NCBI RefSeq assembly: GCF_004766055.1
Contig: NZ_SPQR01000005.1
Location: 124,001-188,000, forward strand
Source of the DNA: Desulfosporosinus sp. Sb-LF
GTDB lineage: Bacteria; Bacillota; Desulfitobacteriia; Desulfitobacteriales; Desulfitobacteriaceae
Length of the DNA stretch: 64,000 nt
Direction of reading: 5' to 3'
Every line of letters begins with the position of its first letter. Position 1 is the first letter of the stretch. A model generated the notes under the pieces. That model made no database searches. It worked only from the letters and a program-made list of their open reading frames with translations, and had not been told where the DNA came from. This document shows positions 1 through 64,000 of this stretch, in pieces. A program made the translations under genes and the position numbers.

Positions 1-100
1 ACCAACAGAACTAAGGTAACTCATCCGGCTAAAGCCGGACATCGAGACTTCGGTAGGGGATTACCACTTATAGAAGTGGAAGTCTTAGAACTAAATCAAC
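1..100 (+). mobile_element. possible right end of an IS200/IS605-type element
   Basis: This stretch holds two compact hairpins, CCGGCTAAAGCCGG and CCACTTATAGAAGTGG, followed by AGTCTTAGAACTAAATCAAC at 90-109 or so. Subterminal hairpins and a tail of this kind recall the right ends (and overlapping guide-RNA region) of IS200/IS605 elements carrying tnpB. No transposase is visible because the window starts here. The assignment rests on pattern memory only; the hairpins could equally belong to the end of an unrelated transcript. Confidence 0.33.
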
Positions 101-148
101 TTTTGGAGGAGAGGAGAAAGGAAAAACTCCCCCTCACTACTGTTAAGC

Positions 149-1588
149 TTACTTATCTAATTCCTCATCGGCTGCTACACACAGTGCACCGTCTCCTTGG
201 AACGGCCAAACTCCATCTACAACGGTCTCTTTTTTACGTGAGTTTGAAGCACCAGGCATACGGAATGTCGTCACATCGACGGGTTTAATAGCGACTTCTT
301 GAGAGCGTTCTGCCTGTGGAGCCCACTCATAGGGTACACGGTAGGCCCGATAAACCATGTTTAGCTTCATTTTTTCTCCCCAATATGGGCTAATATATTC
401 CCAAACAAGTTCATGCTCTTGTGTTACCTCAATAAGCCGACCACCTGAACCCTCCGTGATGAGCGTATTGCCATTTGGTAATCTCTGAGCGGCACTGATA
501 AAAGGACTGTAAAAACGGCTGGCGTCGACAGGCATTATAAAGCCTGCTTCTATTGGTGTGTACTGCCAAACAATTTCTAAGGTAACCGGATCAAATTCTA
601 ATACCCTTGTGTAATCTCGAAGAGCGTTTTTAGCGCCAGTAGGTGAGCCAGGATTTGGTGCTCCGTAACCAGCCCATCCGCCATTATCAAAGACTAAGAT
701 ATTTCCTTCGCCAGGCAATCCACGTGGAATCATGTGAGCATGGTGTTGTCCGATGATCCATCCGAGTTTTTTGAGTTCTGGGCTAGCATTGTAATCAGGG
801 CCTACTTTCCAGACGATTTTACCTGTCTTTTTCTCAATGATTGCAATAATATTTGATTCCCTGGCATCCCAGATAATGTTGTCCGGGTGAAAGCGTTCAT
901 CCCCAGCATCATACCACTTATTAGGCCCGAGGACTGACATGGAGTTGATATGCATCCAGTCACCCATGCCCCCTCCGGCTGACCGCATATTAGGATCTCG
1001 GAACAAAATGTTTTTGGCTTCTTCGCTGAAACCGTATTCATCAAAGTGCTCATTACAGTTCCATTCCCAGACGATTTCTCCATTCCATGTCACTTCAATA
1101 ATGACGTCATCAAGAAGGACCTTATCTGCAATTTTAGGGTTCTTAACATTTCTATGACAGAGAATCAAAGTATTCCCCTTATCAACCTGTGGTTCCATGT
1201 CCGGTACATAATATCCCACGGGATTGCCTGCCCGCTGATAGTCATGGTGCTGCCTAGCCATCCATTGTGGTTCCTGGCCTGGGTCCTCAATATATTCGTG
1301 TTGGTTAAACTTCCAAACGACATTGCCATCCCAATCCACTTGAACCAAATCAATTTGATCTTGCATGCCAAAGGCATTGCTTCTTTCCCCAGTGTGTCCT
1401 AATACATAACCACCAGGCAGTAGCTTATTAGGAAAACCATGCAAACCCTTCCATAGGTTAACCTCGGCCCCATTCATGTCGATCAAAAGTGCTCCAAGTT
1501 CTCGAGCTGGGAAAATAGTATAGCCGCTCCAACATTTCTCTGGGTTGTAAACTGTAACGCCTGTTGGATAAATACTTGGGTAACTCAT
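149..1588 (-). CDS. arylsulfotransferase (ASST)-like beta-propeller protein, cytosolic
   Basis: A 479-residue protein with the repeated W-x-G-x-I-V-W-x-W blades of the arylsulfotransferase family (for example VDWDGNVVWKF, VTWNGEIVWEW, KKTGKIVWKVG, VTLEIVWQY). Candidate active-site histidines lie in GDWMHINS and GQHHAHMIPRG; ASST enzymes use a transient sulfo-histidine, but I cannot align the exact residue. Classical ASSTs are periplasmic and exported. This one begins MSYPSIYPTG with no signal peptide, so it probably acts inside the cell. It is the last gene of a minus-strand cluster after a glutaredoxin-fusion protein, dihydrolipoyl dehydrogenase and a GcvH-like protein. Substrate is unknown; it could move sulfuryl groups or be a non-catalytic propeller. 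Family is fairly sure, function is not. Confidence 0.75.
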   Translation of the reverse strand: MSYPSIYPTGVTVYNPEKCWSGYTIFPARELGALLIDMNGAEVNLWKGLHGFPNKLLPGGYVLGHTGERSNAFGMQDQIDLVQVDWDGNVVWKFNQHEYIEDPGQEPQWMARQHHDYQRAGNPVGYYVPDMEPQVDKGNTLILCHRNVKNPKIADKVLLDDVIIEVTWNGEIVWEWNCNEHFDEYGFSEEAKNILFRDPNMRSAGGGMGDWMHINSMSVLGPNKWYDAGDERFHPDNIIWDARESNIIAIIEKKTGKIVWKVGPDYNASPELKKLGWIIGQHHAHMIPRGLPGEGNILVFDNGGWAGYGAPNPGSPTGAKNALRDYTRVLEFDPVTLEIVWQYTPIEAGFIMPVDASRFYSPFISAAQRLPNGNTLITEGSGGRLIEVTQEHELVWEYISPYWGEKMKLNMVYRAYRVPYEWAPQAERSQEVAIKPVDVTTFRMPGASNSRKKETVVDGVWPFQGDGALCVAADEELDK

Positions 1589-1661
1589 GGTAATCCCCTC
1601 TTTACTTTTATTTCACGTAGTGACTTATGGCTACGCAACATACAATAGATTCCTAGTTCGA

Positions 1662-2504
1662 TCAAACCTTTTCTAACTCAGTCAACACCTGACAGGCTCT
1701 CGCTGCCGTCCTGTAGGGAAAGAGCGAAGTAAGAGGCTCTATCGATTTTAACCGCTCGTCTTTGGACTCTGCTGGCTTAAACAGTCGAATTAGATACGGA
1801 TTCTTCTTGCTTCCTGTCCCCTCTTCAATGAACTTAGCAGTTTCGGCAATTTCCCCAGGGGTTAGGTAACTGATCTCTGGCATATCCCCTTCTTGGCGAA
1901 TGACCGGAACAACCGTTGTCTGATATTGATAGCTTGGAAACTGGGCTACTAAGGCAATACTTTTTTGGATATCGCTCACATCTACTGGTTTTCCAACAAT
2001 CTTACTGTAAATCGTCGCTGGTCCCACAACATTCATGATTACCCTATCTGCCAGCCCCTCTACAAAGATCTGGTTGAGAACATGACTGTTCCTGCCACTC
2101 GTCTCAACCTGCAATTTCATCGCATTCCCTTTCAGATACCTCAACACTTCAAGAAACTCTTCGGCATATTCAAGATTACCGGAGCAAGGGTGGATCCCGT
2201 CTACCCATTCCTTGTGAAGAGTCCCGACACAAAAGAATCCGTCTAACTTTTTCCCAGCACTGAGATATGCAATCGTGGCACCAATCCCCTGGCGAATTTC
2301 CTCCCCATCCGTAAGAACTGGGAATTCCACTCCATCTTGCCCACGGGTGATAAAACAGCGATTAGCGGAGTAAAACTTCTTGAATTCGTCCTTTCCTTCC
2401 GCCTTCATATCCTTTTCTTCGAAGGCAATACCATTTTTAGCCATGAAAGCTTTTACAATCTTACAACGGGTACATCCCGTAGCGGTAAAGAGTACGTAAC
2501 TCAT
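1662..2504 (-). CDS. glutaredoxin fused to a degenerate radical-SAM (NrdG/PflA-like) domain
   Basis: 280 residues. The N-terminus (about 1-80) is a glutaredoxin fold with a CTRC redox motif (FTATGCTRCKIVKAF) and a TDGEEI segment. From about residue 90 the sequence follows the C-terminal part of anaerobic-RNR or pyruvate-formate-lyase activating enzymes: LQVETSGRNSHVLNQIF, a DRVIMNVVGP strand, and YQTTVVPVIR. The CxxxCxxC cluster that should bind the 4Fe-4S centre is absent, so this is unlikely to be a working radical-SAM enzyme. It sits between dihydrolipoyl dehydrogenase and the arylsulfotransferase-like gene, same strand, in an apparent operon. A role in thiol, sulfane or lipoyl redox relay is plausible from the neighbours but is inference. 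Confidence 0.7.
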   Translation of the reverse strand: MSYVLFTATGCTRCKIVKAFMAKNGIAFEEKDMKAEGKDEFKKFYSANRCFITRGQDGVEFPVLTDGEEIRQGIGATIAYLSAGKKLDGFFCVGTLHKEWVDGIHPCSGNLEYAEEFLEVLRYLKGNAMKLQVETSGRNSHVLNQIFVEGLADRVIMNVVGPATIYSKIVGKPVDVSDIQKSIALVAQFPSYQYQTTVVPVIRQEGDMPEISYLTPGEIAETAKFIEEGTGSKKNPYLIRLFKPAESKDERLKSIEPLTSLFPYRTAARACQVLTELEKV

Positions 2505-2553
2505 AAATCCCCCTCCTCTTCAGTAAACAATCTTTCACTGCTAAACCTAAATC

Positions 2554-3933
2554 TTAAAGATGAATCGCGTGACCGTCCAAGGAGTGTGCACCCTCAAGAA
2601 TAGCCTCACTCATGGTTGGATGAGCGTAAACACCCCCAGCCATTTGCGCAACAGTGGCACCGAGGGCCATCAAGCTTGTCGGTCCAGCAATCATTTCCGG
2701 GACATTGCTTCCAACCATATGAACCCCTAGGACTTTTTTGGTGTTTTTATCGGCCACTAGCTTGACAAAGCCGAGATTTTCATTCAAAGCAACTGCTTTT
2801 CCATTTGGAGCAAAAGGACTCTTCACGGTCATTACCTCATAGCCACGTTCCAACGCTTGCTTTTCTGTCAACCCAACCGAGGCCACTTCTATCTCCCCAA
2901 AAACACAGCTTGGGATATTCTCATAAACCAGCTCTTCTGTTGGGTTTCCGGCTATGGCCTCAGCCGCAATAACCCCCTGGGCCGAAGCGACGTGAGCCAA
3001 TCCCAGCTTGCCTGTTATATCCCCAATCGCATAAATGTTGGGGATATTTGTGCGCATCGCTTGATCGACTTCAATGTATCGTCGATTCATCACAACCCCG
3101 AGGTCCTCGAGTCCCAAATCGCCGGTGCTAGGAGAAAAGCCAGTACAAATCAATGCCTTTTCAGCCTTGATGACTTCTTTTGCATCCCCAGCGGCAATGG
3201 TTACTTCCACACCGTCAGAGGTCTTTTGAATACCCTCAACCCGAACGTCATTTCTAATGGTGATCCCGTTTTTCTCAAACTGCGCCTTGACCTCTAGGGA
3301 TACTTCACTATCCTCCGTCGGCAGCACATTCGGCATCATTTCCAAGACAGTCACCTTCGCTCCATAGCGGTTCCAAACCGTGGCAAATTCCATTCCGATC
3401 GGACCAGCTCCCACAATAACGATCGAAGAAGGCAACTCCTTCATGTCTAAAGCTTCACGAGACGTGATAACGTTATCTCCATCGATTCCAAACATCGGAA
3501 TCTGAGTAGGCTTTGAACCTGTAGCCAAAATAATGTTTTTACCGACCATTTTTTCGCCAGTTGATAGTTCAACTTCTGTCGCGCTGATCAGGCGTCCCTC
3601 TCCTCGAATTATTGACACGTTTCTATTTTTGAGTAGGGCCTCCACCCGTTTACCCTGACGCTTGGCGACTTGGCGGCTTCTATTATAGGCAGAGGTGTAG
3701 TTTACCGTAAGATTTTCATATTTAAAGCCAAAGGTTCTCCCCTGCGATAATAAGTGGACAATCTCAGCATTTCGAAGCAAGGCCTTGGTAGGAATACACC
3801 CCCAGTTGACACACGTTCCGCCTAATTGCTCTTTTTCAACTAATGCTGTCGTGAGTCCTAGCTGACTTGCCCGAGCTGCGGCCACATAACCGCCTGGTCC
3901 TCCTCCAATGACAATCAAATCATACTCATGCAT
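2554..3933 (-). CDS. lpdA: dihydrolipoyl dehydrogenase
   Basis: FAD-dependent pyridine-nucleotide disulfide oxidoreductase of about 459 residues. The N-terminal FAD motif DLIVIGGGPGGY, the redox-active disulfide GGTCVNWGCIPTKAL (C-x4-C), the NAD-binding IVIVGAGPIGMEFA, the second FAD motif IYAIGDITG and the C-terminal catalytic His-Glu segment YAHPTMSEAI are all intact. It would reoxidise dihydrolipoyl groups with NAD+. The adjacent upstream gene encodes a GcvH-like lipoyl carrier, the natural substrate, and no glycine decarboxylase or 2-oxoacid dehydrogenase subunits are present in the window. I start at ATG 3933 (MHEYDL); a TTG two codons earlier at 3939 is better spaced from the AGGAG and is possible. 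Confidence 0.93.
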   Translation of the reverse strand: MHEYDLIVIGGGPGGYVAAARASQLGLTTALVEKEQLGGTCVNWGCIPTKALLRNAEIVHLLSQGRTFGFKYENLTVNYTSAYNRSRQVAKRQGKRVEALLKNRNVSIIRGEGRLISATEVELSTGEKMVGKNIILATGSKPTQIPMFGIDGDNVITSREALDMKELPSSIVIVGAGPIGMEFATVWNRYGAKVTVLEMMPNVLPTEDSEVSLEVKAQFEKNGITIRNDVRVEGIQKTSDGVEVTIAAGDAKEVIKAEKALICTGFSPSTGDLGLEDLGVVMNRRYIEVDQAMRTNIPNIYAIGDITGKLGLAHVASAQGVIAAEAIAGNPTEELVYENIPSCVFGEIEVASVGLTEKQALERGYEVMTVKSPFAPNGKAVALNENLGFVKLVADKNTKKVLGVHMVGSNVPEMIAGPTSLMALGATVAQMAGGVYAHPTMSEAILEGAHSLDGHAIHL

Positions 3934-3986
3934 TTCCAAAAACGCTCCTTATTTCCAGTCTTAAATCACCTTAAATGCCTATGGTT

Positions 3987-4400
3987 TTATGACTCTTTGA
4001 GTAGACTGATGTAGCCATCTTTAGACAACAGATCACTGAGCTCGCTTAGATTCTTAGGTTTGATCATAATCATCCACCCATCATCATATGGATTGGAATT
4101 TACAAGTTCTGGTGAATCATCTACTTCATTGTTGACCGATTTGATTTCACCACTTAAAGGAATATAAAGTGAGGAAACCGACTTAGCCGATTCCGCTTGT
4201 CCAAATACCTCCCCTTTGTTGAAGGCCTCTCCAGCCTGAGGAAGTTCAACGAAGATAAGATCTCCCAACTGACTCTGAGCAAAATCCGTAATTCCTACTC
4301 TGATAATGTCACCCTCTACTTTCGCCCAAGTGTGTTCCTTGTAATATTGGATATCGTCGGAAAAAGTAAGTTCGTCTAACCCTTTTTTATCAATAGACAT
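3987..4400 (-). CDS. GcvH-like lipoyl carrier protein
   Basis: 137 residues of the glycine-cleavage H-protein family: YYKEHTWAKVEGD, VGITDFAQSQLGDLIFVELP, and the lipoylation segment ESAKSVSSLYIPLSGE, where the lysine is the expected lipoyl site, then NPYDDGWMIMIKP. The family shuttles aminomethyl or other groups on a lipoyl arm. With no gcvT or gcvP nearby but a paired dihydrolipoyl dehydrogenase, a non-glycine role is likely, as for the H-like lipoate-binding proteins linked to sulfur metabolism in other bacteria. This is the first gene of the minus-strand cluster. Start chosen at ATG 4400 because AAGGG lies 9 nt upstream; the ATG at 4409 abuts that AAGGG. Confidence 0.85.
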   Translation of the reverse strand: MSIDKKGLDELTFSDDIQYYKEHTWAKVEGDIIRVGITDFAQSQLGDLIFVELPQAGEAFNKGEVFGQAESAKSVSSLYIPLSGEIKSVNNEVDDSPELVNSNPYDDGWMIMIKPKNLSELSDLLSKDGYISLLKES

Positions 4401-4536
4401 TATTACCATCCCTTCTACAGTATTTAGATTAATTTTCGAAAAAGTACTATGTCATTAGGTTCTTGATGTGTATAATTAGCTATATCTTTAGAAAAGTATA
4501 ACTTTAGACTAAACATTAATAGAGGAAGGCACAACT

Positions 4537-5451
4537 ATGCGTATAGAGCATCTATATTATTTAATCGATATAGCAAAAACAAAATCTATTACACTTTCTG
4601 CTGAGCATCTTTTCATTTCACAACAAGGATTAAGTCAGGCTATCCACAAATTGGAAACCGACTTGGATGTTTCTTTGTTTCAGCGTTGTCGTCAGGGAGT
4701 ATCTCTAACCGATGCTGGAAATATCGCCGTAGAAAAGGCCAAGGAGATGATTCTTAAGTACGAGGAGTTACTCCATAGTATGGAACCCTATTCCGAAACC
4801 AAAAGCTTAGAGATAACCGAGAAGTTGTTTATCAGCGCTACTCCCTTCATAAGCAATTTCTTACCCCATGTCTTAGATTTATTTCGGAAAAAGTATCCTG
4901 CCGTCAATCTACACATTGAAGAACAAAAACCTAATGAAATCGTTACGAGGCTTAATGAAGGGTGTATTGAAATAGGACTCGTCACTTTACCAGAATATTA
5001 CGATTACCAACACCTTGAAAATAATAGCATTCTCTTTGAAAAAGTACATGACTATACACTTTTGGCTTGTGTCGCTAAATCATCACCCTTAGCTAAGAAG
5101 AAGCTTTTTTCAATATTTGAGATAAAGAAACAACCGGTAGTGGTTTATAACCATGAACCCTATTTAGAAATCTTAACTCATATGTTTGGCGATTTGAGCC
5201 AACTAAATATCATTGTTAAAACAAATAGCAGAGAAATCTACACTAAGACCATTCTCCATAGCAAAGCCGTTGGGATTACTACGCTCCCGGATTTTAATCT
5301 ATTTAACGAAAAATCAATGGTCACAATACCCATTAAAGATAGCATTAGTTTAGATTACGGTTGGCTAATCTCACGAAAGTATCCGTTATCCCCGATTGCC
5401 GAGAACTTCCTCGAAGTTTATAAAGCATATTTAGCGTCAGGTGATTACTAG
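4537..5451 (+). CDS. LysR-family transcriptional regulator
   Basis: 304 residues. The N-terminal winged helix-turn-helix is typical (MRIEHLYYLIDIAKTKSIT, then SAEHLFISQQGLSQAIHKLE, LFQRCRQGVSLTDAG), followed by a periplasmic-binding-like effector domain from about residue 95. It is transcribed away from the lipoyl carrier/arylsulfotransferase cluster across a 136-bp gap, the usual arrangement for a LysR regulator controlling its divergent neighbour. The effector is not recognisable. A TATAAT-like hexamer lies near 4472 upstream of this gene, with GAGGAAGG as the ribosome binding site just before the ATG. Confidence 0.88.
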   Translation: MRIEHLYYLIDIAKTKSITLSAEHLFISQQGLSQAIHKLETDLDVSLFQRCRQGVSLTDAGNIAVEKAKEMILKYEELLHSMEPYSETKSLEITEKLFISATPFISNFLPHVLDLFRKKYPAVNLHIEEQKPNEIVTRLNEGCIEIGLVTLPEYYDYQHLENNSILFEKVHDYTLLACVAKSSPLAKKKLFSIFEIKKQPVVVYNHEPYLEILTHMFGDLSQLNIIVKTNSREIYTKTILHSKAVGITTLPDFNLFNEKSMVTIPIKDSISLDYGWLISRKYPLSPIAENFLEVYKAYLASGDY

Positions 5452-5790
5452 CTAATCCTTTCCCCGCTTTGTACTCCTCGTTCCAAAAGCATACCCTGCC
5501 ATAAGCAAATGTCATCCATATGACAAGATTATGTTATTGTGAATACTATTTCAAACAACCGTTGATTGTTGAGATACAACTAATTGCTGTAAATATTAAA
5601 ATTCACAATACTGTTCTATCATCAAAACAGAGCACCACTGCACCATTACAACAAACATATCTCTCTTTGAGCATTGGCAACTTTATTCTACGCTCCAATC
5701 ATTATTAAATCCTATCGTTATATTAGTTTTGCCGGTATTATAAGAACGGGTTTTAAAATACTATAAGCTCCCCCGAATAAGAATTAACGC
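5452..5790. other. AT-rich intergenic stretch, nothing recognised
   Basis: Between the LysR gene and the terminator at 5791 I see no credible coding sequence: the open frames here lack ribosome binding sites and known motifs. No repeat or RNA structure stands out. Confidence 0.5.
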
Positions 5791-5815
5791 AAAAAAGAGC
5801 CTACGGCTCTTTTTT
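5791..5815 (-). terminator. Rho-independent terminator
   Basis: Perfect 11-bp arms (AAAAAAGAGCC / GGCTCTTTTTT) with a 3-nt loop and T-run on the minus strand, 55 bp past the stop of the receiver-PAS-kinase gene. The A-run on the other side could also let it end transcripts from the plus strand. Confidence 0.85.
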
Positions 5816-5869
5816 AGATTTATATGATAACGCGATACGCTCTTAGCCCATCGTGGTCTGTTCAAAGTA

Positions 5870-7822
5870 TCAGTGCTGATTAAAGCGCACAAAAAATGTC
5901 GTGCCCGATGCTCCTGTCTCAATCTGAATTTCAGCGTTATGCCTAGCAGCAATGCTGAAACAAGTGGCTAGCCCCAAACCAGTGCCATTCTCTTTGGTGG
6001 TGAAAAAAGGAGTACCGATCTTTTCTAGAACCTCCGGCTTGATGCCGCCTCCCTCGTCTCTCACCGCTAAAACACACTTCTCAACATCCATGAACGTTCT
6101 AATCGTTAGCCCGCCACTTCCCGACATCGCTTCTAGCCCGTTCCGGACTAGGTTTAAGATGAGCTGGCGGATTTCCTTCTCGTCCAGAAGCAACCATTTA
6201 GTTTCCTGTAGTTCTAATATAATGTCCTTATCGCTGACCCTTGCGTCCGCCTGAATTAACGGGTATATGTTTTCGATCAGCCTGTTCAGACTCAAGGGTT
6301 TTAAATCCACTATCTTGTTTTTAGCTAGGCTGAGGAATTCCGTAATAATAGAATTTGCCCTATCGAGCTCGTCGATCATCAAGTCAAAATAGCCCTTAGA
6401 CTTCTGGAATTCTTCTTTATCCCCCAATAACTGAAGGAAACCCCGGACGGTAGTCATCGGGTTTCTGATTTCGTGACCGATTCCCGCCGCCATTTGTCCC
6501 ACAAGGTTCAAGCGATCCAGGCGGGCCATCTCCTTTTCAAACATCCTTCGTTCGGAAATATCGTGGAAATATACGGACAAACCTTCGTCGGACGGATAAA
6601 CATGCACTTCATACGGTGCATCATAATTTATGCCCCTGATCTCAAAATGAGAAGTTTCCTTCCTTCTCATGGCATTATCAAATAAAAGGTGAAACTCAGG
6701 GATCGATTCGGGGAAAAGCTCCCAAATATTTCGCCCGATTAGCTCGCCTCTCTCCTTGTGCCAATATTTCTCCGCTTCTTCATTGACAAAGATGAACTCC
6801 CACGCGTGATTTAGAGTAAAGAAGGCATCTGTTATGCTTTCGAGAATATTGATGAGCTTGTTACTAGTCTTTCTAAGCTGTTTGCCAATTTCTTTGCGTT
6901 CTAATATTTCTCTTTTGAGCTTCTCATTGGCCAGGAAGAGTTCGCAGGTTCGCTCCTGAACAAGCTTTTCAAGGGTTTTGTACTGGTCTTTTCGCTCTTT
7001 CTCCAGCTGTTTACGCTCGGTAATGTCTCGCACGGACCAGACAAGAATTTGCTGCTTCTCAATACTAGCAACTCCAATCTGAACCTCTACGGGAAAAACC
7101 TCCCCATTTTTACGCGTAGCGACCGAATCTAGGATCTTACTACATTTACTCATAATCTGGACATTTTCTATAACGGGAAGGTTTTCACCAGGAAAAAGCC
7201 TTGAGACATGTTGCCCTCGCAATTCCTCATGCCCATAGCCAAACATCTCCGTTACCGCTGGATTGATGCTTAAAATATGGCTCGCCTCATCGAGAGTGAG
7301 CACTGAATCTGTACAAGTTTCCCCAATCACGCGCGCTAATGCTTCAGCCTTACGCAAATCCGAAGTCGTGCGCTCTAAGCTTTGGTTTATTAATTGAAGT
7401 TCAATAGCCCGATGAGTCAGCAATTCATTTTGTAATTTAATTTGCTTTCGGTTACGGTGTATTTTCACGAATGCTTCTATCTTGGATTTCAAAGCTTCCG
7501 GCTGGAAAGGTTTAAACAAATAATCGATCGCACCCAGGGAATACCCTTGCAAGATATTATCTTTGCTCTGGTAAATCGCTGTAATGAAAATAATCGGTGT
7601 ATCCTTGGTCCTTCTCCTTGCTCTAATGAGCCTAGCTGTTTCAAAGCCGTCCAAGCCTGGCATTTGCACGTCCAGTAGAATCACAGCAAAATCGTCTTTC
7701 AACAAACACTTTAAGGCCTCTTCTCCAGAATTAGCGAAGATCAAATGATAGTCTGGCGATTTAAGCACTGCCTCTAACGTCAATAAATTGTCCTGTCGGT
7801 CGTCAACAATTAAGATTTTCAT
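5870..7822 (-). CDS. receiver-PAS-PAS-histidine kinase
   Basis: 650 residues with an unusual order: an N-terminal receiver (phospho-acceptor Asp51 in VILLDVQMPGLDG), a PAS domain (about 155-275, AEALARVIGETCTDSVL onward), a coiled coil, a second PAS (about 310-425), a HisKA dimerisation helix with the phospho-histidine in GIGHEIRNPMTTVRG, and a C-terminal HATPase with DEGGGIKPE and GTGLGLATC. There is no membrane segment, so it is a soluble kinase whose activity may be set by phosphorylation of its own receiver. It is the last gene of a three-gene run with a CheR methyltransferase and a membrane hybrid kinase, both upstream. The input phospho-donor is presumably the 922-residue kinase, which is inference. 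Confidence 0.9.
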   Translation of the reverse strand: MKILIVDDRQDNLLTLEAVLKSPDYHLIFANSGEEALKCLLKDDFAVILLDVQMPGLDGFETARLIRARRRTKDTPIIFITAIYQSKDNILQGYSLGAIDYLFKPFQPEALKSKIEAFVKIHRNRKQIKLQNELLTHRAIELQLINQSLERTTSDLRKAEALARVIGETCTDSVLTLDEASHILSINPAVTEMFGYGHEELRGQHVSRLFPGENLPVIENVQIMSKCSKILDSVATRKNGEVFPVEVQIGVASIEKQQILVWSVRDITERKQLEKERKDQYKTLEKLVQERTCELFLANEKLKREILERKEIGKQLRKTSNKLINILESITDAFFTLNHAWEFIFVNEEAEKYWHKERGELIGRNIWELFPESIPEFHLLFDNAMRRKETSHFEIRGINYDAPYEVHVYPSDEGLSVYFHDISERRMFEKEMARLDRLNLVGQMAAGIGHEIRNPMTTVRGFLQLLGDKEEFQKSKGYFDLMIDELDRANSIITEFLSLAKNKIVDLKPLSLNRLIENIYPLIQADARVSDKDIILELQETKWLLLDEKEIRQLILNLVRNGLEAMSGSGGLTIRTFMDVEKCVLAVRDEGGGIKPEVLEKIGTPFFTTKENGTGLGLATCFSIAARHNAEIQIETGASGTTFFVRFNQH

Positions 7823-7896
7823 TTTTCCCTCATTCTTGGTATCCTCGATCCCATTATTTTTACTCCAAGGACCTGCAACCGTGCTAAACAGTCAAG

Positions 7897-8766
7897 TTAC
7901 TTAACCTTTCGGTAGATCTTCTGCTCCCGATCAAAGGCTTCATAATACTGGGAATAATTATTAAAGGCGATGTCTTCTTTATCACCCAAACCCAGGATGC
8001 CTGACGTGCAAAGGCTCTCATAAAATAGCCTATGCACTCGGTTTTGCAGGAATTTGTCAAAATAAATCATAACATTTCTGCATATAATCACGTGAAATTC
8101 ATTGAAGGAATGATCTGTTGCCAGGTTATGTTGTGCGAACACCACGTTTTGCGTTAGAAACGGGTAAAAGGTCGCTTTATCATTGCAGGCCTCAAAATAC
8201 CCTGTAAACTCTTTCGTCCCCCCCGCGATTTGGTAGTTGTCCATGTATGCTTGCATTCTATCCAGGGGGTAAACCCCTTCCTTCGCTCTTTTTAACAATT
8301 CTTCGTTCATATCCGTGGCATAAATCTTCGTTTTGTGATATAGACCTTCCTCGTGCAGAATGATGGCCATAGAGTAAACCTCTTCCCCCATAGAACAACC
8401 CGCGTGCCAAATCCGGACAAAAGGAAGCTCTTTGAGAAACGGGACCACGTTATTCCTGAAAGACTCAAAAAAGTGCGGATCCCTGAACATCTCTGAAACG
8501 TGAATCGAAAAATCCGAGAACAGCCTTGCCATCACACTGGGGTCATGAAGGACCTTTTCCTGCAGACTGGATACGTTCGGCAACCTTTCAACCCGAATGC
8601 GATACCAAATTCTACGTTTTATAGAAGAATATACGTAATTTCTAAAATCAAACCCATAGTAACGGTAAATTCCCTCTAGCAGCAGATGAATTTCGAGTTC
8701 TTCTAATTCATCACAGCTTTCCTCTTCCGTGCTCTTCCCGTTTTCCTCTGAAGTCATCCTAACCAT
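7897..8766 (-). CDS. CheR-type protein-glutamate methyltransferase
   Basis: 289 residues with the CheR N-terminal helical domain (RNYVYSSIKRRIWYRI) and the SAM-binding catalytic domain (RIWHAGCSMGEEVYSMA, KIYATDMNEELLKRAKEG, VIICRNVMIYFDK). CheR methylates chemoreceptor glutamates, but no chemoreceptor, CheA, CheW or CheB is visible here. It begins 1 bp after the stop of the membrane hybrid kinase and precedes the receiver-PAS-kinase, so it more likely belongs to a signalling module that modifies a sensor protein. The N-terminal extension (MTSEENG, acidic) is not part of the domain. The start could also be three codons later, at MTSEEN. Confidence 0.88.
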   Translation of the reverse strand: MVRMTSEENGKSTEEESCDELEELEIHLLLEGIYRYYGFDFRNYVYSSIKRRIWYRIRVERLPNVSSLQEKVLHDPSVMARLFSDFSIHVSEMFRDPHFFESFRNNVVPFLKELPFVRIWHAGCSMGEEVYSMAIILHEEGLYHKTKIYATDMNEELLKRAKEGVYPLDRMQAYMDNYQIAGGTKEFTGYFEACNDKATFYPFLTQNVVFAQHNLATDHSFNEFHVIICRNVMIYFDKFLQNRVHRLFYESLCTSGILGLGDKEDIAFNNYSQYYEAFDREQKIYRKVK

Positions 8767-8767
8767 C

Positions 8768-11536
8768 CTATCTATACAGCCATATCTTGATTAATGAAAA
8801 TAGCTGTTCCAGATTTACCGGCTTGCTGATATAATCTGATGCACCCGCTTCGATGCATTTCTCCCTGTCGTTTTTCATAGCTTTTGCCGTCAAGGCGATA
8901 ATTGGCAAGTTCGCACATTCAGGAATTCGGCGAATGCGCCGTAACGCTTCGTATCCATCCATCTCAGGCATCATGATATCCATAAGAACCAGGTCGATGT
9001 CAGGATTTTTTAGCAAAACCTCAATGCCTTCCCTGCCATTCTCCGCAAATACAGCGTTCATTTGTTGATTTTCCAGGGCTGTTGTAAGTGCAAACACGTT
9101 CCGCATATCATCGTCCACAACCAGTATCTTCTTCCCTTCCAAGCGCGCGTTCCCGTTTTCCATGCCTTGAGATTCATCCTCCTCCATAATGACCGATGAA
9201 ACAGCCTCAATAGATTCAACCCCGGAAGAAGGGAAATCATCGAAAGTTACAGCTGCCTCTTCGACGCAAGATATCACGGAAACATCTTTTTCCACATGAT
9301 TGCCAGGTAGATAGAGTGTAAACGTACTTCCCCTGCTCTCAACACTGTCAAGGTCAATAAAACCGCCTAATAACTCTGCCATTTTCTGACTAATAGTCAG
9401 TCCTAAACCCGTGCCCCCGTATTTTCTTGCGGTTGTTCCATTGGCCTGTTGGAAGGCCTCGAAAATCATGGCTTGCTTGTGCTTCGGAATTCCGATGCCT
9501 GTGTCCATCACCGAAAAAGCCAGAACCCACTCTGCGTTCCTAAATAGATCGTTTTCTGAGACAACATCTTCTTCTACCCTCCAAACGCGCAGAGAGACAC
9601 TGCCATCATTCGTAAATTTAAAAGCATTTGATAATAGATTTTTTAAAATTTGTAGTAGCCGATGTTCGTCCATATATATGGTCTTTGGTAAACCTTCACT
9701 TAATTGAATTACAAAGTCCAAGTTCCTTTGACGTGCTACAGGAAGAAAATACTGTTCGATATAGTCCTTCATTTTAGCCAGTTCCATGACATCCGGGTTA
9801 ATGGTAATCTTGCCCGCTTCTACCTTGGTGAGATCTAATATGTCATTAATCAATGTCAAGAGTTCATTTCCAGAAGAAAAGATAGTTTTCACATATTCTA
9901 CTTGACTGAGAGTCAAATTGCCTTCCTTGTTCTCGGTCAATATTTGAGAAAGGATCAGCAGACTGTTCAGCGGCGTCCGCAACTCGTGGGACATATTGGA
10001 TAGAAACTCGGTTTTATAGTTTGAGCTTTCTTCAAGCTGCTGGGCCTTTTCTACAAGGGCTGTTTTGATAGTTTCCAGTTCCGTTGCCCTTTTTTCGGAT
10101 TGTTTATACTGCTCCTCCATCGTCTCATTAAAGGTTTTAAGCTCCTCCTGCTGCAGTTGGAGTTCTTCTGACTGAGTCTGGAGTTCTTCCGTCAAAACCT
10201 GTGAGTCCTTCAGAAGAGTCCCAATCTTCATGTGTGCTTCAACACGGTTTATGGTAACTCCAATATTTTGGGAAATCTGCTCCAGTAACTCCTGCTGGAG
10301 GGGGCTATATGGTTGGAGAGATGCCAGTTCCATAACGGCCACTACCTGATCCTCAAACGACACTGGGAGGATGACAATACCTTTTGGTGATGTCTCGCCC
10401 AAGCCGGAGATAATCCTGATGTAATCCCCGGGGACCCGATCCAGCGTTATCATCTTGTTTTCCAAAGCGCTCTGCCCCACCAGTCCTTCCCCAAGCCTGA
10501 AAACCTCTCTAGCGCTTTCTAGCGGACTACCCGCATAGAAGGCGAGCTTCTTAAAGCACCGCTTGTCTCCACTTCCCTCCCTGATATAAAAGACGGCATA
10601 ACTTGCATCGACCATGGGAGTAATTTTTGTTATCAAAAGATTCGCCAAGGTCTTCAGGTCCTGAACCCCCTGGCACAAGGCGTTGATTTCTGCGGCTCCA
10701 GACTTCAACCAGTTTTGCCCTTCTATCTTTAAAACGAATTCTTTTTCAAGCCTAGCGTGTTCTTCCAGAGACGTAGCCATCTCATTAAAGGACGAAGCAA
10801 TTTCTCCAACCTCATCCTTTGTGCGGATATCGATGCGCGGCAAATCAACGTGCTCCTGAATCGATGAAAAACGGTTCATGACCGTCGTGACTTTGCGAAT
10901 GTCTCTCGTAACCCTCTGCGTAATCCACATAGTTATCCCTACTCCAGCAAGCAACGTCAGCAGTAGAGAAACAAAAAAGAACATGAGAGCACGGTTATAG
11001 GCAACGGCAGACGATTGCAGTAACTCGTTCATTGCCTTATCTTCAACGGTATTCAATTCATCAACGTACTCATAAATCTTGCCTCGTTCTCCCGCTCCCG
11101 CTTTGATCTCCTGAACGAACTCCGCCTTCTTGCCCGCAGAAGCCAATGCAATGCAAGTTTTCTGTAATTCATTGTAATTAAGGTTTTCAATTTTTATCCG
11201 TCGCAACAGATCCTTTGTGCTCTCGCGAAGGGCTGAAGACTCAAGGGAATCCAGCGCCGATGCTATTTTCGCTCTAGAAGCCTCGATGGAATCAATAGTT
11301 TGAATGAAATCATGACTGCCTGCATCCAACAAAGCAAGATCTCTCAAGTACCTGCTGATATTGTTAATCTCATCTTGCACAGTATTTGAAAACTTAATTT
11401 TCTGATAGCGTTCCTGCTGGGTTTTTTCTACGTTCGTGTTTGCTAGATCTAAATTATGAATTGATACCCCAAAAAGCACAGCCATTATGGCTAAAATAGA
11501 AGCAAATCCAAGGAACAACTTAGTCTTGAGCCTCAT
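8768..11536 (-). CDS. membrane hybrid histidine kinase (4HB-HAMP-GAF-HisKA-HATPase-REC)
   Basis: About 922 residues. A short cytoplasmic start leads to TM1 (LFLGFASILAIMAVLFGVS), an extracytoplasmic four-helix-type sensor of about 150 residues, and TM2 (FFFVSLLLTLLAGVGITMW). Then come a HAMP linker, a GAF domain (about 290-440), a glutamine-rich coiled coil, HisKA (SNMSHELRTPLNSL), HATPase (DTGIGIPKHK, YGGTGLGLTIS) and a C-terminal receiver (LVLMDIMMPEMDGYE). Start placed at ATG 11536 because GAGGGAG lies 8 nt upstream; a GTG three codons earlier overlaps that site. First gene of the kinase-CheR-kinase run. Ligand unknown. Confidence 0.9.
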   Translation of the reverse strand: MRLKTKLFLGFASILAIMAVLFGVSIHNLDLANTNVEKTQQERYQKIKFSNTVQDEINNISRYLRDLALLDAGSHDFIQTIDSIEASRAKIASALDSLESSALRESTKDLLRRIKIENLNYNELQKTCIALASAGKKAEFVQEIKAGAGERGKIYEYVDELNTVEDKAMNELLQSSAVAYNRALMFFFVSLLLTLLAGVGITMWITQRVTRDIRKVTTVMNRFSSIQEHVDLPRIDIRTKDEVGEIASSFNEMATSLEEHARLEKEFVLKIEGQNWLKSGAAEINALCQGVQDLKTLANLLITKITPMVDASYAVFYIREGSGDKRCFKKLAFYAGSPLESAREVFRLGEGLVGQSALENKMITLDRVPGDYIRIISGLGETSPKGIVILPVSFEDQVVAVMELASLQPYSPLQQELLEQISQNIGVTINRVEAHMKIGTLLKDSQVLTEELQTQSEELQLQQEELKTFNETMEEQYKQSEKRATELETIKTALVEKAQQLEESSNYKTEFLSNMSHELRTPLNSLLILSQILTENKEGNLTLSQVEYVKTIFSSGNELLTLINDILDLTKVEAGKITINPDVMELAKMKDYIEQYFLPVARQRNLDFVIQLSEGLPKTIYMDEHRLLQILKNLLSNAFKFTNDGSVSLRVWRVEEDVVSENDLFRNAEWVLAFSVMDTGIGIPKHKQAMIFEAFQQANGTTARKYGGTGLGLTISQKMAELLGGFIDLDSVESRGSTFTLYLPGNHVEKDVSVISCVEEAAVTFDDFPSSGVESIEAVSSVIMEEDESQGMENGNARLEGKKILVVDDDMRNVFALTTALENQQMNAVFAENGREGIEVLLKNPDIDLVLMDIMMPEMDGYEALRRIRRIPECANLPIIALTAKAMKNDREKCIEAGASDYISKPVNLEQLFSLIKIWLYR

Positions 11537-11758
11537 GCTTTCCACTCCCTCGCCCCGTCAATTCAATTGAGTATTTTGAATACTAAGAGTTCTAATTCAA
11601 CATTTATTAACCCATTTCCTTTAGAAAATTTGTCGACTTATATCAGATAATAAAGAATTGACTAGTCTAGCCAAACAAATGAGAGTTTCGGCAGGAAATC
11701 CTTTAGTTCATATTGTCCATGAAAAGAGTCAAAAACTGATTTTACGCTGAAAAGTAGG

Positions 11759-11793
11759 AAAAACCGCAGGGATTTGTCATCCTTGCGGTTTTG
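11759..11793 (-). terminator. Rho-independent terminator after fhs
   Basis: Stem AAAACCGCAGGG / CCTTGCGGTTTT (11 of 12 paired) followed on the minus strand by a short T-run, about 40 bp past the fhs stop. A T-rich run on the plus side means it may work both ways. Confidence 0.75.
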
Positions 11794-11829
11794 GTAAGAT
11801 TTTTTTTATTTAAATAGATTCTGGCCGGT

Positions 11830-13500
11830 TTAGAACAATCCTGTAATTGTTCCGTCAGCATCAATATCCATTCTCATTGCTGCCGGACGTTTCGGCAATC
11901 CTGGCATGGTCATAATTGCACCTGTAATGGCTACCAGGAACCCGGCTCCAGCAGAGAGGCGAACTTCCCGAACGGTGATGGTGAAACCTGTCGGCCGGCC
12001 TAGCCGAGTGGCGTCATCTGTGAGAGAGTACTGTGTCTTTGCCATGCAGATCGGCAAATTGCCATAACCCATCTCGACATATTTCCTCATGGAAAGTTGA
12101 GCTGCTTTATCGAAGTTAACGCCATCTGCACCATAAATCTCTTTGGCTATCTTCTCGATTTTCTCCTCAATGGATGACTCCAATTCATAGAGAACCTTGA
12201 ACTTGGATTCTTTGCGTTCGAGCACGGAAAGCACTGTTTCTGCAAGCTCAACGCCGCCTTCCCCACCCCGTGTAAATACTTCAGAAAGGGCCACCTCTGC
12301 ACCTAACCCCTGACATCTCTCGCGCACTAAGTTTAGCTCAGCTTTTGTGTCAGTTGGGAACCGGTTAATCGCCACAACTGATGGAACACCGAATTTGGCC
12401 ATGTTTTCTATATGTTTTTCAAGGTTGACCACGCCGCGTGCTAAGGCTTCTAAATCTTCTGTGCCTAACTGATCTTTGGCAAGTCCACCGTTCATCTTTA
12501 AGGCCCGTACAGTTGCCACAATGACAACAGCCTCAGGTTTCAATCCTCCAAAGCGGCACTTCAGATCAAAGAATTTTTCTGCTCCAAGGTCAGCTCCAAA
12601 ACCTGCCTCTGTCACGAGGTAATCCGCCAGTTTGAGACCTAGTTTCGTTGCCATAATGCTGTTACATCCATGAGCAATATTCGCAAACGGCCCACCATGA
12701 ATAAAGACAGGCGTATTTTCTAAGGTCTGAACAAGGTTCGGTTTAATCGCGTCTTTCATAAGAAGCGCCATTGCCCCTTCAGCTTCTAAATCATGAGCCG
12801 TTACAGGCTTTCCTTCATAAGTATAGGCTACGACAATCTTACCAAAACGTTGTTTGAGATCCATAAGGTCACTTGACAAGCACAGGATCGCCATGACTTC
12901 AGAGGCAACGGTTATGTCATAGCCACTTTCGCGGGGCACCCCTTCCATCTTGCCGCCTAAGCCCATGACAATTTTGCGTAAAGCACGGTCATTCATATCC
13001 ACAACACGGCGGAATACGACTTGACGAGGATCAATATTCAAAAGGTTACCTTGTTGAATACTATTGTCAAGCATCGCCGCTAGGAGACTATGGGCAGACG
13101 TGATTGCATGAAAATCCCCGGTGAAATGGAGATTAATATCTTCCATGGGCACAACTTGAGCATACCCACCGCCCGCTGCTCCACCCTTTACTCCGAAACA
13201 AGGACCTAGGGATGGTTCCCGTACCGCAATCATGGCCTTCTTACCCATTTTCGAAAGGGCTTGTCCTAATCCCACGGTTGTAGTCGTTTTCCCCTCACCC
13301 GCAGGTGTAGGATTAATAGCGGTGACTAAAATTAGCTTGCCATTGGGCTTGTCTTTCAACCGATTCCAAACACTCAGATTAATTTTGGCTTTATACTTCC
13401 CGTATAACTCAACCTCATCCTCTTTTAAATCAAGGTTCTCGGCAATCTCCAGGATTGGTTTCATCACAGCTGATTGTGCAATTTCTATGTCACTTTTCAA
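11830..13500 (-). CDS. fhs: formate-tetrahydrofolate ligase
   Basis: 556 residues, the normal length for the family. The ATP-binding loop [19 protein letters not shown], the [20 protein letters not shown] segment and the [15 protein letters not shown] region are intact. It couples formate and ATP to tetrahydrofolate in the methyl branch of the Wood-Ljungdahl pathway, or runs in reverse during methyl-group oxidation. Here it heads a methyl-transfer locus and shares a promoter layout and TGTATATACA palindrome with the methyl-THF methyltransferase gene and the GntR regulator, so methyl groups delivered to THF by demethylation are likely handled by this enzyme. It appears to be transcribed alone, ending at its own terminator. 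Confidence 0.97.
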
Positions 13501-13633
13501 GTTATTAACTCCCCTTCTAGTTTATTTAGACTTCCGCCTATACTTCCCTATTTAATTATGAACAATTCCATAACAAAATCCTTCTACCATAAATAATCAA
13601 GTATATAACCTCTCCTCCTAAATTAGGTATACT

Positions 13634-13687
13634 TGTATATACATATTATCTAATGAATATACTATCAATATTCGATTATTTTGTCAA
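13634..13687 (-). promoter_or_regulatory. fhs promoter with TGTATATACA operator
   Basis: On the minus strand: -35 TTGACA (13682-13687), exactly 17 bp, -10 TAGTAT (13659-13664), then the palindrome TGTATATACA (13634-13643) about 15 bp downstream of the -10, in the early transcribed region. The same order is seen upstream of the genes starting at 19481 and 22319. The likely binder is the GntR/UTRA protein encoded at 21621-22319. Confidence 0.75.
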
Positions 13688-13774
13688 TAATATATCTTCT
13701 TAATATACTAACTCCATTTTCGTCCTCTATTAGGATACACCATTAAAAATCACAGTATGCGACATATGGTCAAG

Positions 13775-13813
13775 AAAGAGCTCCCTTCAATTGTAAATCA
13801 AAGCGAGCTCTTT
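13775..13813 (-). terminator. terminator after corrinoid protein gene
   Basis: Arms AAAGAGCTC and GAGCTCTTT around a 21-nt loop, about 60 bp past the stop at 13873, with TTCTT following on the minus strand. Confidence 0.6.
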
Positions 13814-13872
13814 AGAATACCTCACCGATAAACCTTTTGACTATGTCAATATACAGGATTAATTCTAATTCG

Positions 13873-14532
13873 TTATTTCTTTCCCTTAGTATCATTGATC
13901 CATTGTCTGCACGTCAAAACCCCAGCAGTAGCATCTGTGGCATAACTATCAGCGCCCATAAATTTACACACTTCTTCTGTGAGGTGGTTACCGCCTACAA
14001 TAAATCTGATAGTGTCTCTAAGCCCTGCTTCTATAAAAGCATCTATTACTTCTTTCATAGTATCGACAGAATAAGTCAAAACCCCACTAAGTCCCACAAT
14101 ATCAGGTTTATATTCCTCGACCTTTTTTAAAAAGATTTCTTTAGCGACATCAACACCGAGATCGATCACCTCAAACCCATTGATCTCCAACATGCCCCTC
14201 ACGATATCCTTCCCAATATCGTGAATGTCCCCTTTTACTGTTCCGAGGACAACCTTTCCAATCTTCTTATTCTGCTTGCTATGAAAATGAGCTGTCATCT
14301 TATCCAATTCCAACACTTGTTTAAAAATAAGCCCTGCCATGATCAGGTCCGCGATATAATAGTCCTTCCTTTCATAAAGTTCCCCGACCCTATTCATTCC
14401 TTCTTTAATATGTTGAAGAAGTTCTAATGGTTGCATTCCTTCATTTAATAGTTCCTGAGACAATTTCAAGACACTTTCCTCTTCTAACTGTTCCACATAA
14501 TTAATCAAAGAATTTTTACGAAAGTCTTTCAT
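13873..14532 (-). CDS. corrinoid (B12-binding) protein of a methyltransferase system
   Basis: 219 residues with the two-part layout of methyltransferase corrinoid proteins: an N-terminal helical cap (B12-binding-2, about 1-90) and a C-terminal Rossmann domain carrying the lower-ligand motif D-x-H-x-x-G in VKGDIHDIGKDIV, then VGLSGVLTYSVDTMKEVI and FIVGGNHLTEEVC. It carries the methyl group on cobalt between the substrate-specific methyltransferase and the methyl-THF methyltransferase. It has its own terminator and lies between fhs and the GPH-type transporter. A second, closely similar carrier lies at 17802-18440, next to the UroD-type methyltransferase, so the two may serve different substrates. 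Confidence 0.92.
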   Translation of the reverse strand: MKDFRKNSLINYVEQLEEESVLKLSQELLNEGMQPLELLQHIKEGMNRVGELYERKDYYIADLIMAGLIFKQVLELDKMTAHFHSKQNKKIGKVVLGTVKGDIHDIGKDIVRGMLEINGFEVIDLGVDVAKEIFLKKVEEYKPDIVGLSGVLTYSVDTMKEVIDAFIEAGLRDTIRFIVGGNHLTEEVCKFMGADSYATDATAGVLTCRQWINDTKGKK

Positions 14533-14800
14533 AATGCCCTCCGTTAAAGCAAAATAATTGGGGCAAGCCTAACTGCCTGAAACGGCATTCAAATTATTCT
14601 TTTTTAAGTTCTGCCTACTAGAAAGATATATGTACTAGTATAACTTATAAACTATAATGTGGATACTTTTCATCAAGTGGCTAGAACTACAATAAGTTCA
14701 TGAACTTAAGCGCAACTCCTGGAATTAAGCTTAAGTGTCAAACTTTATTAACAATTTTTGTGCTTACTCCCATGACCATGATACAGCTTAGCCCCAAAGT

Positions 14801-14838
14801 AAAATAAGAGAGATGAGCTCAATCATCTCTCTTATTTT
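14801..14838 (-). terminator. strong Rho-independent terminator after the transporter gene
   Basis: Perfect 16-bp arms (AAAATAAGAGAGATGA / TCATCTCTCTTATTTT) with a 6-nt loop, 36 bp beyond the transporter stop; T-rich on both exits, so possibly bidirectional. The stretch from here up to the corrinoid gene start at 14532 is AT-rich and noncoding, with a weak TATATGTACTAGTATAAC palindrome near 14627. Confidence 0.85.
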
Positions 14839-14873
14839 GGAGTCTTCATCAAACACTATTCTAGAGATTATGC

Positions 14874-16229
14874 TTAGGCTTTCCTCGCAGTGATTTCACT
14901 TTGCATTTTTACAAGGCTTTGAGGTGTGATCTTATAAAGCAAGATAATAAACAGCAACCCAACTAGCATTATGACTGCAGGAACTAGAGTTAATCCGTTC
15001 TTCACAGAGCTTATTAGTTCGGGTGTAGCCTTCATATTTGCGACATATCCTGACCCTGCAAGCACGGCAGTGATAATAACACTTCTTACAAGAATGGCGG
15101 TTTTAATGGGAAAACTGATTAATGACATAATAAAACCTCTCGCATTTTTTCCAGTTTTCCATTCACCATATTCTACAGTCGATGAATACATAGCAACGCC
15201 CAAAGCATCAGGCATTCCATATCCCAGATAGGCAATAAACATAATTCCCATGAATGAAATATAATTCATGGGAAATGCCCATACAGCCAACAGCCCGATT
15301 ATAAAGATTGAAAGCGACAGAATATACGTATTTCTTTCTCCAATCTTTTTAGCAAGCGGATTCGTAATCGCCGCTCCAAAAAACGTTACCACGTTAAGTC
15401 CTGTCATGAAAATCGCAATAACAGCCAGATTATTGACAACATATTTGAAATAGTAGAAAGCCAGTCCGAAAATAACAAACCTGCCTAAATATCGACCAAG
15501 TTCACCTAACATCAAGCCGATAAGGGGAGGGTTGACTACGATCTGTTTCAGCATTTCGCCAATCGACATTTTCTCTTCTGTTTTACCTGATTGAACAGAA
15601 GTTCCGTGGAAAGCATAATCTTTCGTCATAAAGAACAGCGCATAATAACAAGCGACCATAACAATACCTGTAATTACAACTGTAAGCGTATACCCCATCG
15701 CAGGATTCCCTTTGCCGAGAGCCAAGATCATCTTCATGCCGATCAAGGAAAAAGCGATAGCACCTAATGAATTAAACATTCCCCTGTTCGACGCCATAGT
15801 AATTCGTTCTTCTCGTACAGTGGTCATTGAGGAGTTCAAGGCGATATGACCTCCGTAGAAAATGTTCCAAATTAAATGACTAACGACAAATCCGATTGTA
15901 ATAATAATTGCATTCGTTGTTGGAGAGCCAATTTTAGAAAACTGTAAAATAAAGAACAATGCTGCAAAAGGTGGTCCCACAAGTAGCCATGAACGGTATT
16001 TACCCCATTTCATATTGCTCTTTTCCAATAGAACCCCTGCAGTAGGAACCCATAAAATATCAAAAATACTTGTAATCATTAACACGGTACCGACCAGGGC
16101 CATCGGAAGCTTAGCAAAGTCTGTTAAAAACGCTGCAAAATAGAATACCTCCATATTTACAAATAACTGAAATCCAAATGAGGGTAAGCCGTAAAGATTA
16201 ATAATCGACTTCTTTAATCCCTTTTCCAT
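14874..16229 (-). CDS. MFS transporter of the GPH (MelB-like) cation symporter family
   Basis: 451 residues with about 12 hydrophobic segments. The N-terminus (INLYGLPSFGFQLFVNM, then FDILWVPTAGVLLEKS and KWGKYRSWLLVGPP) matches the glycoside-pentoside-hexuronide:cation symporter family, where the Asp in the FDxxxDP-like region normally binds the cation. It lies in the methyl-transfer locus downstream of the UroD-type methyltransferase, so it is a good candidate importer for the methylated substrate, possibly an aromatic methyl ether or a glycoside of one. That link is by position only. The operon upstream ends with a 47-codon gene about 250 bp away, so the transporter may have its own promoter. 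Confidence 0.85.
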   Translation of the reverse strand: MEKGLKKSIINLYGLPSFGFQLFVNMEVFYFAAFLTDFAKLPMALVGTVLMITSIFDILWVPTAGVLLEKSNMKWGKYRSWLLVGPPFAALFFILQFSKIGSPTTNAIIITIGFVVSHLIWNIFYGGHIALNSSMTTVREERITMASNRGMFNSLGAIAFSLIGMKMILALGKGNPAMGYTLTVVITGIVMVACYYALFFMTKDYAFHGTSVQSGKTEEKMSIGEMLKQIVVNPPLIGLMLGELGRYLGRFVIFGLAFYYFKYVVNNLAVIAIFMTGLNVVTFFGAAITNPLAKKIGERNTYILSLSIFIIGLLAVWAFPMNYISFMGIMFIAYLGYGMPDALGVAMYSSTVEYGEWKTGKNARGFIMSLISFPIKTAILVRSVIITAVLAGSGYVANMKATPELISSVKNGLTLVPAVIMLVGLLFIILLYKITPQSLVKMQSEITARKA

Positions 16230-16481
16230 AATAATCCCCTCTCATAAATCAATTTCTTTACTTACTTTGTTGCTAGTTGATTAACTCCATTCTCTTGAAC
16301 TATTCCGGGCTTTTTCCGTGCAGAAGGGATCTCAAAAACTAAAGAATATTCAGAAATATATCTAGGAAAATAAGGGCAACCTCCGTCCTCGATAAAGCAC
16401 TCCTTTTTGCAACACGTGCATAGTGGTTTCCTACGAGGTCCGGTGTTACCCTATAATACAGCCCCTGAAAAGGATATTGAC

Positions 16482-16625
16482 TTACAATACTAAATCCATA
16501 ATAAACGCAAACATTGCATCTTCATACTTTTCTATTTTTGGCGCGATTGCTTCTTTAGGCTTTCCCTCTAATTCCGGGTGCTCTGCTAAATATTCTTCCC
16601 AAGTCGCATAATATTTCGAATCCAT
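16482..16625 (-). CDS. small acidic protein, 47 residues, unknown
   Basis: An ATG at 16625 is preceded by GGGGGAGAGG with 5 nt spacing, a very strong ribosome binding site, and the frame runs 47 codons to TAA at 16482. The product begins MDSKYYATWEEYLAEHPELE and continues with a lysine- and glutamate-rich helix (KPKEAIAPKIEKYEDAMFAF) and an IMDLVL tail. It has no signal peptide and no motif I know. It starts 20 bp after the stop of the UroD-type methyltransferase gene, so it is almost certainly the last gene of that operon. It may be a small subunit or chaperone of the methyltransferase; that is inference. It is easily missed by length cut-offs. Confidence 0.72.
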   Translation of the reverse strand: MDSKYYATWEEYLAEHPELEGKPKEAIAPKIEKYEDAMFAFIMDLVL

Positions 16626-16645
16626 TTTATCCTCTCCCCCCAGCA

Positions 16646-17800
16646 TTAGTAAGTTCCGTTTTCATGAACATACTCCAAGACAGCTCTGAGATTTTCTACA
16701 ACCGGACCATCTGCTTCCAAATGTATAATGCTCTTGTCCGCTTGCCACCAATACCTTCCTCCTGGGGCAAGAATATCCAATAATTCTTTGGCCTTATCCA
16801 CACACTGTTGCTTAGTCCCCGTTTGCAACAATGTCACAGGATACAATCCAGAAATGATATGCTTTTTGCCGAGCTTTTCTTTAATGAGTTTCGCATCTCC
16901 GTATTCAAACCTCATAATTGTATTTTCTGGCAATTCATACAGATAGTCGAGGTATCTCATCCAGTCTTGCTCTACAAACAATTGCACGTTTTGCCCCATA
17001 CTAACCAATGTCTCGACCATCTTTTTGAAGGTTGGCCAGTATAACGTTGCAAAATCCTTTTCACGCAAGTAGGGAGCCATATGCAGTGGCATAAACGTAT
17101 AGCCTAACATCGATGGATTCGGTAGAGTACCTTTCTTAATCATCAGGGGCAATACCGCTTCGCAAGCAGCAGCAACCTTATCCGGATACCGTCTAACATC
17201 CCCCGAAATCCCTTTGAAACTTCTGAGGAAGTCTGACATAAAATCAAATGGAGCTTCCGTTAAAACAGCACCCATGGTAGCAAAGCCATATTTTGCATTC
17301 ATTTTTGCTCTGATCGTTCCCAGGTATGCAAGGTCGTCGGATTGAGCCCGCATCGCTTTAGCTAAAGCCATAGCCACTTTACCGGGTGCCCCATTAAACT
17401 CGGTGTATAATCGAGGTAAAATAGTTTCGACAATACAATCATAGGGGGATGCGATAAACTCGTCATATTCCTCAGCCAGCATGCCCACGACATCTGGATG
17501 CTGCATGAATCCACTGGAACTCATGACAATAGGAGTGGATCCTAGAATCTGATAGTGCGAGGGAATTCTAATAGAACCACCAGGATAAGTGTCAGTAAAG
17601 AAATCTTGACAAAACTTGTCGTAGACTGGCTCTAATTTGGTTAGATCCCATTGACATTCAGCCAAGTCCAAACCAGCATATTGAATAGCAAAATCCTGAG
17701 TTGCCGGATTGCTGATCGGCACTCTTTTCGGAGTCTTTCCGCTAAATAGATCACCAAATATCTGATTTCGTTCCTTAGTCATAGCTACTGCATCAGTCAT
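16646..17800 (-). CDS. uroporphyrinogen-decarboxylase-fold corrinoid methyltransferase (MT1-like)
   Basis: 384 residues of the UroD superfamily that includes MtaA/MtbA and the vanillate/guaiacol O-demethylase MtvB. Recognisable stretches are GKTPKRVPISNPATQDFA near the start, AMAKAMR-like helices, and a C-terminal LDILAPGGRYWWQADK. I see no H-x-C zinc motif of the coenzyme-M type, so a different acceptor site or substrate is likely. Its gene begins 1 bp after the stop of a corrinoid protein gene and is followed by a 47-codon gene. With the methyl-THF methyltransferase and RACo nearby, it is best read as the substrate-specific methyltransferase of a demethylation system, probably for methyl ethers. 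The substrate is inference. Confidence 0.8.
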   Translation of the reverse strand: MTDAVAMTKERNQIFGDLFSGKTPKRVPISNPATQDFAIQYAGLDLAECQWDLTKLEPVYDKFCQDFFTDTYPGGSIRIPSHYQILGSTPIVMSSSGFMQHPDVVGMLAEEYDEFIASPYDCIVETILPRLYTEFNGAPGKVAMALAKAMRAQSDDLAYLGTIRAKMNAKYGFATMGAVLTEAPFDFMSDFLRSFKGISGDVRRYPDKVAAACEAVLPLMIKKGTLPNPSMLGYTFMPLHMAPYLREKDFATLYWPTFKKMVETLVSMGQNVQLFVEQDWMRYLDYLYELPENTIMRFEYGDAKLIKEKLGKKHIISGLYPVTLLQTGTKQQCVDKAKELLDILAPGGRYWWQADKSIIHLEADGPVVENLRAVLEYVHENGTY

Positions 17801-17801
17801 A

Positions 17802-18440
17802 TTATTTCACCCACCCTTGACAAGTTTTCAGCCCTTCAGCAGCGTTTGTCGTGAAAGCGTCCGCACCGATTTGCTTACAAGCTTCTTCATTGACAGGATT
17901 CCCACCAATAATTATTTTTACGCTATCTCTTAAGCCCACTTCGTTTAGTGCATTTACAGTGTTTTTCATGGAATCAATAGCAAGTGTCAGAACGCCACTC
18001 ATCCCCATGATTTGTGGTTTAACCTCTTTCACCTTCTCGACAAACGCGCTGGGTGATACGTCAATTCCTAAGTCGTACACATCAAAGCCTGCTGCTTCAG
18101 CCATACTAGCGAAAATATTCTTCCCAATATCGTGCAAGTCTCCCTGAACAGTACCTATTACAATCGAACCAACCTTTTGCGAGGCTACACCACTTAACAC
18201 GGGTTTTAGTAAATCGATTGTTTTAGAAAGTAATTCTCCGGCAAAAATCAAGTCTCCAACGTAGTATTCGTTCTTTTCAAACAGCTCTCCAACAATTGCC
18301 ATTCCTTGCTGGCAGGCAAAAACTATCTTTTGGGCATCTTCACCACTGGGGTTTGTAGCTACGAAATCGTTGATCATCGTTAAAATAGCTTTTTCGTCGA
18401 GATCTCCTACCGCTTGAGTCAGTACCTGTAAATCAATCAT
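17802..18440 (-). CDS. corrinoid (B12-binding) protein of a methyltransferase system
   Basis: 212 residues with the same two-domain plan as the other corrinoid carriers: helical cap to about residue 85, then VQGDLHDIGKNIFASM with the cobalt-ligating histidine, MGMSGVLTLAIDSMKN and IIIGGNPVNEEACKQIGAD. It is the first gene of a unit with the UroD-type methyltransferase (1 bp apart) and the 47-codon gene, so it is most likely that enzyme's methyl acceptor. A TGTATATACA palindrome (18619-18628) lies about 180 bp upstream. Ribosome binding site AGGGAGG precedes ATG 18440. Confidence 0.92.
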   Translation of the reverse strand: MIDLQVLTQAVGDLDEKAILTMINDFVATNPSGEDAQKIVFACQQGMAIVGELFEKNEYYVGDLIFAGELLSKTIDLLKPVLSGVASQKVGSIVIGTVQGDLHDIGKNIFASMAEAAGFDVYDLGIDVSPSAFVEKVKEVKPQIMGMSGVLTLAIDSMKNTVNALNEVGLRDSVKIIIGGNPVNEEACKQIGADAFTTNAAEGLKTCQGWVK

Positions 18441-18618
18441 AATTAAACCTCCCTAAAATGATTTAAATAAGTCGTCCATTTGGGCACTATCTTTCCTTTG
18501 TAACTTGTACCATTCGTACGTTCTTAACAAGACTTACGTTGGTACACAAAGCAACCATTTAAGACTTTTATTGGTGGAAACCGCCAGTCCAATGAATAAG
18601 AATATACTTCAATATAAT

Positions 18619-18628
18619 TGTATATACA
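18619..18628 (-). promoter_or_regulatory. TGTATATACA operator upstream of the corrinoid/methyltransferase unit
   Basis: A perfect palindrome, flanked as TTGTATATACAA. It matches the sites at 13634 and 19520. No perfect TTGACA is present here; candidate -35 and -10 elements (TTTAAT, TATATT) would put the palindrome inside the promoter spacer, so binding should block polymerase. Confidence 0.6.
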
Positions 18629-18668
18629 AGTTAATTAAAAAAATAATTGCTCTATAATCAGACGAGAA

Positions 18669-19481
18669 TTATGCGTCAACTTTGACGGGGCCAATCTTGT
18701 TTTTGCGGTAAGCAGTCAAGTAATTTCTGCAAAAGCGATCTTTTCCCAGTAATGCATTTGTTACATACAGTGTCGTCACAATATCTCGATTACAGGGATC
18801 TAAGATAGCAGAATCCATTCCCGCATCGATTGCCAGGGTTAAGAAGTGTTGATTAACCACTTTTCTCAACGGCATTCCAAAGGATATATTGCTTAACCCA
18901 GACGTTACTTTAATAGTAGGATATAAGTTCTTCACTTCTTTTAAGGTCTCGACAAAGTTTAGCAGAGATTGATTTTCCGCAGATAACGCCATTACGAGAG
19001 GGTCAATATGAATCCTATCTGGGGTAATATCATACGTTAGGGCCTTTTCAACTATAACCTTTGTGATGTCCAACCTTGTTTGAGTGTCCTTTGGAATACC
19101 CCTGCTATCACACGTCAGCGCAATAACCTCCCATTTTGTCCCTTTAATGATTGGGTAAATTATTTCGCATTTTCCACCTTCTTCAGATACGGAGTTAATC
19201 AATCCAGGCCGTTTGGCATACGGGAAAACCTTTTCAATAACTCGTGGATTTGGGCTATCAATACACAACGGCGTATCCACTGCATTCTGGACGATGTCCA
19301 TTAGCCATAGCAAAGTATCTACTTCGACGTCTGGTGCAGTACTTGCACATACATCAAGATAATCCGCGCCTGCTTCCGCCTGCCTTACGGCAAGACTTCG
19401 AATAAACTCCTCATCCTTTTGCTCTATGGCCTTTTTAACACTTGGTATAGTTCCATTTATTTTTTCGCCAATGATAATCAT
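18669..19481 (-). CDS. methyltetrahydrofolate:corrinoid methyltransferase (pterin-binding, MT2)
   Basis: 270 residues forming a pterin-binding TIM barrel of the AcsE/MetH class: IIGEKINGTIPSVKKAI, AGADYLDVCAST, PLCIDSPNPRVIE, NSVSEEGGK, and SGLSNISFGMPLRK. The family moves a methyl group between a corrinoid protein and N5 of tetrahydrofolate. In this locus it would take methyl groups from the corrinoid protein loaded by the UroD-type enzyme and hand them to THF. Transcribed alone or with the downstream corrinoid gene; it has its own strong promoter and TGTATATACA palindrome at 19520-19572. Ribosome binding site AGGAGG upstream of ATG 19481. Confidence 0.92.
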   Translation of the reverse strand: MIIIGEKINGTIPSVKKAIEQKDEEFIRSLAVRQAEAGADYLDVCASTAPDVEVDTLLWLMDIVQNAVDTPLCIDSPNPRVIEKVFPYAKRPGLINSVSEEGGKCEIIYPIIKGTKWEVIALTCDSRGIPKDTQTRLDITKVIVEKALTYDITPDRIHIDPLVMALSAENQSLLNFVETLKEVKNLYPTIKVTSGLSNISFGMPLRKVVNQHFLTLAIDAGMDSAILDPCNRDIVTTLYVTNALLGKDRFCRNYLTAYRKNKIGPVKVDA

Positions 19482-19519
19482 TTAAGCCGGCCTCCTATTA
19501 ATGCCCTCATTGCTACTCC

Positions 19520-19572
19520 TGTATATACATGTCTTATGGTGATATATTATCAATATTCAATTACTTTGTCAA
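19520..19572 (-). promoter_or_regulatory. methyl-THF methyltransferase promoter with TGTATATACA operator
   Basis: Minus strand: TTGACA (19567-19572), 17 bp, TAATAT (19544-19549), then TGTATATACA (19520-19529). The spacer nearly repeats that of the fhs promoter (GTAATTGAATATTGA against ATAATCGAATATTGA), so the whole promoter, not just the operator, is conserved. Confidence 0.78.
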
Positions 19573-19683
19573 ATTATCTTTTTCACTAATCAAACTATTT
19601 CATAAGTTCTAATTTCCGTTCAGATAATGAAGCATCCCCCCATTGCAAAACGTTGTAAACGTCTGCCAATCTCTAAAAAAAAT

Positions 19684-19715
19684 TAAGCACTGAACCATTA
19701 TAAGTCCAGTGCTTA
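19684..19715 (-). terminator. terminator after the RACo gene
   Basis: Arms TAAGCACTG / CAGTGCTTA, then an 8-T run on the minus strand; starts 12 bp past the RACo stop codon. Confidence 0.85.
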
Positions 19716-19726
19716 GCAGAGTCATT

Positions 19727-21577
19727 TTATTGGATGTTAAAATATGTGCATTCACCAAAGATACTATTGAATCGCGGATAACTGCCCAATTCTACAAATT
19801 TAACATACTCAGCAATATCCTTCGACCTACGAAATTCGTTCGAAGAAAGCAAGGCCAATTTGGAGCCAGTGCCAGCTGCATTACCGATCATTTTAATTTT
19901 ACTTTCCAGTTCAAGTGGAATCAATCCAATGACACAGGCACTATGCGGATTCAAGTAATTTCCGAAGGCCCCGGCCAAAAGGACTTCTTTAATGTCCTGT
20001 ATTTGGATACCATAGGTTTCTATCAAAACTCTGACTCCTGCCGCCATGGCGCCCTTGGCCATCTGAAGTTCCCGGATATCACTCTGGGTAATCATAATAG
20101 GCCTACCGTGACCGGTTGTACTTGCTTCCGCAAGTACAAATGCTCCTTGGCCCTCATGTTGTATAAGATTTTCCTTAAACCTTCTAGCCACAGGATTTGT
20201 TAACTGCTCGTAAGCTAAGATTTTCCCTCTCTTATTAACAATACCAAGTTCAACCAATCCCGCTACCGTATCGAGCAAGGCAGATCCACACACACCCAGG
20301 GGTTCTCCTCCCCCTATTACGGAATACTCAAGCTTGTCCCGATAATAAACATGGTCGATTGCCCCTACTGCGCCCCTCATCCCACTACTTATTTGCGCCC
20401 CCTCAAATGCAGGGCCTGCGGCAGCCGAACACGCAACCATCTTTTCTCTTGAGCCAAGTGCAATTTCCCCGTTAGTACCAATATCAATGACAAGCTTGAT
20501 ATCCTCGCTACGGTCCAACTCGGTGGCCAAAAGCACTGCTACCGTGTCAGCTCCCACAAACCCAGCAATATTGGGCAGCATGAAAACTTTCCCGGCCTGA
20601 TTAATGCTAATCTTAAGTTCCGAAGCATCTAATACCAAAGGTTCACTGAGGGCAGGTACATAAGGTGCTACCGCAATACTCTGGGGATTTATGCCCAGAA
20701 AGATATGATGCATACAGGTGTTCGCTGCGAAAGAAACCCCATAAATCTGTCCCCGAGTTACAGAAGCTTTCTCTACCGCTTCAATAATAAGTTTATTAAT
20801 GGACTCAATCACAGCACTCTGCAGTTTTATTAGACCATTTTCTTCATGGCTCGCAAAAGTGAGCCGAGAAATAACATCTGCCCCGAAGGTGGTCTGGGGA
20901 TTAAGGGTAGAGACCACACTTAACTCTTTCCCAGAATAAAGATCGAGCAAATAACCAACAATGGTGGTGGTTCCGATGTCGAAGGCCATTCCAAGCATCG
21001 TCTTCGTGGTATCCTCCGGCTCTATTCCAGCTACTTTACTATTATACATAACTGCAGTGATACGGTTATTGGAACCCCTAAGCACATCTGGCATCTGTCG
21101 CAAAATGGAAATTGTCGACTCTAATTCGCTGTCCTTATACCCTCGTTTAACTAAACTTTCCTTCAGGCGACACCAATCGGAATTCTGAGTCTCACGTGAA
21201 GGCTTATCAACTTCAACAAATACTTTGTGAAGTTGTGGCTCAATTTGGAAAGACCTTTCGTCGGACGCTATTAAGATGTTGTGTTGAAGTTTTTTTTGAT
21301 TTGGAAGCGACACCGTTACGTCATTATGTACAGTCGTCATGCACGCTAAACGAATGCCTTCGTCTAATTCCTTCATTTGAAGCATTTCTTGTTCCCTGGT
21401 AACCGGTGTCGTCAATCCTTCAGAAATCTTGACCCGACATTTTCCGCATGTTCCTCCACCGCCGCAGAGAAAATCGAACTCTAACCCTGCATCATTCATG
21501 GCTTCTTTTAGTGTACTACCTTCCGCCACTTCAACCAATATGTCTCCAGGTTTAAAGAATACTTTATGATAGTTCAA
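19727..21577 (-). CDS. reductive activator of corrinoid proteins (RACo)
   Basis: About 616 residues. The N-terminal plant-type ferredoxin domain has C-x5-C-x2-C in CGGGGTCGKC plus a later Cys in RLACMTT, for a 2Fe-2S cluster. A linker leads to an ASKHA ATPase domain with AFDIGTTTIVGYLLDL, VIDIGTNGEIALGS, CSAAAGPAFEGAQI and VGAIDHV. RACo uses ATP to push an electron onto inactive cob(II)alamin and so rescues corrinoid carriers. The annotated frame opens at ATG 21601, but GGAGGG sits 6 nt before TTG 21577 (MNYHKVFF), which I prefer. It follows the GntR gene closely and is probably co-transcribed with it. Confidence 0.92.
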   Translation of the reverse strand: MNYHKVFFKPGDILVEVAEGSTLKEAMNDAGLEFDFLCGGGGTCGKCRVKISEGLTTPVTREQEMLQMKELDEGIRLACMTTVHNDVTVSLPNQKKLQHNILIASDERSFQIEPQLHKVFVEVDKPSRETQNSDWCRLKESLVKRGYKDSELESTISILRQMPDVLRGSNNRITAVMYNSKVAGIEPEDTTKTMLGMAFDIGTTTIVGYLLDLYSGKELSVVSTLNPQTTFGADVISRLTFASHEENGLIKLQSAVIESINKLIIEAVEKASVTRGQIYGVSFAANTCMHHIFLGINPQSIAVAPYVPALSEPLVLDASELKISINQAGKVFMLPNIAGFVGADTVAVLLATELDRSEDIKLVIDIGTNGEIALGSREKMVACSAAAGPAFEGAQISSGMRGAVGAIDHVYYRDKLEYSVIGGGEPLGVCGSALLDTVAGLVELGIVNKRGKILAYEQLTNPVARRFKENLIQHEGQGAFVLAEASTTGHGRPIMITQSDIRELQMAKGAMAAGVRVLIETYGIQIQDIKEVLLAGAFGNYLNPHSACVIGLIPLELESKIKMIGNAAGTGSKLALLSSNEFRRSKDIAEYVKFVELGSYPRFNSIFGECTYFNIQ

Positions 21578-21620
21578 GAAGATCCCTCCACTCGGTGTCA
21601 TTAAACGCTCTCAACACAGA

Positions 21621-22319
21621 TTATTCACTATTTCCCTGCAATTTGATATAGTCTCCCCGATAACTGGTTACGCCAATGCCTATCGGCTTATTTTCATTAT
21701 TGTAAAGTTTCTGCTCAACAACCAATAAGGCAAGCTCATCGTAAATATTTAAGTACTTTTTAATCTCCTCATTAGGTATTTGAGCACTAATACTTATCTT
21801 TTTCTTTAGTGCGAAAATGGGCATACTATTTGATACCATTTCTTGAAATGTTGCCTGCTCAATTTCCTTTTCCACAATAGGCATCCCTTTGCTATAAAGT
21901 AAATATTTAACATCATAAGCTACTGGGTTACCATCTGTATAGAACAACCGGCGAATCATAATAACATGTTTGTTTCTGGTCGTTTGTAACTCATCTGCTA
22001 ACTTTTCATCCGGCATAATAATAGTGACTTCCAACAGTCTCGCTTTATCCACACTGTTAATCGGGTTATTCATCTCGTCATAGTGTAACGTATATTTGTT
22101 AACTTCCGGTTTTTGAACGTAGCTACCTTTGCCAGGAACTGAATAAATGTACCCCTCATTTGCCAAAATAGCCAGGCCTTTTCTGACCGTCATTCGGCTG
22201 ACGCCATATTCTTTGCAGAGTGCAGTTTCAGGTGGTACTGTATCACCTGGTTTTAGCTCCCCGCAGTTCACCTTATTCTTGATATCTTCAACAATTTTGA
22301 TATAAACTGGATCAGCCAT
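21621..22319 (-). CDS. GntR/HutC-family regulator with UTRA domain
   Basis: 232 residues. The N-terminal winged helix (YIKIVEDIKNKVNCGELKPGD, then ALCKEYGVSRMTVRKGLAIL and YSVPGKGSYVQKP) is classic GntR. The C-terminal UTRA ligand domain (VIMIRRLFYTDGNPVAYDVKYLL) resembles HutC/TreR/PhnF types that usually act as ligand-released repressors. Its own promoter carries the TTGACA-17-TAATAT layout with a near-match of the TGTATATACA palindrome, so it probably autoregulates and controls fhs, the methyl-THF methyltransferase and the corrinoid/methyltransferase unit. The RACo gene starts about 40 bp downstream in the same direction. The effector may be the methylated substrate or its demethylated product; that is inference. 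Confidence 0.92.
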   Translation of the reverse strand: MADPVYIKIVEDIKNKVNCGELKPGDTVPPETALCKEYGVSRMTVRKGLAILANEGYIYSVPGKGSYVQKPEVNKYTLHYDEMNNPINSVDKARLLEVTIIMPDEKLADELQTTRNKHVIMIRRLFYTDGNPVAYDVKYLLYSKGMPIVEKEIEQATFQEMVSNSMPIFALKKKISISAQIPNEEIKKYLNIYDELALLVVEQKLYNNENKPIGIGVTSYRGDYIKLQGNSE

Positions 22320-22433
22320 TTCCTTCTACTCCTTGTTCCTTACAAGTTTCATAGATTCCCTAAACGCTTGGTGCCTATTCCTTCGTCTAAAACTTAGTAT
22401 ATTACATTGCTTTAATACTGATTTGATAAATCT

Positions 22434-22484
22434 TATATATACATGAATATACTTAATATTATATTCAAAAAAATGCTTTGTCAA
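22434..22484 (-). promoter_or_regulatory. gntR promoter with near-consensus operator
   Basis: Minus strand: TTGACA (22479-22484), 17 bp, TAATAT (22456-22461), then plus-strand TATATATACA (22434-22443), one base from the TGTATATACA seen at fhs and the methyltransferase. The geometry matches the other two promoters. Confidence 0.72.
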
Positions 22485-22615
22485 ACACCAATAAGCTAGC
22501 TGGTGGGGGTGAATTATCAGCGAAACAGAAGAAGGCAATATTCAGGATGCAAAAGGGACAGGTCCAGGCGCTAAATAACATATTGGAAGAGTTCTCTAAT
22601 TTTGAAAGTCGAAAT

Positions 22616-24826
22616 TTACGATTGAAGACCAAGACGTTTTAGTTTTTTCCATAATCCAGTGCGCGTGATCCCTAAATAATGCGCTATAGCTGTCTTATTT
22701 CCTTCAAATTCTCTTAACAAGCGTTCAAGTTTCTGATATTCTGTCTCTGCTTCATCGCCATCGTGAGTATACAATTCAGGGGGAAGATCTCGGGAGTTAA
22801 TCACTTGACCTTCTACAAAAACAAACAGTCGGTTAATCACATTTTGAAGTTGGCGAACATTTCCAGGCCAAGAGTATTTCAGGAACTGCACTCTCGCTTC
22901 AGGTGAGAGAAGCTTAACAGGCGTTCCATTTGTTCTAGATAAAAAATGAAGCATTCTTTCGGCTAACTCAAGGATATCTATACCGCGTAGGTGTAAAGGA
23001 GGAAGCTGTATTTCTATAGCATTTAAGCGATACAGTAAGTCCTCCCGAAATTCCCCTTGTTGGACCATTGACTTAAGATCACGGTGGGTGGCTGAGATAA
23101 TTCGCACATGAACTGGAATGGGTTTACATGACCCCAGCAGCTCTACTTCTTGCTCTTGAACCACTCGTAAAAGCTTTGCTTGTAATTCGGAAGACAGTTC
23201 TCCAATTTCATCCAGAAAAATCGTTCCCTCATCCGCTAACAGAAACTTCCCTTTTTTACCGCCCTTTAACCCTCCGGTAAATGCACCTTCCTTATATCCA
23301 AAAAGCTCAGACTCCAAAAGATTAGGAGGAATTGCCGCAGAGTTGACAACAATAAACGGGCCTTTTGCGGAAGGGCCAGACTGATGAATAGCTTTGGCAA
23401 ACAGTTCTTTACCAGTTCCCGTCTCTCCAGTAATAAGTATCGGAAAATCATATTTTGCTGCGGTTGAGGCTTGGTGAATCGTATTCCGTATTACTTCTGA
23501 CGAACCAATAATATGTTCAAACCCCTTTGGAACAGCGGAAACTTGTATCGGCTGCGAACTCGTTTCAGCCTGAGTATCAAGGGACATATTCGAAAGAATA
23601 GGTCCGAGATGATCTGAGGCATACTTGAATATACCCGCTGCAGCTAAAGATAAAGCAAATTCGTCTGAAGTTACCCCAGTAAGTGCGGCAATGAGTTTCC
23701 CTTCTTGATTTTCAATCGGTGCATATAGAATCGCCGTTATACCTTGACCAACTAAACTTTGTTCGATATTTTGAAAGCGGGGATCTGCAAGATTAAAGGC
23801 GACAATACTTTTTGATTTCATCATCTCTTGAATTCCAGTATTTGAGAGGAGAGTCCATTGACCTAGTCCCTCTATAGTTTTACCTGCTTCTGCAATACAA
23901 CGACACTGTTTCCTTTCCTGATCGATAAGAAAAATCCCAACACGATCTACCTTAGAGTTTAGGCTTAATTGGGTACAATATTGATTCAAGAATTCGTAAG
24001 TAAAGCGATCCGGAACAGTGGATATTATCGTTTGAAGCAGCGTTGACGTACCCAATGTTTGAAACTCATGTTGAAGTTGGACACCTGCGAAGAAAAAAGA
24101 CTGGGCTACTAACTTCGAGAGAATTTCAAAAAACATGGCATCTTCTATTTGAAATCGTTCCGCCTCTGAACTTGCTAAGAGAATCGCCCCTACCACCCCA
24201 TGGTCAAAGACAATCGGGACTCTGAGAATGGACCGGAATCCTGTTTGATAAAGTTGGGGATCCTCTCGAAAGGAGAACACCTCTGGGGACAATGTTTCAA
24301 CAAGATGCACCGCTTCATTTTGGACTATCCACTCTAATCCGATGTTCATTATGGAGGAATAGGCGGTATGCAAAGTTCCTTCAACTTCTAGTCCAATAGA
24401 ATATTCATAGGTATACTTGCGGAGGGTTCGATCCACCCTCATTAAATCAAATCGTTCAAACGTAGCAGCTTCTTGTACGAGACTAGCAATTCGTTGATTC
24501 ACAACGTTAGGATCAGCTGTGAAATCTTCTAGGATTTGTTCAAAGGGAGCGGGGAGATGAGTAAGAAACTCCACCTCATCGCCAATTAGAACAAGTCTGT
24601 CGCTCGTTCCATTGACAATAAAGACTTGAACAAACAAAACCTCACCTGACGGTAAAATCTTAGATTTTATTAACGTTGGATCTATATCATCGAGAATTTT
24701 CGATAAAAAATGTCTACTGAGTTTATTTAGCAGACCTTGTCCTCGTAGATTTGTAAGTGTAACCTGGTACTCTGCATTAAGGCGGATTATGGCATAGGGA
24801 AATTGGTCTAACAGTTGTTTTTTCAT
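22616..24826 (-). CDS. sigma-54-dependent transcriptional activator
   Basis: About 736 residues: a PAS-like start, two GAF-type sensory regions (about 95-250 and 260-410), an AAA+ domain (ILITGETGTGKELFAKAIH, Walker B FLDEIGELS) and a C-terminal Fis-type helix-turn-helix (NKTAIAHYLGITRTGLWKKL). The sigma-54 contact loop reads GAFTGG where GAFTGA is usual. It faces a DoxX gene across an intergenic region holding repeated GTTAAC motifs, a 13-bp inverted repeat and a consensus -24/-12 promoter, so this promoter is its likely target. The signal is unknown; NorR, the NO sensor, has a GAF-AAA-HTH plan too, and NO reductase genes lie 1 kb downstream. Start at ATG 24826 (AAGGAG 13 nt upstream) preferred over TTG 24865, which has no binding site. 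Confidence 0.9.
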   Translation of the reverse strand: MKKQLLDQFPYAIIRLNAEYQVTLTNLRGQGLLNKLSRHFLSKILDDIDPTLIKSKILPSGEVLFVQVFIVNGTSDRLVLIGDEVEFLTHLPAPFEQILEDFTADPNVVNQRIASLVQEAATFERFDLMRVDRTLRKYTYEYSIGLEVEGTLHTAYSSIMNIGLEWIVQNEAVHLVETLSPEVFSFREDPQLYQTGFRSILRVPIVFDHGVVGAILLASSEAERFQIEDAMFFEILSKLVAQSFFFAGVQLQHEFQTLGTSTLLQTIISTVPDRFTYEFLNQYCTQLSLNSKVDRVGIFLIDQERKQCRCIAEAGKTIEGLGQWTLLSNTGIQEMMKSKSIVAFNLADPRFQNIEQSLVGQGITAILYAPIENQEGKLIAALTGVTSDEFALSLAAAGIFKYASDHLGPILSNMSLDTQAETSSQPIQVSAVPKGFEHIIGSSEVIRNTIHQASTAAKYDFPILITGETGTGKELFAKAIHQSGPSAKGPFIVVNSAAIPPNLLESELFGYKEGAFTGGLKGGKKGKFLLADEGTIFLDEIGELSSELQAKLLRVVQEQEVELLGSCKPIPVHVRIISATHRDLKSMVQQGEFREDLLYRLNAIEIQLPPLHLRGIDILELAERMLHFLSRTNGTPVKLLSPEARVQFLKYSWPGNVRQLQNVINRLFVFVEGQVINSRDLPPELYTHDGDEAETEYQKLERLLREFEGNKTAIAHYLGITRTGLWKKLKRLGLQS

Positions 24827-24874
24827 TGTTGTTGTTTTTCTCCTTAGCCTAGCGTGGATAGGCAATAAAAAAAC

Positions 24875-25045
24875 GTTAACTTTATGTCGTTAACGTTAAC
24901 ATAATGGTTTAATATCATAAGTTTTTTGTAGTTATTATTACTCATTATACGACATGATTCGCGGCATATCTACTAAAAAACTAATATGTACGTTAACACT
25001 GTTAATCTCCAGTTGTGAAAGTTAACACTTCTACAACTGGAGATT
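24875..25045. promoter_or_regulatory. probable activator binding region: GTTAAC repeats and a 13-bp inverted repeat
   Basis: Five exact GTTAAC hexamers lie at 24875, 24889, 24895, 24992 and 25021, plus GTTAAT at 25001. A perfect 13-bp inverted repeat, AATCTCCAGTTGT (25004-25016) and ACAACTGGAGATT (25033-25045), surrounds the last hexamer and ends 25 bp before the sigma-54 promoter. The sites near 24875-24900 lie upstream of the activator's own start and could autoregulate it. Read as upstream activating sequences; binding is not shown. Confidence 0.6.
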
Positions 25046-25069
25046 CCTTAAATCATGCGGTTTCAAGGC

Positions 25070-25085
25070 TGGCACGATTATTGCA
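25070..25085 (+). promoter_or_regulatory. sigma-54 (-24/-12) promoter
   Basis: TGGCACGATTATTGCA matches the consensus TGGCACG-N4-TTGCA fully, with correct GG/GC spacing. It lies 60 bp upstream of the DoxX start and opposite a sigma-54 activator gene. Because it lies downstream of ATG 25055, that codon cannot be the start of the DoxX protein. Confidence 0.88.
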
Positions 25086-25144
25086 TTAAAAGTAATTTGC
25101 CATTAGAAGAGCTGTGGCAAATTATCAAAAGGGGGACTTATATT

Positions 25145-25687
25145 ATGAAACATCCTATTAAAGCCATTATCGCCTTGTTACTTCGTCTATATTTAGGGTA
25201 TGACTTCTTAACCGCTGGCATCGGAAAATGGCAGACCGGATTCGACGCCAAAGCTGTAGGTGGGTTCTTAAAAGGTGGTCTGGCACAAACACATGATGCT
25301 TTACTTGCTTCAAAAGGCGCCGCAGCAGCCACCCATGCTAATGTCACTGATACCTGGGGCTGGTTAATCAGTCATGTTTTACTCCCAAACGCAGGGATCT
25401 TTGCCTTAGTCGTTAAAAGCGGAGAAGTTCTAATTGGACTCGGCCTCATTCTTGGTTGCTTTACTACACTTGCCGCTTTCTTTGGCATGATGATGAATTT
25501 CTGTTTCTTATTAACCGGTACTGTTTCAACCAACCCTCAAATGGTTTTAGGATTTCTTCTTATTATTGTGCTGGGTGCAGCCTCATACGAAATTGGCTTA
25601 GACCGTTTTTTCATGAAGAAGCTTACTGTGGCATTCCCACGACTTAATAAAGGCTGGCTTCGTACTCCATTCCCCATAGAGCAGTAA
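25145..25687 (+). CDS. DoxX-family membrane protein
   Basis: 180 residues with about four membrane segments (IIALLLRLYLGYDFLTAGIGKW at the start, then a central segment, LGLILGCFTTLAAFFGMMMN and MVLGFLLIIVLGAASYEIGL). The G-x-x-K-W after the first helix and the overall plan fit the DoxX/DoxD family, whose members include the DoxD subunit of thiosulfate:quinone oxidoreductase and many proteins of unknown role. The start is placed at ATG 25145 (MKHPIKA), with AGGGGGAC upstream, since the upstream ATG precedes the sigma-54 promoter. It is a single-gene unit ended by the terminator at 25706. Expression should require RpoN and the divergent activator. Confidence 0.85.
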   Translation: MKHPIKAIIALLLRLYLGYDFLTAGIGKWQTGFDAKAVGGFLKGGLAQTHDALLASKGAAAATHANVTDTWGWLISHVLLPNAGIFALVVKSGEVLIGLGLILGCFTTLAAFFGMMMNFCFLLTGTVSTNPQMVLGFLLIIVLGAASYEIGLDRFFMKKLTVAFPRLNKGWLRTPFPIEQ

Positions 25688-25705
25688 TTAGCGAATCAGA
25701 GTTAT

Positions 25706-25740
25706 AAACCCCTAGCACCGTTGCCGGTACTAGGGGTTTT
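25706..25740 (+). terminator. Rho-independent terminator after doxX-like gene
   Basis: AAACCCCTAG / CTAGGGGTTTT outer stem with an inner ACCG/CGGT pairing, ending in a T-run; begins 18 bp after the stop. Confidence 0.85.
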
Positions 25741-25850
25741 CCTGTTAAGTTAATGGATTGAAAACTCTTCATTAACATTAATATGTATACTTTTATAGTT
25801 ATGGCAAACAATACCACAACTATATTTTGGTGGAGTGGGAAGGGAATCTC

Positions 25851-26246
25851 TTGAAGCTGCGAACTTTTTTGTTACTAAGCATCTCATCTTTTGGATTATT
25901 TGTGGCGGTTACCCTGTTATCGGCAAAGCTCCCGTCTCCCATGCCAGAACAAGCCGTAGCAGGCAAGCTTGTCTGGCAAAGGCATAATTGCGTGAGCTGC
26001 CACAGCCTATTTGGAAATGGTGGGTATGAAGCAGAGGATTTAACAAATATTACAACGAAAGAGGATCCCTCCTACTTCATTAATTACCTTGTACAGCCCC
26101 CAGTGATGCGTCCCAACAAACATACCCTGCATCCAGCTCTCGATGAGGTGGATGCAGAGAATTTAGTACACTATCTGGAGTTTGTTCAAACTATACCGAC
26201 TTTAGGGTGGCCGCCCCAACAAGAAGAGGCGGGGAAGAATTCATGA
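25851..26246 (+). CDS. norC: membrane-anchored cytochrome c, NorC-like subunit
   Basis: An N-terminal membrane anchor (LLLSISSFGLFVAVTLL) precedes a single c-type haem domain with the CVSCH motif in RHNCVSCHSLFGNGGYEAEDLTN and a distal methionine in PPVMRPNKHTLHP. This is the pattern of NorC, which feeds electrons to NorB. The frame is open from TTG 25827; I prefer TTG 25851 (MKLRTF) because AAGGGA lies just upstream. The stop TGA overlaps the NorB start as ATGA, so the two are translationally coupled. Length (about 131 residues) fits NorC. Confidence 0.85.
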   Translation: MKLRTFLLLSISSFGLFVAVTLLSAKLPSPMPEQAVAGKLVWQRHNCVSCHSLFGNGGYEAEDLTNITTKEDPSYFINYLVQPPVMRPNKHTLHPALDEVDAENLVHYLEFVQTIPTLGWPPQQEEAGKNS

Positions 26247-27631
26247 AGCTATTTAAGTTGTTTTCCTTTAGAGGTAAGGTCGATAAATCCATAGCCCGAA
26301 AACAGCAATTTATCGCCCAAAAGATTAGCCGTAGGTATTGTTTGTCAGCTATCGCTTTATTTGCCCTGCAAGGTGTGGTGGCCTTGCTGGGTGCAGTGGA
26401 TTTGGTGATACCTGACTTACCTTCACCGATCCCCTTTGAGTACGGTAGAGCAATCCATCTGGGGTTGGCCGACTTTTGGCCCCTTATCGGTACTATGGGG
26501 ATGGTTTACTTTTTTACTACGGCTGAACTAAATAGGGAAATCTATTCCCCACGTCTGGCTCGCTGGCAGTATTGGATTGTGATGTTCTTTAGCATATCTA
26601 TCTTTGGAACTTTGGCCCTACGAATTGGTAATGGTCGAGAATTTCTTGAAGGAATGCCCATCTTTTATGTTGGAATATGTTTAGCGCTGGCCCTAGCCTC
26701 TTATAACCTTATCCGAACCTTGCTTATGGATAAAAGGGATATAACACCCGCTGCTGGGACTATGACAGTGGGAATGATCTTCCTTTTGCTACTATTGCTA
26801 CCAAACACCATAACCTATAGCAATCCAATCACTGATGAAACAACAAAGTTTTGGGTCGTCCATTTATGGGAGGAAATGGCCTTTGAATTAACATCCGCCG
26901 GTTTCATTGCTACTTTCTACATTGTTTCTGGTCTTGCCCCTCGCACTCAAGTGGAAAAGTGGCTTTATCTGGAGGCCGCTTTGGCTATCGTCGGAGGCTT
27001 GTACGGTACCGGACATCATTATTACTGGATTGGTTTTCCCGCTGTCTGGTTAGTCCTTGGTTCTTTAGTCAGCTTAGTGGAGGTCATGCCCGTGGGCCTG
27101 TTGCTTCATATGACTTATAAAGGGTTAAAATCCATTAAAATTAGAAGTAAGAGAGAGAAACTTACCTTGTGGTTGCTACTCAGCAGTGTGTTTCATCATG
27201 TAACTGGTGCATCCCTCCTGGGCCTGCTTATGTCTGTGCCCTGGGTCAATCTTTACATGCATGGAACATATTTCACATCCGGGCATGCGCATTTGGCCTT
27301 ATTTGGTACCCTTGGTTTTGCTGTTTTGGCGGGGTGTTATTACGTCCTGAGCCGAGGGAGTGAACCTACACTCAAAGGCTATAGGAGCGGAGTTCTGGCT
27401 ATCATATTAATCAATATTGGACTGATCACCATGTCTTCCGCCCTGCTGGTAGCCGGTCTCAAGGAGGCTTATCTCTGGCGAATCCTGGGCATGGACTTTA
27501 TGGAAGTGCGTTTGCTTCTAAATCCTTTTTTGATTCTGAGGGTACTAGGTGGAGCGATGTTTACGCTTGGGGACCTTCTTCTGTCTTGGCGTATCTTTAA
27601 GGCCTGGCAGGCAACAAAGTTAAATTCGTAA
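26243..27631 (+). CDS. norB: nitric oxide reductase catalytic subunit (NorB-like)
   Basis: About 462 residues with 12 membrane segments. Haem- and iron-ligand regions are recognisable: HLWEEMAFEL (His plus two conserved glutamates), YGTGHHYYWIG (the paired histidines) and TSGHAHLALFG. It should reduce 2 NO to N2O at the membrane, fed by the co-encoded cytochrome c. No nitrite reductase that makes NO is present nearby, so in an anaerobe of this type detoxification is the likeliest role. Start taken at ATG 26243, overlapping the cytochrome stop, with GGGGAAG upstream; an in-frame ATG at 26207 lies inside the cytochrome gene without a binding site. First two genes of a four-gene run. Confidence 0.88.
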   Translation: MKLFKLFSFRGKVDKSIARKQQFIAQKISRRYCLSAIALFALQGVVALLGAVDLVIPDLPSPIPFEYGRAIHLGLADFWPLIGTMGMVYFFTTAELNREIYSPRLARWQYWIVMFFSISIFGTLALRIGNGREFLEGMPIFYVGICLALALASYNLIRTLLMDKRDITPAAGTMTVGMIFLLLLLLPNTITYSNPITDETTKFWVVHLWEEMAFELTSAGFIATFYIVSGLAPRTQVEKWLYLEAALAIVGGLYGTGHHYYWIGFPAVWLVLGSLVSLVEVMPVGLLLHMTYKGLKSIKIRSKREKLTLWLLLSSVFHHVTGASLLGLLMSVPWVNLYMHGTYFTSGHAHLALFGTLGFAVLAGCYYVLSRGSEPTLKGYRSGVLAIILINIGLITMSSALLVAGLKEAYLWRILGMDFMEVRLLLNPFLILRVLGGAMFTLGDLLLSWRIFKAWQATKLNS

Positions 27632-27666
27632 CATTGCTTTGAAATTGAACGTCGTGAGGTCAAGAA

Positions 27667-29070
27667 ATGCAAATTACGATAACAAGCTCGTTTTGGTTGT
27701 TTCTAATAATACTATTGCTTGCCCTTCAGTTATTCTTAGTACTAATCCTTACCATCAACCCGATTTTGCGTTATCTTGTGGGGCAGCAGATTGGTAATTT
27801 TATCAACAGACTACTTTCGGACAAATACACCCAAAATCTTATGGAAGTGTGGCCAGCCGGAAAACGTATTTCAGTGTTAAACATCCTAGAAATAGGTTTT
27901 CGAGCGCACAGTGGAAAAATTATCACACGGCCCCTCGGTTCTCCTAAGCATTTTCCCGGGTTCGATAACCTCATGTTTGCTCCCCACTTGATGACGAGGC
28001 TTTCTTTGCCTGAAAGTGCTCAGATGAACATGCAGGTGACGATTGGTCCAAAAGCCGACAAGCCGTTGGTCATCAACATTCCCATAATGATTGGAGCCAT
28101 GGCCTATGGCATTGCTCTCAGTGAGGAAGCGAAAAGAGCTTTGGCCAGAGCAGCCAAAACCTTGCAAACAACCACATGCTCCGGAGAAGGCCCTTTTTTA
28201 CCAGAAGAACGCATGGAAGCTGGAAAATACGCCTTACAAATTGCACGCTGGGCGTGGGGGGCAAGAACTCAAGAGCAAATTGCCTCTGCAGATATGTTAG
28301 AAGTTCAGATGGGGCAAGGCGCCGATATGGGTGCAGTCAGTCTAGAGGCCGTAGAATTTCAAGGTCGAGCACAAGAGCTTTCAGGATTAGCCCCTGACGA
28401 ACCGGCTATATCCTTTCCGGCACCTCCAGGGATACAAAAACAAAGTGATTGGCCTAATTTCATGAAAGGTCTACGTAAACGGTCTAACGGTATCCCCATT
28501 GCGTTGAAACTTATGGCAACCGGACATCTTGAGGATGACTTAACGGCCGCGATCAAATTAGGTTTTGATGCTGTCATTATCGATGGTGCGCAAGGCGGCT
28601 CTCACGCGACAACCCCGATTAAGCAAGATGATTTTGGCATCCCCAGTCTCTTTGCTTTGATTCGCGCCGTGCGTTTCTTAAATAACCAAAGGGTACGTGA
28701 CAGGGTAAGTCTGATCGTAGCCGGGGGATATTTTACTCCTGGGGAGTGTCTCAAGGCTATTGCATTAGGAGCTGATGCTGTCTATATGGCCACCGTTCCC
28801 CTACTTTCCCTAACCCATAACCAAGTCAGTAAAGTAATACCGTGGGAACCTCCTACGACATTGGTGTTTTACGACTCCCCTTCCAAGAGTAAACTTGATA
28901 TCGATCAAGCTGCCACGAGTGTCGTGAATACAATAACATCCATGGTTTTAGAAATGGAAGAAGGAATGCGTGCTCTCGGGAAAACCTCATTGAAAGAGCT
29001 TTCCGCTGAAGACCTAGTTGCCTTGGATTCCTTGACCGCCGAAGTGACTGGAGTAAAACGAATCTACTAA
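27667..29070 (+). CDS. FMN-binding glutamate synthase-like protein with N-terminal membrane anchor
   Basis: 467 residues. The N-terminus has a membrane helix (FWLFLIILLLALQLFLVLILT). The rest matches the FMN-binding synthase domain of glutamate synthase large subunits: PIMIGAMAYGIALSEEA, EGPFLPEERM, EVQMGQGADMGAV, GFDAVIIDGAQGGSHATTP and ALGADAVYMATVP. It has neither the glutaminase domain nor the gamma-barrel of full GltB. Membrane-anchored, glutaminase-less homologues are widespread but mostly uncharacterised. It lies 35 bp after norB in the same direction, which suggests co-expression with NO reductase. A redox or electron-delivery role is a guess from that position. Confidence 0.82.
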   Translation: MQITITSSFWLFLIILLLALQLFLVLILTINPILRYLVGQQIGNFINRLLSDKYTQNLMEVWPAGKRISVLNILEIGFRAHSGKIITRPLGSPKHFPGFDNLMFAPHLMTRLSLPESAQMNMQVTIGPKADKPLVINIPIMIGAMAYGIALSEEAKRALARAAKTLQTTTCSGEGPFLPEERMEAGKYALQIARWAWGARTQEQIASADMLEVQMGQGADMGAVSLEAVEFQGRAQELSGLAPDEPAISFPAPPGIQKQSDWPNFMKGLRKRSNGIPIALKLMATGHLEDDLTAAIKLGFDAVIIDGAQGGSHATTPIKQDDFGIPSLFALIRAVRFLNNQRVRDRVSLIVAGGYFTPGECLKAIALGADAVYMATVPLLSLTHNQVSKVIPWEPPTTLVFYDSPSKSKLDIDQAATSVVNTITSMVLEMEEGMRALGKTSLKELSAEDLVALDSLTAEVTGVKRIY

Positions 29071-29081
29071 GGAGAACAACT

Positions 29082-29624
29082 ATGCGATTATTTGTAGGGA
29101 TTGAATTACCGGATGAAATCAAACGAGTGCTCCTCGAATTTCAGTCTGAACTAAAACAGCTCGGAGTAAAGGGGTTATGGAAATCCGCAGAAAACTTTCA
29201 TGTCACCCTGGAATTTCTGGGAGAATTAGAACCAAATAGTCTTCCGACCCTCACAGAAACACTGTCCAAAAGAGCAAGGAACCACAAACCTTTCCATTTA
29301 AGCATCGAGGGATTAGGGGCATTTCCTTCTCTGAAACGGCCCCATACTTTGTGGACAGCGATAAGCGGAAGCTTAAATGCACTACATCAGCTGAGAGATG
29401 AGATACATATTGAGCTCGTCAAAAATAGCTTTGTTTTAGAAGAAAGGCAATTTAAGTCGCATATTACTATGGCCTCTCGTCCCCAATTCGACGATATTGA
29501 CTTATCCTGTGTTCGTACCAAGAAATTTGGGGAGTTTATGGTTGCAGAGGTTGTTTTATTTGAGAGCAGGGCTTCATATGGAAAAAGGGTGTACACGGAT
29601 TTATATAGAACTAAGCTCCTTTGA
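29082..29624 (+). CDS. thpR: RNA 2',3'-cyclic phosphodiesterase (ThpR)
   Basis: 180 residues of the 2H phosphoesterase superfamily. Both H-x-T motifs are present, HVTLEFLGEL near residue 42 and HITMASR near residue 127, and the start MRLFVGIELPDEIK is typical. It hydrolyses 2',3'-cyclic phosphate ends of RNA to 2'-phosphates. It begins 11 bp after the FMN protein, with AAGGAG upstream, so it appears to be the last gene of the norCB run. Confidence 0.9.
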   Translation: MRLFVGIELPDEIKRVLLEFQSELKQLGVKGLWKSAENFHVTLEFLGELEPNSLPTLTETLSKRARNHKPFHLSIEGLGAFPSLKRPHTLWTAISGSLNALHQLRDEIHIELVKNSFVLEERQFKSHITMASRPQFDDIDLSCVRTKKFGEFMVAEVVLFESRASYGKRVYTDLYRTKLL

Positions 29625-29667
29625 TTTTCTCACCTATGGAATGCATCCTGACTCAGTATTTAAAAGC

Positions 29668-29687
29668 ACCGCCACAAATGTGGCGGT
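29668..29687 (+). terminator. hairpin after thpR, weak terminator
   Basis: Perfect 9-bp stem ACCGCCACA / TGTGGCGGT with a 2-nt loop, 44 bp past the thpR stop, but the T-run after it is poor. Confidence 0.5.
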
Positions 29688-29832
29688 TCAGAATGAACCT
29701 TAATAGGTAGTTTCAACGGTTTGTTCTTTGGTTTTGAAGGTATTGTCAGTTTTTCGGCGAAATATAACATGGTACTTTCCTTTAGTTAACGTTTTGAAGG
29801 ATGCCTAAAAATAGTAATTGAGAGGGAATACT

Positions 29833-31110
29833 ATGCGTAAGAGAGATATCGAGAATTTTGTTAATCATAAATACTTAGAAGAAGTCCTTGGTAGCTTCTC
29901 CAAAGCTACAGGTCTACACATCGAAGCAGTTAATAGAAAAGGTGAAACACTTGCAATACTCGGCAATAGAGAAAGAAGCGATTTTTGCAAGTTTATCCGT
30001 AGTAACAGCAAAGGAGAAAAGAAATGTTTAGATTCTTATAAAGAAGCGACTTTAGAAGCAGCAAAATGGAATGAGCCATATTTCTTCCGTTGCCACGCCG
30101 GACTCGTTATATGGGCCGTCCCTATTATATTAGATAATGTCTTTTTAGGTAGTATTATCTGCGGACAAGTATTATTGTGGAAACCAGATGGATTCTTTCT
30201 TCGAGACTTAGAAAGGAGTAATTCTAAGGATCGCGATTTTGGTATTCTACAACAAAAAGTCCAAAGCCTTTCCATTTCCTCTCCTGAGCAGTCCCAAGCT
30301 GCTGCTGATATGCTCTTTGTTGTAGTTAATCATTTAGTCAAGAGAAATATTCATACAATGGAAGAAGAAAATGCATATCGTTTAGAACGACTTAAAATAA
30401 AAGCTGATCTGGAAAATAGAAAGAAGCAGAAAAATAACATTGAGTTTACTGATTACGGAACATATTTAAAGAAGGAAAGGCGTTTCCTAAGTTATATACG
30501 CCTTGGTGATAAAACCAGAGCCGAGAATAGTTTGAAGAATTTATTAACTGATCTCCTAACCAAGACCGCCGGTGATAAAACCACAATAAAAATACGAGTT
30601 CTGGAATTAGCTTCTCTATCATCGAGAGCCGCTGTCGAAGGAGGAGCAGATGCGGAACAAGTCATGGCAATTCTTAAAGATTTTAATAATGAGGTCGAAC
30701 GCATTGAGCGTGTGGAAGAATTCTTTTTCAAAGTCCATAAAGTCATAGTAACCTTCCTCGATGGGATCTTTAATCTTGCAGATAAGAAGCATCTTAGTTT
30801 GGTGACAAATGCCCGTAATTTTATTATTGAAAATTACCATAAACCCCTTACAATTAAAGCTACAGCTGATTATCTTTTTATCAGTCCTTCCCACCTGTCT
30901 CGTTTGTTCCGGTTAGAATTAGATTGTACCTTTAATGATTACCTGACGAGAGTACGTGTCGAAAAAGCAGTAGAACTTTTAAAAAAACCCGAGTTTAGCG
31001 TTGAACGAGTTTCTCAAGCAGTGGGCTTTAAAAGCCAAAGCTATTTCGCGGAAATATTCCGGAAATACATTGGAGTGACCCCTCTGATCTACAAGAATAG
31101 CTTATTTTAG
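29833..31110 (+). CDS. AraC-family regulator with PocR sensory domain
   Basis: About 425 residues. The N-terminal PocR domain (LEEVLGSFSKATGLHIEAV, CKFIRSNSKGEKKCLDSY, FRCHAGLVIWAVPII, GSIICGQVLLW) is a ligand-binding module with conserved cysteines, named for the propanediol regulator and found in several methanol- and betaine-type methyltransferase loci. The C-terminal AraC pair of helix-turn-helices (FISPSHLSRLFRLEL and VSQAVGFKSQSYFAEIFRKY) is intact. It precedes a corrinoid protein gene and converges on the betaine operon. The conserved element upstream of the mtg-like and opu operons sits where an AraC activator would bind. Start at ATG 29833 (GAGGG upstream), not TTG 29818. Confidence 0.9.
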   Translation: MRKRDIENFVNHKYLEEVLGSFSKATGLHIEAVNRKGETLAILGNRERSDFCKFIRSNSKGEKKCLDSYKEATLEAAKWNEPYFFRCHAGLVIWAVPIILDNVFLGSIICGQVLLWKPDGFFLRDLERSNSKDRDFGILQQKVQSLSISSPEQSQAAADMLFVVVNHLVKRNIHTMEEENAYRLERLKIKADLENRKKQKNNIEFTDYGTYLKKERRFLSYIRLGDKTRAENSLKNLLTDLLTKTAGDKTTIKIRVLELASLSSRAAVEGGADAEQVMAILKDFNNEVERIERVEEFFFKVHKVIVTFLDGIFNLADKKHLSLVTNARNFIIENYHKPLTIKATADYLFISPSHLSRLFRLELDCTFNDYLTRVRVEKAVELLKKPEFSVERVSQAVGFKSQSYFAEIFRKYIGVTPLIYKNSLF

Positions 31111-31121
31111 GGGTGATTAGT

Positions 31122-31781
31122 TTGATATTTGACGATATAATTCATTCGATTGTAGAAGGTGAATCCGAAGATACACTTGAATTAACCAAACAGGCTTTAG
31201 CACAAGGATATTCTGCCACTTCCATTCTTGAAAAAGGACTCATTACTGGGATAAATATTATAGCTGAAAAATATCGCAATGAAAAAGTTAATGTTCCGGA
31301 GGTCCTAATGGCTACCCATTCAATGCACGCCGGACTATCCGTAATTGAACCGATCTTGACTGCACCCACTAAAAAGGGGCTCGGTAAGATAATCGTAGGT
31401 ACCGTCGCAGGGGATTTACACGATATTGGCCTCAACATTGTTAAGGCTATGGCAATGTCTACCGGTGCCCGCATAATAGATCTTGGCGTAAATGTATCTC
31501 CAAAAAAATTCGCCAGTGCTGTTCGCAAGGAAAAACCTGATATTTTACTGATCTCGGCCTTATTAACCACAACCATGTCTGTTATGAAAGATGTTATAGT
31601 TGAACTAGAAGTTCAAGGGTTACGTAACGATGTTAAAATTTTCGTTGGGGGGGCACCGATAACAGATGCTTTTGCAAAGGAAATAGGAGCAGATTATACT
31701 TTCGAAGATGCTTTTCAATTTCGAGATTTCCTAAAGGAAAACTTAAGCAAATTATTAACTTCTAAACGAGTTGGCCTATAA
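31122..31781 (+). CDS. corrinoid (B12-binding) protein of a methyltransferase system
   Basis: About 219 residues; helical cap then VAGDLHDIGLNIVKAM with the cobalt-ligating histidine, LLISALLTTTMSVMKDV and IFVGGAPITDAFAKEIGAD. It follows the PocR-AraC gene by about 11 bp, with GGGGTG placed 6 nt before TTG 31122, preferred over GTG 31113. Being tied to the regulator rather than to a methyltransferase, it might serve the betaine system or feed cobalt state into sensing; this is inference. Transcription ends at the large hairpin at 31919. Confidence 0.9.
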   Translation: MIFDDIIHSIVEGESEDTLELTKQALAQGYSATSILEKGLITGINIIAEKYRNEKVNVPEVLMATHSMHAGLSVIEPILTAPTKKGLGKIIVGTVAGDLHDIGLNIVKAMAMSTGARIIDLGVNVSPKKFASAVRKEKPDILLISALLTTTMSVMKDVIVELEVQGLRNDVKIFVGGAPITDAFAKEIGADYTFEDAFQFRDFLKENLSKLLTSKRVGL

Positions 31782-31918
31782 AGATTGCATTTTGAGAGCC
31801 GAAGTAGGCGTAAAAACCTTGAGATTTTCCCAAGGTGGTGAGGCGTTGTCCCCAAATAAGGGAATTTTTCATTACAAAGTGACGAATAATCTGCGAACTA
31901 ATATGAATTTACCGAACA

Positions 31919-31968
31919 AAAAACGGTCTATAATAAACTGCAAAAAAAGTTTATTATAGACCGTTTTT
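31919..31968. terminator. bidirectional terminator between convergent operons
   Basis: Perfect 21-bp arms (31919-31939 and 31948-31968) with an 8-nt loop, A-runs on the left and T-runs on the right, so it ends in U-rich RNA in either direction. It separates the plus-strand corrinoid gene from the minus-strand RACo gene. Confidence 0.9.
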
Positions 31969-32046
31969 ACTGAAGTTTTAGTTATTTTGTATTGTTAAGC
32001 ACGACATTTCTGATATTCGAACAAGAGAATGGTGACCTAAATACGA

Positions 32047-33882
32047 TTAATTCGTTCTTTCTAAGTACATACTTCTCATATAATTACTGGTAAAGGCCTT
32101 ATTACCTCCTAGTTCAACATGCTTTACCTTTTTAGCCAGCTCTGTGGCGTCCTGGAATACTGTCCGATTTAGTAGTGCCCTCATCGCTCCCACATGGGCT
32201 GCATTACCCACGGTCTTTATTTTATCCGGATTAATGTTGGGAACTAAGCCTATTTCCAAAATGCTACTCGCTTTTAAATAGGAAGCAAAGGTGCCTGCTA
32301 AAACAACCGAATCAAGATCTTGGATCGAAATCCCTACCATCCCTACAAGCGTTTTAATACCTGCACAAACAGCACCTTTAGCCAGTTGCAATTCGCTAAT
32401 ATCCCCTTGGTTCAAAAAGACGTCGACTCCTTCTTTCTCACCATCAGATAGTACAAATTCTCGACCAGCTTTTCCACCTGATCTTATCCGAGCCTTAAGT
32501 CGTGGTGAAAGAGAGCTCTCTTTTTCTGGATCGATTATTTTTCCCTGTTTATTGATAATTCCCGCTAACTTCATTTGCTCTATTCCCTCAATAAGACCCG
32601 ACCCACAAATTCCGATTGCTTTTTGACTACCAATAACCTTGATCTCCACTCCGTCCTCAGTAATTGTAACCGCCTCAATAGCACCTGGTTTGGCTCTCAT
32701 ACCCTGCGTGATGCCGGCCCCCTCAAACGCTGGCCCGGCTGCCGTCGAACAGGCCATCATTTCATGCGAGGTTTTTAGAAACAATTCACAATTAGTTCCC
32801 AAATCTATCAAAAGATGATTTCCATCCTCTAAAACTTCAGGCGTACCTATCACTGCGCCAACTGTGTCGCCACCCACGAAGCTGCCGATATTCGGAAACG
32901 TTAGAATTCTAGCCTCGGGATTTATTTCTATTCCTAGTTTTGTAGCGCTCAATTCGTAGAAGCTATTCAGTACAGACACGTAGGGCGCAACTGCCAAATT
33001 GGAGGTGTCTAGGCCTAAAAACAAGTGGTTCATGGTCGTATTAGATACTACAGTCATTTTGTAAATACTATTCGCAGGGATTCCACTTTCTTTAACAAGT
33101 TGATTTAATAAACTATTAATCGTCTGTTTCACAGCATCTTTTAGACGGTGTCGTTTTTCCCCGCTCTCCCGCGCATAGGAAATTCGTGATATGACATCCG
33201 CTCCATAAGCTGTTTGCTCGTTCTCATGGGAAACAACTCTAATAAGTTGGGCACTATTAAGATCAACTAAGCTAACCGCTACACTAGTTGTTCCAATGTC
33301 CACTGCAACTCCAAAGATTGTTAAAGTGGTATTCCCTGCTTCAACGTCCAGAACCTGATTATCCCACAACGTAGCAGTTACAGCGAAATCACCAGCCCGC
33401 AAAACGCTGGGAAGCTTATCCAGTGCAAACATTTTGATGCTTACTGTCTCGAAGTCTAGAATTTCTAACAATTCATCGTTTAAACGGTTCCAGTCCCCTC
33501 GTTCATCTTGAAGTGAAGGTTTAGGTACCTTCACAAATACTTTTTGTACTCCATGGTCAAGGTTTATTTCAAGCATATCATGGAGTGCGGCATCTTTTCG
33601 ATCATAGATCTCAGTGTGGGCCACCTTGATCTCCATACCTTCTTCTGCTTTCACTCCGCATGCAAGGCGAAATCCTGCTTCTATTTCCTTAATCGTCAAA
33701 TGTTTAAGATCCGACTGAGTCGGCTCCTGCAGCCCTGAAAAGAACTGTACTTTACATTTACCGCATAAACCTTTTCCACTACAAACATTTTGAACGGAGA
33801 TTTGGTTACGAGCTAAGACCTCCATTATAGATTCACTCTCAAAGCCCTCAACAACTCGATTTGGTGTGATCGTTATTTTCAT
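32047..33882 (-). CDS. reductive activator of corrinoid proteins (RACo), second copy
   Basis: 611 residues. Ferredoxin-type N-terminus with C-x5-C-x2-C in CSGKGLCGKC and a later Cys in RLACGVKA; then an ASKHA ATPase domain with AVDIGTTSVAVSLVDL, LIDLGTNCELFLKT, CSTAAGPAFEGAGI and AICGSGLIEG-like segments. It restores cob(I)alamin in oxidised corrinoid carriers. It is the last gene of the betaine operon, overlapping the DUF1638 gene by 35 bp, so it most likely serves the corrinoid protein of that operon. It clearly differs in sequence from the RACo at 19727-21577. ATG 33882 has AGGAGGG upstream. Confidence 0.93.
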   Translation of the reverse strand: MKITITPNRVVEGFESESIMEVLARNQISVQNVCSGKGLCGKCKVQFFSGLQEPTQSDLKHLTIKEIEAGFRLACGVKAEEGMEIKVAHTEIYDRKDAALHDMLEINLDHGVQKVFVKVPKPSLQDERGDWNRLNDELLEILDFETVSIKMFALDKLPSVLRAGDFAVTATLWDNQVLDVEAGNTTLTIFGVAVDIGTTSVAVSLVDLNSAQLIRVVSHENEQTAYGADVISRISYARESGEKRHRLKDAVKQTINSLLNQLVKESGIPANSIYKMTVVSNTTMNHLFLGLDTSNLAVAPYVSVLNSFYELSATKLGIEINPEARILTFPNIGSFVGGDTVGAVIGTPEVLEDGNHLLIDLGTNCELFLKTSHEMMACSTAAGPAFEGAGITQGMRAKPGAIEAVTITEDGVEIKVIGSQKAIGICGSGLIEGIEQMKLAGIINKQGKIIDPEKESSLSPRLKARIRSGGKAGREFVLSDGEKEGVDVFLNQGDISELQLAKGAVCAGIKTLVGMVGISIQDLDSVVLAGTFASYLKASSILEIGLVPNINPDKIKTVGNAAHVGAMRALLNRTVFQDATELAKKVKHVELGGNKAFTSNYMRSMYLERTN

Positions 33883-34543
33883 GCTGCCCTCCTGCTAACA
33901 TTTTCAAAGTAATAACTTGCCCCGCTTCGACATAGATTGATTCTGGCGCCTTAAGTCCTCTTATAACTGAGGTCAGGAGACTTATATCCCCCTCGATTTC
34001 TCCGACTTCCCAGCCAAAAAAATCCGCAATTTCCCGAACCTTTCCTCGGTATCGTTCAAGATCATTTATTCCTGGTGTAATAATAAAGATTGCCTTTTGA
34101 TAACTTCCATACAAAGTTCTAATTAATTTGAGCGCTTTCTTTTCTCCATATATCGCTTCATATTCGTAGTATTCTGCCAAAGGAGTGCGCCCATAGTCCA
34201 GCCATCCCTGACTGAAATAATAAGTAAGGGAATTCTCCTTGAATAATTCCATATGCCTATTAGTCGACCCTAACATCAGGCCAATACAATCGTGTGTTGC
34301 CGGAAATAAAAGTGGCACGCGTGGTGATAGCAGACCAAGCATTGAATTAGAACATCGGCCATAAGTCAGGATAATTAAATCATAATCCTGGCTCTCATTG
34401 ATTATCTCCTGGATTTTATCGTGTAGTTTATCGGGCCGGGCGTGAAAGCTGTAATCCAGGAATTGGAAATCCACCCCCTGGTTAAGCCCTTGTGCCAGGA
34501 CTTCGTTCATTGTCGAATGACAACCAATCAGTTTAATTTTCAA
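33848..34543 (-). CDS. DUF1638 protein
   Basis: About 231 residues, DUF1638 family, found beside MttB-type methyltransferase genes. Typical segments are MKIKLIGCHSTMNEVL at the start, a conserved YGRCSNSMLGL with Cys, and FPATHDCIGLMLGS. The function is unknown to me; the conserved cysteine and histidine suggest metal or corrinoid binding. Its 3' end overlaps the RACo gene by 35 bp. The frame stays open to 34564; I place the start at TTG 34543 because GGAGG is 9 nt upstream and homologues begin with M-K-I. A paralogue follows directly upstream. Confidence 0.8.
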   Translation of the reverse strand: MKIKLIGCHSTMNEVLAQGLNQGVDFQFLDYSFHARPDKLHDKIQEIINESQDYDLIILTYGRCSNSMLGLLSPRVPLLFPATHDCIGLMLGSTNRHMELFKENSLTYYFSQGWLDYGRTPLAEYYEYEAIYGEKKALKLIRTLYGSYQKAIFIITPGINDLERYRGKVREIADFFGWEVGEIEGDISLLTSVIRGLKAPESIYVEAGQVITLKMLAGGQHENNDHTKSSC

Positions 34544-34588
34544 CCGCCTCATCCTCCACAACACCGAAAAAAATAGTTAGGGCACCGT

Positions 34589-35287
34589 TTAAGTTTCTGG
34601 GAAAAATGCCTTCCTAGTTTGATATATCTGCTTTGATTCATCGTTTTGGGCGTTCGGAGGTATGGTCACCATCTCGCACTGTCTATTGAGAATCGCCTCT
34701 ACGAATTTAAGATCCCCTTTTTCTTCGGAATATATCTTTTCGAATTTTTCACAAGCCTCGCGAACATGCATTCGGTACTTGTCAAGTGTATAGCAACCAT
34801 TATCAATCAAAGTGAAATGGGTATAGTTCTTATACATCACCTTAGAGACTTTCCAGCCCTTCTTCTCTCCATACGTCTCAATATATTTCCTACTGGAACT
34901 CAAAGGATCTTCTCCTGCATCGATCCAGTTCTTGTTCAAATAAAAGGTTCCTACTTTCTCGGCTTGAATAGCCTTAAACCTTTCCATCGATCCCAAAATC
35001 ACCGGAATACAATCATCGACATTTGGGTAAATAAGAGTAAGTGTTTCGGAAGAGATTCCTTTCAGTGACCCTCCACAGTTCCCTAGGAATAAGAGGACAA
35101 TATCTCCAGGATTTAAATACGTTTCTGCTTCTTGAATCTTTTCTTGAACCTTCAAATGAAGTTTATCCGGAACGTTATGCAAGGCTTGCTCAATCCATAA
35201 AATATCGACTGTAATTGTTTCTTTAAAGACTTCCAGTTCCCCTTTAAATGCCTCACAAGCAATAATAAGTTTAATTTGCTTATCCAC
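34589..35287 (-). CDS. DUF1638 protein, paralogue
   Basis: 232 residues of the same family: KLIIACEAFKGELEV at the start, LFLGNCGGSLKGIS with the conserved Cys, and YPNVDDCIPVILGSMERF. It sits between the BCCT transporter and the other DUF1638 gene, 45 bp from the latter. The two share the LxLxxxNCxxxLxG and DDCIxxxLGS blocks but diverge elsewhere, so they are an old pair rather than a recent copy. Start GTG 35287 with AAGGAAG upstream. A hairpin at 35326-35362 lies just before the gene. Confidence 0.8.
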   Translation of the reverse strand: MDKQIKLIIACEAFKGELEVFKETITVDILWIEQALHNVPDKLHLKVQEKIQEAETYLNPGDIVLLFLGNCGGSLKGISSETLTLIYPNVDDCIPVILGSMERFKAIQAEKVGTFYLNKNWIDAGEDPLSSSRKYIETYGEKKGWKVSKVMYKNYTHFTLIDNGCYTLDKYRMHVREACEKFEKIYSEEKGDLKFVEAILNRQCEMVTIPPNAQNDESKQIYQTRKAFFPET

Positions 35288-35325
35288 TGGATTTCACTTC
35301 CTTGTAAGATGATTATGATTGTGCG

Positions 35326-35362
35326 AAAGAACACCCAGGCCTCCACAACCTAGGTGTTCTTT
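35326..35362 (-). terminator. intra-operon hairpin after the BCCT gene
   Basis: Arms AAAGAACACC / GGTGTTCTTT with inner pairing of AGG and CCT. It lies between the BCCT stop and the DUF1638 start inside an otherwise continuous operon; the T-tract is weak, so it is better read as a partial terminator or an RNA-processing and stability element. Confidence 0.55.
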
Positions 35363-35409
35363 AAATTGTTATTAGGACGTCACAACTTTTGGTAAAGTTA
35401 TTGATTAGC

Positions 35410-36915
35410 CTACTTTACGCCTGAAAGCTTCTCCTGCCCAAGTGCTTTGTAAATGCTATAGCTCATGGCTATCATGATCAGCATGAACGGGAACGCCGCG
35501 ACAATAGAAACCGTCTGCAAGACCGATAACGCAGCAGTGCCACCGCCGACTAAGATCAGGATAATGGTGAAAGCACCCTGTATGATACCCCAGAAGCTAC
35601 GCAATTTCTTGTCAGGGTCCATGTCACCATTGGAAGTCAGCATAGCCAGTACATAGGTTGCGGAATTCGCAGCACCTACAAAGCAGGCAACGATGAGGAG
35701 AATTGCCAAGGGAGCGGTGATTGAATACAAAGGTAACTGTTGCAGTGTCGCGAAAAAGGCGGTCGTATAGTCCGTTTTAATAGCGGCCTGAATGGCCCCA
35801 TTGGAGAGCTTATCCAGGTTGAAAGCGGCACCGCCGTATATCGATAACCAAATCATGGAGAAGCCGGAAGGCAGTAAGGTTACAGCCAACACGAATTGGC
35901 GGATTGTACGACCTTTGGAGACACGGGCGACGAATTGTCCGACGAACGGAGCCCACGCAATCCACCAAGCCCAGTAGAACACGGTCCAACCCTTTAACCA
36001 ATCCATATTACCCATCCACAGCGTCTGTCCGATAAAGTTTTGCAGGTAGGAACCGAGAGTATCTGTGAAGTTGTTCAGGATTAAAACAGTTCCTCCGAAC
36101 AAGAAGATAAACACCATGAAACCGATCGAAAGCCATATCTTAATATCAGCTGCAATCTGCATAGCCTTATGCAGACCGGAGATCGTGGCTAGGGTAAAAA
36201 GCAACGTCATTACTGCGATGACTATAGAGACAGTCACGGGCGTCGCTTGAATTCCCCAGATATAATGCAACCCTGTCGCGATTTGGTTAGAGCCAAGACC
36301 TAGGCTGGTAGCCACGCCGAACACTGTGGCAAACACTGAAAGGATGTCAATCGCTTTGCCGATCGGTCCATAAATCCGTTCACCAATCAGCGGATAGAAT
36401 GCGGAACTGACTAGAAAAGGCAGATCCTTGCGGAATTGGAAGTATGCCAGAGCCAGACCGCAAATGGCGAAAATAACCCAAGGGTGGATACCCCAGTGGA
36501 AAAACACGATTCGCATAGCTGTACGCATAGCTTCAGGGGTAGCAGCCGTACCCATCGGTGGAGTTAGGTAATGCATCATGGGCTCGGCAACCGACCAGAA
36601 TACAAGCCCGATACCCATACCTCCTCCGAACAACATAGAAAACCACTGAAAGTTGCTAAACTCAGGCTTATCATCGTCTTTCCCAAGCTTGATCGCACCA
36701 AAACGACTAAACGCAATTCCGTAAATGAAGATCGTGAAAAAGCCGACCGTCAAAAGGTATAGCCATCCGAAATCAGTCGTTAAAAAGGCGAACGCTGCAC
36801 TAGCAACTTTACCCATTTCCTTGGGTAGGAACATACCGAATAGTACAAACAATACGATGATGACAGAAGAAATATACATTACAGAACGATTGGGTGTTCC
36901 CTTACTATTCGACAT
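35410..36915 (-). CDS. BCCT-family betaine/carnitine/choline transporter
   Basis: About 501 residues and 12 membrane segments. The BCCT signature regions are clear: FGGGMGIGLVFWSVAEPM, FFHWGIHPWVIFA, FGVATSLGLGSNQIATG and WTVFYWAWWIAWAPFVGQFVARVSKGRT, with the tryptophan-rich substrate cage. It would import glycine betaine or a similar quaternary amine. Placed in the operon after MtrH-type, MttB-type and corrinoid genes, the same order as I recall for the D. hafniense mtg locus. The frame is open to 36984, but AGGAG sits 8 nt before ATG 36915 (MSNSKG), which I choose. Hairpins flank the gene on both sides. Confidence 0.93.
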   Translation of the reverse strand: MSNSKGTPNRSVMYISSVIIVLFVLFGMFLPKEMGKVASAAFAFLTTDFGWLYLLTVGFFTIFIYGIAFSRFGAIKLGKDDDKPEFSNFQWFSMLFGGGMGIGLVFWSVAEPMMHYLTPPMGTAATPEAMRTAMRIVFFHWGIHPWVIFAICGLALAYFQFRKDLPFLVSSAFYPLIGERIYGPIGKAIDILSVFATVFGVATSLGLGSNQIATGLHYIWGIQATPVTVSIVIAVMTLLFTLATISGLHKAMQIAADIKIWLSIGFMVFIFLFGGTVLILNNFTDTLGSYLQNFIGQTLWMGNMDWLKGWTVFYWAWWIAWAPFVGQFVARVSKGRTIRQFVLAVTLLPSGFSMIWLSIYGGAAFNLDKLSNGAIQAAIKTDYTTAFFATLQQLPLYSITAPLAILLIVACFVGAANSATYVLAMLTSNGDMDPDKKLRSFWGIIQGAFTIILILVGGGTAALSVLQTVSIVAAFPFMLIMIAMSYSIYKALGQEKLSGVK

Positions 36916-37023
36916 AAGCATTACTCCTTTCGTTACTTTATCTTCAGTTAATTGCTTTATTCTAGCACCGGTGCGTGGAGTCACCCGATTTTAGAACCAC
37001 TGTTACACAGCAATTAGATAAAG

Positions 37024-37073
37024 AACTCCTAGGGACTTTAAAGAGTTTGTATGTTTTAAGATCCCTAGGAGTT
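37024..37073 (-). terminator. intra-operon hairpin between corrinoid gene and BCCT gene
   Basis: Perfect 12-bp arms AACTCCTAGGGA / TCCCTAGGAGTT with a 26-nt loop. The following sequence on the minus strand is only moderately T-rich. Together with the hairpin at 35326 it brackets the transporter gene. Confidence 0.55.
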
Positions 37074-37116
37074 AACTTCATTAAACGATCTTCTTTATTC
37101 ACCTAATTATGAGAAA

Positions 37117-37764
37117 TTACTTCCCCAGCATACGGTCGGCAAGCGCAACTGCTTCGTCAGCAGATTCCGCCCATCCGTCGGCTCCGATCTCATCCGCATA
37201 CGCTTGGCTGGTAGGACCGCCGCCAATGAAGACTTTGAACTGATCCCTAAGATTATGCTCTTTCAAATAATCAATGATCCCTTTTTGCGCGCTCATAGTG
37301 GTTGTCAAAAGGGCACTAGCGCCAATAATGTCCGCACCAACTTCTTGGGCTTTCAAGACAAAATCTTCTGCTTTAATATCCGTGCCGACATCGAATACTT
37401 TATAGCCTGCTGCCGTAAACATTGCGCCCGTAATATTCTTACCGATGTCATGAATATCACCTTCGACCGTCCCCAAAACAATCTTGCCTTTAGCCTCCCC
37501 TTGACTCATACCCAATTTGGCAATTTCGGGTTCAAGCAGACCTAACCCAACTTTCATAGCCTCTGCGGACATCATGACATCTGGCAAAAAGACTTCTCCA
37601 GCTTTCCATAGCTCTCCCACAACTTCGATTCCTTTGATCAGACCAAGTTGTACCGCGTCAACAGGGTTAATAGATTCAGCAATGACTTTTTGAGAAAGTT
37701 CCTCGACTATATCCTCATCACCATCGATAATTGCCTGCTTTAATTCTTCAAAAATTTCATTCAT
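37117..37764 (-). CDS. corrinoid protein of the glycine betaine methyltransferase system (MtgC/MttC-like)
   Basis: 215 residues; helical cap, then VEGDIHDIGKNITGAM with the cobalt-ligating histidine, IIGASALLTTTMSAQKG and VFIGGGPTSQAYADEIGAD. It begins 50 bp after the stop of the MttB-type gene and must be its methyl-accepting partner. The downstream RACo of the same operon would keep it active. High confidence as a corrinoid carrier; the pairing with betaine rests on the operon. Confidence 0.93.
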   Translation of the reverse strand: MNEIFEELKQAIIDGDEDIVEELSQKVIAESINPVDAVQLGLIKGIEVVGELWKAGEVFLPDVMMSAEAMKVGLGLLEPEIAKLGMSQGEAKGKIVLGTVEGDIHDIGKNITGAMFTAAGYKVFDVGTDIKAEDFVLKAQEVGADIIGASALLTTTMSAQKGIIDYLKEHNLRDQFKVFIGGGPTSQAYADEIGADGWAESADEAVALADRMLGK

Positions 37765-37814
37765 TTTCTATTCCTCCAATTTAATTAAGATGGATACATA
37801 TTTGATATTGATTG

Positions 37815-39230
37815 CTATTCAGAACGCTTGGCGATGAATTCTAACAACAGATTATCAATGCTTTCGTCAAGAGCTGGTGCTACGTAACTAGCCAAAACCT
37901 CTTGCCATTGTTTATGAGCCCTTTGATTTGTATCCAAGCTTTCCTTGGACCAAGCCTCATAGGCAGAGCGATCACTCAATTGAGGAGTACGGAACTCTTT
38001 TTTATGATTCTTACGGGTATGTTTTTGAGTCAGGAAGTGTCCTCCCGGTCCTACTTTAGCAATCGCATCAAACGCTAAACCGTCCTCATCAAAATTGAAC
38101 CCCTTCATGTAATGCAAGAGCATCCCGGCCATTTCATCGTCCATCATAAATTTCTCATAAGAAATAGCCATGAAGTACTGCAAAATTCCTGCTGTATGAA
38201 GAACAAAGTTGATACCCGTCACGGTAGTCGCCATTAGAGTCATCATAGATTCATAACCAGCTTGGGCATCGACAATCTTGGAATCGTTCAAACCGCCACC
38301 TGACCGACTGGGAACACCGTAATAGCGGGCAATTTGAGCACTGGCCGAAATGAATAGCGCACACTCTGGACTACCGATTGAGAGGCTCCCATTACGCATA
38401 TCACTGAGTGCTGAGGTTGAGCCGTATACGACGGGTGTCCCAGGATTAATACTTTGGGCTAGGGCTATTCCGGCTAAAACTTCAGCATTTTGAAGTGCTA
38501 AAGTACCAACCAAGGCTGCAGGTCCGGTAGAACCGGCCATAACCAAAGAAGCTATAACAACGGCTTGGCCTGCTTCTGCATAGGCCATCAGAGCTCCTAA
38601 CATTCTCTCGTCATATTTCAAGGGAGTCAATGAGTTGATGAGGGAGATTAGCACTGGTTTTTCCTTAATGACCTCTTTACCACCAAAAAGGAGTGACACC
38701 ATTTCGATGGAGTCTTCTGCGCGTTCCCGACCTTCAGCACTGCCCATAAAACACTTATCCGAGTTTTTAATTGAACTATAGATCATTTTCAAATGTCTAA
38801 TTTCGTCTGGAATATCTTGTGGTTCAGCCACCGTTCCCCCAGTCATATGCATGTTTTTGCTAGCCCCTGCTAATTTAACAATATTATCGTAGTCCTGCAT
38901 CGTGCTTTTACGACGAGTCCCGTCAGCTAATTGAATAAAGGGCGCCCCATAACCAGGCATATAGATGATGTTCTCCCCACCGCAGACCAAATTGTGTTCC
39001 GGATTACGGGCATGGAGGGTGAATTGAGAAGGTGCAAGTTTAACTTTTCCCTCAATAAATTCTCTCGTAAAATGTACCCGATTTCCTTCTACCTTTTGTC
39101 CTTGAGCCCTAAAGACCTCCAAAGCTGGTTCATAATCGAAATCCATACCGACTTCTTCAAGAATCTTTATCGATTCATTATGAATGATCTCTACCTGTTC
39201 TTGTGTCAAAACATCATACTTAGGTAACAT
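37815..39230 (-). CDS. mtgB: MttB-superfamily methyltransferase, probable glycine betaine:corrinoid methyltransferase (MtgB-like)
   Basis: 471 residues, continuous with no internal amber codon, so it lacks the pyrrolysine of true trimethylamine methyltransferases. Family stretches include YMPGYGAPFIQLADG, TGGTVAEPQDIPD, GSTGPAALVGTLALQNAEVL, PGTPVVYGSTSALSDMRNGSLS and PSRSGGGLNDSKIVDAQAGYES. The non-Pyl members include glycine betaine methyltransferase MtgB, of almost this length, in D. hafniense. With a BCCT transporter, an MtrH-type partner and an OpuA importer beside it, glycine betaine (giving dimethylglycine) is the best guess; carnitine, proline betaine or choline are alternatives. Confidence 0.88.
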   Translation of the reverse strand: MLPKYDVLTQEQVEIIHNESIKILEEVGMDFDYEPALEVFRAQGQKVEGNRVHFTREFIEGKVKLAPSQFTLHARNPEHNLVCGGENIIYMPGYGAPFIQLADGTRRKSTMQDYDNIVKLAGASKNMHMTGGTVAEPQDIPDEIRHLKMIYSSIKNSDKCFMGSAEGRERAEDSIEMVSLLFGGKEVIKEKPVLISLINSLTPLKYDERMLGALMAYAEAGQAVVIASLVMAGSTGPAALVGTLALQNAEVLAGIALAQSINPGTPVVYGSTSALSDMRNGSLSIGSPECALFISASAQIARYYGVPSRSGGGLNDSKIVDAQAGYESMMTLMATTVTGINFVLHTAGILQYFMAISYEKFMMDDEMAGMLLHYMKGFNFDEDGLAFDAIAKVGPGGHFLTQKHTRKNHKKEFRTPQLSDRSAYEAWSKESLDTNQRAHKQWQEVLASYVAPALDESIDNLLLEFIAKRSE

Positions 39231-39291
39231 AGTAACACCCCTTTAATAATTTTTGATAGTTTATCCACGCAGTAAACTTCACCAAATTCTT

Positions 39292-40266
<975 letters not shown>

Positions 40267-40380
40267 TCATGAAATAGGAACTTTACTTCATTTGCTAGCG
40301 CGTTCCACGATTCTGTGAAGTTCACCCCCTATGTGCTAATGATCTCCTGATGCAATTTTTAGATTATTTCTCGTGCAGTT

Positions 40381-40442
40381 ATCATAACATTATATCTCTT
40401 TCACATTATCACTACGTTTATGCTCGTTTTACTACATTTGAG
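40381..40442 (-). promoter_or_regulatory. mtg operon promoter region with shared 23-bp element
   Basis: GCTCGTTTTACTACATTTG (inside 40420-40442 on the plus strand) recurs exactly upstream of the opu operon at 43301-43323. In both places ATCATAACAT (minus strand ATGTTATGAT, a -10-like sequence) follows at nearly equal distance (29 and 28 bp between). The spacing fits an activator site overlapping or just above the -35 region; the PocR-AraC protein at 29833 is the candidate. Confidence 0.7.
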
Positions 40443-40485
40443 GCCATAATTTATTATTCTAACTATTCTTAATTGTTATGCCGCT

Positions 40486-40526
40486 AAATGCCAAAACTCA
40501 GGAGAATATCCTGAGTTTTGGCATTT
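40486..40526 (-). terminator. Rho-independent terminator after the opu operon
   Basis: Perfect 18-bp arms (AAATGCCAAAACTCAGGA and its complement at 40509-40526) with a 5-nt loop, 16 bp past the OpuAC stop. Confidence 0.88.
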
Positions 40527-40541
40527 ATATATATCTTCTTA

Positions 40542-41420
40542 TTAATTCATCCAACTATTTACTAAAGTTTTATTATCTGCTGCCCATTTCTTGGCAGCAT
40601 CCTGGGGTGCTAGTCCTTGACTGATTAGACCTTCTAGGCTTCCGATTTGTTGGTCATTTAACTTGAACTTTTTCAAAATCGATGCAATTGACGGTAGCTT
40701 TTGGGTAAATTCCTTATTCGCCAAAATATGCAGGCCCTCCGCTACACCATAAGTTTTTTTAGGATCTGTTAGATATTTAAGGTCATATTTACTAAACATC
40801 CAATGTGGACTCCATCCAGTCACCACGAGCCACTTATTGTCCTTATACGCTTTATCTAAAGTCGCTAACATGGCAGCTTCACTGCCTTGGGATATTTCAT
40901 AGCTTAGAGCATAGTCCTTTACGGCCTTGTCTGTTGTCTTCATAATTCCCGCACCAGGATCAATCCCTATAATTTGTTCCCTAAATTTGCTCTTTTGGCC
41001 GTTTAATTCATCAATGGAATTGATACTTACATATTTAGGCACCACTAAGCCTATTTTAGCTTCACCTTGATACCAGGACCCATAATCATCAAGTTTGTCT
41101 TTGTATTTTTCCCAATAAGCCTGTTGTGTTAGGGGTAACCAACTGTCCAAAAATAAATCTAAATCGCCTTTGCTTAAGCCAACAAAGAGCGGAGCTACAT
41201 CTACATTCAGCAGTTCTACCTTATAACCTTTCTCTTCTAAAATCTCTTTCCAAAGATTGGTAACAGCAACATCCTCTTGCCAATTGATATAACCGATTTT
41301 TACTGTACCTTTAACCTCTTGTTCAGCTTGCTGTTGCCCGCAGCCCGCCGCTAACGTAACTATTAGCAAAATACTTAAGACAATATTGCCTATCTTTGGC
41401 CATTTTCCTATTTTCGTCAT
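40542..41420 (-). CDS. opuAC: glycine betaine ABC transporter substrate-binding lipoprotein (OpuAC/ProX-like)
   Basis: 292 residues. A lipoprotein signal (ILLIVTLAAGCGQQQ) puts the lipidated cysteine near residue 27. The mature part is an OpuAC-type binding domain: VKIGYINWQEDVAVTNLWKE, GDLDLFLDSWLPLTQQAYW, and GWSPHWMFSKYDLKYLTDP with tryptophans expected for the betaine cage. It binds glycine betaine or a similar compatible solute outside the membrane for the permease and ATPase encoded just upstream. Last gene of the opu operon before a strong terminator. Confidence 0.92.
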   Translation of the reverse strand: MTKIGKWPKIGNIVLSILLIVTLAAGCGQQQAEQEVKGTVKIGYINWQEDVAVTNLWKEILEEKGYKVELLNVDVAPLFVGLSKGDLDLFLDSWLPLTQQAYWEKYKDKLDDYGSWYQGEAKIGLVVPKYVSINSIDELNGQKSKFREQIIGIDPGAGIMKTTDKAVKDYALSYEISQGSEAAMLATLDKAYKDNKWLVVTGWSPHWMFSKYDLKYLTDPKKTYGVAEGLHILANKEFTQKLPSIASILKKFKLNDQQIGSLEGLISQGLAPQDAAKKWAADNKTLVNSWMN

Positions 41421-41441
41421 TTGCTAACCCCCCCCACATGA

Positions 41442-42281
41442 TTATAGTCTTTTACTTTTTCTTGGGCTATGAATAAGTCCTTGGCTCAAACGATCTAAAA
41501 TCATAGCTAAGATGACTACGGCTAAGCCATTTTCGAAACCCTTACCAATATCCATCTGTGAAATGCCAGCCAACACACCCTGCCCAAAACCACCCGAACC
41601 GATCATCGCTGCAATAACAACCATTGAAAGCGATAACATCATCGTCTGGTTGATCCCTGCCATAATAGTCGGCATTGCCAACGGTAACTGGATTTTCCAA
41701 AGCAGTTGGAATGGAGTTGAACCAAAAGCTTCTCCCACTTCTACCAAATCAATCGGTACCTGCCGGATCCCCAAATTCGTTAACCTGATGACAGGTGGCA
41801 TAGAAAAAATGACCGTTGCAAAAACGGCGGGTACAGTTCCTAATCCAAAAAACATTAATGCAGGAATCAGATATACAAAGGATGGCATGGTCTGCATGAA
41901 ATCCAGAAGCGGAGACATCAGTCGTTGAAACTTTTGATTGCGTGCAGCTAAAATACCTAGCGGAAGCCCGATACAAATTGACACGAGGGCAGAAATAATA
42001 ACTAGTACTAAAGTTTCTATAAGGGCAGGCCAGAGTTGCAAGTCGTAAATCAGTAACAGTCCTAAGGTTGAACCGATAGCCAAACGCCAGCCTCTCACTC
42101 GCCATGCCAGTGCAGCAACAATCAGAATTAAGATCCACCAAGGAAGCACTGTCAAACCATTTTTAAAAACATGGATAAATGTGTTAACTCCTGCCGCGAA
42201 GGCATCGAATAAATGTCCGTATTGTTTAAGTAGCCAATCCACTCCGACACTGACTTGTTTTCCTAAGGGTATCCGGTACAA
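41442..42281 (-). CDS. opuAB: glycine betaine ABC transporter permease (OpuAB-like)
   Basis: 279 residues with about six membrane segments and the EAA loop VEVGEAFGSTPFQLLWKIQLPLAMPTIMAG. Its start, MYRIPLGKQVSVGVDWLLKQYG, resembles ProW/OpuAB proteins, which carry a helical N-terminus. The TTG start follows the stop codon of the ATPase gene with no gap, so the two are translationally coupled. It forms the membrane channel of the OpuA-type importer. Confidence 0.92.
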   Translation of the reverse strand: MYRIPLGKQVSVGVDWLLKQYGHLFDAFAAGVNTFIHVFKNGLTVLPWWILILIVAALAWRVRGWRLAIGSTLGLLLIYDLQLWPALIETLVLVIISALVSICIGLPLGILAARNQKFQRLMSPLLDFMQTMPSFVYLIPALMFFGLGTVPAVFATVIFSMPPVIRLTNLGIRQVPIDLVEVGEAFGSTPFQLLWKIQLPLAMPTIMAGINQTMMLSLSMVVIAAMIGSGGFGQGVLAGISQMDIGKGFENGLAVVILAMILDRLSQGLIHSPRKSKRL

Positions 42282-43106
42282 CTACCGCACCCCCTTTGAC
42301 TTCTTAAATATGTTAACAAACTGCGCTACATAATCATCAGCGGGCTGCTCTGCGATCTCTTCAGGTGTACCTATCTGCACTATGGCGCCATCTCTTACAA
42401 AAGCAATGTGATCACCCAATTTCAGAGCCTCAGATAAATCATGTGTGATAAACACAATTGTTTTATTCATCCGTTTTTGTAAATTCAAGAGCTCCTCCTG
42501 CATTTCTTCTCGAATTAAGGGATCAAGTGCGCTAAAAGCCTCGTCCATAAGCAAAATGTCCGGATCGTTAGTCAAAGCCCGTGCTAAGCCTACCCGCTGT
42601 TTCATACCTCCACTTAAATTATCGGGATAAGAACTTTCCCAACCAGCTAAACCTACTAACGCTAAAGTTTTTTCAGCTAGTTTTTCCCGTTCTTCCTTAT
42701 CCACACCTTGAACCTCTAAGCCATAGACAGCATTTTGCAAAACTGTACGATGAGGCAATAAGGCAAATTGCTGAAAAACCATCGCCATTTTCGTTTGCCT
42801 AATTTGGCGTAATTCACGCGAATCAAGTTTTGTGATATCCTCTCCATCAAGGAGTACACTCCCTGAGGTAGGATTGATCAAACGATTAAGACAACGTAGA
42901 ATGGTTGATTTTCCACAACCCGATAAACCCATTATCACAAATGTCTCTCCGGCCTGTACCGAAAAACTAACATTATTGACGGCAATAGTTTGACCTGTTT
43001 TCGCAAGAATTTGTTCCTTATTGAAATCTTTTTGTAATAATTCCAGGGCCTTTTGCGTTTGAGAGCCAAAGACTTTTACAAGATTTTTGACTTCGATCTT
43101 AGTCAT
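42282..43106 (-). CDS. opuAA: glycine betaine ABC transporter ATPase (OpuAA-like, no CBS domain)
   Basis: 274 residues. Walker A GLSGCGKST, Q-loop VFQQFALLPHRT, ABC signature NLSGGMKQRV and Walker B ILLMDEAFSALDP are intact, and the N-terminus (VKVFGSQTQKALELLQK) is typical of OpuAA/ProV. It ends soon after the nucleotide-binding domain at FVNIFKKSKGVR, so the tandem CBS domains that sense ionic strength in OpuA (usual length about 400) are missing. Import may therefore not be gated by salt but be nutritional. First gene of the operon, downstream of the shared element at 43301. Confidence 0.92.
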   Translation of the reverse strand: MTKIEVKNLVKVFGSQTQKALELLQKDFNKEQILAKTGQTIAVNNVSFSVQAGETFVIMGLSGCGKSTILRCLNRLINPTSGSVLLDGEDITKLDSRELRQIRQTKMAMVFQQFALLPHRTVLQNAVYGLEVQGVDKEEREKLAEKTLALVGLAGWESSYPDNLSGGMKQRVGLARALTNDPDILLMDEAFSALDPLIREEMQEELLNLQKRMNKTIVFITHDLSEALKLGDHIAFVRDGAIVQIGTPEEIAEQPADDYVAQFVNIFKKSKGVR

Positions 43107-43262
43107 AGTCTCCCTCCCCTAAAGTATAAATGGCCATTCAGCGTGCACCAAAACTTGCTTTACAAACGTCACTCTTCCATCCGACGTTCGAAGATTACTG
43201 CGACACTTTTCTTCTAAATATACCCACTGTTAATATTAAAGAATGATTTTAATGCTTTTTTC

Positions 43263-43323
43263 ATCATAACATCTTTTCGATACCCAAAGTTGCCACGTTC
43301 ATGCTCGTTTTACTACATTTGAG
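43263..43323 (-). promoter_or_regulatory. opu operon promoter region with shared 23-bp element
   Basis: Exact copy (43301-43323) of the 23-bp element upstream of the mtg-like operon, extended by ACGTT on its left, with ATCATAACAT at 43263-43272 as the shared -10-like sequence. It lies about 160 bp upstream of the ATPase start. Confidence 0.7.
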
Positions 43324-43467
43324 TCATTTTTGAAAATTCCAATTATTATATTTAATCTTTAAATTTGCTAAAAAATACCGCGATTCGGAAGAATAATAAT
43401 TGGTTTTAAAAAAGGAAATTTTAAACTAAACGTTGGTTTTTACCTTTATAAATTTTCGGCTTTATCT

Positions 43468-43859
43468 CTAATTCTCACTTAAAAAAGTGAAACCTAATAT
43501 GAGGATACCTCCAATCATTTGCATAAGACTCAATCTTTCTTCCAGCAATATTGCAGCGACGATCACTGCAGAAATTGGGTCAATATAGCTTAAAACAGCG
43601 ATAGTCTGTCCCTTTAGTTCCTTGACCGATGAAAAATATAAGAAGAAAGCAATCCCTGTATGTATAACACCTACCTACTATTAGGATAAAAATGATGGAA
43701 TTTGAGCTTATACCCGAAAAGTCCATATGATCTTTCATAAAAACATACGGTAAAGGCGCCAATACTTCCGAATATAAGCATAGCTGATATGATTTTAAAT
43801 TTTCTGTTAAACATTTCTACTTCTGTCTGCCTGGGTGCGAGATGCCCATTATTGGACAT
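43468..43859 (-). pseudogene. decayed EamA/DMT transporter
   Basis: The minus strand reads MSNNGHLAPRQTEVE then the DMT-type start KIISAMLIFGSIGAF, after which the frame shifts (PYVFMKDHMDF in another frame), most of the middle is missing, and it resumes as the transporter's C-terminal end: GVIHTGIAFFLYFSSVKELK, YIDPISAVIVAAILLEERLS, and GGILILGFTFLSEN. The ends fit a drug/metabolite transporter, but about two thirds of the protein is gone. It lies between the opu operon and the RND genes. Confidence 0.75.
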
Positions 43860-43863
43860 TTGC

Positions 43864-46800
43864 CTATAGCGCTAGATCCTTCTTTCCAGTCATTAAAGTA
43901 CTCGGACGAAACTTCTTGCGTAAATCGTCAAAAAATGAATACATCAAAGGAACGACCACTAACGTCAGAAGTGTCGAAGTAATCACCCCTCCAATAATGG
44001 CATGGGCCATCGGGGCTCGCGATTCAGACCCTTGCCCAAGTCCTAATGCAAGCGGCATCATGCCAAAGATCATAGCTACAGAGGTCATTATAATCGGTCG
44101 AAGACGAGTCCGTCCGGCAATCACTAATGCCTCATCCCGCTCTACCCCTTGAGCGCGTTGCTGCTTGGCAAAGTCTATAAGTAAGATCGCATTTTTAGTT
44201 ACCAATCCCATAAGCATAATGACTCCAATGTTAGCCATCATCCCAAAATCGTCATTGGCCAGGAATAAGGCCATAATCGCACCGATGATTGCCAAGGGAA
44301 GTGAAAACATAATGGAAAAAGGATCGATATAGCTTTCAAACTGAGCCGCCAAAATAAAGAAGATAAATAAGACACCCATAACAAGAGCAATTCCCATGGA
44401 TGTAAAACTCTCTCCCATGAAGGACGACTGACCTCCAGCAACAAACTTATAGCCTGGAGGCAGACCAAGCTCTTGGATAACCGGATTAAATTTCTCCTCA
44501 AATTTCCCCAAAGAAAGATTTGCTAAATTTGCGGACAATTGAATCTCTCGTTTGCGGTCCGAACGACTGATCTCACTGGGCGCCGGAGCAAACACCTTGT
44601 CTGTCACCTGATCCAAAGAGATCATTGCTTGACCTTCAGGCGTACTGTTTCCCCCAGGGACATAGATCTTGTCGAGACCTGTCAACGTTTTTCTTTGAGC
44701 AGGATCAAGCATTAAGCGCACATCATAGTTATGGTCGCCCTCCCGATATTGATTGATGACCGTTCCACTATAAAGGGTATGTAAGGTACTGGCCACCAGT
44801 CCGGTTGATACACCCAAATCGGCAGCCGCAGCTGAGCGAATCTTGATATTTTCCTCGGGTTTCCCTGGTTTATAACTACTGCTGACATCGGTTACCCCAG
44901 GCATAGTTTCTAGGATTTTCTGCGCTTTCTCAGCATAGGTTTCTAAAACGTCTAAGTCATCACCTTGTAAGCTATACTGGACATCTTTCCCCATCTGCAT
45001 TAAACCTTTAAGATTGAGAGCAACTTGAATGCCGGAAAGAGCGTTCAATTTAGGTCTGAGATCGGAAATAATCTGAAAGCTAGAGCGTTTTCTAACGGCT
45101 TTATTCTTAAGTTGCACATAAATATTGAGCTGATCGTTCTTAATCGTAGAATACGTTTCTAAAACTTCCGGATAGGTACGAATAATATCTTCAATCTGTT
45201 TCGTCGCTTGAGCAGCAGCCGGTTCGGTCAAACCTGAGTCTAACGTAGCAACCACGCTGAATTCGCCGGTATCTGCAGTGGGCATAAAACTCACACCTAA
45301 AAACGGTATAAGGCCCAGACTACCGAAAAACAAGAGAGTTACAATCAAGGCGGATTTTGTCCTATTTTTAAGAACAATTCCAAGTAACCGAGCATACAAA
45401 TCTTGCCCAATCTCAAATTGACGGTTAAACCAGTCCAAGAATTTGCCCAAGGGCCCTCGGGCCTTATGTTCCTCTTGTTGTTTTAAATAACGAGAAGAAA
45501 ATAAGGGAACTAACGTAAACGAAACTAGAAGAGAGACCAAAACTGCTACAACTACAGTAATCCCAAACTGTTTAAAGAATTTACCCGTAATTCCGCTCAT
45601 CATCCCTAACGGTAAAAATACAGCTACCAAGGTGAAGGTCGTTGCCATGACTGCTAACCCAATTTCTGACGTGGCATCCTTAGCCGCTACCAGCGGTGAC
45701 TTACCCATCCCTAAATGCCGTTCAATGTTTTCAATGACCACGATGGCATCATCAATCAGTAACCCCACCGATAGAGACAGGGCCATTAAAGACATCATAT
45801 TCAAGGTATATCCCAAAACCTTCATTGCAAAAAACGTTGAAATAATTGAAGTAGGAATCGCAATGGCACTGATAATGGTCGTCCGCCAATTGCCCATAAA
45901 TAAAAGCACGGTCAGGATTGCTAGGATTCCCCCCTCAGCGATCGTCTTGATAACGTCGTTCACGGAACCTCGAATGTTGACAGAGTTATCCTTGACAATA
46001 TCTAAACTGACGCCCTCGGGAAGAGTCTGTTTCAAACCCTCGACAATTTTTCGTACATCGTCGGCGACGATAACCGTGTTACTACCTGACTGTTTGATAA
46101 TATCTACACCGATTGTAGGTTTGCCCTGAAAAAAGGATATGCTCTCAGGATCTTTTACCCCGCTCATGACTTTGGCGATATCCCTAATGTATAATTGTAT
46201 ACCACCTCGTTTAGCAATCGGAATATTGTTGAAATCCGCCATTTTTTGTATTTTACCACTGGTACGCAATGAAATCTTCCGATCATTGGTCGTAACGTTT
46301 CCTGCCGGGGCTTCCAGGTTCTCATAACCCAAGGAATTCATCACTTCTAAGGTGGTAAGATTATAGGCGGCCATTTTATTTTGGTCCAGCTGTATCTGGA
46401 CTTCTTTAAGCTGCTCGCCAAGCACATTCACTACCCCAACACCATTAATAGATTCTATTTTCTTTCGAATATCGTCATTAACGAGTGTCGTTATTTCTGT
46501 TAAGGGCATACTTCCCGAGACTGCCAAAGACATAACAGGTTCTGCAGAAGGATCAAATCGAGAAATCACAGGTTCTTGCGCATCTGTAGGTAGTTTCCCT
46601 CGAATCGTGCCGAGTTTATCCCGGACATCCTGAGCTGCAGTTGCCGGTACTGTCTCCAACGTGAACTCGGCAAAAACCAATGCAACCCCTTCTTGAATAT
46701 GGGAATTAACGTGTTTAACTCCAGACACTTGGCCTATTGCGTCTTCTACTTCGCGGGCAATATTGTTCTCAACTTGCTCTGGCGTAGCACCCGGTTCAAC

Positions 46801-46947
46801 GATAGTGACTGCGACATAGGGGAATTCTACTTCCGGCCATTCGTTGATCCCTAACCCAAAATAGCTGGTAATCCCCAATGCCACTAAGGCTAGAATGGTC
46901 ACTGTGGCGAGAACCGGCCTTCTTAAACTAAGATCTGCAAGGAACAT
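43864..46947 (-). CDS. RND efflux pump inner-membrane transporter (AcrB/HAE1 family)
   Basis: 1027 residues, full length for the family. Typical start ADLSLRRPVLATVTILALVALG, porter domain PGATPEQVENNIAREVEDAIGQVSGV, TM4 with SLSVGLLIDDAIVVIENIERHL (the proton-relay Asp-Asp in LLIDDAIVV), and the repeat in the second half ending GVIMLMGLVTKNAILLIDFAK. It exports toxic compounds in exchange for protons. In a Gram-positive-type cell wall, with no outer-membrane factor gene here, it presumably works with the membrane fusion protein alone. The fusion protein gene lies 11 bp upstream in the same direction. Confidence 0.95.
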   Translation of the reverse strand: MFLADLSLRRPVLATVTILALVALGITSYFGLGINEWPEVEFPYVAVTIVEPGATPEQVENNIAREVEDAIGQVSGVKHVNSHIQEGVALVFAEFTLETVPATAAQDVRDKLGTIRGKLPTDAQEPVISRFDPSAEPVMSLAVSGSMPLTEITTLVNDDIRKKIESINGVGVVNVLGEQLKEVQIQLDQNKMAAYNLTTLEVMNSLGYENLEAPAGNVTTNDRKISLRTSGKIQKMADFNNIPIAKRGGIQLYIRDIAKVMSGVKDPESISFFQGKPTIGVDIIKQSGSNTVIVADDVRKIVEGLKQTLPEGVSLDIVKDNSVNIRGSVNDVIKTIAEGGILAILTVLLFMGNWRTTIISAIAIPTSIISTFFAMKVLGYTLNMMSLMALSLSVGLLIDDAIVVIENIERHLGMGKSPLVAAKDATSEIGLAVMATTFTLVAVFLPLGMMSGITGKFFKQFGITVVVAVLVSLLVSFTLVPLFSSRYLKQQEEHKARGPLGKFLDWFNRQFEIGQDLYARLLGIVLKNRTKSALIVTLLFFGSLGLIPFLGVSFMPTADTGEFSVVATLDSGLTEPAAAQATKQIEDIIRTYPEVLETYSTIKNDQLNIYVQLKNKAVRKRSSFQIISDLRPKLNALSGIQVALNLKGLMQMGKDVQYSLQGDDLDVLETYAEKAQKILETMPGVTDVSSSYKPGKPEENIKIRSAAAADLGVSTGLVASTLHTLYSGTVINQYREGDHNYDVRLMLDPAQRKTLTGLDKIYVPGGNSTPEGQAMISLDQVTDKVFAPAPSEISRSDRKREIQLSANLANLSLGKFEEKFNPVIQELGLPPGYKFVAGGQSSFMGESFTSMGIALVMGVLFIFFILAAQFESYIDPFSIMFSLPLAIIGAIMALFLANDDFGMMANIGVIMLMGLVTKNAILLIDFAKQQRAQGVERDEALVIAGRTRLRPIIMTSVAMIFGMMPLALGLGQGSESRAPMAHAIIGGVITSTLLTLVVVPLMYSFFDDLRKKFRPSTLMTGKKDLAL

Positions 46948-46958
46948 CGACTCTCCCC

Positions 46959-48059
46959 CTACTGTGCCACAAGGGCGATCTTATCTTGATCTTTTAACTT
47001 GTTCATGTTTGTTACGATAACTTTATCTCCCGGCTTTAATCCCGACTTGATCTCTATTTGGTCTCCTATTGTTGCTCCAGTCTCCACCTGTCTTTTTTTT
47101 GCTTGATTTTCCTCGGCAACATAGACATAATAAGCATTCTCTTTCCCACTCAAGGCATATATAGGGATTGCTAAGACATCCACCGGGTTACCTAAGGTAA
47201 TCCGAGTTTTCACGAACATCCCTGGTTTAAGAATATTGCTATTATTTTCGACCTTAACCCTCGCTTCGAACACTCGAGCTGCTTGATTAGCCACTGGGCT
47301 AATCAGCGATACTTCCCCTGATAATATTTTTTTGTCATCATCACTTGGCATAATCTGAACAACCATGCCCTCTTTAACTTGAGGTAGGTCCACCTGCTTA
47401 ACATTTACCGTAGCATAGACGGACGAAACATCTTCTAAAGTCAATAAAGGAACTCCAGGGGATACCATCTGACCTAGATTTACGGAACGATAAGCAACTA
47501 CACCTGCCAGCGGAGCAGTAACTACTGTCTCTTTAAGGGATAATTGAGCATTATCTACCGCGACTTGAGCAGAATTAAGATCAGTATGCGCCACGTCTAA
47601 AGCCAGTTTTGCTTTATCAACATCGTGTGCCGCCATCGCTCCTCCGGCCAAAAGCTTCTGGTATTGCTCATAATCTGCCTGAACATCGTTCAACCTCAAT
47701 TGGGCTTTATGTAAATTATCTAGATTGGTGGTTAAGAGGGCCTGATAGTCTTGATCTTCAAGTGCTACTAAAGTGTCTCCCGCATTCACCCATTGACCGT
47801 TTTCAACGGTTACCTTACTTACTCGCCCGGTAAGCTTAGAACTCACGCTAACTTTGTTTATCGCTTCGATACTCCCATAAAGTTCAAGTGAGTTTTCCAT
47901 TTTGACATTGCCAACATTCTTGACCTGAACTGTCTGAACAGGAGTGGACTGAGGTAAATCTTTTTGCTTTGCCAAAACAGCCTGAATTCGGTATCCAAGC
48001 AACCCTACCGCCGCAATGATGATCAACGAAACGAAGGTATATTTTAATTCTTTTTTCAA
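46959..48059 (-). CDS. RND/HlyD-type membrane fusion protein
   Basis: 366 residues: an N-terminal membrane anchor (YTFVSLIIIAAVGLLGYRI), a lipoyl-like barrel half (LTGRVSKVTVENGQWVNAGD), a long coiled coil (about 100-180), the other barrel half (ETVVTAPLAGVVAYRSVNLG) and a C-terminal membrane-proximal domain ending GLKPGDKVIVTNMNKLK. It is the periplasmic-adaptor class subunit of the RND pump encoded next. TTG start 48059 with GGAGGAG upstream. Confidence 0.93.
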   Translation of the reverse strand: MKKELKYTFVSLIIIAAVGLLGYRIQAVLAKQKDLPQSTPVQTVQVKNVGNVKMENSLELYGSIEAINKVSVSSKLTGRVSKVTVENGQWVNAGDTLVALEDQDYQALLTTNLDNLHKAQLRLNDVQADYEQYQKLLAGGAMAAHDVDKAKLALDVAHTDLNSAQVAVDNAQLSLKETVVTAPLAGVVAYRSVNLGQMVSPGVPLLTLEDVSSVYATVNVKQVDLPQVKEGMVVQIMPSDDDKKILSGEVSLISPVANQAARVFEARVKVENNSNILKPGMFVKTRITLGNPVDVLAIPIYALSGKENAYYVYVAEENQAKKRQVETGATIGDQIEIKSGLKPGDKVIVTNMNKLKDQDKIALVAQ

Positions 48060-48217
48060 TTTCCGCTCCTCCTCTATTCGCCAAAACTGTTAGGGCGCAA
48101 TTATTCTAATTGGTTAGTTTCAACGGGTTCTGTTAGATTCCTTCTATAAAATTCAAAGATTTCATAATTATGTTCGCGGTACTCCCCCCGTGCCTCTTTT
48201 CAAATGGTTATAAAGCT

Positions 48218-48480
48218 TTATATAGCCTCACTCTCACTTATAGAAAGTTCGCTATTACCCTTACTTGAGGCCGTTTCAATAAATACTCTTGAAATTTCCG
48301 GATCAAATTGGATACCGGAATTTTTTTGTAGTTCTTCAAGTGCTACTACTTTTGACAATGCACTACGATAACTTCTTTCACTGGTCATCGCATCATAAGC
48401 ATCAGCAATGATTCTAGCCTGAAGGGGTATTTCTTCCCCTTTCAACCCTTTTGGGTAACCCATTCTCCCATCCGAAATAT
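48218..48480 (-). pseudogene. remnant of an HD-GYP domain phosphodiesterase
   Basis: The minus frame reads [38 protein letters not shown] in sequence blocks typical of the C-terminal half of HD-GYP c-di-GMP phosphodiesterases (normally HHERxDGxGYPxGL, then D-A-Y-D-A-M-T). The first half with the HD metal site is missing, and the DGRMGYP join is not the usual DGxGYP. A short open frame (MGYPKG, 81 residues) remains but lacks a ribosome binding site of note. Probably a dead fragment. Confidence 0.7.
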
Positions 48481-48513
48481 CTAAATAACTGTCTGATACA
48501 ATTGAAGAAATAC

Positions 48514-48543
48514 AAAAAGTAGGGATATTGATCCCTACTTTTT
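48514..48543 (-). terminator. terminator after the FMN split-barrel gene
   Basis: Perfect 13-bp arms AAAAAGTAGGGAT / ATCCCTACTTTTT around a 4-nt loop; 24 bp past the stop at 48568. Confidence 0.85.
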
Positions 48544-48567
48544 ATTTAGTGCCTATCTAATTCCTTC

Positions 48568-48972
48568 TTAGAATTTGACCACTTCAATTGGATCAAACCC
48601 CTTGCTAACCTTAACCTCACCGGAACCAATGTAAAAAATCTCCACAATTGGATTTGAGGCACCTTCATACATCTTTTGAACTTGAGCAGAGACCTTCGCG
48701 AAAGCTTTCTCTTTTTCATCTGCATCCGTCACGAACGTTGCCTTACCGGAAATTCGAACATTGTATCCGTCACTTGCACACGAAAATGCAACATTTGGGT
48801 TAGTTTGCATTTGCTTATAAACATTCTTTGTATTCGCAGTCATAAAATAGAATTTATTTTCTTCTGCAAACTGATATTGCCATCCCCTAACTTCAAGCTG
48901 TTCACCATTTGTAGTCGCAAAATAGCCCGGGGTTCCATCGGATAGGATATCCTTAAGTTGTTCAAGCGTCAT
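48568..48972 (-). CDS. pyridoxamine 5'-phosphate oxidase-like FMN-binding protein
   Basis: 134 residues, a small split-barrel flavin-binding protein: GTPGYFATTNGEQLEVRGWQ, KFYFMTANTKNVYKQMQTNP, VRISGKATFVTDADEKEKAF. Members bind FMN or F420 and act as oxidoreductases or sense flavin/haem; few are characterised. It stands alone between a tRNA region and the RND genes, with its own terminator. GGAGGG lies upstream of ATG 48972. Confidence 0.82.
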   Translation of the reverse strand: MTLEQLKDILSDGTPGYFATTNGEQLEVRGWQYQFAEENKFYFMTANTKNVYKQMQTNPNVAFSCASDGYNVRISGKATFVTDADEKEKAFAKVSAQVQKMYEGASNPIVEIFYIGSGEVKVSKGFDPIEVVKF

Positions 48973-49433
48973 TACATTAGCCCTCCAAATTGAATTTTAC
49001 TTAAGGTGATATAATGCCCCTGCACAGAAGATTATATTCTCAGGCTGTCTCCTTGTTTCTGCTTTAAGGTCTAAGATATAAATAATTCTATTAATATTGT
49101 ACGACTGACACTAATCACTCTATTTTTCATTTACCAAATTTAGTCATTCAAAATGAAAATCAACTAAAATTTAGTTATCTCCTATGATATGTCAGCCTCA
49201 CTTGGACTATTGTTTATAGCTTAGCACCCTTTGTCAGGCCTTCGGGTTATTTCGTTATCTTTATAATTTTATTGGTAGAACTATCGTTTAAAGACGCACT
49301 ATGCTGGTGGTCCTAATCGAAGCATGCCTAAATTTAAAAGGCACTAATAGAAACCTAAAAAGAGTTCGAAGTTTGATCTGCGTATTTTCTGTACTATAGG
49401 TAGTTTATTATTTCGAAGAAAAAGTATTTTAGT
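48973..49433. other. AT-rich intergenic stretch, nothing recognised
   Basis: No gene, repeat or RNA found. No open frame here shows a ribosome binding site or known motif. Confidence 0.5.
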
Positions 49434-49478
49434 AAAAAATTACCCCATATCACTCCTACCTAGAGTAATACGGGGTAA
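49434..49478 (-). terminator. terminator of the tRNA-Lys gene
   Basis: Stem built on TTACCCC...GGGGTAA with further ATA/GAGT pairing and a T6 run on the minus strand (A-run at 49434-49440), starting 17 bp past the tRNA CCA end. Confidence 0.75.
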
Positions 49479-49494
49479 CATTTTCACATATAAT

Positions 49495-49570
49495 TGGTGC
49501 GCCACCCAGGGATCGAACCAGGGACCTGCCGATTAAGAGTCGGATGCTCTACCAGCTGAGCTAGTGGCGC
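49495..49570 (-). tRNA. tRNA-Lys (anticodon CTT)
   Basis: 76 nt on the minus strand. Acceptor GCGCCAC pairs with GTGGCGC, followed by an A discriminator and an encoded CCA (49495-49497). D-arm GCTC...GAGC, anticodon loop CTCTTAA giving CTT, T-arm with GGTTCGATCC. Standalone gene with a terminator behind it. Confidence 0.96.
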
Positions 49571-49705
49571 AAGCACTATATAGAATAATAAACCTATCCG
49601 AATGATTTTTCAAGTAGAAAAGCAAAAATGTCATAACAAATAACTAATTTATCCATTAGTTTTATATGATATATTATCTTTCACGTTTTAGATATTTACC
49701 AAATG

Positions 49706-49762
49706 CCTCTGATGACAAAAAGGTCCAGCTTGAGAAAGCTAGACCCTTTTTGTCATCAGAGG
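49706..49762 (-). terminator. very long hairpin after the lysine-rich small gene
   Basis: Perfect 18-bp arms (49706-49723 and 49745-49762), continuing inward through GGTC/GACC and AGCTT/AAGCT with one mismatch to a GAGA tetraloop, about 27 of 28 positions paired. It starts 20 bp past the stop at 49783. A terminator or a stable RNA element; the length is unusual. Confidence 0.65.
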
Positions 49763-49782
49763 AACAATTCCTCAAAATATAT

Positions 49783-49890
49783 TTATTTAGGTTTTATCAC
49801 TGACTCTACTGAAGAAGATATTGAAGCACTAGGCTTCTTTTCAGCCTTCTTCTTCTTTTTCTCCTTGTTCTTAGGACTCTTATCACCCAT
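49783..49890 (-). CDS. small lysine-rich protein, 35 residues
   Basis: ATG 49890 is preceded by GGAGGT at 7 nt spacing. The product begins MGDKSPKNKEKKKKKAEKKP and ends with a serine-rich SASISSSVESVIKPK. Very basic, predicted disordered, probably nucleic-acid associated. I recall very similar M-x-D-K-S-P-K starts in short proteins of many Firmicutes, which supports it as a real gene, but the function is unknown. A long hairpin ends the unit. Confidence 0.72.
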   Translation of the reverse strand: MGDKSPKNKEKKKKKAEKKPSASISSSVESVIKPK

Positions 49891-49912
49891 AGTAACTACC
49901 TCCAATCACTAA

Positions 49913-50638
49913 TTGACTTAAGTATACTCTCTTACAGATATTACCGCCATTAGCCGTATACGCTATAAGAGTCGTGGACCGCTTAGAAAGCTTCCTAGTG
50001 GTCTCCTACACTACCCCACCCCATTTTTACTAGCTGAAGGAGCGTATTCCGACCACATACAGCCTAGCTTCAAATGCGTAACATTTATATAGCACTATAA
50101 CTCACTTCACGTACTACGCCCAAGGAAATTATATCCATTAACTATGCATATTAATCAATTGTATATAATCGTTCGTTCATGTTACCACTCATTTCGAACG
50201 ATAGCTAAGCGCATCTTCTCTCGAGTCTGTTCCACCGTATACACAACCGAAAGGAGATTCGGCTAACAAGCCGAGCCATTTTACGATGTTTTCGTTTTTT
50301 CTCGAACCATTTTCTTGACTCCACTTCTTAATTAGTTTTTATTCAAATTGTTCTATATAGAACTGTTGGGCATAAAACACATTATACATTTTCTATAAGG
50401 TAAAGAATAAAGACTTCTGAGGAATTTTAAAATTTAATTGATATAAGAAACTTAAAAGAACAGTCTTATATATACTATATAAGACTGTTCTCCTCCAAAT
50501 AATAATATAATATTGCCTTCAAGAATTATAGAGAAAGATGGTAAGTATAATCTACCATGTGATTGAAACATTTTTGGCATATGATTAGTTCTAATTGGAA
50601 CAAGTAAAATCATTTAACATTGAAATGGAGGGGTGATT
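49913..50638. other. noncoding stretch with one strong palindrome
   Basis: No gene is evident. At 50457-50491 there is a perfect 16-bp inverted repeat, AGAACAGTCTTATATA / TATATAAGACTGTTCT, with a 3-nt centre, about 150 bp upstream of the cytidylate kinase-like gene. It could be an operator or a terminator without a T-run. The rest is AT-rich and featureless. Confidence 0.5.
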
Positions 50639-51292
50639 ATGTGTATTGAATTTCCGCTTGCAATTTCAATTAGCCGTCAATTAGGAAGTGGTGGTAGCGT
50701 TTTAGGAAAAAACCTCGCAAAGGAATTAAACTTTGTATTTCTTGATCGAGAAATTGTTCGTGCGGCAGCAGATAGACTTGGCATTCATGGTGAAGAATTA
50801 GAAGACAATGAAGAAAAAATCAATTCTGTTTGGAAATCGTTTTTACTCAACTTCCAATATACAGATTTATTTTATGCTCCAGTTCCAATTCCAATAGTAC
50901 CAAATGATAGAGAGATATATGAGGTAGAAGCTGACATTATATTAAGGGCAGCAAAAGAGAAACCAGTTGTTATAGTGGGTAGAGGAGCTTCACACATTCT
51001 AAAAGATCATCCCAACCACGTTAGTATTTTTTTACACGCAAAAACTGCATTTCGCCAAAAGAGAAGTCAAGAAATTTATAATATTTCTGAAAGCAAAGCG
51101 TCAAAACTCATATACGAGACCGATATTACTCGCCAAAGGCATCTTCATAAGTTTACAGGTCAAGATATGTATGATTTGAGAAATTACAACCTTACTATAG
51201 ATACTAGCATAGTTGGGCTTGACATAGCGGAAAAAATCATTATGCATTATATTCAGTTAAGATTTGGTGATAAGATTCGAGATTATAAATGA
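50639..51292 (+). CDS. cytidylate kinase-like family protein
   Basis: 217 residues of the cytidylate-kinase-like P-loop family (CMP-kinase related, AAA_26 type): AISISRQLGSGGSVLGKNLA at the start with a modified P-loop, then FLDREIVRAAADRL, VVIVGRGASHILKD and the TRQRHLHKFTGQ arginine-rich lid. True CMP kinase is usually encoded elsewhere, so this is probably a paralogue of unknown substrate. Start at ATG 50639 with GGAGGGG upstream. Confidence 0.82.
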   Translation: MCIEFPLAISISRQLGSGGSVLGKNLAKELNFVFLDREIVRAAADRLGIHGEELEDNEEKINSVWKSFLLNFQYTDLFYAPVPIPIVPNDREIYEVEADIILRAAKEKPVVIVGRGASHILKDHPNHVSIFLHAKTAFRQKRSQEIYNISESKASKLIYETDITRQRHLHKFTGQDMYDLRNYNLTIDTSIVGLDIAEKIIMHYIQLRFGDKIRDYK

Positions 51293-51402
51293 AAATATAA
51301 AAGAATGGGAACGATAGAACTAAAAGAGCGGATCTAACCTTCATTTACTAACCCGACTTACGGATTAAATGGGACTAATTATTATCATCAAATGAATTAT
51401 TC

Positions 51403-51555
51403 TTAATTTGATGCCTTACTTAATGCATTTCGAACGGCCTGAAATATTCCGTCACTGGTCTCCGTAGCTCCCGAAACTACATCGACATTCGTTGATTGGG
51501 TTTCAATAATTTCGTTGGGAAGCACGTTAAACACGTTTTGAGCATATCTTGGGTT
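51403..51555 (-). pseudogene. remnant of an FMN-binding domain protein
   Basis: The last 50 codons of an FMN_bind domain, reading AQNVFNVLPNEIIETQSTN then VDVVSGATETSDGIFQAV and NALSKASN. The S-G-A-T motif is the flavin-phosphate attachment or binding site in this family. A stop codon (TGA at 51556) and no start precede it, so the 5' part has been lost. Confidence 0.72.
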
Positions 51556-51597
51556 TCACGGTTTGATAATATTTTATATTGGTGATTTTTTGGTTCT

Positions 51598-51999
51598 TCA
51601 TCGCGATTCTATTTCACTTTTGCTCTTCTGTAATTCGCTAAGACGATTATTAAAATAAGTTTTGACTTGCTCAACATATTCCGGTTTTAGAGTAAATTTA
51701 CTGAAGTAACAACTAAAATCTCTATCCATGCCGTAAGTCCCATACTCAGCCCATTCCTCATCAAGCGTACAAGTTGCTTTAATCTGATCGTACAAATAAC
51801 TAGAGTTTGAAAATTTTTCAAACAGATTATGTAACTCGTTATCTATCTGTTGATGCGGCAGAAAAAGATTAAAAGGCTTTTTATAGTCGCCATATTTATA
51901 TGTATCTTCTTCTTCCCAGACAAAAGGTTTTTCGCAAGATTCCAAGATAGCTTGACAGGTTTTAATCATCTTTTCTTTATTTCCTATCTCCAAGGACAT
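51598..51999 (-). CDS. hypothetical protein, 133 residues
   Basis: Soluble, charged protein with no membrane segment or known motif: MSLEIGNKEKMIKTCQAILE, WEEEDTYKYGDYKKPFNLFL, and a C-terminal helix KTYFNNRLSELQKSKSEIES. GAGGTG lies upstream of ATG 51999. It is transcribed opposite the siroheme reductase gene and follows the FMN-binding remnant. I do not recognise it. Confidence 0.6.
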   Translation of the reverse strand: MSLEIGNKEKMIKTCQAILESCEKPFVWEEEDTYKYGDYKKPFNLFLPHQQIDNELHNLFEKFSNSSYLYDQIKATCTLDEEWAEYGTYGMDRDFSCYFSKFTLKPEYVEQVKTYFNNRLSELQKSKSEIESR

Positions 52000-52346
52000 C
52001 TTTTAACACCTCTAAAATTTATTTTATTCATTTATTATACAATGATATAGTACAAAAATGAACTTTATGGTTTATTATGAAAGTTTTCAATAGGGAGAAA
52101 GTTTAAAGCAAGATGGAAAACAACGGTTCATATTCTCAGCAAAGTGCTGGAATGGTTTATCCATTGCACCACAAAACATAGAATATCGTCAGGCTATCGC
52201 ACTGTTCTATATCCATAGTTGAAAAGAGTTTCTAAGCAAAGATGAGGTAATTACCATATATTGAGGCTATGATAATACTTCTTTTCATAGTATTCTTCAA
52301 GTATGTTTATATCCCAGTATTTATCTATGTTTAGGGGGCATTGATT

Positions 52347-53969
52347 ATGAACCAAGTCTGGGTAAAGGATTATCATGAACTCAACGACTTTGAAAAGCTA
52401 AAGCTATCAAAAGATGGCTTAGATATCGTTGAAAAAATTCCGGATTACAAAGAATCTGGATTTGAAACTATAGATCCTAAAGAGCGGGATCTCTTAAAAT
52501 GGGCAGGGGTGAATGTCCAAAAACCGCGGGATGCTGGATATTTTTTAATGCGTGTAAAAATTCCCAGTGGAGTAATGAATTCAAATCAAGCCCGTGTCTT
52601 AGCAAATATCGCAAAAGATTATGGTCGGGGAATTCTGGATTTAACGACTCGTCAAGCTTTCCAGTTTCATTGGCTTACGATAGAAAATATCCCTATAGTT
52701 ATGAACATCTTGAATAAATTCCAATTGCATACTATCGGGTCCGAAGGAGACTGTCCTCGAACAATTATAGGGAACCCCCTTGCGGGAATAGACCCTAATG
52801 AAACGATCGATACCCGAGTGATTGTACAGGAGGTTTTTGAATATTTTCAGGGAAACAGAGAGTTTTCAAATCTCCCGCGGAAGTTCAAAATTTCTATTTC
52901 GACAAATGTGTACAATACTGGGCATGCACAAATCAACGATCTAGCATTTACACCGGCGGTTAAAAAAGATGGCAAAAATAATATTTACGGATTTCATGTT
53001 TATGTTGGCGGTGGTTTATCGGCAAAACCCTATCTTGCCCAAAAGTTGAATCTATTTGTTTATCCCCATGAAGTGTTAAAGGTTTCAATTGCTGTTACAA
53101 CTCTTTTTAGAGATTATGGTTATAGAAAGAATCGTCGACACGCGAGGCTTAAATTTCTCTTTGCAGATTGGGGCAGAGACAAGTTTGAAACCGAGCTTTT
53201 AAAACTAACTGGCCCTCTTGAAACCAGTGGAATAGACTTAACTTGCGGCTGGAATGCGGGATATTTTTACGGTGTTCATCCTCAAAAACAATTAGGGCTC
53301 AACTATGTAGGGTTATCCGTACCTCTAGGTCGGTTATCTGCGAAAGATCTACTTGAAGTCGCGCAATGTGCCGATAAGTACGGAGATGGTTCCATTCGGA
53401 CGTGTCTTTCGAAAAATCTAGTGCTTGGTAATATACCGACTGAAAATATAGAGGCCCTCCTAGCGGAAAAGATCATCAAACGTTTTACACCGAATCCAAA
53501 GCCCTTTGTGGGATACACTGTTTCTTGTACTGGAAAGGAATTCTGCAATTTAGCTTTAGTTGAAACAAAAGAGTTTGCTTTGAGATTGGCACAAACCCTT
53601 GATGAAAAGGTTGAGTTAGATACTCCACTTCGAATCCATGTGAATGGCTGCCCTAATTCTTGTGGGCAATTACAAATTGCTGATATTGGATTAAGAGGTA
53701 CAATGGGAAAGCTAAATGGTAAGACTGTCGAGAAATTCGAACTATCGATTGGAGGAAGCCTCGGAATGAATGCTGGCTTTGCAACAGCCCTCCAAGGGGC
53801 GGTCTCAGCCGAAAAGGTTGAAGAGGTTTTGGAGGACTTTATTAGCTTCTATAAAAATAAAAGACTTCCCCAGGAGTCATTTCATGATTTTGTTTCTCGG
53901 TTTGGATCTCAAGCCTTTCAGGAACTTCTTACCCCTTATACAGAGTTCCTAGGATTAGCTAGTAAATAG
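52347..53969 (+). CDS. siroheme nitrite/sulfite reductase
   Basis: 540 residues with the two-fold nitrite/sulfite reductase plan: ferredoxin-like half-domains (GYFLMRVKIPSGVMNSNQAR), the siroheme region RQAFQFHW and IIGNPLAG, then the 4Fe-4S-siroheme cysteines in SCTGKEFCNLALVETK (C-x5-C) and HVNGCPNSCGQ (C-x3-C). It reduces nitrite to ammonia or sulfite to sulfide with ferredoxin as donor. The two cannot be told apart here, but the NirA-like length and single-chain form fit an assimilatory enzyme. It is a lone gene with its own terminator. ATG 52347 with AGGGGG upstream is preferred to TTG 52341. Confidence 0.9.
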   Translation: MNQVWVKDYHELNDFEKLKLSKDGLDIVEKIPDYKESGFETIDPKERDLLKWAGVNVQKPRDAGYFLMRVKIPSGVMNSNQARVLANIAKDYGRGILDLTTRQAFQFHWLTIENIPIVMNILNKFQLHTIGSEGDCPRTIIGNPLAGIDPNETIDTRVIVQEVFEYFQGNREFSNLPRKFKISISTNVYNTGHAQINDLAFTPAVKKDGKNNIYGFHVYVGGGLSAKPYLAQKLNLFVYPHEVLKVSIAVTTLFRDYGYRKNRRHARLKFLFADWGRDKFETELLKLTGPLETSGIDLTCGWNAGYFYGVHPQKQLGLNYVGLSVPLGRLSAKDLLEVAQCADKYGDGSIRTCLSKNLVLGNIPTENIEALLAEKIIKRFTPNPKPFVGYTVSCTGKEFCNLALVETKEFALRLAQTLDEKVELDTPLRIHVNGCPNSCGQLQIADIGLRGTMGKLNGKTVEKFELSIGGSLGMNAGFATALQGAVSAEKVEEVLEDFISFYKNKRLPQESFHDFVSRFGSQAFQELLTPYTEFLGLASK

Positions 53970-54000
53970 ATTATGTTTCTCCATTAGTAAATTTATAAAG

Positions 54001-54026
54001 CGGCTGGTTGATACCAACCGTTTTTT
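54001..54026 (+). terminator. terminator after the siroheme reductase gene
   Basis: Stem CGGCTGGT / ACCAACCG (one G-U) with a TGAT loop and six Ts, 31 bp past the stop. Confidence 0.8.
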
Positions 54027-54258
54027 CTGTAGCAGGAGGTTAAAAACTGGCACCTGTATTATTTACCATTGGGGATTTCTTACTGCGATCTCCGACTACT
54101 TTAATAGTAGAGCATATTTAATAGAAAGAAGAGTAAGCACGGTTCGGTGGCGAGGGCAGCAAGGTCAATAGCCCACAGCTAGCCGTCTACACCACGCATA
54201 CTACACTTCCAAATTGGTTGGTCGGGGTTTGTTTATCTAGATATTCTTTAAGCTCAAA

Positions 54259-55077
54259 TCAGAGCCTTTCGTAGGTTTCCTTTAGTAATAGTGCATCTTT
54301 CTCCACCATAGGGCCTTCAGATATGATACAACCTTTTACATTGAAGTACCTTATAGCCTTCAGGCAATCCACATAATTAAAGTCACTTTGTAGCAACGGG
54401 AGATGGTTCCGCTCACCTTTTTCATTGTAATTTACTCCTCCCATATGAATATGTAAGTCTTCCAAAGCCGATTTTCCGAGTTCATCTGAAACATACTGAA
54501 GTATTATAGCAAAATCATTAAGCCCTTTTAGTTTGCCGTTGTATCTTGCGTGTATATGTGAAAAATCAATACACAATTTACACGAGCTAATTTCTTTACA
54601 CAAAGACACTAGCTCCTCAAGGGTGCCGAATTGTGTTCCCTTACCAGTTGTCTCTAATCTATAATCTACCCCGGTTAGGGGAAGACGTAATAAATTGTCC
54701 CTTATGGTATGATACGCACCCTCTTTGGAGTCTTCCAAGTAAAAGCCTGGATGAAAGACTAGACTCCTCCCCCCAACTTTGGACAACCCTTCCAGAGCTT
54801 TTAAGATCCTTTCTATGGATTGTTCCTGTTTATCCGCCTCATTTGCATTTAAATTTATGTAGTGCGAGCCATGTGCTGATAAGTAAAAATTATTTTTTAA
54901 CTTAGCTTGTAATATAAGGCTATTATTGTTATCCGTAACATTAACGTTTCTGACAAAAAGAAGTTCCATTGCATCAAGCCCTATTGACTTAGCATAGTCT
55001 ATCCCACTAGCATAATTAAATTTAGTGGAACCGTTTCCTAGCGGAAGACCAGATATGCCAAATAAAAGTGTATCCAT
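54259..55077 (-). CDS. TIM-barrel protein of the endonuclease IV / xylose isomerase-like family
   Basis: About 272 residues: LLFGISGLPLGNGSTKFNYA, GLDAMELLFVRNV, FYLSAHGSHYINLNAN, SLVFHPGFYL, LCIDFSHIHARYNG and LHIHMGGVNYNEKGERNHLP. The pattern of metal-binding histidines and glutamates matches AP-endonuclease family 2 (Nfo-like) proteins, which cut DNA at abasic sites, but sugar isomerase relatives look alike. Frame opens at 55086 (MMIMD); I take ATG 55077 because the AAAAGG is too close to the first ATGs. A remnant of an endonuclease III gene lies directly upstream in the same direction. Confidence 0.8.
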   Translation of the reverse strand: MDTLLFGISGLPLGNGSTKFNYASGIDYAKSIGLDAMELLFVRNVNVTDNNNSLILQAKLKNNFYLSAHGSHYINLNANEADKQEQSIERILKALEGLSKVGGRSLVFHPGFYLEDSKEGAYHTIRDNLLRLPLTGVDYRLETTGKGTQFGTLEELVSLCKEISSCKLCIDFSHIHARYNGKLKGLNDFAIILQYVSDELGKSALEDLHIHMGGVNYNEKGERNHLPLLQSDFNYVDCLKAIRYFNVKGCIISEGPMVEKDALLLKETYERL

Positions 55078-55153
55078 TATCATCATCCTTTTTGACCTAA
55101 AGGCTAACCAATTTCACTAGGATCCATTTTAGAGTAATCCATCTCACATATCA

Positions 55154-55246
55154 TTATGTCCAAATATCAATCACACTTTTGACTTCTTTTTTACAGAATT
55201 CTGCGAAGGGGCAGATGTTACACTTTGTGTTATGAGGATGGCAATA
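55154..55246 (-). pseudogene. remnant of an endonuclease III-type C-terminus
   Basis: The minus frame reads YCHPHNTKCNICPFAEFCKK before a stop, giving C-x6-C-x2-C-x5-C, the 4Fe-4S loop of the endonuclease III/MutY family. A stop codon precedes it and the helix-hairpin-helix and catalytic parts are missing. About 30 codons long. Confidence 0.55.
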
Positions 55247-55477
55247 CTATCTAATTTTAGCTCTAGTACCTTTATTAATACACGCCAAATCAAACTTAGA
55301 GTTGATTAGAGGAGTTTTATTTTATTATATGAGTATCCGATACATACCACATCGATTAGATGACATTTGGAAACTATTATATGCATAGCAATATGACTTT
55401 GAGGCACATTAATTGAGCCAGCCAGCGGCTAAGTGGCCGTTAACTAATACTTTTTCAAACAGAAAGGATGCATTATT

Positions 55478-55855
55478 ATGCTAAACGAAAAATTATTGGA
55501 CGTACTTTCTCATCCCGCAGACGGAGCTGTCTCTATCGTGACCAACGGTGACGATGGCCCACATTTAGTGAATACTTGGAATAGCTATATAGTCGTCACA
55601 CCGGATGACAAACTATTAATCCCAGCTTACGGCTTCAACAAAACTGAAAGAAACCTTAGCGTGCATAACGATGTTATTCTATCGATTGCCAGCAGGGAAA
55701 TTGAAGGTTACAAAGCAAAAGGAACAGGTTTTATCGTGAAAGGAACTACCCGTTTTGTGAAATCAGGTGAGGATTTTGATCGTATGAAAGAAAGATTTTC
55801 ATGGGTTCGTGCAGTATTGGAAATAGCTGTGACATCTGCGAAACAAATGCTTTAA
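55478..55855 (+). CDS. pyridoxamine 5'-phosphate oxidase-like FMN-binding protein
   Basis: 125 residues, split-barrel flavin protein: HPADGAVSIVTNGDDGPHLV at the start, NTWNSYIVVTPDDKLLIPAY, and VILSIASREIEGYKAKGTGF. Families of this size bind FMN (or F420) as small oxidoreductases. AGAAAGGATG precedes the ATG at usual spacing. A hairpin terminator follows at 55923. No neighbouring gene suggests its partner. Confidence 0.82.
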   Translation: MLNEKLLDVLSHPADGAVSIVTNGDDGPHLVNTWNSYIVVTPDDKLLIPAYGFNKTERNLSVHNDVILSIASREIEGYKAKGTGFIVKGTTRFVKSGEDFDRMKERFSWVRAVLEIAVTSAKQML

Positions 55856-55922
55856 AATGAGCCTACAATATGTTCAGGGTTTGCATTGTAGTATATAGAT
55901 ACCCTGGGCATTATCGACATAT

Positions 55923-55960
55923 AAACAAGACCAGCATTCTTAGTAAAGCTGGTCTTGTTT
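55923..55960 (+). terminator. terminator after the flavin protein gene
   Basis: Perfect 13-bp arms AAACAAGACCAGC / GCTGGTCTTGTTT, 68 bp past the stop. T-tract is short; A-rich and T-rich sides allow both directions. Confidence 0.7.
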
Positions 55961-56166
55961 GACCCACCCGAGATGGTCTATTGATTTCTAATACTTTTCA
56001 TATTTCACCTCTACTTCCTTTAAAATACATAAATTCTGTTCCCAGGTACACCCTCGACCCCAATTTACATCACAACATATTTCCGTGGACGTAGATGGTC
56101 CTAGTAAATTGTTACACAATTTACACCCCAACTCTGGAACCCTTACCACAATCAGCTTTCAGCTGT

Positions 56167-56313
56167 CTATTTCTTAAGACAACTGACGGTTTCGACGTGC
56201 GCTGAGAAACTATTTTTCTGCTCGGCCAGATCCGACGAAACCCTACAGTAAGCACAGACCTTGAGCTTTTTCTCCATAATAACTGTTGCTTCAATCGTTC
56301 GTATCTTTTTCAT
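56167..56313 (-). pseudogene. N-terminal fragment of a large serine recombinase
   Basis: 48 codons from ATG 56313: MKKIRTIEATVIMEKKLKV then CAYCRVSSDLAEQKNSFSA. A-Y-C-R-V-S-S/T is the active-site serine motif of the serine recombinase family, and the leading KKIRTIE is typical of phage or ICE resolvases. The frame ends after SFSAHVETVSCLKK, so only the start of the catalytic domain is left. A relic of an integrated element. Confidence 0.78.
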
Positions 56314-56383
56314 GTGACTCCCTTCCTCCCTCATTACACTGAATCGGCAAGGTTGTGGGAACATATTCTTTTCAAAAAAATAT

Positions 56384-56412
56384 CCTACGCTCGGTAATAG
56401 TCCGGGTGTAGG
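56384..56412 (-). terminator. terminator after dltD
   Basis: Stem CCTACGCTCGG / CCGGGTGTAGG (9 of 11 paired) and a T7 run on the minus strand; it lies just past the stop at 56423. Confidence 0.75.
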
Positions 56413-56422
56413 AATGATAGCT

Positions 56423-57625
56423 CTAATTATGATCGAAGTCATTGATGATCTGATCCAGTTCAGCCCAACCTTTCCAGCCGAGATGCCAAGGATCTTGCAT
56501 AAAATAGAGTTCTCTCTCATGAGAGGAAAGATCAACGCATTGAAATCCCGCATCCTGGATAATTCGGAAAACCTTTTGGTAATATGTTTTTCGGATATCT
56601 AAAGATAGTCCGGTATAATCACGAAAAAGTCCGTTATGTGGAATCATTACAAAAAGTGGTCTTACATGTTTTTCTTTAAGAAGCTCCAGCATTAGTTTAA
56701 GATCATCGTACTCCACAGAATCATTTAATTTATTAGCTCCTTTTTGGTAACCCTTCGTAGCCGGTTTGACGTTTTTGGCGTAGAGATCATCCTCAATATT
56801 AAAGTCATTTTTCATTTTTGTTTTGGCTAGAGTCACAGCTTGTTCCTTAATTTTCTCCCAATTGACGGCTTGGTCTGATGTCGGAGAGGCAAGCTTAGTA
56901 ACTATCCTGCGGTCTAATTTAGAGGAAGCTATCTTTACATTTCGGGCATCTTGAATTTGCATTGAGGCATACTCAAGACGTACCTGCGGCCACAAGAATA
57001 GGCGCGTCATGAGCGATTTCCAGTCAGAACTTTTGTAGGTTGTTAAGTATTCTTTAAGGAGGTAGTCATCCTTAGCAACTTGAGGAAGATCCAATATACG
57101 TTTGACGATCCGGTTTTTCAGCTTAGGAGACAAGTCCGGATTAAACAGTACGTCATATACCTTCAGTGGGGAAGAATTATCGGAGAACTTGTCGTTAGGG
57201 ATTCCTTGCAAGTTTCCGAACCAATCAGGAGAGAAAGTTATGACAATCTTTTTCTCTTTTATATCATTCTGGGCAGCGATATTAAGTATATGCACCAAAG
57301 TTTGACAGCTCCCACGCCCAATAATAAACGGGGTAAAGTCTGTCGGCCGATTGGCAAAAACGCGGGTGGGGTTAAAATCATAACCAGTTCCCAGTTCGGA
57401 AGAGCCATACATTGGCAAGACGTCCCCGGTTTTCATAGCCTTATGCTGAAAAATACTTCCTAACAAGACTTCTTGAGGGGGAGCTAACCCAGCCGCTTCA
57501 ATCACACCAGGCGTCAGCCAGAAATAGTCTGCAATATCTTGGGTAATTGCTCCTGTATACAAGATGGTTAGCCAAAATATTATGAAAGCAATCACCATAG
57601 GGCCTAACCGTTTAGCGTTCATCAT
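56423..57625 (-). CDS. dltD: DltD-like protein (D-alanyl-lipoteichoic acid pathway)
   Basis: About 400 residues. N-terminal membrane anchor (PMVIAFIIFWLTILYTGAI), then LPMYGSSELGTGYDFNPTRVF containing the GSSE catalytic-serine block, IGRGSCQTLVH, TFSPDWFG and a C-terminal YFMQDPWHLGWKGW with the expected Asp-x-x-His. DltD is the last step of moving D-alanine to teichoic acid. The dltA, dltB and dltC genes that normally flank it are missing on both sides. It sits alone in a region of gene remnants. Start at ATG 57625 with AGGAG 5 nt upstream; the ATG at 57622 is also possible. Confidence 0.87.
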   Translation of the reverse strand: MMNAKRLGPMVIAFIIFWLTILYTGAITQDIADYFWLTPGVIEAAGLAPPQEVLLGSIFQHKAMKTGDVLPMYGSSELGTGYDFNPTRVFANRPTDFTPFIIGRGSCQTLVHILNIAAQNDIKEKKIVITFSPDWFGNLQGIPNDKFSDNSSPLKVYDVLFNPDLSPKLKNRIVKRILDLPQVAKDDYLLKEYLTTYKSSDWKSLMTRLFLWPQVRLEYASMQIQDARNVKIASSKLDRRIVTKLASPTSDQAVNWEKIKEQAVTLAKTKMKNDFNIEDDLYAKNVKPATKGYQKGANKLNDSVEYDDLKLMLELLKEKHVRPLFVMIPHNGLFRDYTGLSLDIRKTYYQKVFRIIQDAGFQCVDLSSHERELYFMQDPWHLGWKGWAELDQIINDFDHN

Positions 57626-57811
57626 AACCACTCCTAGGGTATATTCCTACAGGTAGGGGACCAAATTGCCCAACCGCTCATTATGTATTCGCCGATTCAA
57701 ATATTTTTCCTTCCTCGCCCTATAACTAGAAGTTATGACAACTGCTGTCAATACCCTGTCTGTTTTTCTCCGGGTTACTCTGTTTCACTATAGTATTCGT
57801 TGTGAAATTAT

Positions 57812-58156
57812 CTAAATCCTGCGACAGACAAATTTTGAGGGTCCCGGAGCCCAATCTAAAGCGGTCGGCAAGGCCTTGGTAGCCGTCAACAATTCTACTT
57901 TAAACTGATTGAGATAATCAAGCAAGTAGTATTTAAAATGAAGTTCCCTGACACTTGAATGGAGCGCCTTATCAACTTGGCTTGAGGCATAGCCATTTCG
58001 TGCTAATGATTGCAGGGCTATATACCCCCTCCCCTCACTATAGTCAACTCGAATTAGTTCCAAGGCGACACTCTGGCCATAATAGGAATCGGTTTCTGGG
58101 AGGGTTTCAATAATACCAAAGAACTTCCTGCCCCGACTATCACACAGAGTATTCTT
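57812..58156 (-). pseudogene. unknown protein, probable 5'-truncated remnant
   Basis: An open frame reads KFFGIIETLPETDSYYGQSV then IALQSLARNGYASSQVDKAL and ends KFVCRRI. Only the last 83 codons have a possible start (TTG 58063), without a clear ribosome binding site, while the protein-like sequence continues upstream to an in-frame stop at 58157-58159. This suggests the C-terminal part of a longer gene. I do not recognise the family. Confidence 0.45.
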
Positions 58157-58785
58157 TTAAATCGGGCCAGAGAGTAAAGACTAACCCCAGTCGTCATTAC
58201 GACGTCTGGTTTCTAGGTTTCCTGCCCAATTCTGACTGAGTGGAAGCTTAAATCCACCTTAAAGCTTGTATCCTCCATCTGCCCAAACTCAGCGACCAGA
58301 CCACTTCGACCAACCATAGCGAAAATTACCAACGGTAACGGAACATTTACATACTTACATGTTCCCGTGGGAGAGCCATACCCCAAAACATTTCACCAAA
58401 CAGTACCGACATGTTCCCGTGGACGTACCCAGAAAACATTTAACGATAATTTCTTTCAAAAACAATGGGGTCATCTAAACTCCCCAACGTTCACATACTT
58501 ACTTGTTAAGAAAGACAGCCACCCCGGCTGGGTCTTGCAGGGTCGAAATGTGTGAACTGGAGGATCACATTGTTTTAATATCTAGCCATCCTATTATTTC
58601 TATGAATCCATCTATCTCTAAGCTTCCCTTCAAATTGTTTTTTGCAACCAGAAGAGTAGGTGTTCACCAGGATATGGCGTCCGACGACGCGGGTCGGAGG
58701 CTAGGCGTTAAGGGCCTAGACAACGTTTTTCAATCCAAATTTCCATAAGACGGCCAGTAGCGTACCAATTGACTTGGTTTTATTT
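58157..58785. other. noncoding, turnover region with short repeats
   Basis: No gene is supported. ACATGTTCCCGTGG occurs twice (58357 and 58409), and ACATATTTCCGTGGACGTA at 56074-56092 matches 58409-58427 at 17 of 19 positions, all in the same orientation. A more GC-rich patch lies near 58670-58725. Confidence 0.5.
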
Positions 58786-59244
58786 TTAGGAGAATTTACT
58801 CAACGCATCCTCAAGTCGAGCAAGAACCAGGGGCCATGCTTGCTGATGTCCATTTCTTGACTCTTCATCCGGAAACCCAGCGTGAGTTAGTCGTAATATA
58901 GTTCCGTCCTCAATTTGTTTCAATTCTACTGTCACCACCGTCTCAGCTCCTTTAGTTCCACCAGCACCTGTTAACCATGTAAGTTCAACCAGTCGCTCCG
59001 GCTCAAGTCTGAGAAAGCGACCATAGTGTGGATGACGCTTCTCTTCAAAGGACGTTTCGAAGAAGAAGACATCATTTACCTCCGCTTTCATTAAAACTGA
59101 TCCTGGCATTGCGAACCAGAGATCAAATTGTTCAGTCCATGCTCGGTACAATATATTGGGTGTAGACGGCATTGTTCGCTCCACAGTAAGACTGAATGGC
59201 CGTGATGACAAATCTGGAATACTTATTCGTGTTATTGGGTTCAT
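58786..59244 (-). CDS. SRPBCC / AHSA1-like protein
   Basis: 152 residues of the START/SRPBCC fold, activator-of-Hsp90 homologue type: FSLTVERTMPSTPNILYRAW, EQFDLWFAMPGSVLMKAEVN, PERLVELTWLTG and a C-terminal helix HQQAWPLVLARLEDALSKF. Bacterial members bind small hydrophobic ligands and are rarely characterised. GGAG lies upstream of ATG 59244. A monocistronic gene between the noncoding region and uppP. Confidence 0.85.
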   Translation of the reverse strand: MNPITRISIPDLSSRPFSLTVERTMPSTPNILYRAWTEQFDLWFAMPGSVLMKAEVNDVFFFETSFEEKRHPHYGRFLRLEPERLVELTWLTGAGGTKGAETVVTVELKQIEDGTILRLTHAGFPDEESRNGHQQAWPLVLARLEDALSKFS

Positions 59245-59323
59245 GGTTTGCTCTCCTTTGTTGATTCATCCTACAAACAGCTCACTACCACCTGAGATTT
59301 CCCTGACGGAATTGATATCAAAA

Positions 59324-59364
59324 AATCCTTCCGTTATTATTCTATAAAGATCAACGGAAGGATT
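59324..59364 (-). terminator. terminator after uppP
   Basis: Perfect 12-bp arms AATCCTTCCGTT / AACGGAAGGATT, then a T6 run on the minus strand, 53 bp past the uppP stop. Confidence 0.85.
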
Positions 59365-59416
59365 AGAAAGAACCCTATGTTATAATGGCACGCAAAGACA
59401 AGCCGAATCCCTTACC

Positions 59417-60199
59417 TTAATGTCCTGCTAGAACAAAGGCAATAACAATCAAACCAATGACAAAACGGTATACTACAAAAAGTCCAAAGTTACTAGTTTT
59501 TAAATATCTTATTAAAAATGAAATACTTAAAACACCAACGACAAAGGATGAAATAACGCCAACTGAAAAGGGTAAATTTATGGAAGCCATCGTTAAATGC
59601 CGAAGTTTTAGAACTCCTGCGCCCAAAATGATTGGCGTAGACATAAGGAAAGAAAATCGAGCAGAATCTTCCCTAGTCATAGTCAAAAAGCGAGCAGTCG
59701 TCATAGTGCTTCCTGAACGAGATACTCCAGGAATAATTGCTAAGGCTTGTGAAAGACCGATCCATATCGCTTCTTTCAATGTCATTTTATTTATTTTGCG
59801 AATTTCACGTTTCTTATCGGCAAAATATAGTAGTATTCCCATACCAATCATCATAATTCCGATGAGCAAAGGGGAACGAAAAACGGTCTCTGCTTTCTTC
59901 TCCAGCGCGAGACCAAACAATCCCCCTGGAATGGTCGCCACAACTAAGCACCAGAAGATACGCTTATCGTCCGATGCACCTCGCCTTAGAGCCGCTTTGA
60001 ATAATTTGACCCAATCTTTCCAGAAATAGAGAACCACAGCCAAAAGAGTACCCATGTGAAGCGCGACGTCAAATGTTAAACCTGGATCTTCCCATCCGAA
60101 AAGCCATGGGACTAGTATAAGGTGCGCTGAACTAGAAATGGGCAGAAATTCTCCCAATCCTTGGACAATACCTAATATCAATGCGTGTATAACTGTCAC
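59417..60199 (-). CDS. uppP: undecaprenyl-diphosphatase
   Basis: 260 residues, eight membrane segments. Both active-site motifs are intact: GLGEFLPISSSAHLIL near the start and the P-loop-like PGVSRSGSTMTTARFL in the second half. It removes phosphate from undecaprenyl diphosphate so that the lipid carrier can be reused in peptidoglycan synthesis, and gives bacitracin tolerance. It has a clear terminator and is probably monocistronic. GAGGG upstream of ATG 60199. Confidence 0.96.
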   Translation of the reverse strand: MTVIHALILGIVQGLGEFLPISSSAHLILVPWLFGWEDPGLTFDVALHMGTLLAVVLYFWKDWVKLFKAALRRGASDDKRIFWCLVVATIPGGLFGLALEKKAETVFRSPLLIGIMMIGMGILLYFADKKREIRKINKMTLKEAIWIGLSQALAIIPGVSRSGSTMTTARFLTMTREDSARFSFLMSTPIILGAGVLKLRHLTMASINLPFSVGVISSFVVGVLSISFLIRYLKTSNFGLFVVYRFVIGLIVIAFVLAGH

Positions 60200-60624
60200 T
60201 TTTCACCCTCCATTATCAAATATATAGCTTTTACACCGTTTGGATCAATATGTATTATATCCCATTTCTATAATCAACGAGCGCTGACAGCAGACTAGTA
60301 ACCTTTCCTTTCGGGAATGACCCGAAGTTCTATAGTCTCAGTAAGGTAACCGCAACACTTTTACCCTTTTTTACAGCACTTTCTATGTTTATTTCTTGTA
60401 GTATTTTTTGTTGCGTCCCAGAAATCTTTACTTCTAGGAAAGCCTTTTACTTTATCCCATTTTTTATAAAAAGAATGAAGTCTTTCGTATCGCAATACTC
60501 TAACACAGAACCCCTGAACTTTCCTCATTTTCCTAAATCGTCATACTTTAAACCTTCCTTACTCAGTTTACCTGCTAGATGCACCTTACTAAAATGCGTT
60601 TATGTTGTTGATGCAAAGCCAAAC
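60200..60624. other. AT-rich intergenic stretch, nothing recognised
   Basis: Open frames on the plus strand here lack ribosome binding sites. No terminator is obvious after the MacB-type permease gene. Confidence 0.5.
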
Positions 60625-61842
60625 TTACTCGTACCTTAAGGCATCAATAGGATCCATTGCGGCGGCTTTTCTCGCCGGAAACACCCCGAAGACGATACCG
60701 ATTGCGGCAGAGAAGCCGAATGCCAGCAATACGGAGGTCGGGGAAATACTGGTGTTCATCGTTAAAGCGTTTCCTGCAAGGTAGGATCCTCCATAACCGA
60801 GGGCGATACCGATGCCTCCCCCTAAAACACTGAGCACAACCGCCTCAATAAGAAATTGCAACAATATATCCTTACTTTTAGCTCCAATTGCTTTCCGAAT
60901 TCCGATTTCCCGTGTTCGTTCGGTGACCGATACAAGCATAATGTTCATGATTCCGATTCCTCCGACTAGCAGGGAGATGCTCGCAATTCCACCAAGGAGC
61001 ATGGTCAACGTTTGTGTTACTCCTTGCATGGTTGCTAACATATCGGCTTGATTCTGAACCTTGAAATCGTCCGCTTTACCTGCCTGGATTTTATGGGCTT
61101 TTTCCATTTCTAAGGTAATATCATCTTGAGCCGTTTGCATAAGGTCCGCTGAAGAAGCCGATACCAGAATATTACGCAACGTCTTTTTTCCGAGTAAGCG
61201 CGCCTGAACGGTTGTGATCGGAGCAATAATCATATCATCACTACTCTGAAATCCGTTTGACCCTGTGGCCGTTGTTACCCCAATAACTTGGAAAGGTACG
61301 TCTTTTATTTTAATGACTTGCCCGATGATATTAGCATTCGGGTCCCCCATAAGGTTTGTAACCACTGTCGGGCCGAGTACAGCAACCCTGGCGTTGCTAT
61401 CCACATCTGCTTTTGTAATAAAGCGGCCACTGGCCATTGTAACATTTTTAACGACTTCATAACTCTCTGTTGTCCCACTTATTTGCGAGGCGGTGTTTCC
61501 AGAACCCAATACCACTTGAAAATCGTTATCCGTAAACGGCGCTACAGCTTTCACGGCTGTTCCTAATTTTATCTTGTCTACATCATTCATGCTTAGGGTG
61601 GTTGAACTGCCAACTCCCCCTTTAACCCCTCCGGAATTTGACTGCCCTGGGGTAATCGTGAGAAGGTTGGAGCCCATGCCCTGAATCCGGGCAGTAATAG
61701 AAGCGGTTGCTCCATTCCCGATTCCGACCATTGCAATGACAGCGGCTACTCCGATAATAATCCCGAGCATTGTCAATGCTGATCGTAGTTTGTTGGCTCG
61801 TAAAGCCCTAAGAGACAAGCGGATGCTTTCTAAAAAGTTCAC
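60625..61842 (-). CDS. MacB-type ABC transporter permease
   Basis: 405 residues with the MacB/FtsX plan: TM1 (RANKLRSALTMLGIIIGVAAVIAM in blocks), a large extracytoplasmic domain (about 50-270, with SNLLTITPGQSNSGGV), and three C-terminal membrane segments after GGIASISLLVGGIGIMNIML, with VTERTREIGIRKAIGA as the cytoplasmic motif. MacB permeases move cell-wall stress compounds, lipoproteins or toxins and need a paired LolD-type ATPase and often a membrane fusion protein. Neither is found next to it here, so the partner is elsewhere or lost. GTG start 61842. Confidence 0.87.
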   Translation of the reverse strand: MNFLESIRLSLRALRANKLRSALTMLGIIIGVAAVIAMVGIGNGATASITARIQGMGSNLLTITPGQSNSGGVKGGVGSSTTLSMNDVDKIKLGTAVKAVAPFTDNDFQVVLGSGNTASQISGTTESYEVVKNVTMASGRFITKADVDSNARVAVLGPTVVTNLMGDPNANIIGQVIKIKDVPFQVIGVTTATGSNGFQSSDDMIIAPITTVQARLLGKKTLRNILVSASSADLMQTAQDDITLEMEKAHKIQAGKADDFKVQNQADMLATMQGVTQTLTMLLGGIASISLLVGGIGIMNIMLVSVTERTREIGIRKAIGAKSKDILLQFLIEAVVLSVLGGGIGIALGYGGSYLAGNALTMNTSISPTSVLLAFGFSAAIGIVFGVFPARKAAAMDPIDALRYE

Positions 61843-62093
61843 GCTTCTAATCCCTCCTCAATAAACTTCGATTGTATTGGTTTATAGTTATTACTTATTA
61901 CTTGAACCATAGCAACCGCCTAAATGTTTAGGCAAGGTTTTGAAGAGTAGGGAACTCTCCAGACAATGAAACATGTAATAACTAAAAGGCGAGGGTGTAC
62001 CATGAATTCATTGTTTGTGATTTTTTTCATTCTCACTTGATGTATGAAATTTTGTAGCGTGTCTTTCAAAGGCTAACTATGTGAAAAGACCAA

Positions 62094-62228
62094 TTAAGGT
62101 TGCGTCGTTGCATTTTCTTTTAATTTATTGCCTTGTTGCTTAGCTTTCTTTATGTGATACCAGGTGGATGCAAATAACACTACTGTAAAAAAGGCAACAC
62201 TTATGCCTCTATCTATAATTATTCCCAA
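62094..62228 (-). CDS. small single-pass membrane protein, 44 residues
   Basis: TTG 62228 follows AGGGGG by 9 nt. Product: one hydrophobic segment (ISVAFFTVVLFASTWYHI) after a GIIIDRG start, then a basic tail KKAKQQGNKLKENATTQP. It lies about 250 bp upstream of the MacB-type permease in the same direction. There is no homologue I recognise; it could be a small membrane regulator or a chance frame. Confidence 0.5.
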   Translation of the reverse strand: MGIIIDRGISVAFFTVVLFASTWYHIKKAKQQGNKLKENATTQP

Positions 62229-62357
62229 GCTCTTAGCCCCCTCTCAATTTCACTTATACGCAATAACATATCATTTTTTCCTTAGAAACAGCTTAGAAAT
62301 AGATGTCATAGATCGTCTCAGGTTTCCTTTAGTTGCGAATATCCCATATTTCTAGAA

Positions 62358-62607
62358 TTTCCACAGCACTTTGCCCAAGGAGCTTGTGGTGGTTGCCGGA
62401 GTGATAATTTACGGTGCCCTATCGAATGCCGTGCCAAAACTTGTCATCGACAACATGGGCGGATTTTTGTTTTGAATGCAACGAGTATCCATGTGACAAC
62501 AATTTGAAGGCAAGACAAGAGAAAAATGGCTGGAGCGAAACAATCGAATGAAGGAAATAGGCGTTGAGAATTAATATCTGGAACAAAGTAAATTGCCCAG
62601 ATATTAA
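62358..62607 (+). pseudogene. frameshifted DUF3795-type cysteine-rich protein
   Basis: On the plus strand one frame reads GACGGCRSDNLRCPIECRAK, then another frame takes up ADFCFECNEYPCDNNLKARQ, then RMKEIGVEN and YLEQSKLPRY in the third, each ending at a stop. Joined, they give the C-x2-C ... C-x3-C ... CFEC ... PC spacing of DUF3795 zinc-ribbon-like proteins. At least three frameshifts or stops, so non-functional. Confidence 0.65.
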
Positions 62608-62653
62608 AAGCAAGTCTATTGACAGATGCCTTTATGTCCATACTTTCAATTAA

Positions 62654-62801
62654 ATACCCTTAGGGGTACCAGGGTATTACTCTTGCATTAATTAGCAGTA
62701 GATCCTATTAGTTAAGTAAATTTACAAGGAGGAGTTAGTGTAAAAATGTCGTTAACAACAGAGCCATGGCCGAAATGTTTTACATTTCGGCCATGGCTCT
62801 G
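62654..62801 (+). promoter_or_regulatory. CsoR/CstR-like operator and a leader with a 20-bp hairpin
   Basis: ATACCCTTAGGGGTAC (62654-62669) has the TACCC-N3-GGGGTA shape of CsoR-family operators, and AGGGTATT follows. AAGGAGG and ATG 62746 come next, but the frame is only 18 codons (MSLTTEPWPKCFTFRPWL) and consists mostly of a hairpin with perfect 20-bp arms (62759-62778 and 62782-62801, TTT loop). Likely the regulatory start of a copper- or persulfide-responsive gene whose body has been lost, or a leader peptide. Confidence 0.45.
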
Positions 62802-63001
62802 AATAATTATACGATTACATGGCAATGTGTTTTATAAACTTACAACTTAATTAAAACTTACCAACTTAATTCCATTAATACAAACAAACAGTGTCGTGCG
62901 CCAATTAAGTCGGTAACTAATATATCGACTATGAACATTGATATTAAGCTTAGATGTCAAATGTCATTTAAGAATAATGCGAAGCTGATAACTAAATTGG
63001 G

Positions 63002-63559
63002 TTAGTAAGCTAGTTTACTCTTTATAAATAATACTTTTATATCCTTATTTGTTGGATTTCTAAATTTATGCCTTCTGTTTGAAAGAATTCTTACAGTATC
63101 ACCTTCGAAGAGGAGAAATTCTTCATTTTGAAACTCGATATATGTTTCTCCTTCCAACACATAGGCTATTTCCTCTCCTTCATGCTGAGAAAATCCTCCA
63201 TAGGTTTCACTATTAGATTTTAGATTCATCAATAGTAGTTCGACGTTTGACTTTAACGGATTCGGAGTTAAAACGTCATATATAATATGTTTTTCATCTG
63301 GGTTGTATATTTTTTTTCGGTCTTCTTTTCTCAATATTAAAGACTCGTTATCTATCTCCTCTATAAATAGTGCAGACAAAGGAATTCCTAATACAGATGA
63401 AATAGATTTTAATGCACTTAAAGTAGGATTTCCCATATCTCTTTCTAACTGACTTAACAAAGAAGAACTTAATCCTGTTAGTTCAGCAAAATCTCTTATA
63501 GTTAAACTTTTAGCTCTTCTATGTTCAATAATTCTTTTGCCTATTTTCATATCGCCCAT
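63002..63559 (-). CDS. XRE-family regulator with cupin domain
   Basis: About 185 residues: helix-turn-helix (KSLTIRDFAELTGLSSSLLS, then QLERDMGNPTLSALKSISSV) and a C-terminal cupin barrel (GFSQHEGEEIAYVLEGETYI, EFLLFEGDTVRILSNRRHKF). This is the PuuR/SinR-like type that senses a small metabolite in the cupin pocket. Start at ATG 63559 with AAGGAG 7 nt upstream; the longer frame to 63613 lacks a site. It faces an EamA transporter gene across a region with an inverted repeat, so it probably controls that exporter and itself. Confidence 0.9.
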   Translation of the reverse strand: MGDMKIGKRIIEHRRAKSLTIRDFAELTGLSSSLLSQLERDMGNPTLSALKSISSVLGIPLSALFIEEIDNESLILRKEDRKKIYNPDEKHIIYDVLTPNPLKSNVELLLMNLKSNSETYGGFSQHEGEEIAYVLEGETYIEFQNEEFLLFEGDTVRILSNRRHKFRNPTNKDIKVLFIKSKLAY

Positions 63560-63675
63560 AGTCAATCTCCTTAAAATAAAACTATTTATTGTATTATAGC
63601 ACAATTTGTTCAATATAATAAATATTATTCACTATATTGATATACCCTTTATGAATTGATATAATAAACCCCACT

Positions 63676-63712
63676 TGTTCATTATATTACACATTGTGCA
63701 ATGTAATGAACA
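63676..63712. promoter_or_regulatory. operator between the XRE-cupin and EamA genes
   Basis: Inverted repeat of 18-bp arms, TGTTCATTATATTACACA and TGTGCAATGTAATGAACA, 16 of 18 paired, with one central base, 23 bp before the transporter start. A similar TTGTTCAATATAAT half-site lies near 63607 by the regulator's own promoter. Confidence 0.65.
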
Positions 63713-63734
63713 CGGAAAGAGGGGGATATAAGAA

Positions 63735-64000
63735 ATGAAAAATGTAGCAGACAGAAAACCTTTGATTGCAGATATATCTCTTTTATTAGTTGCTTTAATC
63801 TGGGGAGGAGGTTTTATAGCTGCCAAAGTTGCATTATCTTGTATTACACCATTTTATCTACTGGCCTTTAGATTCATATGTTCTGGGTTACTTCTGAGCG
63901 CTATATTCTTTAAAAAAATAAGAAAAATTAATAAGCAAAGTATATTATCAGGTGTTGTCTTGGGAATAATTCTGTATGTTGGGCAAGCATTTCAAACTAT
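63735..64000 (+). CDS. EamA/DMT-family transporter, cut by the window edge
   Basis: First 88 codons of a drug/metabolite transporter: MKNVADRKPLIADISLLLVA, LIWGGGFIAAKVALSCITPF, YLLAFRFICSGLLLSAIFF and SGVVLGIILYVGQAFQT. The start W-G-G-G-F and the R-F in TM2 are usual for EamA domains. GAGGGGGAT precedes ATG 63735. The rest lies outside the window. Divergent from the XRE-cupin regulator. Confidence 0.9.
   Translation, partial: MKNVADRKPLIADISLLLVALIWGGGFIAAKVALSCITPFYLLAFRFICSGLLLSAIFFKKIRKINKQSILSGVVLGIILYVGQAFQT

Follow-up and report, generated by a model that had tools for sequence, protein, structure and literature searches.

Two neighboring operons of Desulfosporosinus sp. Sb-LF, one predicted to import betaine and the other to demethylate it, carry the same 23-bp sequence upstream, and the question raised by this locus is whether both are controlled through that sequence and, if so, by which protein. 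Acetogenesis and methane-linked food webs both draw on the demethylation of glycine betaine. The window analyzed was a stretch of 64,000 nucleotides. Sequence comparison makes it very likely, in our judgment, that the element serves as operator for the PocR-AraC protein encoded at 29833-31110, which would act as a transcription activator for betaine import and demethylation together.

Both operons lie on the minus strand. The demethylation unit begins with mtgA (39292-40212), encoding a methyl-corrinoid:THF methyltransferase (NCBIfam NF047990, 608.5 over a cut-off of 550), and includes mtgC (37117-37764), encoding the catalytic corrinoid protein (NF047995, 416.9 over a cut-off of 310). Between these two genes, identified by curated models, lies mtgB (37815-39230), which encodes an MttB-family methyltransferase named from its context with MtgA and MtgC. 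MtgB scored 380.9 against the trimethylamine model TIGR02369, under its cut-off of 525, and the context points to a putative glycine betaine demethylase. The unit continues with a betaine/carnitine/choline-family (BCCT) transporter (35410-36984), two DUF1638 genes (34589-35287 and 33848-34564) and a RACo-type corrinoid activator (32047-33882). The betaine ABC importer opuABC (40542-43106) consists of OpuA (42282-43106), OpuB (41442-42281) and OpuC (40542-41420); an OpuAC domain was found in OpuC, and OpuA and OpuB were named from sequence and gene order. A perfect 19-nt inverted repeat (40485-40527) between opuC and the mtg promoter is terminator-like and would separate the opu and mtg units.

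The first-pass annotation had described an exact 23-mer before each operon, followed at a nearly fixed distance by the same -10-like sequence, and both observations were borne out. The copies lie at 40420-40442 and 43301-43323 on the minus strand, 2.9 kb apart, and ATGTTATGAT follows on the same strand at 40381-40390 and 43263-43272, 29 and 28 bp downstream, respectively. A search of the genome (4.27 Mb, 30 contigs) with CTCAAATGTAGTAAAACGAGCAT at up to three mismatches returned two sites, upstream of mtgABC-BCCT and upstream of opuABC, and the reversed-pattern control gave no matches there; the same search of the window gave two matches, against a mean of 0.00 and a maximum of 0 in 100 dinucleotide shuffles. 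A longer dispersed repeat, which had been named as a possible refutation, was ruled out by these two genome copies and by a 151-base query (element plus flanks) that matched the second site over 54 bases at 81%. Exact identity amid diverged flanks, the pattern from which protein binding had been proposed, was only partly right. The identity of the 23-mer stood, but the 31-bp operators at mtg (40409-40439) and opu (43290-43320; profile E of 4.6e-13, itself a training member), both on the minus strand, differed at four positions, all within the last 11 bases, and the similarity therefore extends past the 23-mer. The 23-mer CTCAAATGTAGTAAAACGAGCAT is the strictest part of an operator of about 31 bp, and another conserved block, rich in A/T, lies some 20 bp upstream of it (40450-40459, minus strand, at mtg). 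This block reads GAATTTTCA in most relatives and is degenerate here; its mean column identity was 0.81 over ten columns in 14 mtg promoters.

The internal layout of the operator and its distance from the promoter favored a protein-binding site common to import and demethylation. The mtg operator contains direct repeats, AAATGTAGT and AAACGTAGT, 20 bp apart around AAAACGAGCAT, and repeat identity was 0.70 at offset 20 versus 0.16-0.56 at the other offsets from 8 to 34. In the promoter alignment, mean column identity peaked at 0.89-1.0 over the operator, compared with 0.27-0.51 in the far flanks. In all 26 aligned sites, an extended -10 followed the 20-bp core at 29-30 bp, while the best -35 averaged 2.2 matches of 6, reaching 4 in five of the 26. 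At this locus, the extended -10 TGTTATGAT lies at 40381-40389 (mtg) and 43263-43271 (opu), again on the minus strand, with best -35 matches of 2/6 and 0/6. The mtg promoter has a second -10-like hexamer of equal score 8 bp upstream. An operator abutting the -35 region, together with a poor -35 and an extended -10, indicated the layout of an activated promoter. A riboswitch or structured leader was rejected, as the sole Rfam match over 29000-44000 was PYLIS_3 inside mtgB, in neither promoter.

The first-pass annotation had called for a search of the genome and of relatives, and absence of the element from relatives with the same operons would have counted against it; this does not apply. The 20-bp core was present before mtg at up to three mismatches in every one of the 14 Desulfosporosinus members with mtgB, and the full 23-mer, at the same tolerance, in 12 of them. 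A copy (23-mer at up to three mismatches; profile E<1e-3) occurred in one of 15 members without mtgB, giving a Fisher value of 2e-7 for co-occurrence of site and mtgB, a figure that mixes the core with the 23-mer and profile criteria and ignores kinship. A second copy preceded opu or a BCCT gene adjoining mtg in 11/14 genomes. The second sites of G018 and G028 differed from the core at 5 of 20 positions, and matches this loose also arise by chance; G034 has an adjoining BCCT gene, yet no second site at up to five mismatches, and in G003 and G004 only inspection by eye revealed a diverged site, which was absent from the profile matches listed there. The operator profile found only the mtg and opu sites in the genome studied. 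Outside the training set it matched the opuABC operon of another genus (2.1e-4; the mtg site of that genome was in training) and a BCCT-mtg unit of a third genus (4.4e-4).

The predicted binder (29833-31110, plus strand) comprises a PocR domain (PF10114, 137.1 over 23.9), a helical middle and a C-terminal double helix-turn-helix (HTH) of the AraC/XylS type (PF12833, 1e-20; PF00165, 2.2e-18), the fold of which lay within an rmsd of 1.2-1.7 of the best isolated AraC-type domains in the PDB. It fell below the PocR equivalog model (NF047788, 149.7 versus a cut-off of 500). Roughly 9 kb separates its gene from the nearer operator. Plasmid relatives were limited to one record at 26%. Autoregulation was rejected, as no site at up to 5 mismatches of 20 preceded the regulator gene in the loci scanned and an alignment of 10 upstream regions held no operator-like block. 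Four cysteines of the PocR domain were invariant in 43 sequences; a four-cysteine cofactor site was likewise rejected, because visual inspection showed three of them in two further PocR proteins of the same genome, which suggests a general feature of the PocR domain.

Co-occurrence and the paralogues of the regulator make this PocR-AraC neighbor the best-supported candidate binder. The site preceded mtg in 14 of the 15 genus members with a regulator orthologue (83-100% identical); the exception, G026, is a genome 85% complete in which the regulator sits on a contig of 10.7 kb. The choline-type operon of paralogue B, a protein with a mean recognition-helix identity of 0.92/0.84, is preceded by a related operator. 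The methanol-type paralogue C, at 0.39/0.43, has another conserved repeat beside its operon, and a betaine-type operator was rejected for this group, since a 17-locus scan gave two matches scoring 10.1 and 9.6 versus 24.8-48.6 for the training sites. The pattern suggests that operators differ along with recognition helices between paralogues, although the groups are few and shared ancestry may account for some of it.

The strongest competing explanation, which we consider unlikely, is that the conserved operator is bound by another regulator, AraC-type or unrelated, and that the PocR-AraC protein serves something else. The binder is a prediction, no site precedes the regulator's own gene, and the genome holds three other PocR-domain genes, one of them beside an open reading frame with an AraC-type match. 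However, the recognition helices of this second PocR-AraC are different, and the repeat conserved beside its operon is another one; the remaining two genes look, by eye, chemotaxis-type and histidine-kinase-type, and the site accompanies the regulator orthologue in 14/15 members.

Two further explanations concern the site rather than its binder. Repression by the same regulator, relieved by betaine, is compatible with the sequence, but an operator upstream of and abutting an on average poor -35, with an extended -10, makes it improbable. A functionless remnant, left by a mobile repeat or by the recent duplication of a promoter, is the most remote of these explanations; exact copies so close together and an orphan copy in G024, without mtg or an orthologue of the regulator, would agree with it, whereas the site is conserved across the genus and, in diverged form, in other genera, before different transporters and with far flanks diverged.

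Under the preferred reading, activation by the PocR-AraC protein, two monomers would occupy the direct repeats, which are spaced 20 bp apart. The occupied site would lie immediately upstream of the -35 region and touch it, at about -65 to -34 for a transcription start 7 bp past the -10. The PocR domain may sense betaine or a related methyl donor, and the bound regulator would bring RNA polymerase to a promoter whose -10 is extended and whose -35 is poor, switching on import (opuABC or a BCCT gene) and demethylation (mtgABC, transporter and activator) together.

The first-pass annotation pointed to the regulator next door, the binder that the comparative evidence favors, but did not foresee its corrinoid neighbor. 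CorP2 (31113-31781, plus strand) has intact corrinoid motifs, and in 58 of 60 cases across the class such a regulator lies next to a corrinoid protein whose lineage is distinct from that of the catalytic ones. Tentatively, and with more doubt than confidence, regulator and CorP2 could form a two-part sensor in which CorP2 informs the PocR domain of the methylation or redox state of the corrinoid pool, or of substrate methyl flux; the pair would have been duplicated together and put to use in betaine, choline-type and methanol methyltransferase systems, with a separate operator for each. If the separate corrinoid protein is a signaling partner, this would amount to a novel mode of methyl-donor sensing. 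The switching-on of corrinoid methyltransferase systems in anaerobes seems little described among the open-access matches listed; with the operator defined, a binder predicted and a series of paralogues for comparison, this locus offers a directly testable case.

The arrangement resembles that of AraC/XylS-family class II activators, such as AraC at araI1-I2 and the MarA/SoxS layout, in its HTH (by Pfam and fold) and in a site of tandem direct repeats, spaced by about 20 bp, that abuts the -35. The effector domain of AraC is a cupin; unlike AraC, this regulator has a PocR effector domain with a helical middle, and its site sequence is its own. MtgA and MtgC, over their curated cut-offs, are like those of the glycine betaine mtgABC system, for which no regulator or operator was found among the open-access matches listed; the available portions of PMC3306737 and PMC12478193 name no mtg regulator. 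The genes beside paralogue B encode the same four protein types as the Mth choline pathway of Eubacterium limosum (PMC12155760): choline kinase, MttB-family protein, corrinoid protein and methyltransferase. Unlike that pathway, they lie in an eut/BMC cluster, and the words PocR and AraC are absent from that paper. With PocR of Salmonella, the 1,2-propanediol regulator in the portion of PMC11264322 available, the present regulator shares a PocR domain and AraC HTH, but it adjoins corrinoid methyltransferase genes, not pdu/cob, and scores below the equivalog cut-off. As in the mec cassette for dichloromethane, where the PocR-domain sensor MecA has the corrinoid protein MecB as its next locus tag (PMC9768040, in part), a PocR-domain protein adjoins a corrinoid protein; unlike the AraC fusion found here, MecA is described there as the histidine kinase of a two-component system.

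The two exact copies of a 23-bp element that the first-pass annotation had reported on the minus strand, upstream of the mtg operon (40420-40442) and of the opu operon (43301-43323), were both verified by reading the sequence, and the -10-like ATGTTATGAT that it placed at 28-29 bp was found 29 bp after the mtg copy and 28 bp after the opu copy. No third match was found within the window at ≤3 mismatches, and 100 shuffles gave 0. The genome search that it had proposed, over 4.27 Mb in 30 contigs, returned the same two sites and no others; the reversed control gave 0. Its gene readings also held in domain and curated-model scans: MtgA scored 608.5 against an NCBIfam curated cut-off of 550 and MtgC 416.9 against 310, OpuC had a glycine-betaine binding domain, and MtgB was an MttB-family protein, its name being taken from context. 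Behind the mtg genes were a BCCT transporter, two DUF1638 genes, and a RACo-type activator. A perfect 19-nt inverted repeat separates opuC from the mtg promoter, so opu and mtg appear to be separate units, each with its own promoter. A PYLIS_3 (Rfam) match inside mtgB (38192-38291) was barely above its gathering score (39.2 of 38).

A search of the relatives, also suggested at first pass, detected the 23-mer at ≤3 mismatches in 13 of 45 genomes of the family, all Desulfosporosinus, while controls gave 0. An mtgB orthologue (87-100%) was present in 14 of 29 members of the genus; 12 of these 14 had a 23-mer match, and the 20-bp core stood before mtg in all 14 at ≤3 mismatches (three in genome G010 and two in G035). 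Among the 15 members without mtgB, one genome (G024) had a 23-mer match, and the same genome alone had a match below 1e-3 to a profile of the sites. That copy (locus L031:7983-8005) was an orphan, as the listed ORFs around it included no mtg or transporter gene. G024 also lacked an orthologue of the PocR-AraC regulator, and by eye a terminator-like hairpin followed the orphan copy. Association of the site with mtgB gave a Fisher p of 2e-7, a value that scores the 14 by the core and the 15 by the 23-mer and takes no account of kinship. In 11 of the 14, a second copy preceded the transporter unit adjoining mtg, which was opuABC in the window's genome and G017 and a BCCT gene in nine, two of which (G018 and G028) had sites at 5 mismatches, where chance matches also arise, and were accepted on position and -10. 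In G034 the BCCT gene was present and no second site was found at ≤5 mismatches; in G031 the contig stopped inside opu, and G010 had no transporter directly upstream of mtg.

The profile was a sequence-only model of 26 aligned sites, 15 before mtg (14 from the genus and one from G002), two before opu, and nine before a BCCT gene. In the window's genome it returned the two known sites (4.6e-13 and 8.2e-11), and the next match stood at 0.13. Over the 45 genomes, 36 matches fell below 1e-3: the 26 sites used in training, an identical duplicate (G023), and nine others; these E-values are rough, and stricter filters with >40 genomes drop some weak matches. The genes named at the nine are downstream neighbors and putative targets only. 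One match in another genus (G002, contig C42; 2.1e-4) preceded opuABC, with OpuA, OpuB, and OpuC 72, 73, and 60% identical, the mtg site of that genome being in the training set; another, in a third genus that contributed no training site (G041; 4.4e-4), preceded BCCT-mtg. A further match led into a DUF1638 gene (76%) and, behind it, hydantoinase-like, BCCT-like (30%), and MttB-like (29%) genes (G017:C68); four stood before a hydantoinase-like gene (G031:C222), a sigma-54 activator followed by hydantoinase-like and BCCT (48%) genes (G010), a gene without a Pfam match followed by a sugar-type transporter (G031:C45), and the paralogue B choline-type operon (G015:C80); and one was the orphan copy of G024 itself. 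The ninth preceded a dCache chemotaxis receptor (G018, L197:3065-5164), and betaine taxis may possibly be under the same control. Hydantoinase-like genes of 642-678 aa followed an element match in three relatives (L192, L194, and L195), with DUF1638 or BCCT genes near two.

A class search of 82 genomes (E ≤ 1e-40) yielded 60 relatives of the PocR-AraC regulator (29833-31110, plus strand): group A (19 members, 58-100% identical), which adjoined mtg wherever the contig extended that far; group B (15 members, 62-65%); a single copy, Bx (61%); group C (20 members, 35-39%); and five others (30-34%). In the 11 group B loci laid out (L106-L116, e.g., L109:474-19425), the regulator was in a eut/BMC cluster with choline-kinase-like, MttB-family, corrinoid, MTII-type, and HAD phosphatase genes (domains scanned in one locus); choline-type amines, as phosphate esters, are predicted to be demethylated towards ethanolamine by a set of genes within a single locus. 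Group C adjoined mtaC-type and mtaB genes in 17 loci (MtaB domain scanned in one). At the Bx locus (L117:8715-8907, minus strand), a cobalamin riboswitch (RF00174, 108.3 bits) was in a long stretch past the regulator and its neighboring corrinoid gene.

The operators differed along with these groups. The group A matrix scored at least 14.5 near the start of the operon following the corrinoid gene in 10 of the 11 group B loci (the longest ORF overlapping the site in two), and in the eleventh, L113, the same site was visible in the printed sequence. The group B site was TAATGCGTCAAAACGAGCAGGAATGTGTTAG with small changes, and most carried a GAATATTCA block and a TGnTAnnAT-type -10. Over 17 group C loci the A matrix gave no convincing match. 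A different conserved repeat, with AAGA units at 10-bp intervals, lay between cobW and the mtaC-type gene in L118 and 15 related loci, and the methanol-type PocR-AraC regulator may use it as its operator. The recognition helices, which we take to lie as in AraC proteins, in agreement with the predicted fold, had mean identities to group A of 0.92 and 0.84 in group B (PocR domain 0.63) and 0.39 and 0.43 in group C (PocR domain 0.44). Operators and helices thus vary together, a correlation over few groups that points to the PocR-AraC family as the binder of the element. The predicted fold of the regulator (pLDDT 83.9, pTM 0.49) matched AraC-type HTH domains; weaker matches included CodY, partly its GAF domain alone, at E about 0.008-0.055 with no aligned range given; this might fit a small-ligand domain.

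Beyond the earlier observations, the regulator has a neighbor in CorP2, a corrinoid protein encoded beside it (31113-31781, plus strand). CorP2 was within about 215 bp of the regulator in 58 of the 60 class members (A 19/19, B 15/15, Bx, C 20/20, and others 3/5), the exceptions being G022:C66 and G028:C5. At more distant loci (29-34%, mostly other families) it was adjacent, tail to tail, in 10 of 12, being one gene away in L142 (where a corrinoid gene at 200 bp belongs to the mtg set and was left out of the count) and 3.3 kb away in L143. In a tree of 115 corrinoid proteins, one group of 60 rows, with moderate support (92/62) and a long-branch warning, held all 55 rows labelled by rule as regulator neighbors and five that the rule missed (three adjacent to a regulator, L142, and L143); catalytic MtgC, MtaC-type, and group B corrinoid proteins fell outside. 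The strict label required 6 changes, compared with 38.7 under shuffling, where none of 500 came as low, and had one origin in 0% of bootstrap trees. Between groups A and B, regulators were 61-65% and CorP2 60-66% identical (11 loci), and catalytic corrinoid proteins 38-44% (10 loci); as regulator and CorP2 diverged alike and the catalytic proteins more, the two seem to have been redeployed together. In a comparison of 111 of the 115 rows, CorP2 kept the corrinoid motifs DxHxxG, SxxLTTT, and GG and had mostly lost several residues that are invariant, or nearly so, in the catalytic set. On the plain reading, CorP2 would be an ordinary extra methyl carrier; on the boldest reading it would be a sensor partner of the regulator.

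Among the open-access papers listed, titles and abstract openings described no operator or regulator for mtg; passages of PMC3306737 and PMC12478193 named no mtg regulator. The 26-site alignment showed the 23-mer to belong to a longer site, in which AAATGTAGTAAAACGAGCAT runs into AAnTGTAGTGA and two direct repeats lie 20 bp apart; another block, GAATTTTCA, stands some 20 bp upstream of this site. Self-identity over the first 11 positions was 0.70 at offset 20 and 0.16 to 0.56 at all other offsets from 8 to 34. When 14 mtg promoters were lined up on the core, column identity averaged 0.90, 1.0, and 0.89 in the operator's three ten-column blocks; it was 0.67-0.81 in the 30 columns preceding the operator, 0.64 near the -10, and 0.27-0.51 in the distant flanks. 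An extended -10, TGnTAnnAT, started 29 or 30 bp past the core in all 26 sites; the window's mtg promoter had a second -10-like hexamer of equal score 8 bp upstream. With spacings of 16-18, the best -35 had 2.2 of 6 matches on average, and 5 of the 26 reached 4. The layout matches that of an AraC-type activator placed directly against a weak -35, as at araI1-I2.
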